From assembly GCF_000485595.1 (NCBI RefSeq), contig NW_014577729.1:44717-80895 (forward strand): DNA of 36,179 bases, in the 5' to 3' direction. The notes below the pieces were generated by a model that was not told the origin of the DNA, did no database searches, and saw nothing but the letters and a program-made list of their open reading frames with translations. The position numbers and the translations under genes are program-made. Positions 1 to 36,179 of this stretch are shown here, in pieces (positions within the stretch are counted from its first letter, which is position 1; each line of letters starts with the position of its first letter). Source of the stretch: Priapulus caudatus. Its lineage: Eukaryota; Priapulida; Priapulimorpha; Priapulimorphida; Priapulidae.

Positions 1-163
1 AGCAGAGAGAGAGAGAGGAGACAGAGAGAGAGAGAAGTGAGGAGCAGAGAGAAAGAGAGAGGGAGATGGAGAGAGAGCAGAGAGAAGAGAGAGAGAGATG
101 AGAGAGAGAAAGCGAGAGAGAGAGGAGAGAGAGAGAAGGAGAAGTGAGAGAGAGAGAGAGATG
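1..163. repeat. GA-rich microsatellite
   Basis: Almost pure purine (GA)n tract with a few interruptions (GAG, GGAG, ATG), running from the window edge to about 163. A similar tract closes the window on the right. No coding potential is visible. It lies on the 3' side of the minus-strand NUP62 gene, presumably in an intron, because the C-terminal NUP62 exons have not yet appeared. Confidence 0.95.
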
Positions 164-204
164 CTTATATACCTTCTTTATATGCCCTAATTTGCCGGTG
201 AAAA

Positions 205-428
205 ACTGAGAGACGCCAGTATCTGAACAGTACTGGGGAATAGTATTAGACAACAGAAATTACCAAATCGTCTAGATTTTTGCAAATTTAACCAACGTAA
301 AAACATTTTTATCAGGTGAGAGTTTGAGGATATATTTAGTAACGTCAGTTCTTACTTTTAATGTAAAAAAAATGGCAATTTTTTTTTACAAATTTTACCA
401 TGGAAAATTCGTGACGTAGTCAATTTAA
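205..428. mobile_element. Copy 1 of a TTAA-ended MITE (5' part decayed)
   Basis: The segment ends in CGTGACGTAGTCAATTTAA (ending at 428). It shares long stretches with the elements at 23887-24252 and 25117-25472, for example the blocks around CAAATCGTC, TTATCAGGT, TTTTAATGTAAA and the T-run before TTTTACAAATTTTACCAT. The right end carries the same terminal motif plus TTAA. The left terminus is not recognisable, so the start is approximate. It lies in NUP62 intron sequence on the C-terminal side of the exon ending near 522. Confidence 0.6.
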
Positions 429-521
429 ACAATTTTAATTTAATTCAAAAAATCATAAAACAGATAAAATCGCGCGGGAGTTGACGCGGGCCGCCCGCAG
501 GTGGCGGCACCCTGCGCGCAC

Positions 522-3500
522 GTACGTGTGCTCGCGCTCGAGGTCGGCGTGCTGCGGGTAGGCGACCGACGGCCGCTCCTCGACCGCCTTCTCCAGGTTG
601 ACGAGCATGTCCTCCAGCTCCTTCTGCTCGGCCACGATGAAGTCGAGTTCGTGGTCGAGCCGTTGCTGGTCAAGCTTCACACGCTCCACGTCAGAATTCA
701 GAGCCGTGATCTGCGGGAGAATGAACGGAGGGAAGTGGTTTTAAACTAGTACGGACGACAAAGGAAAAGGAACGGCTATTGTAACGATAACGCTCGGTGC
801 GTTTTGAGGAAAAAAACAAAAACAGCACAGACGACTAAAAAACACCTTCACCCGCTCCACGTCCGAATTCAGAGCCGTAATCTGCGGGAGAACGAACGGA
901 AGGAGGGAAGTGGTTTTAAACTAGTACGCACGACAAAGGAGCGGCTGTTGTAACAATAAACTTTTTAACCCGCTCCACGTCCGAATTCAGCGCCGTGATC
1001 TGTGGAAAGCGAATGAGGGGGCGCCCGTCTAAGCGAAGTGACTGCCGCCGTCGTGGCGACCTACGCGCAGGATGTCAGTCCCGCGGTCCCAGCTGGTCTG
1101 TTCGCAATTATTCCGCGCATGTGGGATCGGAATCGTCGATCTTACAGCACTTTGTTGCTGAGCTGCGTTTTTTAAATGGTTTTTATCGCATTCAGTCGAA
1201 CCCTAATGCCACCTAATGCTGCGGAGGGGGCCCAATGTAGGACTGACCCGGTGTGACGCCAATGTTTGTTGTTATAATCACACCAGCCACGTTTTTAAAC
1301 CAGTACAGACGACATAGGAACGGCTATTGTTACAATAAATCTTCGTGCGTTTTGAGGAAAAAACAAAAACATCACAGACGACTAAAAAACAGCTATTGTA
1401 ACAATTAAGCCAGGTGCAAAAGCAAAAACAAAAACCAGAACGGCCAACTAAGAAACAGCTATGGTAACAGCAAACCCAAGTGCGTTAGGAAGGAAAAAAA
1501 CAAACACGCATCTCACGAGCGAGTCTCTCGAGTAAGACAATCGCTGGCACCGACGCGGCGTCACGCATGCTAGGTGCACTCGGAAGAAAAAAACCAGACG
1601 TACATCTTACAATGAAGTAGAGTACACAATCTATTATCCGAAACCCTTGGGACCAGACACGTTTCGAAATTCAGAATTTTTTCAAAACTTTGGAATGGTA
1701 GTACAGTAAAGATATACATACTGTATATCCTGCAACTAGCCAGTACTAAAACCAAATTTTTCAAGAGGCCAAGTGCTGTACCCGTACAGTACAATATGTA
1801 TGAGTAATGCCAAACACATTAATATTTCTGCAGTGAACCTTCTGCAGCCAAACGTGAGCTTTGGTGTGCAGACGACCTCCACGGGAAAAACTTTCGGTTT
1901 TCGGAGCTTTTTGGTTTTCAGAATTTCGGATACTGTACAAGCCGTATTTTTCGCGTACAGATATTTCCGCAAATTCAGACTAGACGGACAATTTCGCGAG
2001 TGGTTAATTTTGCCGTCGGTGAATTACGTATTATTCGGTATGAACTATTCGCGTGTTGTTATTTTCGCGGTCGGGGACGCGTTCGCGAAATTCGCGAAAA
2101 TAAAAATCCACTGCGAAACATACAGCTTATACAGTAATAGATTGTGTACTGTACAATAGAGAAGCGGTGCAATCGCTGGATGGAAACGGCGATCACTCGC
2201 TCGTACCTTCTCTCCGTTTTCAATGAGCAGTCGATCCCACGCGTTGACCTGCGTCGCCTGGTTGATGAACACCTTCTCCTGATCCTCCAGTTCCAACGTC
2301 CACTTGTTTATCGCCTCTTCGAGCTGTCGGTAGTTCATGGAGGGCGCCACCGTCGCGGCCGTCGTCCTGTCGTCGTCAACGATGAGAAAAATTAGCGCGG
2401 GTCGAGGCCGCCGCGAGCGATTCGAGGAGATCGTTATCTTAATTATGGTTTTATATTAAGTTATCTATCGCTTCGTTATCTATCAATTTCGTTAAGAATT
2501 TTGCGTTGATTTTTTTTCGCCTCTTATTATCGTCTTATAGTAAATTATCCATCCCTTCATGATCTATCAATTTCGTTGAATATCGAGAATTTTGCGTTAA
2601 TATGTTTCGTCGATGGTGTCCATATATCACGTCATATATCAGCCAAAAACAGACAAATTTGCCTGAAGGGCATCTTAGGTTATCATTGGGAAAACAGTAG
2701 CACATGAGCATGATGAACGACTATCAAGTGGGAAGCGCTGATGTCGAATAGGCAGTAAAACACTTCCTGTTAACGACACTAGGGGGCGCTCACTCACGTC
2801 GTCGACGTCACCAGCGAAGTGTTGGCGGTGGCAGCGGTGCCACTTGTCAGCGAGAATCCGCCCGGCGCGGTCGTGGTGGCAGCACCGGTCGAGATGCTGA
2901 GAGGCAGCGCGGCAGCAGTGCTGGTCGTCGCCGCGCCTGTCAACAGAGGGCAGCACCATGCGTCACGAGCCACGGTCGACCACGAAGACGCGAGGGGAGG
3001 AATCGCGAAAAGTTACGAACCGAATACTCAACAGTTTCTTTCGCAAAACCTCTTAAAAGTTAAAAGGCTGTTTTCTTCAATCTTTCAAAAGTTTTCTCTT
3101 CTTCAAAACTTTGATTCGTCTATGACCGTTGTCGGACGTTTCCAACAAAGCCGATACGCAATCTTCGCTTAGAAGCTTATAAACTTCGAACAACACCAAA
3201 AACCTTACGATCTCTCGCTTAAAACCTCGCGAGCCGGACGTCCGACGCTCTCTTGTCTCCTCTCTATTTCATACCTGCGTAGGAGAATCCAGGGGGCGCA
3301 GCCGTTGTCGCAGGTGCCTTCCTCATCCCGATCATCAACCCGCCAGGGGGCGCCGCCGCTGCCGCAACCCCAGCCTGCCCGATCGCGGCAGCAGACGGCG
3401 CCACCGTCGCCACGGCTCCTGTCACGAGACCGCCCGCGGTGCTGCCCCCTAGTGTCAACGCGGCGGGCGCAGATGGCGTGACGGTGGCGACCGCGGCGGC

Positions 3501-6500
3501 GGCGCTCGGCATCATGAAGCCACCGGACAGCTTCGGCGTCGTCACGGCAACGGCGTTGTAGCCGAAGGGCGCGGAGGCGGCACCGCTCGCAGCGGTGACT
3601 CCTCCGCCGCCGCCCCCGAGACCGAAAGCTGCAAGAGAACGAGATGATTTCTTTAAGTCGTTGTAGTGACATTTTTTATATTTTAGATAATTTTGGGGAC
3701 ATCTTCGACAATTTTGGTGACATTAACGACAGCTGGACTCCATCGGAAAGTTCAGAAAGTAATTCTCCTAGTTCTTTCCACAACTCTTTTTACTACTCTT
3801 ATTCTTTACTAGGGCTGTAACGATACACATTCCTCTCGATTCGATCCGTATCTCGATATTAGCCTCTCGATTCGATTCCTTCGATTCGATTCCCAAAATC
3901 GGATCGAGGAAAGAGAATCGCAATTCGATTCGATTTCGGTGGATCGTTACAGCCCTACTCCAGTACTACCCCAAGTACAGTTTCCACTACGGACGGATAA
4001 TGATTCCGGACACTCACCTGCACTGCTAGCTGGCACGGTGGTTTGTCCACCCAAACCGAACCCGCCACCAGCTGCTGCTGCTGCTGCTGTAGAGATGGGG
4101 CCGGCTGTGGGCGTCGCCCCAAAACTGAAGGTCGTAGGGTGTACGGACGCAGGCGGATTCGAAGCGGCGGCAGCCAGCGAAAATCCGCCCGCACTAGGTG
4201 TAGCAGTAGTGGCGCCCCCTAGTGCTAAACCACCTGCAGTAGGCATAGCAGTAGTGGCGCCCCCTAGTGCAAAACCACCTGCAGTAGGCGTAGCAGTAGT
4301 AGCGCCCCCTAGCGCAAAACCACCTGCAGTAGGCATAGCAGTAGTGGCGCCCCCTATTGCTAAACCACCTGCAGTAGGCATAGCAGTAGTGGCGCCCCCT
4401 AGTGCAAATCCACCTGCAGTAGGTGTGGCAGTGGAACCCATCTGAAATCCACTTGATGGCGCTAAAGTGCAAGACAGAACAGCAATTCATGTACAAACCA
4501 ACAGTATGAGAAACTAATATTTTTAACAGTAATGTGTATGACTTCAGTGCATTCCAAGGGGATCGCAAGAAATGTAAATTGAGTTATTCACAGCAACATA
4601 TCGCTCTACTAGTTAACGACTGAAGCCAAGTGGATGTTAGATTTTAAAACGAGCAAAGGAAATAGTTGCAAAAAGCCTATATTTTAAAATTCTATTAAGA
4701 GCCTCACCAACAGCTGCGGCAGCTGGTGTTGCAACAGCATTAGCAGGCCTTGCTGAAAAACATAAATACAACACAGGGTTAGACACTAACCATTTTAGTT
4801 CACTAGTCCACAGGACTAGTAAAAGAAAAAATGCACTAGTCCTTCCAAGATTCTACTAGTCCTGCCGAAGGACTCTTACTAGGCGCAAAGCGACGAGCAT
4901 TGTGATTTGCGGGGAGGTAGGTGGGGTAGGAGGGTGGAGCCCCCCTTCTGCTAGGGGGTACAGGAGGTCTCTCCCAGGGTACAAGGGGTGTCCCCCATAA
5001 AGGTTTTGTAAAAGACATTCAATTGTATAAAATACATGTAACTTTGATATGGATCATAAGATTAAAATTTAAATTAAATTAAATTTTAATTCGAAAATAA
5101 AATTTCGGCCTACTTTGATGAGAAATCTGTGGATCCGTCACTTATCACAGAAAGGAATTTGGCCTCATTTATAGCTACAAACTGTTCCCGGCGCCTTGTA
5201 TCGGCTATCGCCGTAATGAACCTCTGCAGGCTTGTCGTGAGGTAAGTGCTGCCGACATCTAACCCCCTTGGCCTTGTCAAGCTGGCACAGCTTGACTAAT
5301 AACTCGGTGTAGGGCCTGCCGTTTTTTCCAATAGCATGTGCATTTCTAATGGGTTCGCCATTTACTAATCGCTGAGATAGATGGCGCGCGTGCACTGTCG
5401 CGTATCACTGCTCATACCCTCACACCCGCGGTGGCGTCCTTACTGGTCGGCTGCTACGGGCGACGGAAAATGGGCCGCGCGGCTCGCAAAGGTCACCATA
5501 TAACGTGTATATACGGTGAAACGCCAGACTATCGTGGTGTGGTCCCGCCTATGGTCGCCTAATGAGAGCGCCGAGTCACGGCTTCTGTTTTGAGCATGTT
5601 CAAAGCAAACCCAAGGTTCGGGCGATCCTGAACGCTGGACACGCGTGAGAACGCGGTGTGGGGGTGGAGGTGGTTCGCGTAAGGTCGCGAGACAGAGCGT
5701 CGTAACATCTCCATTAAGACGTATATCCCGCGCTAGCGAAGCACGCGTGGCCAAAGACGCTGCGAAGAATGGTAACATTTTCAACGGACGAATTCATGAT
5801 TCGTGTCTCATCCGATCGCCGATCTGTGTTCAATGCCGAATCTGTCTCGCCGACGCGCAGCGGCCTCGCCTCTGATAGCTAGTTCACTTCGGCATCGTCT
5901 TCCCTACTCAGTCTAAACGCACAACTATACCAGTTGAAATTTCCCGAAATATCTAACCAGCTTAGTATAGATCCGCCGTGAGTAACTGTCGTAGAAACGC
6001 CGTGCAGGTCGCCGGTGCATTCGCGATACACCGTAGTAAGACGCGTGTAAAGAACCCCAATTGAGCGTTGTGAAGAGCGCTGCGGGAACGCCGTGCATCG
6101 CCGTGCCCAAACCCATAGATTCTCAATTAGATAACGCCATAAACGCGGAGAGTCGTGCGGCGGCGCCGTGAGACCGCAGGTATAATCGCACAGGTCGCGG
6201 TAAGAGCGCGTTTTTTTTAAGTTTGTATATTTGTTGGGACTTTTTCTCGGCGTTTGTGCTTTCGCGGTATTTTGCCGCGACCTTGTACAATTTTCTGGTC
6301 GCCGTACGGTCGCTGGATGGTCGCCGCGTGTTGTGAGCGGGATAAATCATATTTGGTCGTCTAGTTACATAGGTGAAAACCGTAAATGAATTGGAAAGTC
6401 AGACGTGTGGCAAAGTAAGGTGCAAAGACACTTGGAGGAACATGCTTGATCTCTGCAAAGTGCTCAATCATCGTTACACGTGCTTGTGGCCGTGGGCTGA

Positions 6501-9500
6501 CGTTGATTCATCGTTGTTGTTGCGGTGCTTAGTGTCATCTGTACACGTGCTGCGTGTGCACGTGACTAGCGGTGCGGTTGTGCGTGAGCATATTGCGACG
6601 GTACAGCGCTGTCGGTGCCGTGCGATAGGCATCGTCCACGTATTTTGCGTTGCGTTGTGCGCGTGGACACGTGCGGCGTGCGTGCATGTGTCAGCTGTAT
6701 CACCGCTGCGTGTGTGCGTTGCCGTTGTGTCACGTGTGTGTGTGCGTGCGTGTCCACTACCACGTGCGGGCGTGCCCCGTAGTGTGCACGTAAACACGTG
6801 CGTACGTGGCGTGTGCATGTACACGTGCTGCGTAATGCACGGTACACGTGACGTGCGTGCGTGTCGTGTGTGGACTTACGTGTGCACATACACGCCTGCG
6901 CTGCGTGTGCATTTACAGGTGCGTGTCGTACGTGGCACGTAACACTGTGTTCGTGGGTGCGTGTGCGGCGTGCTGTGTGCGACGTCACGTGCTGCGGGCG
7001 TAGCAGTGTGCATCGTCCTATCGTGCGCGTCGTGCGTTGCTTGCCGTGTGCACGTACACGTGCGCGCGTGTGCACGTACACGTGTGTGCGTGCGTGTGCA
7101 CGTACACGTGTGTGCGTGCGTGTGCACGTACACGTGCGCGTGCGTGTGCACTTTTATCACCTCTTTTGATCGCCACACACCATTTCAATCTCAGTTCTGG
7201 GTCACTTGGGCCCCCACTGTTTCGTGAACAGGCATGGTCCTTGCATTTCTTTTTGCTAGGATCTTTCTGTGCCCCTCGGAAGCATCATGCGCGTTAACAG
7301 TTTCCAAACGATAGTTTGTAGTGCCGGTGAAAAAACTACCAGACATACAGCCTGCACCACAGGTCATACCCTTGGCTGGGTCATACTCTAGCCACGGGTA
7401 TGACGATTTCCACGCTGGCTGGAACGCACGCATCTTTTTCGTCTTATCATAGACACGCTGGCCATCTATTTTCTCCTCCTGCGATTTACGTTTGGAAGGT
7501 GGAGGGCGAGCGCCGTCCAAATACTTCCACATAACAACCTTGATGTTAGTAGTTATACTATTGGATAATTATGTACCTACTATTAGCTTCACTACTATTT
7601 GTATCACTGCTTCAAGTAACACACGCATGCGATGTGGTTGCGATGTAAATACCTTGCTATGAGAGCGTACATAACTGATTAGTTGCGTTATTTCTACAAT
7701 CAGACCGTTTGTTCTATGTCAACAGCTGTCAAGCGATCGATCCATAGACTGGGTTCGTGGTCCCATTGTTTTTAACAATGTTTGTACTGCCGTAGTAGGG
7801 TCTAGCATGCTTAGAGGGGAAACTTGTTAATGGGACAAGTTATATATAGCTCTTTGGATCTTGGATGAGAGACGCTGCCGCCGGTAAAATCGATGGGAAA
7901 TTGGGACGGTGAGGGACGGGGAAATATAACTAGTCCCGCCGGACTAACTGCTATGGGAATCTACTAGTCCTTCTGATTTTTTACTAGTCTCGGACTAACG
8001 GACTAGCGTTAGTGTCGAACCCTGCAACACATGAGTCTAAATTTTCATAGCACACTTACTGAGAACCATTTCCTACTGAAATGTTCCTTAAATCAATAGA
8101 CAACATCACACAGCGTGTACAATCAAACCGGTACTACAGGAAATCTTCACAGAAGGGCCACTTGTCTATAAAGGACAATTTTGACATTACCCCCCCCCCT
8201 CCGAGTTTCAATTATAGAGTGAAACTGCCTCTATAGAATGGGAACATCTATAAAAGACATAAAGACATAAAAGATATCAAAGACATCTATAAAAGCTTTG
8301 GTATTTATTGTTGAGTGACCCACTATATACCGGTATGAATTTATACCTTGTAACTAACTCAATAAAATGTGCTTACCTCCTAGCAATCCCCCACCAGATG
8401 GCGTAGCTGGAAACACAATACATAAAAACAAAATTAGATCATAAAACTTGCTATCGGGACGTAGAGATTAAAGTAATTATTGCGAGAGTTTTCCAGTGTT
8501 TTCACCACTTTCATGACACCTACCGTTATTGCTTGAATAACAGCAATTGTCTAGAGTAACAATAAAATGTCTTAGAACCTTCGTATTTACCTAAAGCTGC
8601 CAGTTTCAAACTAATCGTTTTTGTAAACATTCGTTTTCTGTCATCTTTAACTAACAGGAAGTATGGATTAGCTTGTGGCGCCACCGCTTATCTGCCATAG
8701 ACACAGTACAGGCACGCACTTGTTTTCAATTCATCACCGACACAAATACAAGTTTACCAATTCTGCCATTAGGCATTATCGCGGCACGATACAATGCATT
8801 GCTGTTACGATGTGTTCATATCCAATTTTCTATGCTATAACTGCATAAAATCTTAGTATTTTTAATGTTGGTGTAATCAGTGATATTTTCGCTGTCAGGT
8901 GAGACTATATTCAGCTATATTTAGTTTTTCTGAGCAAAGATCTCGCAATACAGGCTTTAAGTAAGTAGATAATAGAGTATGAAACACGTAACGAGTATGG
9001 TAATTAATGAGTATGGTAATTGTAACAAAGTCTCCCATGACTCATGCATGCCCACCACTATCACACCAGTCTATTATTACCATAATGTGTAATCAGGGTG
9101 CAAAATTAACGCGAGTCCAGAGTCAATTTCAAATACTCCCTGATTTACTGTCGGACTCCCTGATTTGCAGGAGTCCGTGCGACTCCCTGAAAATTCTGCT
9201 ATACTAACTAGTTCGTTCCAGAGCACGGACTCGCGGAATTACCGTATTTTTTCAGCAAATCTTTAATTTTGAACTTCAGACTACGGACTCCCTCATTTTG
9301 CTGCAGACTCCCTCTTTTAGAGGGCTGGGAGCCCTCCCTTGTTCAAACGTTAATTTCTACCCCTGAATCACCATGCCAAAAACTCGGCAAAATAAAATGT
9401 CAAAAAAGAATTCCATACAAAAACTGAATCCGGTCGCGGGGGCAGCACCGCTGGCCGCCTGTCTGAACGAGAAGATGCTAGATGGCGCCGGTGCAGCAGC

Positions 9501-11427
9501 GCCGGCAGCCGGGGTCCCGAAACTGAAGCCGGTGGTTGCTGCTGGTGTCGGTGCCACAGTCTGACCCAGCATTCCTCCTGCATGGCACAAAGAAAGCTTT
9601 TATAAGAGCAACATCTACCAGCAAAAATACCTTCGATCGCACACCAAAGAAAAACCGTTCGACGACTCAATTATACACATGCACTCGGAATCACTTCGAC
9701 AAAATTGTTCGAGTATTTACTCGATGCGAACTGCACATTCGATGGTGGCATGCGTATTAAAATGAGATCACATGCACGATATAACTGAGAATTTTCTGCA
9801 ATCGGCAGAATTACCAAGTGATAATCCTGCCGTAGTGGTGGCGGAGGGTTGTTGGTTTCCAAATGAGAAACCTACAAGTGCAAAGTTCATTTAGATAGGT
9901 GGAGACATTGCAGAAATACGCAACACCATTCTCGAAGCGAGTTCAGATGCAGTTACAAACCCAAAACTTAAAACGTAATCCCATAAAATGTGATTACTGT
10001 GAAAGAAAATAGTGCAGTTTGGCGAGCAAGAAATGTACTTTTTAACCATCGTTAGAAAGTGCACGTCTATGTCTACACAATAGCTAGTGAGTTTGGAAAA
10101 GATACTTACGTCAATGCAAGCTAATATTTGTGAGTTTAAATTAGATATCGAGTTATAACTTATATATTCTACAAACCTGCTGCTGTAGTAGCGCTCATAG
10201 GGTCTATGTCCCCCAGGGTACTGCCGGAACGTACCCTGGGTACGGTCCGGTATACCGGAATGTACCCTGGTAACTATCTGATATGGTTAGGGTTAGGGTT
10301 AGGGTTAGGGAGTAGGCATAGGCGACTCCCTAGACTCGTTAGTGGAGTAGGCGAGGTACGGTCCGGCATATTAGATAGTGCCAGGGTACATTCCGGCAGT
10401 ACCCTGGGGGACATAGACCCTCTCAGCTGTAGTAGCAGCCGCCTGTGGAGTCCCAAATGAGAAAACTTGGAAGTGCAAGAAAATCATAAATAGTCATCAA
10501 TGGAAACTAAATACCTTACTAACAAGTAGTAGTAATGGCGGTAGTAATACCAGTGAACAAAATTAACGTAAGTTACACTGCAGAGTGCTACACACTTCTT
10601 ATAGTGTCATGTATCTGCAAGTCGATATTTATTTTCTGTATACCTGGTGCTGTGCTGCCACCTATCTGTGGGGTTGAGAAGGAGAATCCTGAAAATAAAC
10701 AGAATTTTTCAAAATTCAAATAAAATGCACCATAATACGTAGCAATTCTTTGACAACACATCCGGATATTTGTGCGACAATCCTACTACATGTTGTGTAT
10801 TAAACTTTTACATTTTTCGTTAAAAGAGGGGCAGTGACGGTTTTAGAGCGAGAGAGCGTTAGGGATACTGTTACTTTCTATTATATAATTTTTTATCTAC
10901 GTTCGATTCGACATAATCGTTATTTGTGTCACGTGTGCGAGCGGAGCATCGAGACGTCGAGAGACGTCATCGCAAAAATCCAGACGCATAACCCTAAGCC
11001 TAGGCCCCTATGGTCTTTCGCTACCCCTTCAGGATTCACCCTTCAAAATAATGTTTTCTGCATCATTGTATTTTTTTGCAAATTATGGTGATAAATAAAT
11101 TATTTGAATTGAATTTGAATTGAATAACGATATTCTGCTGGCTGCTTGATAATGCGTATCTACTTGTGGTCGAGGAAACACCTCGTGGTAATAACTCGTG
11201 ATTTGTTAGACATTAGCGGTTTGTTACTGACCAGTAGCAGGTGTGCTTGCTGCGGCACTGGCGCCAAACGTAAAACCAGGATTGCTCGTTGATGACAATG
11301 ATGTAGCGTCTTGTGCTGGTGGCAGTGCCAGTGGTGCAGCCGCTGCCGGCTGGCCGAACGAAAAGCCAGTAGCCTGACCGGTACCGCCACCAAATGTGAA
11401 ACCACTGGGTTGATTTGTGCCAGACAT
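522..11427 (-). CDS. NUP62: Nucleoporin p62 (FG-repeat nuclear pore protein), 3' partial
   Basis: Central-channel nucleoporin: N-terminal FG repeats bind transport receptors and the C-terminal coiled coil assembles with Nup54 and Nup58. Exons read on the minus strand: 11427-11232, 10688-10644, 10465-10177 (split by a mobile element), 9871-9815, 9577-9419, 8406-8377, 4752-4708, 4461-4018, 3628-3275, 2936-2798, 2366-2207, 710 to about 522-526. Phases agree at every junction. Exons 1-10 are Gly/Ala/Thr/Ser-rich with motifs GFTFG, GFSFG, GFSFGN, TFSFG and AFGLG. Exons 11-12 match the conserved coiled coil (MNYRQLEEAINKW, ATQVNAWDR, ENGEK, VKLDQQRLDHELDF, QQRLD, QHADLERE). The last helix lies beyond the left edge. 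Start ATG at 11427 opens MSGTNQPSGFTFG. Without the insertion about 620 codons are visible, longer than the human protein, mainly through alanine/glycine-rich exons 8-9. The exon-12 donor is ambiguous between 526 and 522. Confidence 0.93.
852..1001 (-). repeat. Two extra copies of the NUP62 exon-12 acceptor edge
   Basis: The first 29 coding bases of the exon at 710-682 plus adjoining intron recur at 881-852 and 999-971. All three encode ITALNSDVERV after a CAG acceptor (ccgcag, ccgcag, ccacag), with mostly silent differences. The downstream intron block (TTTTAAACTAGTACG, ACGACAAAGGA) is repeated too, and weaker copies of that block continue to about 1490. The copy at 881-846 reads ITALNSDVERVK and then AAG|gtg, so it could serve as a 36-nt in-frame mini-exon. 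Confidence 0.85.
1010..2206. other. NUP62 intron between exons 11 and 12, no further gene seen
   Basis: AT-rich sequence. The part to about 1490 carries degraded repeats of the block seen beside exon 12 (AACGGCTATTGTAACAATAA, GAGGAAAAAACAAAAAC). From 1500 to 2200 only short open frames without recognisable similarity occur. Confidence 0.6.
2367..2797. other. NUP62 intron 10, short direct repeats
   Basis: Mostly featureless AT-rich DNA. A block of the type ATCTATCAATTTCGTT...GAATTTTGCGTT occurs twice, near 2478-2508 and 2561-2600. I see no gene. Confidence 0.5.
3812..3955. mobile_element. Small MITE with GGGCTGTAACGAT termini and TA flanks
   Basis: Left end GGGCTGTAACGATAC, right end GATCGTTACAGCCC, each flanked by TA, which fits a Tc1/mariner-type TA target duplication. 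The interior is built from TCGATTCGAT-like repeats in both orientations, so the single strand can fold. It lies in the NUP62 intron between exons 8 and 9. An alternative reading is a hAT-type MITE with AGGGCTG ends, but no 8-bp duplication is visible. Confidence 0.75.
4194..4440 (-). repeat. 45-bp coding minisatellite in NUP62 exon 8
   Basis: About five and a half tandem units of 45 bp encode 15-residue repeats of the type GGFALGGATTA(M/T)PTA. The period is a multiple of three, so copy-number change keeps the frame. In some units the phenylalanine is replaced (GGLAIGG, GGLALGG), so expansion dilutes true FG motifs. Confidence 0.92.
5107..5395 (-). pseudogene. hAT transposase-like fragment, frameshifted
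   Basis: From 5395 down, the frame reads RNAHAIGKNGRPYTELLVKL then CQLDKAKG. A frameshift follows, and another frame continues with TYLTTSLQRFITAIADTRRR and AKFLSVISDGSTDFSS before a TAG stop. The GRP(Y/F)T, LCQLD..KG and DGSTD blocks are typical of the ZNF862/KIAA1586-like branch of hAT-derived proteins; DGSTD holds the first acidic residue of the RNase H-like fold. The remainder of the catalytic domain is absent, so no active enzyme is encoded. Confidence 0.8.
5396..6540. other. Interior of the hAT element, no gene assigned
   Basis: GC-richer than the surrounding intron. Open frames exist on both strands (for example 5440-5784 and 6123-6350 on minus, 5645-5875 on plus) but none has a recognisable domain or splice-supported continuation. 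It could be an intron of the transposase gene or a nested insertion. Confidence 0.4.
6540..7150. repeat. Alternating purine-pyrimidine tract rich in CACGTG
   Basis: About 600 bp dominated by TG/CG/CA steps, with CACGTG and GTGCACGTACACGTG repeated many times. At 7050-7150 it becomes a clean tandem array of a roughly 30-bp unit (TGTGCGTGCGTGTGCACGTA). All six frames stay open here because the sequence is low complexity, so the open frames are not taken as genes. Confidence 0.85.
7191..7532 (-). pseudogene. TTF-type zinc-finger N-terminal part of a hAT-derived protein
   Basis: Open frame of 113 residues starting MWKYLDGARPPPSKRK. It contains AFQPAWKSSYPWLEYDP, CGAGC, GTTNYRLETVNAHDASEGH. The W..F.P.W...YPWL spacing, the paired Cys and the terminal NF/Y-R....H....H arrangement match the TTF-type zinc finger at the N-terminus of ZNF862/KIAA1586-like proteins and related hAT transposases. 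It ends about 40 codons after the finger and is separated from its catalytic continuation by about 1.8 kb, so it is treated as part of a broken element. Confidence 0.78.
8025..8376. other. NUP62 intron flank with a GTCTATAAAGGACAA repeat
   Basis: Contains CTTGTCTATAAAGGACAA near 8160, a C-run, and CCTCTATAGAATGGGAAC. The same wording appears near 32690-32785, so both are probably remnants of one DNA-transposon family. No gene is seen. Confidence 0.5.
8407..9093. other. NUP62 intron 5 (3' part), nothing recognised
   Basis: AT-rich, no open frame with similarity, no splice-bounded FG-type exon found. Ends where the hAT-type MITE begins. Confidence 0.5.
9094..9365. mobile_element. hAT-type MITE
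   Basis: Left end CAGGGTGCAAAATTAACG, right end CGTTAATTTCTACCCCTG, an imperfect inverted pair starting with the CAGGG typical of hAT elements. The interior contains repeated GGACTCCCTGATTT-like words in both orientations. Only AAT is shared by the immediate flanks, so no clear 8-bp duplication is seen. It sits in the NUP62 intron between exons 5 and 6. Confidence 0.75.
10193..10427. mobile_element. Telomere-repeat foldback element A, inside NUP62 exon 3
   Basis: A 235-bp element bounded by inverted ends: left GCTCATAGGGTCTATGTCCC, right the complement of GCTGAGAGGGTCTATGTCCC, continuing perfectly to CAGTACCCTGG on both sides. It is flanked by the 9-bp direct repeat TGTAGTAGC at 10184-10192 and 10428-10436. 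The loop holds four TTAGGG units (about 10286-10310). It interrupts a NUP62 exon whose two halves read FSFGTPQAAATTA and TTAA. Removing the element and one 9-mer leaves a 45-nt exon with intact 1-1 phase. In place, it brings a stop codon and a frame change. Confidence 0.9.
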
Positions 11428-11766
11428 TGCGACTATATAAAGAGTTCACTGTTTGCTATGCTGTTTGTTAACTTAGAATTTCACATGAACGTAAACGAAT
11501 TACTCAGTTTGATATTGGCGCAGGAGATCTCCACGATTTGCGACACGATATCGCAATGCGAGTTTAAAACGAAGTTTGTAAATAAATTAGATAGTACGTG
11601 TATAACAACTAAATGTTACTCAAAGTGAAAGTGATGTAATATTGGTTTTTAAACACGTCAGTAAGTAAAAATACGGTAATAATAGTAAATCAGCAAACGA
11701 TTTACGTTACAACTTTCCGCTCCTACCGCACTCTGTCGGTGACCGGAGAGACTAACCGAAATTGCC
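11428..11766. promoter_or_regulatory. Divergent promoter region NUP62 / MRPS21
   Basis: Only 339 bp separate the two start codons, and the genes point away from each other. The interval therefore must contain both 5' UTRs and the core promoters. A TATATAAAG lies 6 bp from the NUP62 start codon, too close to be its TATA box. No other motif is called with confidence. Confidence 0.75.
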
Positions 11767-12343
11767 ATGGCTGCAAAAGCTCACTTACAGTTTGTTTCAA
11801 AGACTGTTTTAGTACGAAATGGTGACATAGAAGAGGCCATGAGATCACTGAACAGGTACTAGACAAAGCTCATCGATCAATCATTGATAATACTGTGCTG
11901 TATGATGTATCATGTACTCAGTATATACGGTCAATAATTTCCTCTTTCTCCACTCTCTTTGGGGACGTATCTAGTCTAGTGCTAAACTATACCAACCATG
12001 CATAGCTATGCTAGCTGCATATTAGCTTTGCATAGCATGCCATACTAGTTTATGGCTAACCATGGGGACTGCTGTTTTGCCTGGCTTTGGTGCAAGTTTT
12101 AATTGCGCGTTGCTACGTCACATCGCGATCACTGACACTGGTGTTTGTACATGATCGTGTTTCAGGGTGATGGGGTCCGAAGGGCTGCTGGATATCATCA
12201 GGAGAAATCGATACTACGAAAAGCCGTGGCAGGAGCGAAAGCGGGTCGCCTATGAGAAGTGCAAGGCCATCTACAATTCCGAAATGCAGCGCAAAGTCGC
12301 CTTCGTCATGCGAAAGCATCGGACTAACCCGTGGCCAAACTGA
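11767..12343 (+). CDS. MRPS21: Mitochondrial small-subunit ribosomal protein bS21m
   Basis: Component of the mitochondrial 28S subunit, homologue of bacterial S21. Two coding exons: 11767-11855 and 12166-12343, joined through AG|G with a GTACTA donor and a TTTCAG acceptor. The product is 88 aa, close to the human protein. Recognisable blocks are LQFVSKTVLVRNGDIEEAM, the LNR motif at the exon junction, GLLDIIRRNRYYEKPWQERK, AYEKCKAIYNSEM and a basic end MRKHRTNPWP. These match the family across their length, with YYEKP, the ER/K-rich helix and the RK.R..PW ending all present. No separate presequence is visible, as is usual for this protein. Confidence 0.96.
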
Positions 12344-12710
12344 CGATCGCGATTGCAGTATTGGCAGTGACACATCCTAGCAAAGCACACGAAACCTAGT
12401 GAGCGCAGATGTACATTAGGTCGGCATTATCACAGACAGTTCACATGAAGATGTATCTACTGTAAGACCACTCCTGGAATAACATGTGCTGCCACTGCCA
12501 CTCACCCACATGACATTGTTATTTCATTGCATTGCAGTTCTGAAGTTCTCTAACCTGTACACACTTCTTGGATCAGTGTAGAACTGATACATAACAGCTT
12601 CAATACTTGGAACCCTTGGCAAGTGTCAACAGGCTAGTCTAAAACCGTATAGTGTGTCAAGTGTGCTGTAGGCTGTGGCGTGAAAATTATAGTTTGTAGT
12701 GCTCAATGAC

Positions 12711-12716
12711 AATAAA
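12711..12716 (+). terminator. Polyadenylation signal, MRPS21
   Basis: AATAAA about 370 bp after the MRPS21 stop codon, in the sequence GACAATAAAATAC, followed by AT-rich DNA. It is the first canonical signal I find downstream. Confidence 0.55.
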
Positions 12717-12719
12717 ATA

Positions 12720-13262
12720 CATTCATATTTCATATTACATTTGCGATTGATTTACGGCATACGCATTACAAAAAGACACATACAAATATAATTAGTCAAA
12801 AACGTGTAATAATTTATATACAACAGAGCAGTCATACAGCAACTGGCACCAGTTTTAATTATATTGGACAAATTACATGAAATTTTGCACCACATTTGAT
12901 ATTTACTGCAAGTCTATGAAAATTTATTAACCGCTTGCTCGCCTCGAACACATCAGATCAAAATCGACATTCATCCACTCGCTGGTAATTAAACTGGATC
13001 CCGTGATTGTATATTAAATATTGATTCACTGACCGCACAACCCCATTACTATTAGTCTGCGCACGTTGACGCCAAGGATTTCCCACGATAGATGGAGTGG
13101 AAATCTGTGTGCGGCATACGCGCGGTTAAGAGTTAATAATACCTCTATGTTATTAGCATATTAGATATTATTAGTACTTGGCAAAGTCGATACGATTGTC
13201 GAAACAGATTCTCTGTGCCCTCGGACCCTCCCCGCCACCTCCGGCCGTCCACGCGCGCTCGC
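12720..13262. other. Convergent intergenic region MRPS21 / DPM1
   Basis: AT-rich, no open frame with similarity, no tRNA-like structure found. It lies between the 3' ends of the two genes. Confidence 0.5.
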
Positions 13263-13263
13263 G

Positions 13264-13938
13264 CTACGTGGTGGCAAACGGCTGCAGTACAGGCCCTTCA
13301 TGTAGGCGAAGATCTCTCTTCCTCCATCCTCGGACTAGGCTTAGATACAAATATCCGGATATTTTTGAAGATATTTAGAAGTTTTCGGAATATTTAGAAA
13401 ATTCCTTAATATTTAGAAGATAAAACAACAAAGATTTGTAAGGATGAGTCCTTTTCTGTTAAGAAAAACCATCCAGTGGTGCAAACTGCATGCAGTGCCC
13501 CTTCGTACACTCAGGATACCACTGCCACAATGCTAGCACTATTTTTAAAGTGGGCGGAGCTCTGGGGAAATCCAGCGAATGGAAAATCGTAAACAGCGTA
13601 TGATTTTTTCGCACACAATAAATATGTTTAAAAGACATTACGTTGAAATAACTGAGATATTTAGAAAAAATTTGGGGATATTTAGACATTTTTTGGAGAT
13701 ATTTAGAGATTTTTTTGGAGAATTTCCGGAAACATATTTAGGCCATTTTTCGAGATATTTGTATCTAAGCCTACCTCGGACCCTCCTCCACCCCCTGCCA
13801 CCCCCGTGCACTTGCTCGCTCTCGCTACATGGTGGCAAACAGCTGCAGCAGGCCCTTCACGTAGGTAACAATCTCTCTTCCTCCGTCCTCGGACCCTCCT
13901 CCACCCCCTGCCACCCCGCGTGCACTCGCTCACTCTCG
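13264..13938 (-). repeat. Two extra copies of the DPM1 3' coding end
   Basis: The terminal DPM1 coding segment, stop codon and about 50 bp of following sequence recur at about 13264-13335 and 13825-13938. The copy ending at 13825 still reads [15 protein letters not shown] then TAG. The copy at 13264 has a 2-base insertion that breaks the frame. Discounting a later 446-bp mobile-element insertion (438 bp plus 8-bp duplication), all three copies are spaced by 114-115 bp. Confidence 0.85.
13336..13773. mobile_element. Foldback MITE with 8-bp target duplication
   Basis: Ends TAGGCTTAGATACAAATATC and its complement (GATATTTGTATCTAAGCCTA), with further inverted matches inward (TTCCGGAA, GATATTTAGA words). 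The 8-bp repeat CCTCGGAC flanks it at 13328-13335 and 13774-13781. An 8-bp duplication fits the hAT superfamily. It inserted into a tandem copy of the DPM1 3' end, so it is younger than that duplication. Confidence 0.85.
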
Positions 13939-18397
<4,459 letters not shown>

Positions 18398-21300
18398 ATG
18401 GTATGTATAGTACGCACGCATGTACATAGTTATGGCCATGATCCACGTCACAACCGTTACTATAGTCTCTGTCCGTAAGTTAATTATTCTTGTTAAATTA
18501 AGTCTAAGTTGTGTCGTTGTAAATAATTAATCTTCTTCTTCTTCTTCTCGGGTCACTACACTAGGCCTACACTCGGCCCAGCCACTGCAGCACACAGGAC
18601 TTGGCACGGTGGTTGAAAGCCTCAAGGTTTCCAGGGCTACATGGCTCTGGCAATAGGGGGCATTTCAGGAGATGTCCCATAGTCTGGTCCTCCCCGCAGT
18701 CGCATTCGATTGGGCCATCTTCAGCTTGAGCCCCAATTCAATTTCAAATTCAATTTGCCCCATTTCTGCATGAGTGCCCGGTGCAAATCCACTTTAGGCA
18801 CCTTAGGTATCACGAAGTGATGCACAGATTTCTGTGTATCATCAACTGATGCACAGAATTTCCGTATATCAAGGAATGATGCAAAAACCCTAACCCTAAC
18901 CCTAACCCTACCCTAACCCTAAGCCCAACCCTAACCCTAACCCTAACACACTTCGTGATACCTAAGGAGTAAGGTTATACTTTATGACTTAGGGTTAGGG
19001 TTAGGGTTAGGGTTTTTGCATCATTCCTTGATATACGGAAAGTCTGTGCATCAGTTGATGATACACAGAAATCTGTGCATCACTTCGTGATACATAAGGT
19101 GCCTAAAGTGGATTTGCGCCTGAGTGCCCTACATCGACCAAACCCTGTCCTGAGGCGAGTTAGGCATAACCACGTCGGCCATACCTCGTTGGCTCCGGGT
19201 GGGAGGGATTCCTGGGGTCTGAGTGAAAGCTTATATGTTGGCTTGCCTGAAGATGCTTTGACCATTGGGCGATCCTGTAGTTTTGGAGGTTGCCATCCAG
19301 GGGTTGAACCGCGTGGATGAAACTGTGCCTGGACTTTAGTCTCTTCTTTACTGTTTCATGCTGGAAGAGGGGGTGGCGAGGGTCATTTTCTTGGTTAAGT
19401 TTCTCTACTTGGGATGAAGCCATTCGTCTAACGTGCGGAGGAGCGATGCCACAGAGCAGGTAGAGGTCATCTACGTTGGTTGGTCTTAAGCATCTAGAAA
19501 TGGCTCTGCAGGTAATGTTCAGAACTGGGTCCATTTTTGCAGCATGGGGCGACCTACTCCAGACAGGGCACGCATACTCAGCCGCAGAGTAGCACAGGGC
19601 GATAGCAGTGGTTCTGATTGTCTCGGCGTCTGTTCCCCATTTAGTATTTGCCAACTTCTTTAGAATACTGTTTCTGGCACCCACTTTGGTCTTTGTCTTG
19701 ATGATGTAATTCTTATAAGTTAGAGAGCGGTCGAAAGTAACACCTAGGTAGACTGGGCTATAGGTATGTTTCAGCCATTTGTCATACCATTTGTCTTTCA
19801 GTTGGCGGTTCGCCTGCTTGTTCTTTAGATGGAAGGCACTTATTTGAGTTTTCCCGGGATTGGCTCGTAGATTTTTTGCTGTGTAGTAGGTGGTTAGGCC
19901 TGCGAGAGCATCGGTGATGGACCGTTCGGCTTCGCCAAAGGACTGATTTTGTGAAGCAATGCAGAGGTCATCTGCATAAAGGAAACTCCTGGTGTTTGTG
20001 TGTACTGGCTGGTCATTTGTGTATAGATTAAAGAGCAGAGGGGCCAGGACGCTTCCTTGTGGGAGGCCATTTTTCTGTCTACGCCATCTGCTGCGGTTAC
20101 CATTGAGATCCACGAAAAACCGCCTATTTGCCAGCATATGTTCCTGATTAGTTCTGCTAGTCTCACATCCTTTACTAGCTGGTATAATTAATAATAGTAA
20201 TATCAGGAGTAGATAATAGAGACATATCTAGAGACATCTAGATCTAGAGACTAGTCTAGAGACATCGTCTAGAGACAGATCTAGAGACATCTCTATTATC
20301 TACTCCTGATAATATACTACTACTAGTACTAGTACTACTAGTTACTAATAATACTACTGCTAATGCTAGTCGTATTTTTTGCACTTGTTGCTCAGCATGG
20401 CCGGTTAAAAGTACGTACAACCGCGGAACAGCAGGAAATAAAGCGCAAGGAACGTGCAGAAAAGGTGAAGAAGTTCCAGGCTGGATTACACAGGGTTTTC
20501 CAAAAGGTGTGCTCACTTATTATTATTATAACACTTGCTCAGCTCCACTCAGAAGTCCATTTTTCTCAGAAGGCTATTGCCATGGGGTGTCGTCCGTCGT
20601 ACGTCCGTCCGTCTGTCCGTTCGTCCGTCCGTCCGTCCGTCAACATTTGGCTACGGTCAACGATAACTCAAGAACCGTTTGACTCACATGTTTCAAATTG
20701 CATGCAGTTGTTACTCCTATGGGAGAGGTTTGAACGTCCTATTTTGGAGCACGCCAGTCGACCTACTTTCGAGCCACGTCCACTTTTTGGCAAAAATGGA
20801 AATGGCCATAAGTCAATTCAGGTTCAATGGATTTCGCTCATTTCTAGTATGTGAATGAATAAGGACTGGCCCCAAAACATATCACAAGTGTTTTGATTTT
20901 TTTTTAATTATGCAAATTAGGTAGATTTTGGCAATTTCATTATGCATTTCAGTGTCTGGCTACGGTCAACGATAACTCAAGAACCGTTTGACCCACATGT
21001 TTCAAATTGAATACAGTTGTTACTCCTATGGGAGAGATTTGAACTTCCTATTTTGGAGCACGCCAGTCGACCTACTTTTGAGCCACACCCACTTTTTGGC
21101 AAAAATGAAAATGGCCATCTAAATTCATTCTATTTTGTTAAATTTTGGTATATGTGAATGTGTAAGGCTAGCCCCAAAGCAGTTGTTACTCCTATGGGAG
21201 AGATGACAACGTCCTATTACGTTTATTTCGTCTAACTGGTCAACAACTCTACAATCATACCTATATACGTGTAATATTGTGTTTTAGATTCTTCGTTACA

Positions 21301-24300
21301 GTAATTTGACTGGAATATATTTTATTGTTTTTAATTGCGCGATATTCGAAAACCAAAATGGCCATCATTTAGGCGTAGCGCCATCTCTCGTCAAGATTTC
21401 AGACTCAGATCTGAAACATTTATTTTCGCATCAAAACTTATGCATATATCATTATCAAGAGTATATAATTGGAGATATGCTATATAATGGGAATTCTCCC
21501 ATATATACTCTTGCTTTATATATCCCCCCCTCCCTCTTCTATCACTCCCAAGGTGAGCTACAGTGTCATTGATACTTTCATTATATTTTAGTAGGTCTCA
21601 GGGGAGAGATAGTGAATATAGAAATAAGTTGTGGATATAGAAATCAGTTAACCCTAACCCTAACCCTAATCCTAACCCTAACCCTAACCCTAACCCTATC
21701 CCTAATTCTAAATTTAAAAAAAAATAGCCAAAAATAATAAACAATAAAATAAATAAAAGTAAAAATTAGCCAATCAGAGCCGTTTTTATTGGCGCTTAAC
21801 GCGCTCTCTAGCGGATCACTATCTCTCCCCTGTGCAAAATTTATTATATTTAGCATGTATGACTCGTGCATATATATGGTAGATCTGTACGGCAGGGATT
21901 TACACTGTCTTATTTAAACATCGGAATCCAATGACGTTGTTATAGCCAGATCAATGTCGATACATGTCGATGCCTTGGAGCGTCTTTAGAGCGACCCTGA
22001 TGGTTTTTTCTCTGCATGTTTCCGGCAGCGCGATGCGGGAGAGTTGGACGCAGAGGCCTTGCAGATAACCGCCCAGCTGCTTGCAGGCAACCCAGATGTG
22101 TCGACGCTGTGGAACTATCGCAGAGCGGTGCTGCAACACTACATCGATACGAAGTGAGTCCCCATGGAATATGCCTCTCAAGAGGTTGTTCCTGGGGAGA
22201 GATCCGGATCCTGATCGGAATCGAATTCGTGCATAGATTCGTATTTTGTAATCGTGTTTCGTCACAGAACTGAGCCGGACAACATTTGTATGGTTTCTCC
22301 CCAATATCACTTACTATCAAGTAGCCATAAAACTGCGTGCTTCCTGCTGGCTCATTGCTTACTTTGACAAGTAGAGCTTACTATGTAGGTCACACATATG
22401 TGGTTTCTCTCTCCCTTTCTCTCTTTCTCATCCCTCCCTCCCTCCCTCTCTCTCCCTCTCTACTTCCCTCCCTCCCTCCCTCCATCCCTCTCCCTCTCTC
22501 CCTCTCTCCCTTTCTCCCTTCGCCATCCCTCTCTCCCTTCCTCCCCGTCCCTCTCTCCCATTTCCCTCCCTCCCTCCTCTCCCTCTCTGTCTTTCTCTCA
22601 CATTCTCTTTCTCTTGCTTCCTCTCTGAAGTATTTTCTCATTATTTCCTTCTACACAAGTGCCAAAATTCGCACGTTTCGCACCTACCCCTCATATGATT
22701 CGCCTCCTCTCTCATACACCCATCCCCGTAACACGATCCACATCTGTTCGTTCTCTCGCCGCGTCGCTCATCTTCTCCCTCCTCATCATCATCGTAGGAG
22801 CGAGGATGAAGTTCAGGCGGCGTGCGTGGAGGAACTCGACTTTCTCGAGTCGTGCCTGCGCGTCAACCCCAAGTCATACGGCGTGTGGCACCATCGCGCA
22901 TGGACGCTGTCCGGCGCGCCGCGGCCTGACTGGACGCGCGAGCTTCAGCTCTGCGACAAGTTCCTCGAGTACGACGAGAGAAACTGTGAGTGCTTCCTCT
23001 GACGACGAGAGAGTTTTCAGAAGAAAAAAAAGAGACAGAGTTTTCTGACCCTTGCGGTGTTGCACTTCGTTAGCCTTCTGGTCACGCGGGCCTTCGTTAG
23101 TCCTACGGTCGCTAGAGATTGTACTTTATATTTTTTAGATTGTATTTTTCTATCACAAATCCCCTGTGAAGTTCCACTACTTTGTACTATAATATAATAA
23201 TTTTTTCTGAACCATCGTAATGCTTTCTAAATCGCCGTCATACTTTCTGAACCATCATACTGCTTTCTGTACTATCGTAACGCTTTCTGCGCTTTCCTAA
23301 TTCTTGCTGTCCTATCGTAATGCTGTCTGTTCCATCGTAAAGCATCCTGTAGCTTTGAGTGTTTATAAGAGCGTGAACTTCAAGGGCATAGCCAGGAATT
23401 TGGATTGGGGGGTCCTCAAGCGAGTAAAAAAAAAATTTGGGAGTTAAATGTAAAAATAGTGCTTTAAAATTAATTTAGACACTGTTTTGTTGACAATACT
23501 ATTTCTTCTGCAGATCTTTTTTTTTATTTTTGAATTTTTGAATTTTGTTTGAATTTTGTTTTGGATTTTGATTTTGATTGGGGGGGTCGGTCCTAGGGCC
23601 CCCAGGACCCCCCCTGGCTACGCGCTTGGTGAACTTGCTGATCCTGCTCTTACTCTCATGCTGCAGTCCACTGCTGGGACCACCGCAGGTTTGTCGTGAA
23701 GTGCTCCGGAGTATCCGCGGAGGCGGAACTCGAATTCACGGACACTAAGATCAGCACAAACTTCTCCAACTACTCATCTTGGTATTACAGGTAATGCACA
23801 GCTCCTACTTCTACGTCTGCTTCTTCACCTTCCTACTTCTGCCTCTTTGCCCTTCTACTTCGACTTCTTCACCCGTTTACTTCACATTAAAGTGATTACG
23901 TCACTGGAAATAATAAAATTAAAAAAAATATTTCCACTTTTTCGCAAAATGTAAGTAATTCTGTTCACTTTTTATGGTTAAATTGCTGCAATATACTTCC
24001 TATTTTACTATATTGTTCGATGAAAACATACACTCGTGACTCATACATAGCCAATAGCAAGCAATTAATGTTAGGATAATAATATCAAATCGTCCAGGTT
24101 TTTTGGATTTTTAGCTAGTTGAGAAACAATCTTATCAGGTAAGGATTTGACGATACATCTAGTTCCGTTAGTACTTTACCTTTAATGTAAAGCAATGGCA
24201 ATTTTTTTTTACAAATATACACCATAAAAAATTTGTGACGTAGTCAATTTAACGGTGCTTTCTTCTGTTGGCTTCCAGGAGCAAGTTGCTTCCCATCGTT

Positions 24301-27300
24301 CATCCGGCAACGGATGGGAGCGGGAGGGTGGCAGAGGCTGAGCTACTGAAAGGTAATGCTGGTCAGATGCAGCGTATTAGCCAGCGAGCCATGCAGCCGT
24401 GATTTGCACAGTCAGTTTTGAAACTGCACGGCCTAAAATGTGTAGCACGGCCTAAAATATTGATCTAAAGCCGTGTACATTTGTAAAATTGCACTCCGAA
24501 ATATTTTTTCTGCACTCCCACAATACTCATTCCTGGCTAATACCCTGGTCAGATGCTGCGACACTAGAATAACGAACTAGATTAATCAAATACCAAAGAC
24601 GAGGTAAACTAGCTCGTGTTTAATTTCAAATTTGTGATGGAAACAATGCGAGATTCGTTTGCAAATCATTGAAATTTGCAAGAAGTTGAAAATCGCGAAT
24701 GATGACTTCGTATTTTTATATAATAGATTATATTACGGCCTAACGAAAATTCGTTCTATATAAAATGGTGTATGGCATAAAATAGTATAACTTTACTATG
24801 GGGGTTTTACCAGACGTTTATTTCATGAATTGCAGAGTTTCAGCTGGTACAGAATGCTTTCTTCACGGATCCGAATGACCAGAGCGCTTGGTTCTACCAT
24901 CGCTGGTTGCTAGGAAAAGGTAAGATCCGATTACATTCCTGCTGATGCTAATGCATGACTGAATGATGCAAGGCTAATCACATTGTTGTTTCTGTCACCA
25001 AGACAGTAATTTCTTTGTTTACTGAATTGGGGATAAATTGGGTTGTTGTTCTTCTGGCGTTGTAGCGAGTGGGTTTTTTGCTGCGAAAAATGCTGGCTGA
25101 CTTTTAATTCTGGATGTTAAAGTGATTACGTCACCGTAAATAATATAAAAAAAATATATATTTCCAGTTTTTCACAAAATACAAGTAATTCTGTTTACTG
25201 TTTATGGTTAAATTGCTGCATTATACTTCCTGTTTTACTATATTGTTCGATGTGAACATACACTCGTGACTCATACATAGCCAATAGCAAGCAATTAATG
25301 TCGGGAACATAATATCAAATCGTCCAGGTTTTTTGGATTTTTAACTAGTTGAGAAACAATCTTATCAGGTAAGAATTTGACGATACATTTAGTTCTTACT
25401 TTTAATGTAAAAAAATGGCAACAAACATTTTACAAATTTTACCATCGAAAATTCGTGACGTAGCCAATTTAAATGTTTGCAGGTGAGCAGAGGCTAGCGT
25501 TGGATTGCATACATATCAGCAGAGACCCATGCCGTGCGAGTGTCAGACTCACTAAACCAGTGAAGGTAGGTCGAAATAAATATTCCAAATCGTAGAAGCT
25601 AGATCGAAATAAATGTACTAAATCATTGAAGATTGTATATATACTATTTACTAAACCTGTGAAGGTAGGTCGAAGTAAAAGTGTTAAAACGTAGAAGCTA
25701 GATCGAAATAAATGTACTAAATCGTTGAAGGTTGTATATATATACTATTTACTAAACCGTGAAGGTAGGTCGAAGTAAAAGTGTTAAAACGTAGAAGCTA
25801 GATCGAAATAAATGTACTAAATCGTTGAAGGTTGTATATACTATTTAGTAAACCCGTGAAGGTAGGTCGAAATAAAAGTGTTAAACTGTTGATGGTAGAT
25901 CGAAATAAATATGCTAAACCAGCGAAGGTAGGTCAAAATACACAAAGCATTGAAGGTAGATCGAAACAAATTTGGTAAACCAGTGACGGAAGATCGAAAT
26001 ACATATGCTAAAGCATTGAAGGTTGGTCGAAATAAATTTGGTAAAATTTCACCCATTCACAGCACATGCAGTCTTTAACCGATCTTCCTCTGCATATTAC
26101 TCCAGTCATGACTGTGGCAATTTCACCGGGACTGTATATATACGGGCGGCACTTGGGTTTCACGACCTTGTTTTTTTACAGGGCCACGACCACAGATGCA
26201 CGTTGAAGGTTGGTCGAAATAAACGTACTATGTAAATAAATCTTTTACAGTTGGGCCACGACCACGTCAGCTTGAGTATTTCTGTTGACGGCAAGCCGGT
26301 TGAGGACTGCCGCTGGAAAAACGCGACGCGGGGCAGCGACTACGGAATGCTCTGGGTATCCTTTTGTTTATGGAGCAACCAGGGTAGAAAATACACGGGA
26401 GCGATGAGCGATTCGCTATTCAAACTTCCGAAATCGCTCCCGTGAGTCTCAAAATAGCTCCCGTAAAATTTTTGACGAGAGCTATTTTTCCCACATACTT
26501 GAAAAAGAGCTCCCATGAAAAAAAGTCATTTTTTCCCTGGCAGCAACAGTGTATTATCTTCCTCGCAGCTTCTCAATTTCTCATCTGGCGCCAGCGGAGA
26601 GCTAATTTCTTTATTTTTTTATCAATCATGGTGCAAATTTTTGTTTAATGTGCGTAATTTGTCGGCGAATGTACGGTCTGCGTTACTCAGTCCTTTCATC
26701 ACGGGGAACCTTTAGAAAACTTCCTGGAAAAAACCCTGAGAAATAAAAAGAAAATCCGGAAATTCCGCTGAGGAAAAAGTGCTCTCGTCTCGCGGGAGCC
26801 ACGCCCTAACGACGTACCACCTTAACGACGTGCGCGTGCCAGACGTACGATGTTCCGCGCGGGACCCTCACAGAGCGAGGCGAGCATGTGATCACGGCGG
26901 AGCTGTCGAGCGGCGATAACGACGACGACGACAAGAGGCTGTCCTTGAGCTGCACGCTGCCGGCCGACCGCGGCGAGTGCAAGATGGCGATGCGGACGTC
27001 GTTCTGCAGGTACTCCTTAGAAAGAATAGAAAATTTATCAAAAAAGGAAAAGAAAAATAGAATAAAATACGATAGATCGGAAAAGAATACTGCAGGTATT
27101 CTTCACAGGTCGCATACGTGGTTGCAGAGTTTACCGTAAAAATACCTTAAATTTCGGTTGAATTCGCGCGCGAGACCATCTTTTTCTCTAAGTAAAGTGT
27201 AATTTTATAATTTACAATGCCTAATTTTTGACTCGCCTTGCCACGACAGAAGCATTGCATAAGCAATGTAAGTTCCGTATCAATCGTAAACCAGTAGCAC

Positions 27301-29632
27301 TATACAATACTATACTATACAATACTATACTACCCAACCTCAGCCTCACAAATACCCCTAAATTTTGCGTGAATTCGCACGCTAAACCGCAGGCGTTTGT
27401 GTCGGCGATAATTAGCGATCCTCGTTCGTCCGCTGCTCGGCAGATCTCGGATGACGGCGGCGAAGACGGAGACGCTCACCGACGAGCTGGAGTCGTGCAA
27501 GCAGCTCGACGAACTCGAACCGAACAACAAGTGTACGTCTTCATCGCCGCGGCGACGGCGGCAGCTGCGGCCGTCAACGTTCCGCTCATATACGTTTATT
27601 ATGGACATACATGATCTTGCGGTTTCAATTTCGGTTTGCGGCCCGTAACATTTCGATTCGGTTTCGATCCGTCGTCTCGTTCGTGAGGAACGTTCCGCAA
27701 TAAACAACAACAAGTGTACGTCTTTATCCTGACGTCCCAGCGTGTCACACCGTTCATTCGACCGGTGGCCGCCTTAATTGGAACAATTACGTCATCGTTA
27801 ATCTAAATCGTCTTTAACGGTCAAAATTGGTTAAAAAAAAATTTTACGCAAATTTGTGTGTCGTGTGACATTTTTCGACCCCGCGACAGCGTGATCGCTC
27901 GCGTTGATTCGGTTCACGGCCCGTAACATTTCGATTTGGCTTCGATCCGTCGTCGCGTTCTCAAGGAACGTTGACTGATGTTGACGAGCGACGGAGGTAC
28001 GTGGAGACAGCGCGAGACGCCGTCACGAGGGGATGCCTGCTGTCGTTTCAGGGGCCCTGCTGACGATTGTTCTCTTGATGAGGGCACTGGACCCACTGGG
28101 ACGCGAGGCGGAGACGCTGGACTACCTGTCGCAGCTCAGCGAGGTCGACCCCTACCGCGGAAACTACTACCGCGATCTCGGTACGCGAACTTGGTTCCTC
28201 CCCCTCTCCCTCACTCCACGCCTCCCTCCCTCAGCGCAATAATCCCTCCTTCTACGCAATCCGTCCCTCCCTCCCTTCCTCCTGCTGAACTACCTGTCGC
28301 AGCTCGGCGAGGTCGACCCCTACCGCGGAAACTACTACCGCGATCTCGGTACGCGAACTTGGTTCCTCCCCGTCTCCCTCACTCCACGCCTCCCTCCCTC
28401 AGCGCAATCCCTCCCTCCCTCCCTCTACGCGATCCGTCCCTCCCTTCCTTCCTCCTGCTGGACTACCTGTCGCGGCTCGGCGAGGTCGACCCCTACTGCG
28501 GAAGCTACTACCGCGATCTCGGTACGCGAACTTTGTTCCTCCCTCTCTCCCTCACTCCACGCCTCCCTCCTTCCACGCGATCCCTCCCTCACTTTGCGTG
28601 CTCCTTCCCTCCCTCCATCCCTTTTTTACTCCGTCCCTCCTCCCTCCCTCCGCTCAACTCATATACAGTAACTAGCTGCATAGTTGGGAAGTTAGGGTCT
28701 CGTTTGCTGGTTATTCTTCGAGGATTACTTGAAGCCATCTGCTGGCAACCGAGGGTAGTCACTGCCAGAGTGTTTTACATCCTATGTGGTTCTTTTACAT
28801 TCCCATCATGGTGTATACTGTTCACAGGGAGCAAGTTCATCATGGAGAATGTTCTGGAGCAGCAGCAGCATTTAGAGGACAAGGTCGCGTTGAAGGACAA
28901 AGGCTTAACGGCACTGTACTACACTGAATACCTAGCCACAGTGTCAGAGGTGAGGCAACATGAACTGTGGTCAGAGATACGACTTATTATCTTACTAAAT
29001 CAAAGGCGTTGTTTATTATCAGCTATTGTTGTTTATGTTTAGGTATTGTGTAGCACTCTAGACAGTTAATTACAACTCGTATTGCAGTTAAATCTCGCTT
29101 CGAACAAGCTGACAAATGTCAGCCAGTGCTGCCATCTACAGTGCGTTACCAAGCTTATACTGGATGACAACGAGTTGGAGAGCTGTGTCGGGCTGGGGCA
29201 GCTGCCGTTGTTAGTGGAGCTCTCACTGCAGAACAACAGTATCCTTTACCCATGCAAAGAATCTGTCTGCATCAGCTCGTTCCACGATCCCACATACACC
29301 ATAACACGAATTTCAAAACGTTAAATAAACCCAGCTCATATATAGATCTGTGAAGTTTGCAAAAAGAAATAACATAAAGGAAAACAATTGATAATTTCGC
29401 GTAAAGAAATGGCAGTCTGTTTTGTTTCGAGAAGGGACAGACACATAATGACATTATAAGTATCCTTGACGATCTCACAGAGTTGTCCACCGTCGATGCG
29501 GTGGCGCCACTGTCCACGTGTCCTCGGTTGGAGAGGCTGGATCTTCGCGGGAACCCGATGGCGAGCGATTGTGCCGTCGTCGAGAGCGTGCGAGCCGCAC
29601 TTCCACAAGTTAGAGAGCTGCTGCTAGTGTGA
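18398..29632 (+). CDS. RABGGTA: Rab geranylgeranyltransferase alpha subunit
   Basis: Alpha subunit of Rab GGTase II, which with RABGGTB and REP geranylgeranylates Rab C-termini. Fifteen coding exons: 18398-18400 (ATG only), 20396-20506, 22029-22153, 22798-22985, 23667-23790, 24279-24352, 24836-24919, 25483-25565, 26251-26355, 26843-27009, 27444-27532, 28052-28180, 28828-28949, 29088-29238, 29481-29632. Phases close exactly, giving 568 aa (human 567). The start is MHGRLKV, with exon 1 ending ATG|GTATGT. Prenyltransferase alpha repeats are clear: [63 protein letters not shown]. An Ig-like insert follows (exons 8-10), then [24 protein letters not shown] and C-terminal LRRs ([33 protein letters not shown]). 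Introns after exons 9 and 14 are U12 type. Confidence 0.97.
18533..20175 (-). pseudogene. 5'-truncated non-LTR retrotransposon (reverse transcriptase)
   Basis: In RABGGTA intron 1, antisense to the gene. A 325-residue frame (20137-19160) has the RT palm motifs [20 protein letters not shown] and [11 protein letters not shown], then [34 protein letters not shown] and LLCGIAPP. The frame shifts near 19250 to [11 protein letters not shown] and [14 protein letters not shown], then after the insert at 18780-19120 continues MQKWG and [16 protein letters not shown], the terminal Cys/His motif, with a premature stop before it. The 3' tail is (GAA)n at about 18533-18550. The endonuclease and N-terminal RT are missing, and another frameshift lies near 20140. 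It belongs to the jockey/I-like broad group; I do not assign a clade. Confidence 0.9.
18780..19120. mobile_element. Telomere-repeat foldback element B, inside the LINE
   Basis: A 341-bp element with long inverted arms (about 105-110 bp): GGTGCAAATCCACTTTAGGC, ATCACGAAGTGATGCACAGA, TATCAAGGAATGATGCAAAA and their complements. The left arm leads into about 60 bp of CCCTAA repeats (18887-18947), and the right arm is preceded by TTAGGG repeats (about 18988-19013). The 9-bp direct repeat TGAGTGCCC flanks it at 18771-18779 and 19121-19129. Removing the element and one copy restores the LINE frame [11 protein letters not shown]. Confidence 0.93.
20201..20311. repeat. Small foldback with CTAGAGAC repeats
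   Basis: TATCAGGAGTAGATAATAGA at the left pairs perfectly with TCTATTATCTACTCCTGATA at the right. The loop consists of (T)CTAGAGAC repeats. It lies between the LINE and RABGGTA exon 2, whose acceptor is 85 bp downstream. No target duplication was identified. Confidence 0.8.
20575..21235. repeat. Tandem dispersed repeat with (CGTC)n lead
   Basis: GTCCGTCC microsatellite (about 20590-20640) followed by a roughly 230-bp block starting GGCTACGGTCAACGATAACT and containing GAGCACGCCAGTCGACCTAC. The block recurs in the same orientation about 304 bp later. A third short piece (CAGTTGTTACTCCTATGGGA) appears near 21179. It lies in RABGGTA intron 2. Confidence 0.88.
21453..21514. repeat. Imperfect palindrome related to the one at 34416
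   Basis: ATCAAGAGTATATAATTGGA at the left resembles ATCAAGAGTACATAATAGGA at 34416, and the right half ends ATATACTCTTG. The centre is GGGAATTCTCCC. It is probably a diverged copy of the same small foldback. Confidence 0.55.
21589..21842. mobile_element. Telomere-repeat foldback element D
   Basis: Inverted ends CAGGGGAGAGATAGTGA (from 21599) and TCACTATCTCTCCCCTG (to 21833) enclose about nine CCCTAA-type units (21650-21706) followed by an A-rich segment. The 9-mer ATTATATTT lies on both sides (21580-21588 and 21843-21851), which would make the element slightly larger than the clear inverted repeat. Because that 9-mer is AT-rich it could be chance. The CAGGGG ends would also suit a hAT-type MITE. 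It lies in RABGGTA intron 2. Confidence 0.72.
22400..22630. repeat. CT-rich polypyrimidine microsatellite
   Basis: Long CCCT/CTCT tract in RABGGTA intron 3, with open frames on both strands that are purely low complexity. No gene is assigned. Confidence 0.92.
23200..23350. repeat. Degenerate tandem repeat, 21-23 bp unit
   Basis: About seven diverged units of the type CTTTCTGAACCATCGTAATG in RABGGTA intron 4. Confidence 0.65.
23887..24252. mobile_element. Copy 2 of the TTAA-ended MITE
   Basis: Begins TTAAAGTGATTACGTCAC and ends GTGACGTAGTCAATTTAA. Inside the TTAA ends, the inverted termini A(G/T)TGA(T/C)TACGTCAC match at 12 of 14 positions. TTAA at both ends fits a piggyBac-type TTAA target duplication. 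The right end is 26 bp upstream of RABGGTA exon 6. It is highly similar over its full length to 25117-25472. Confidence 0.85.
25117..25472. mobile_element. Copy 3 of the TTAA-ended MITE
   Basis: Begins TTAAAGTGATTACGTCAC, ends GTGACGTAGCCAATTTAA. Its end lies only 10 bp before RABGGTA exon 8 (TTAAATGTTTGCAG then exon), so the branch point and much of the acceptor environment of intron 7 must come from the MITE itself. Confidence 0.87.
25551..26235 (+). repeat. Minisatellite grown from the RABGGTA exon-8 donor and exon-9 acceptor
   Basis: The exon-8 end ACTAAACCAGTGAAG|GTAGGTCGAAA is repeated with drift at about 25652, 25751, 25849 and 25916, and weakly to 26040, mixed with related units GAAGCTAGATCGAAATAAA. 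Several copies keep an intact GTGAAG|GTAGGT donor. At 26166-26190 TTTTTTACAGGGCCACGACC is a copy of the real exon-9 acceptor (CTTTTACAGTTGGGCCACGA at 26242), and the same GGTTGGTCGAAATAAA unit lies between them. Almost all of intron 8 is therefore made of these units. Confidence 0.85.
26356..26842 (+). other. U12-type intron (RABGGTA intron 9)
   Basis: The donor GTATCCTTTT right after CTCTGG equals the U12 5' splice-site consensus. Upstream of the acceptor GCCAG, ACCTTAAC (26819-26826) fits the U12 branch consensus TTCCTTAAC, with the branch A about 17 nt from the splice site, and there is no polypyrimidine tract. The exon join keeps the frame (GMLW|TYDVPRG). Confidence 0.85.
26450..26800. 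other. Body of RABGGTA intron 9, nothing recognised
   Basis: Repeated AGCTCCCGT/GAGCTATTTTTC words but no gene or clear element. Confidence 0.45.
27638..27970. repeat. Direct repeats and a second exon-11 donor edge in RABGGTA intron 11
   Basis: CGGCCCGTAACATTTCGATT with following TTCGATCCGTCGTC recurs at about 27640 and 27919. AACAACAAGTGTACGTCTT, the exon-11 end plus donor (27525 onwards), recurs at about 27706. Confidence 0.75.
28117..28640 (+). repeat. Triplicated donor edge of RABGGTA exon 12
   Basis: The last 64 coding bases of exon 12 (28117-28180, [20 protein letters not shown]) with the GTACGCGAACTT donor and a following CT-rich intron block recur at 28285-28348 and 28458-28521, spaced 168 and 173 bp. 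Both extra copies keep their GT donor and are preceded by CT-rich tracts and TGTCG(C)AG-like sequence. Confidence 0.92.
29239..29480 (+). other. U12-type intron (RABGGTA intron 14)
   Basis: Donor GTATCCTTT after CAGAACAACA. ATCCTTGAC at 29462-29470 fits the U12 branch consensus, with the branch A 11 nt before the CACAG acceptor. Only this acceptor gives the correct frame into the last exon ([10 protein letters not shown]); an AG closer to the branch would shift it. Confidence 0.9.
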
Positions 29633-29741
29633 AGCCGCCTCCCCCGCCGCGTCGTCGGGAGAGGCATCACGTGTCGACCAAGAGAGGAAGAAAGAGAAAG
29701 TGAACTAAATTCACGGTTGTTTTTAAATTTCTGTGACAAGG

Positions 29742-29830
29742 TCAGAGAGTTGCTTGCTGGTGTGACGACGCCTCCCCCGCCGCGCCGCCACGACGTGCCG
29801 AGAAGACGTGACGTCATCCACGCAGCATCG
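29742..29830 (+). repeat. Second copy of the RABGGTA 3' coding end
   Basis: GTCAGAGAGTTGCTTGCTGG and GACGCCTCCCCCGCCGCG repeat the end of exon 15 and its 3' UTR (from 29610), offset about 132 bp. The copy no longer holds the stop codon in the same place. Confidence 0.8.
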
Positions 29831-29871
29831 TCGGTAGAGGTTTCGCGCGTAGAGCGAACGAGAGAGGAAGA

Positions 29872-30181
29872 CAGACCTGCCAACCCTTACGATTTTTTCG
29901 TATTCCTTACGAATTCCATGATGTTTCTACGAATGTACGATCAAACTGAAAAACTTACGATTTTTTACGACTTGTGGAAATTAATGTTTTTTACATTGTG
30001 AGCCGAGAAATATCTGGCGATTGTAGGCGCAGCCATATTGGATCACGCGTTCACGTTGTTCTCGCGTGATCTAGAGTTAGTCCCATCATTCATTGCGCGC
30101 ATAACATACAAACAAAATGGCCGCCTGCTGCAAGAAAAGAAAAGCCTTACTATTTTCATGAATCACAGGTTGGCAGGTCTG
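29872..30181. mobile_element. MITE with CAGACCTGCCAACC termini
   Basis: Left CAGACCTGCCAACC and right GGTTGGCAGGTCTG are perfect inverted ends enclosing about 280 bp with CTTACGATTTTTT words. No matching flanking duplication is seen. It lies 35 bp upstream of the orphan PH-BEACH-like exon. Confidence 0.82.
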
Positions 30182-30216
30182 TATATTGCTATATCACGTC
30201 CGTCTCACACACACAG

Positions 30217-30315
30217 GTGCTTGCATACTGTGAGAACATCCACGGAAAGTGGCACTTCTCAGAAGTGCGCGCCATCTTCTGCCGCCAGTACCTGCTGAGC
30301 GGAAGAGGACGCGAC
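30217..30315 (+). pseudogene. Orphan exon like the neurobeachin/LRBA PH-BEACH region
   Basis: After a CACACACACAG acceptor, the plus strand reads VLAYCENIHGKWHFSEVRAI then FCRQYLL, which matches the conserved VL.Y..GLHGKW.FSEIRAIFSRRYLLQ segment of neurobeachin/LRBA/rugose proteins, where the PH-like domain meets the BEACH domain. After YLL similarity stops (SGRGRD), and a possible donor GAC|GTAAAC follows at 30316. No further exons of such a gene are recognisable in the 3 kb to the right or in the RABGGTA territory to the left. It is either a captured gene fragment or an isolated exon of a gene outside the window. Confidence 0.6.
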
Positions 30316-30339
30316 GTAAACTTCACGAGGTTGTCTTTC

Positions 30340-33300
30340 AATTTTTTTGAAAAAATTATATTTTTATAATTTTTTTGTGTGTGTTAAATCTTTGGGTTTC
30401 TCGGTGGTTTATTTCGTTCCACGATCAGTCGGTTGTTTTTCTTTCCCGATCGTTTTATGAGCAGGTATCGTAGCAAACATGATACCAACTGTAATCATGC
30501 ATGAAAATTATAATGACTATAAAATACAATATAAAAAGACCATGTAAAATGAAACGAATCTTGTATCCACTTGTCCACGTGCTAGGCAATGAGCTTTGCA
30601 CCCTTCCATTTCATATTCTGTATTTTCAGCATTGAAATGAATTCTAATTATTGAAATAAAATTCATTCATAGTATTTCTTTCCTTTTAACATCCTAGACC
30701 TTGGATTTATCATATCTAGACCTTGTGTAAATAAACGTGTGATATGTGTGTGCATGCAAGAGCGTGTAGCAGTCCTAGTATTTGTAGCTGTAGTAATGCC
30801 CAATGATGTCTGTAAGCTTGTCTGACGCTAGATTTATGGAGCTCTTGAAGTTCAAGTACAATATTGCTAAATCGAGCTGAATAGCTAAATAGAGCTAAAA
30901 ATCGATGTATAGCTTTTTATACATAATATTTGCTTTTGATTGCATTAGAAGCTATATTACAAATTTAGTAACGGTCGTAAGTTTTGATAGTGCTTCATGT
31001 GGCTATAAAGTTGGCCAGCTGCCAATAACATTCCTTTATAATTACAAAAAAATATTTGGAAAAATCATGCTAAACGTACATTAATAAAGAAACGTTCGCT
31101 CGAACGATATCTTCGTCTTGTTTTGTTTTCTGTTCATGTTCATGTTCAGAGCAGTGTTTCGCTGTGTCTCTCCACACACTGTGTCACTACACCTTCTCTT
31201 GGAGTTGGTGGCGACATCACGACCCCACCTGACATAGATGCTTCCTCATTCACTGCCTGCATCTGCATTAGAAGGGTTTCAGTATTGCTATACTGTCCTG
31301 GTGCGAACCATGGCACATGAGATCTCCAGTAGTTGAGCTAGATAATTTTTGTGCATCTATACTCGCTAATTAAGAAATTATCAAACTTATTTGTAATGTG
31401 TGTGTGGATAGCCAAGTAGGAAATCAGCGAATGAAATCACATTACGATCTGTCGGTGTCTAGGAGTCAACTGTAAGTCGTTCAACAAATTGAATAGCTTC
31501 GCTTATTTCTTCACACATAAAAACATAAAACAAAAGTTTACTATAAAATAACACCTTTCTTTGGTATATAAACAGCGTTGGAATAAACAAACCAATAAGC
31601 GACAATGGGCCAATGAAAATGGTGCACTTCTGACTAAACGTGAAATTCCAAATAGGGTCATTGTAGTCAATAAAATGGTAAAACCATTTTTTTAACCAAA
31701 ATAGCTGCACAGTCGGTCCTGCAGAGAAGTTGACTACAACGTTCTGCTCTGCGTGTGCTTTCCTTATGCTAAACAATTTTATCAAGAAGTTTCGAGTCGC
31801 ACAGTTCCCATTTCATCAGTGGCTACGCTTAAAACGACAGCACGCGTTTCATTCACAAAATTTTAAAAGTGCGGTTGCAGCAACGGTTGCGAGAAAAGTG
31901 AAGCCGCAATCTTGGAACAACCATGAATCTAAAAGTTATCGGACACATTCACAATACCTGCCACCCTATCAGTAATACATTGACGTGATAGCACTATACT
32001 ACTCCTAATAATATAAGTACTTGCCGATACATAATTAAAACAATTATCTATATGATTAACACACGTATAATATCACATGTTACAAGTATATATTACATTA
32101 CTCTTAATATACAGCCTTGGAACTATAGAGTTGGTCGTGTTGTTACTATAGGCGTGCATGACAGTGAGTTGAATATGATTCAGGGACGTTTTCTCCTCTC
32201 CAAGTATTATATCGCAATATCATTTCGTTTCGAAATTCACAAAGTGAACGTCGGCCCACTTCTCTTCAAAAATGCATCTATGTTCACCGATAGACATTCT
32301 GTGTGTACTTAAATGCAAATCTCTCTCTTGCGTACGACTTTCTATTGTCATCTCCTATAAAAATGTGCATTTTAGGGCATTGCAAAGACCCTGACACCAC
32401 TATCAGAAAGGATTCAAGAATATCTCTTTAGATCAGGGTGAAGGTGACAATGGTTCACTACTACTGACTAAGAAATCAGCAGTAAGGATTAAAGTATCAA
32501 TCTAGCAACTTACCGCTTAGTAGACTGAATTATCGGATTGGCACATTTGTGCCATTTGCATGTTGCATGTTCTAGAGGAATATTTTTTACCCAGATAATA
32601 GAATTACAAAGTACGGTCAAACCTGCTTTAGCGTACACCTCTATGCAATGGGCACCTGTTCTTGGTGGTCACCAAACACAAGACCTGTCTATAAAGGACA
32701 CTTAGGAGAACTCTTTTGAGTGGCAGTTATACAGCCACCTGTGAAACCACCTCTATAAAACGGACACTTGTCTATAAAGGACAACTCGGAGAAATATCAC
32801 GTGTGACCGTTTGCCGTTACCTACATGTTCGACTGCAGTTCAGTCAAGAGTCGTTCAGTTTCGTGGAATCGCTCACATTTCGTAATGATCACACTATACC
32901 TGTCGCTAAATTCATCCGATAATAAATTAAATCTCGTCGCCATAATAGAGTCGATTTCAGAATATATTCGCAAGCAACTACGGCGCACGAGCATGTGACA
33001 CGGCATGCACAAGGCAGTTGTCGATTTCATATACAAAACTTTACAACTCTATTTACGTTTGTTCGCGAAGCACCGATCCCTTATTACATGTACAGACCCC
33101 CCCTCCCCTTACTCCTGCTTACAACAACCTACTGGAGAGATTAGGAGGATAGATTGTAGGACCTTCGCTGTGTCATGGTGCAAATTCATTCGACCACAGC
33201 AACAACGAGAGTCCTGCGAGACTAGACTATAAGATTCGACATTGAGCAAAGACATTTCATCACATCCTTGTGCAACATTCCCAACATTTACAATGACGAC

Positions 33301-33470
33301 AGCTGCTCTCTGAATCTCAAAGACACCGAAAAAAACCTTCCCCTGAAGATCGGACTCTGTGTGCTTGCTCGGTCGGCCATCTTAAAATTACTAAAAAAAT
33401 TACTGCGTTTTCTCGTGAAAAATATAGACGTTGCTGTACACGGCAGCCATCATGGCCGCATATCTAGCCA
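30340..33470. other. Convergent intergenic region RABGGTA / ATP2C1
   Basis: About 3.1 kb, AT-rich, with no recognisable protein similarity. AATAAA motifs near 30654 and 31085 could serve RABGGTA or the orphan exon. The largest open frames (31459-31785 minus, 31730-31975 plus) have no identifiable domain and no splice support. Confidence 0.55.
32618..32800. mobile_element. DNA-transposon remnant with GTCTATAAAGGACA repeats
   Basis: GGTCAAACCTGCTTTAGCGT at the left resembles a terminal sequence found in many DNA-transposon families. TGTCTATAAAGGACA occurs twice (about 32687 and 32770) with CCTCTATAAAACGGACAC between. The same words occur near 8160. Termini are not defined. Confidence 0.55.
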
Positions 33471-35554
33471 TCAGACCTTGAGTTGAACATAATGTCTGTT
33501 CTTGTGTTGCCGCCGGAACATGATTTGTTCGGCGAACTTTTTGAACTCTGAGATGAAGAATACGCTAGAGGTAAGGCCGATGAGAAAGAGCATATCTGAA
33601 ACGAAAAGGGAAAAGATTATTAGCAGAACTTGCCTCAACTGCAGAAATATATACGCATCTATTAATTTAGAGTGTATTTCCTATACGATGTACATGTATG
33701 GTATTTCTCAACGTGGTATTATTACTAGTTAGGAAATTAACAATAACGAAACCATCGCTCAATACAAACTAATTATAAATTATTCGAAATTACCTCACAT
33801 CTACACTTACCGTTCAACGTTAGCGCTTCTGTCTGAAAAACTCTCTGTAACGGCGGGAAATAAATGACTAGCATTTGACCAATGAGAGAGCCCGACACAG
33901 CAAGCAGAAACATCTTGTTTTTGAATAGTCCAATCTGGAACACCAGCTTTTCCTAAAAAAAAACATGGAATGTAAACCTTACCAAAATATAAAAGAAAGA
34001 AAGAAATTTAATGAAAACTTAATTAAAACGTATATAATACAAAAGTAAATATAACAGAACACCAAACTTTTGTAACCAATTGTAAATTGATTATTAATTG
34101 TAAATTATTTTACATTCAAATTTGAGATAAATTAATTAATTTTTTTACCAATTTCAAGCTTTTTATAAATAATCGTGAAATGGGAAGAATTACGACGCAT
34201 TGTTACTGACCTGGGATCTACAACTCAGGGCGTTGAACATGTCGAAGAATACAAAACAAGTGAACGTCATCGTCGTGTCTCGCGGAGTGACGATGTTGTC
34301 ACTCAACTGCAATGCAATAATCGATCATAATAAATAGAACATCCAACACCATTACATCTATACAATATATAATAATGTAACAGCAATAATGTTTTGCAGA
34401 TATGGGTTGTATCATATCAAGAGTACATAATAGGAGATCTCCTATTATGTACTCTTGATCATATCAAAGATACTAGGAAATATAGATTAACTCACTCTGA
34501 TTAATTCTCAATGATTCGTTCCATTATGATTGTTCCCCTAAAATAATTATTAAAATATTTTCTTTGCAATAATTATCATTGATGTTACCATGAATGGAAT
34601 TCTTTTACATTATTTACATTATATATAGGTCTATATATATATACATATATAATTATTTATAATCATATTAACTATCTAGTGACGTCACTAACTATCTAGC
34701 AATATCACTAACTATCTAGTGACATCATTAACTATTTAGTGACATCATTAACTATCTAGCGACATCACTAACCATCTAGTGATGTCACTAACTATCTAGT
34801 GACGTCATTAACTATCTAGTGACATCATTAACTATCTAGTGACATCATTAACCATCTAGTGACGTCATTAACCATCTAGTGACATCACTAACTATCTAGT
34901 GACATCATTAACTATTTAGTGACATCATTAACTATCTAGCGACATCACTAACTATCTAGTGACATCATTAACTATCTAGTGACGTCATTAACTATCTAGT
35001 GACGTCATTAACTATCTAGTGACATCATTAACCATCTAGTGACGTCGCTAACTATCTAGTGACGTCATTAACCATCTAGTGACGTCACTAACTATCTAGT
35101 GACGTCATTAACCATCTAGTGACATCATTAACTATCTAGCGACATTATTAACCATCTAGTGACATCATTAACTATCTAGTGACATCATTAACTATCTAGT
35201 GACATTATTAACCATCTAGTGACATCACTAACTATATCTAGTGATGTCATTAACCATCTAGTGACGTCACTAACTATCTAGCGACATTATTAACCATCTA
35301 GTGACGTCACTAACTATCTAGCGACATTATTAACCATCTAGTGACATCACTAACTATCTAATGATGTCATTAACCATCTAGTGACGTCACTACGCACGTG
35401 ACTGACCTCTCGTATGAAGACGTAGAGCGTGCCGGCGATTATGACGGCGGCGGACATGAGAACGCTCTTGATGAGAGACTTGGTGATCATCGCTTGCTTG
35501 GTGTTGCGCGGCGGCTGCCTCAGCACGTCGTGGTCCACCGGCTCCACGCCGAGG
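33471..35554 (-). CDS. ATP2C1: Secretory-pathway Ca2+/Mn2+-ATPase, C-terminal part
   Basis: P-type (P2A) ATPase of the Golgi (SPCA family) that pumps Ca2+ and Mn2+ into the lumen; the C-terminal membrane region is visible. Four exons on minus: 35554-35407, 34306-34211, 33952-33811, 33595-33471, phases consistent, stop TGA at 33473-33471, 170 codons plus a split serine codon. Recognisable blocks: [31 protein letters not shown] (M7-M8 region), [20 protein letters not shown] (with the conserved FFDMFNA), [38 protein letters not shown] and a basic tail ending QLKV. The SLGVEPVD block separates SPCA from SERCA. ATP2C1 versus ATP2C2 is not decided; a pre-duplication orthologue is likely. The phosphorylation and nucleotide domains lie beyond the right edge. 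The first visible exon has two extra partial copies upstream. Confidence 0.94.
34416..34459. repeat. Perfect 44-bp palindrome without spacer
   Basis: ATCAAGAGTACATAATAGGA plus GA, followed directly by its exact complement. It could extrude as a cruciform. It lies in an ATP2C1 intron, and a diverged relative is at 21453-21514. Confidence 0.92.
34664..35394. repeat. 20-bp minisatellite, about 36 units, CRE-like
   Basis: Tandem array of TAACTATCTAGTGACATCAT with point variants, one unit lengthened by two bases near 35230. Many units read TGACGTCA, the CREB/ATF palindrome, often inside the 14-bp palindrome TAGTGACGTCACTA. Towards the right, alternating unit types make a 40-bp higher-order repeat (GACGTCAC / GACATTAT). 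The array stops about 10 bp from the donor of the ATPase exon at 35407. Confidence 0.97.
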
Positions 35555-35850
35555 CTGCGGGGAAACAATGGTGAATGTAAGCAAACACGCACGCACGCAC
35601 ACGCACGCACGTATGCTTGGTGTTGCGCGGCGGCTGCCTCAGCACGTCGTGGTCCACCGGCTCGACGCCGAGGCTGCGGGGAAACAACAATGAATGTAAG
35701 CAAACATGCACACACACGCACGCGCATGCACGCACGCACACGCACGCACACGCACGCACGTATGCTTGGTGTTGCGCGGCGGCTGCCTCAGTACGTCGTG
35801 ATCCACCGGCTCCACGCCGAGGCTGCGGGGAAACAACGGTGAATGTAAGC
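35496..35850 (-). repeat. Triplicated acceptor edge of the ATP2C1 exon
   Basis: The first part of the exon at 35554 with its CCCCGCAG acceptor recurs with acceptors after 35673 and 35822, spaced 119 and 149 bp. Both extra copies encode [20 protein letters not shown] and then H-T before a GTGCGTGCG donor-like sequence. Each is 63 nt, so each could be a frame-keeping mini-exon. (GCAC)n microsatellites separate the copies. Confidence 0.92.
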
Positions 35851-35924
35851 AAACACGCACGCACACGCACACGCACGCACACGCACGCACACGCACGCAC
35901 GCACGCACGCACAGAGGAGAGCTG

Positions 35925-36179
35925 AGATCTGAAGACGAGATATGAGATGAGGAGAGGAGAGAGACCGGAATCGATGAACTCGAGATGACGAGCGAGAGAG
36001 AGAGAGGATGACGAGACACTTACCCATAGATTGAGAGGGAGAGAGAAGATAAGATGAGACCTCGATGAGAGCGAGAGGAGATGGAGATGAGAGAGGGAGT
36101 GGAGATGAGGTGGAGAGAGAGAGAGAGAGAAGATTAAATGACGATCCAGAGAGAGAGAGAGAGAGAGAGCATGCGCGTG
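35925..36179. repeat. GA-rich microsatellite
   Basis: Purine-rich tract with interspersed GATGA words to the window edge, in ATP2C1 intron sequence. An ATGG|GTAAGT match at about 36023 on the minus strand does not continue a known ATPase exon. Confidence 0.85.

Follow-up and report, generated by a model that had tools for sequence, protein, structure and literature searches.

Telomeric tracts inside four foldback-like elements flanked by 9-bp direct repeats in a Priapulus caudatus contig

The window analyzed here, a gene-bearing stretch of 36,179 bp of Priapulus caudatus DNA, harbors a non-LTR retrotransposon reverse transcriptase ORF and four short elements, termed E1 to E4, which together occupy 1,257 of the 36,179 bp (3.5%). 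The initial annotation had described the four as inverted ends enclosing a telomeric tract and bordered by 9-bp direct repeats, and had suggested that they may be a Mutator-like (MULE-like) foldback group of undescribed MITEs that seeds interstitial telomeric repeats. The four-element observation was confirmed, with corrections to two elements (E2 and E4), and the reading was partly supported. The flanking repeats were exact at 4/4 elements at the positions originally annotated, and a tract lies inside each of them (4/4).

The window was scanned for exact 9-bp direct repeats, 100 to 700 bp apart, with an inverted repeat of at least 15/17 located 0 to 15 bp inside them. This main scan returned four loci, corresponding to E1 to E4, all of which (4/4) contain TTAGGG tracts; each of 40 two-letter shuffles of the window, made in 200-bp blocks, returned 0. 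At the E2 locus, the scan caught an internal 9-mer pair (17391/17511) and not the AAATGATGA pair. A looser scan, pairing a 9-mer with an inverted match of at least 10/15 and with tandem arrays masked, found five cases, namely E1, E3, and three at the E2 locus, the AAATGATGA pair included (60 shuffles: mean, 0.08; maximum, 1). The looser scan and one other left out two-letter words and were therefore blind to E4; the main scan had no such filter.

E1 has the following features.

10184 to 10192: left 9-bp target duplication of E1, TGTAGTAGC, an exact match to 10428 to 10436
10193 to 10427: E1 foldback element, 235 bp, with inverted ends of about 47 to 54 bp
10285 to 10310, + strand: TTAGGG telomeric tract, 26 bp, exact, in the loop directly inside the left arm
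10428 to 10436: right 9-bp duplication of E1, TGTAGTAGC, exact repeat

The ends of E1 lie directly at the duplication, with an inverted match of 18/20, and the arms include 31 bp of exact inverted sequence (10199 to 10229/10391 to 10421). The hairpin fold has a z of -12.7, and the test for composite arms with tandem units found a single repeated segment, located in the left arm.

The third element, E3, lies in the C-terminal continuation of the reverse transcriptase ORF.

18771 to 18779: left 9-bp duplication of E3, TGAGTGCCC, exact repeat, with the empty site in the retrotransposon ORF
18780 to 19120: E3 foldback, 341 bp, with arms of 131 bp that are 98% complementary
18886 to 18947, - strand: left tract, CCCTAA orientation, 62 bp, imperfect
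18949 to 18967: 19-bp segment of the E3 arm (18801 to 18819) in inverted orientation, between the two tracts
18989 to 19014, + strand: right tract, TTAGGG orientation, 26 bp, exact
19121 to 19129: right 9-bp duplication of E3, TGAGTGCCC, exact repeat
19160 to 20227, - strand: non-LTR retrotransposon reverse transcriptase ORF (Pfam RVT_1, E = 1.2e-13; homologs found)

As for E1, the ends of E3 lie directly at the duplication (19/20 inverted match). Tandem units of 29 to 30 bp, in 2.2 to 2.6 copies, are present in both arms, and the hairpin fold has a z of -33.7. Joining the two flanks in silico restored a conserved retrotransposon motif: among the homologs compared (the best 120 of 1444, the best named one being from Branchiostoma belcheri at 63%), 36/120 matched the 20-residue reading of the joined flanks at a minimum of 10/20 positions ungapped and up to 16/20, and 29 of those 36 also retained at least 3/6 residues past the junction. 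The uninterrupted sequence scored equal to the joined one in 24/120 homologs. Given the restored motif, E3 is a true insertion; the earlier description of transposon-type insertions with 9-bp duplications is supported for the set, and at this element also by the empty site. In part, E3 is also an inverted duplication of a one-tract unit.

The features of E2 are as follows.

17356 to 17364: left 9-bp duplication of E2, AAATGATGA, exact repeat
17365 to 17791: E2 composite foldback, 427 bp, with outer ends matching at 10/15 at the duplication
17365 to 17529, + strand: left unit, consisting of TIR, CCCTAA tract, spacer, and inverted TIR
17426 to 17446, - strand: left tract, CCCTAA orientation, 21 bp, exact
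17559 to 17729, - strand: right unit, the inverted copy of the left unit, its tract longer by one hexamer
17642 to 17668, + strand: right tract, TTAGGG orientation, 27 bp, with one variant hexamer
17792 to 17800: right 9-bp duplication of E2, AAATGATGA, exact repeat

In E2, two copies of a TIR-tract-TIR unit are joined in inverted orientation as a dimer. The TIRs of the left unit (17382 to 17430 versus 17472 to 17520) match at 88%, and the strong arms of the whole element (17362 to 17529/17559 to 17732) contain stretches of 104 and 85 bp that are complementary at 98% and 95%, with a hairpin fold z of -37.7. These near-perfect arms stop 62 bp before the right duplication, and tandem units amount to a weak array at the right end (17701 to 17758, 20-bp period, 64% matches).

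The remaining element, E4, is the weakest of the four, since its duplication is pure A/T, with an estimated chance of about 3e-4 (symmetric offset of at most 12) to 4e-3 (free offsets).

21580 to 21588: left 9-bp direct repeat of E4, ATTATATTT, exact repeat
21589 to 21842: E4 element, 254 bp, with a 17-bp subterminal inverted repeat
21649 to 21713, - strand: CCCTAA tract, about 65 bp, degenerate at the inner edge
21843 to 21851: right 9-bp direct repeat of E4, ATTATATTT, exact repeat

Its inverted repeat (21599 to 21615/21816 to 21832, 17/17) starts 10 bp inside each duplication, the outermost 10 bp at either end being noninverted; tandem units (19 bp, two copies) occur on the left side only, and the hairpin fold z is only -2.4. 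Inverted ends matching at 18/20 and 19/20 lie directly at the duplication in E1 and E3, and the description was corrected for E2 and E4; the foldback architecture holds for E1 to E3 and is weak in E4. The CAGGGG start of the E4 inverted repeat raised hAT as a candidate, which was rejected since no 8-bp repeat lies beside the 17-bp inverted repeat.

Elements of the hAT type make 8-bp duplications, and E1 to E4 carry 9 bp. The Mutator superfamily generates target duplications of 8 to 11 bp (PMC6446971), a range that includes the 9 bp seen at 4/4 elements, with an empty site for 1/4 (E3). Long, hairpin-capable inverted repeats are present in 3/4 (E1 to E3; that of E4 is 17 bp), and composite arms with tandem units are clear in E3. 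In size (235 to 427 bp, too little to encode a transposase), inverted ends (weaker in E2 and E4), and target duplications, the elements resemble MITEs. No transposase domain was present among the Pfam hits for 16 of the 77 listed window ORFs. When each element was compared with the window by blastn, between-element matches were restricted to the tracts, in agreement with the annotated common plan with differing arms. Given that arm sequences outside the tracts are unrelated among the four, a single family is excluded. A superfamily common to E1 to E4 is suggested by the 9-bp duplications and the plan and is unproven, as is the putative placement in Mutator, which draws on duplication length and architecture; equally unproven are amplification as MITEs and a systematic pattern beyond the window. 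Neither a second genomic copy nor an empty allele was seen for any of E1 to E4. Four exact arm patterns gave 0 hits each against viral_contigs, a set with little bearing on an animal genome, and one search of E3 against phages gave no match.

Since it is duplication length and architecture that support the Mutator assignment, the elements might instead be foldback elements of another transposase class, such as the Merlin type, which carry telomeric tracts in the same manner. Merlin-type elements make duplications of about 9 bp. Foldback elements do have different classes of transposase (PMC3169594, in part); however, Mutator-type elements are known to have composite TIRs with tandem units and noninverted terminal bases (PMC3169594 and PMC5225508, both in part), and we regard another class as unlikely.

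The tracts span 21 to 65 bp, or about 3.5 to 11 units each, which fits the size of short interstitial telomeric sequences (2 to 25 TTAGGG copies, a human range; PMC6410037, in part). Nine exact telomeric runs of at least 11 bp were found in the 36,179-bp window, all within E1 to E4 and none elsewhere. Three further TIR elements (13336 to 13773, 23381 to 23628, and 24370 to 24547), with 8-bp duplications (that of the last also readable as 10 bp), contain no exact telomeric run of at least 11 bp. As 8 to 10 bp is within the Mutator range, Mutator-type identity for any of these tractless elements would mean that a tract is not a universal feature. Their lack of tracts, the shortness of the tracts in E1 to E4, and the difference of one whole 6-bp unit between the E2 tracts, as expected from slippage, would suit ordinary microsatellites expanding within elements prone to form hairpins, with no special link between those elements and the telomere motif. 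Nevertheless, the seven exact telomeric runs of at least 20 bp all lie inside the elements, whereas the four non-telomeric microsatellite loci of that length all lie outside, and the same hexamer in four unrelated arm sequences is unlikely by chance, making a microsatellite origin quite improbable.

Telomeric tracts were also collected as controls from 17 viral_contigs loci and 106 genome_contigs stretches (80 among the matches listed), giving, with the window, 129 tract clusters in 123 loci plus the window, of which 3 are the window's own (E1, E3, and E4). None of the 126 nonwindow clusters, prokaryotic or viral by title, had TSD+TIR (0) or an exact inverted repeat of at least 14 bp (0). This is a weak control, given those titles and that just 87/129 clusters lie at least 300 bp from an end. 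The control pattern, three exact units, missed E2, and E4 was caught by its inverted repeat and not by TSD+TIR.

Consistent with the initial annotation, two elements, E2 and E3, have CCCTAA followed by TTAGGG, the opposite of a head-to-head telomere fusion (TTAGGG then CCCTAA), and E1 and E4 each have a single orientation; such a fusion was rejected as the source. The order is more simply explained by inverted dimerization of a one-tract unit, complete in E2 and partial in E3, and a telomere fusion is not needed. That the telomeric repeats came first, through break repair or fusion, with arms and short direct repeats as repair scars, is very improbable: telomeric repeats are indeed inserted during primate and rodent break repair, in some cases together with target site duplications (PMC2246262, in part), but the fusion order is the reverse of that in E2 and E3, the E3 tracts sit 106 bp in from inverted ends that match almost perfectly, the E3 empty site is clean, and the direct repeat measures 9 bp at 4/4 loci.

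Among known systems, the Tm1 Mutator/Foldback family of Meloidogyne has duplications of 8 to 10 bp, mostly 9, and composite TIRs with tandem units and noninverted terminal bases outside the inverted repeat (PMC3169594, in part). E1 to E4 share with it the 9-bp duplication length, tandem units within composite TIRs, MITE-like members, and possibly the acquisition of host sequence; the likeness is drawn at the level of description, and the term "telomer" is absent from the main text of that source. Aedes aegypti MULE families likewise share 8- to 9-bp duplications, long TIRs, subterminal tandem repeats, and many short derivatives, and include Muta1, termed a type 2 Foldback element, with more than 300 putative nonautonomous derivatives; however, their tandem units are 9 to 15 bp, and "telomer" and "microsatellite" are absent from the main text (PMC5225508, in part). 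Tandem-repeat MITEs, such as (GTCY)n in Lepidoptera and Xstir and miDNA4 in Xenopus, are also short nonautonomous DNA transposons that spread a simple repeat, although theirs is apparently not TTAGGG, and the likeness leaves duplications and architecture aside (named in PMC9659126, in part). Short interstitial telomeric sequences are comparable as short, near-exact intrachromosomal TTAGGG arrays (PMC2246262 and PMC6410037, both in part), but the primate and rodent arrays were inserted directly at repaired breaks (PMC2246262, in part), whereas the tracts of E1 to E4 lie inside transposon-like elements. For heterochromatic interstitial telomeric sequences, mobile-element transposition has been named as a possible mechanism (PMC6410037, in part). 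Penelope-like telomere-associated retroelements are mobile and bear telomeric hexamers, but these number one to three at the 3' end, unlike tracts inside inverted ends (PMC4522978, in part). In the available portion of a report on coral MITEs, the telomeric term is absent (PMC2872659). No description of telomeric tracts within elements of the foldback or Mutator type was found in published titles and abstract openings among the matches listed, a set with subscription journals mostly outside it.

Overall, we consider that E1 to E4 are probably short, nonautonomous cut-and-paste transposons of the Foldback/Mutator type that carry telomeric passengers. A transposase provided in trans would cut at the inverted ends of all four, with insertion at 9-bp staggered sites, as shown for E3 and presumed for E1, E2, and E4. 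Each element would carry its short passenger tract between the arms or at their inner edge. The tract may have originated at the hairpin loop, acting as a recurrent break site whose repair uses telomerase or telomeric DNA, and once acquired would be copied along with the element. A simpler TIR-tract-TIR unit would have been duplicated in inverted orientation to give E2 and, partly, E3, the copies gaining or losing hexamers relative to each other, and the net result would be the seeding of interstitial telomeric repeats. From this sample of four elements in one window, the findings suggest that small foldback elements can disperse telomere repeats within chromosomes.

A broader possibility, which we hold to be rather doubtful, is that telomeric repeats have been recurrently acquired or selected in the foldback transposons of this animal lineage, such elements being a main source of interstitial telomeric repeats. 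Unrelated arm families would then converge on a TIR-telomere-TIR plan, either through telomerase repeatedly extending hairpin loops or excision intermediates or through an aid that the tract gives the element, via host telomere-binding proteins or G-quadruplex formation.

TTAGGG tracts inside chromosomes are usually attributed to fusions or break repair. If such tracts travel as the cargo of foldback transposons, transposition becomes a route by which interstitial telomeric repeats can spread, and this would change their reading as fusion scars. Telomere-bearing foldback elements would also provide a natural test of telomerase action at hairpin breaks.

The initial annotation had described four foldback-type elements, each with inverted ends, an internal TTAGGG/CCCTAA tract and a flanking 9-bp direct repeat, and it regarded long inverted repeats plus 9-bp duplications as typical of Mutator-like elements. 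The four are:
10193-10427: E1 (235 bp)
17365-17791: E2 (427 bp)
18780-19120: E3 (341 bp)
21589-21842: E4 (254 bp)
All four 9-bp repeats were exact and in the positions assigned to them. To exclude the reader's freedom of choice, the whole window was subjected to a strict scan that ignored telomeric sequence and sought exact 9-bp direct repeats, 100 to 700 bp apart, enclosing an inverted repeat that matched at 15/17 positions or more and began 0 to 15 bp inside. Four loci were recovered (E1, a unit within E2, E3 and E4), compared with 0 in each of 40 local shuffles, and a telomeric tract was present at 4/4 of them. In E2 the strict scan matched a 9-mer pair lying inside the element; the outer AAATGATGA pair was recovered by a looser scan with tandem arrays masked, which yielded five matches (three at the E2 locus, plus E1 and E3) versus a shuffle mean of 0.08. 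The first scan (9-mer, ends at least 13/20, at most 2500 bp) gave seven matches versus a shuffle mean of 0.17. Four of the seven fell in a tandem repeat near 4.2 to 4.4 kb and one within E2, the remaining two being E1 and E3. Both the first and looser scans left out two-letter words, so E4 was invisible to them; the strict scan had no such filter.

The inverted ends held for E1 and E3 and needed correction in the other two. The near-perfect arms of E2 stop at 17729-17732, about 60 bp short of the right duplication, and its outer ends agree at only 10/15 positions. In E4, the inverted repeat is 17 bp long, and on each side 10 bp separate it from the direct repeat. Since the inverted repeat is sub-terminal, the direct repeat consists of A/T only, and the chance of such flanks is about 3e-4 (symmetric offset) or 4e-3 (free offsets), E4 is likely but not certain. 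Overall, the elements are real, E4 less certainly so.

The DNA of the window is animal-type, and Pfam domains were found at three places:
453-740, minus strand: Nsp1_C domain, presumably Nup62
16951-17340, minus strand: glycosyltransferase-2 exon, which we take to be DPM1
19160-20227, minus strand: reverse transcriptase
An ORF at 7191-7568 (minus strand) weakly matched zf-C17orf113 (E=1.3e-4, below Pfam's cut-off). Repeats include a 20-bp satellite at 34667-35389 (36 copies, consensus ATTAACTATCTAGTGACATC, near-palindromic units frequent); 2.9 copies of a 173-bp unit at 28116-28616, resembling a duplicated exon with intron (13-residue reading), for which we suspect RABGGTA; and about two copies of 119- to 149-bp units at 35495-35912, in each of which an exon-like stretch is accompanied by CACG repeats.

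The non-LTR retrotransposon ORF is interrupted by E3 in its C-terminal continuation. When the element and one 9-mer were omitted, one frame gave 20 residues across the junction, which matched without gaps at 10 or more positions in 36 of the 120 listed homologs (best 16); 29 of those 36 also retain at least 3/6 residues past the junction. Alignments spanning the junction were obtained for 80/120 listed homologs. The ungapped comparison is the cleaner test, because the printed alignments are in the neighbouring frame and gapped there. For 24/120, the uninterrupted sequence scored equal to the joined one, and these are taken to be poor matchers in the junction region. E3 is a real insertion. The ORF is not intact even without E3, since another frame change occurs a few residues further on. 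At its upstream end (20198-20314) is an inverted repeat of 35 bp (89%) with tandem units.

That each element carries a telomeric tract was borne out: all nine exact telomeric runs of at least 11 bp in the window fall inside E1 to E4, which make up 3.5% of it. Seven exact microsatellite runs of at least 20 bp are telomeric, all within the elements, and the four other loci are all outside. The association of tracts with elements is non-random within this window. Three elements with terminal inverted repeats (TIRs) have no telomeric tract:
13336-13773: 8-bp duplication CCTCGGAC, ends 20/20
24370-24547: 8-bp duplication GTCAGATG, ends 15/20 (alternatively, 10-bp repeat GGTCAGATGC, ends 14/20)
23381-23628: 8-bp duplication GTGAACTT, ends 14/20
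The first adjoins a 114-bp tandem repeat; the other two both start with CA and contain a TAGCCAGG-like motif. The starts of two of the three are, we assume, hAT-like. Because Mutator duplications can likewise be 8 to 10 bp long, a tract in every Mutator-type element here cannot be claimed, and these three slightly lower the odds that tracts are a recurrent part of foldback transposons.

E2 consists of two small foldbacks arranged as an inverted dimer, each with the tract in its loop:
17382-17430/17472-17520: left-half foldback, 88%
17568-17616/17664-17712: right-half foldback, 92%
Few substitutions and one tract hexamer distinguish the halves. E3 has a left tract of 62 bp (imperfect) and a right one of 26 bp, separated by 19 bp of its own arm in inverted orientation, and therefore resembles a partial dimer on the plan of E2. 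E1 and E4 each consist of a single unit bearing one tract. The order CCCTAA then TTAGGG thus follows from inverted duplication of a one-tract unit. Compared with shuffles, folding energies are far lower for E1 to E3 and slightly lower for E4.

We propose that the elements would be mobilised in trans by a Mutator-type transposase, and that the tract may have been captured at loop breaks and then copied along with the element. The features actually observed are the exact 9-bp repeats, the inverted ends, the empty site of one element, the confinement of exact telomeric runs to the elements and the one-unit difference in tract length in E2. In Table 1 of PMC6446971, many MULE groups, as well as Rehavkus, are entered with duplications of 9 bp. 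In Tm1 of root-knot nematodes, duplications of 9 bp and composite arms are described, together with short terminal sequences that are not inverted (PMC3169594). Aedes MULE families have duplications of 8 to 9 bp and short derivatives, and their TIRs are mostly long, with subterminal tandem repeats (PMC5225508). MITEs carrying other repeats are also reported (PMC9659126). Break repair is described as introducing telomeric repeats into primate and rodent chromosomes (PMC2246262), and according to a review, interstitial telomeric sequences may arise by transposition of mobile elements (PMC6410037). Titles and abstract openings among the matches listed, with subscription journals mostly uncovered, mentioned no foldback or Mutator-type elements containing telomeric tracts. 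E1 to E4 are probably foldback/Mutator-type elements that carry a telomeric tract. A systematic, genome-wide class of tract-carrying elements is a plausible hypothesis.
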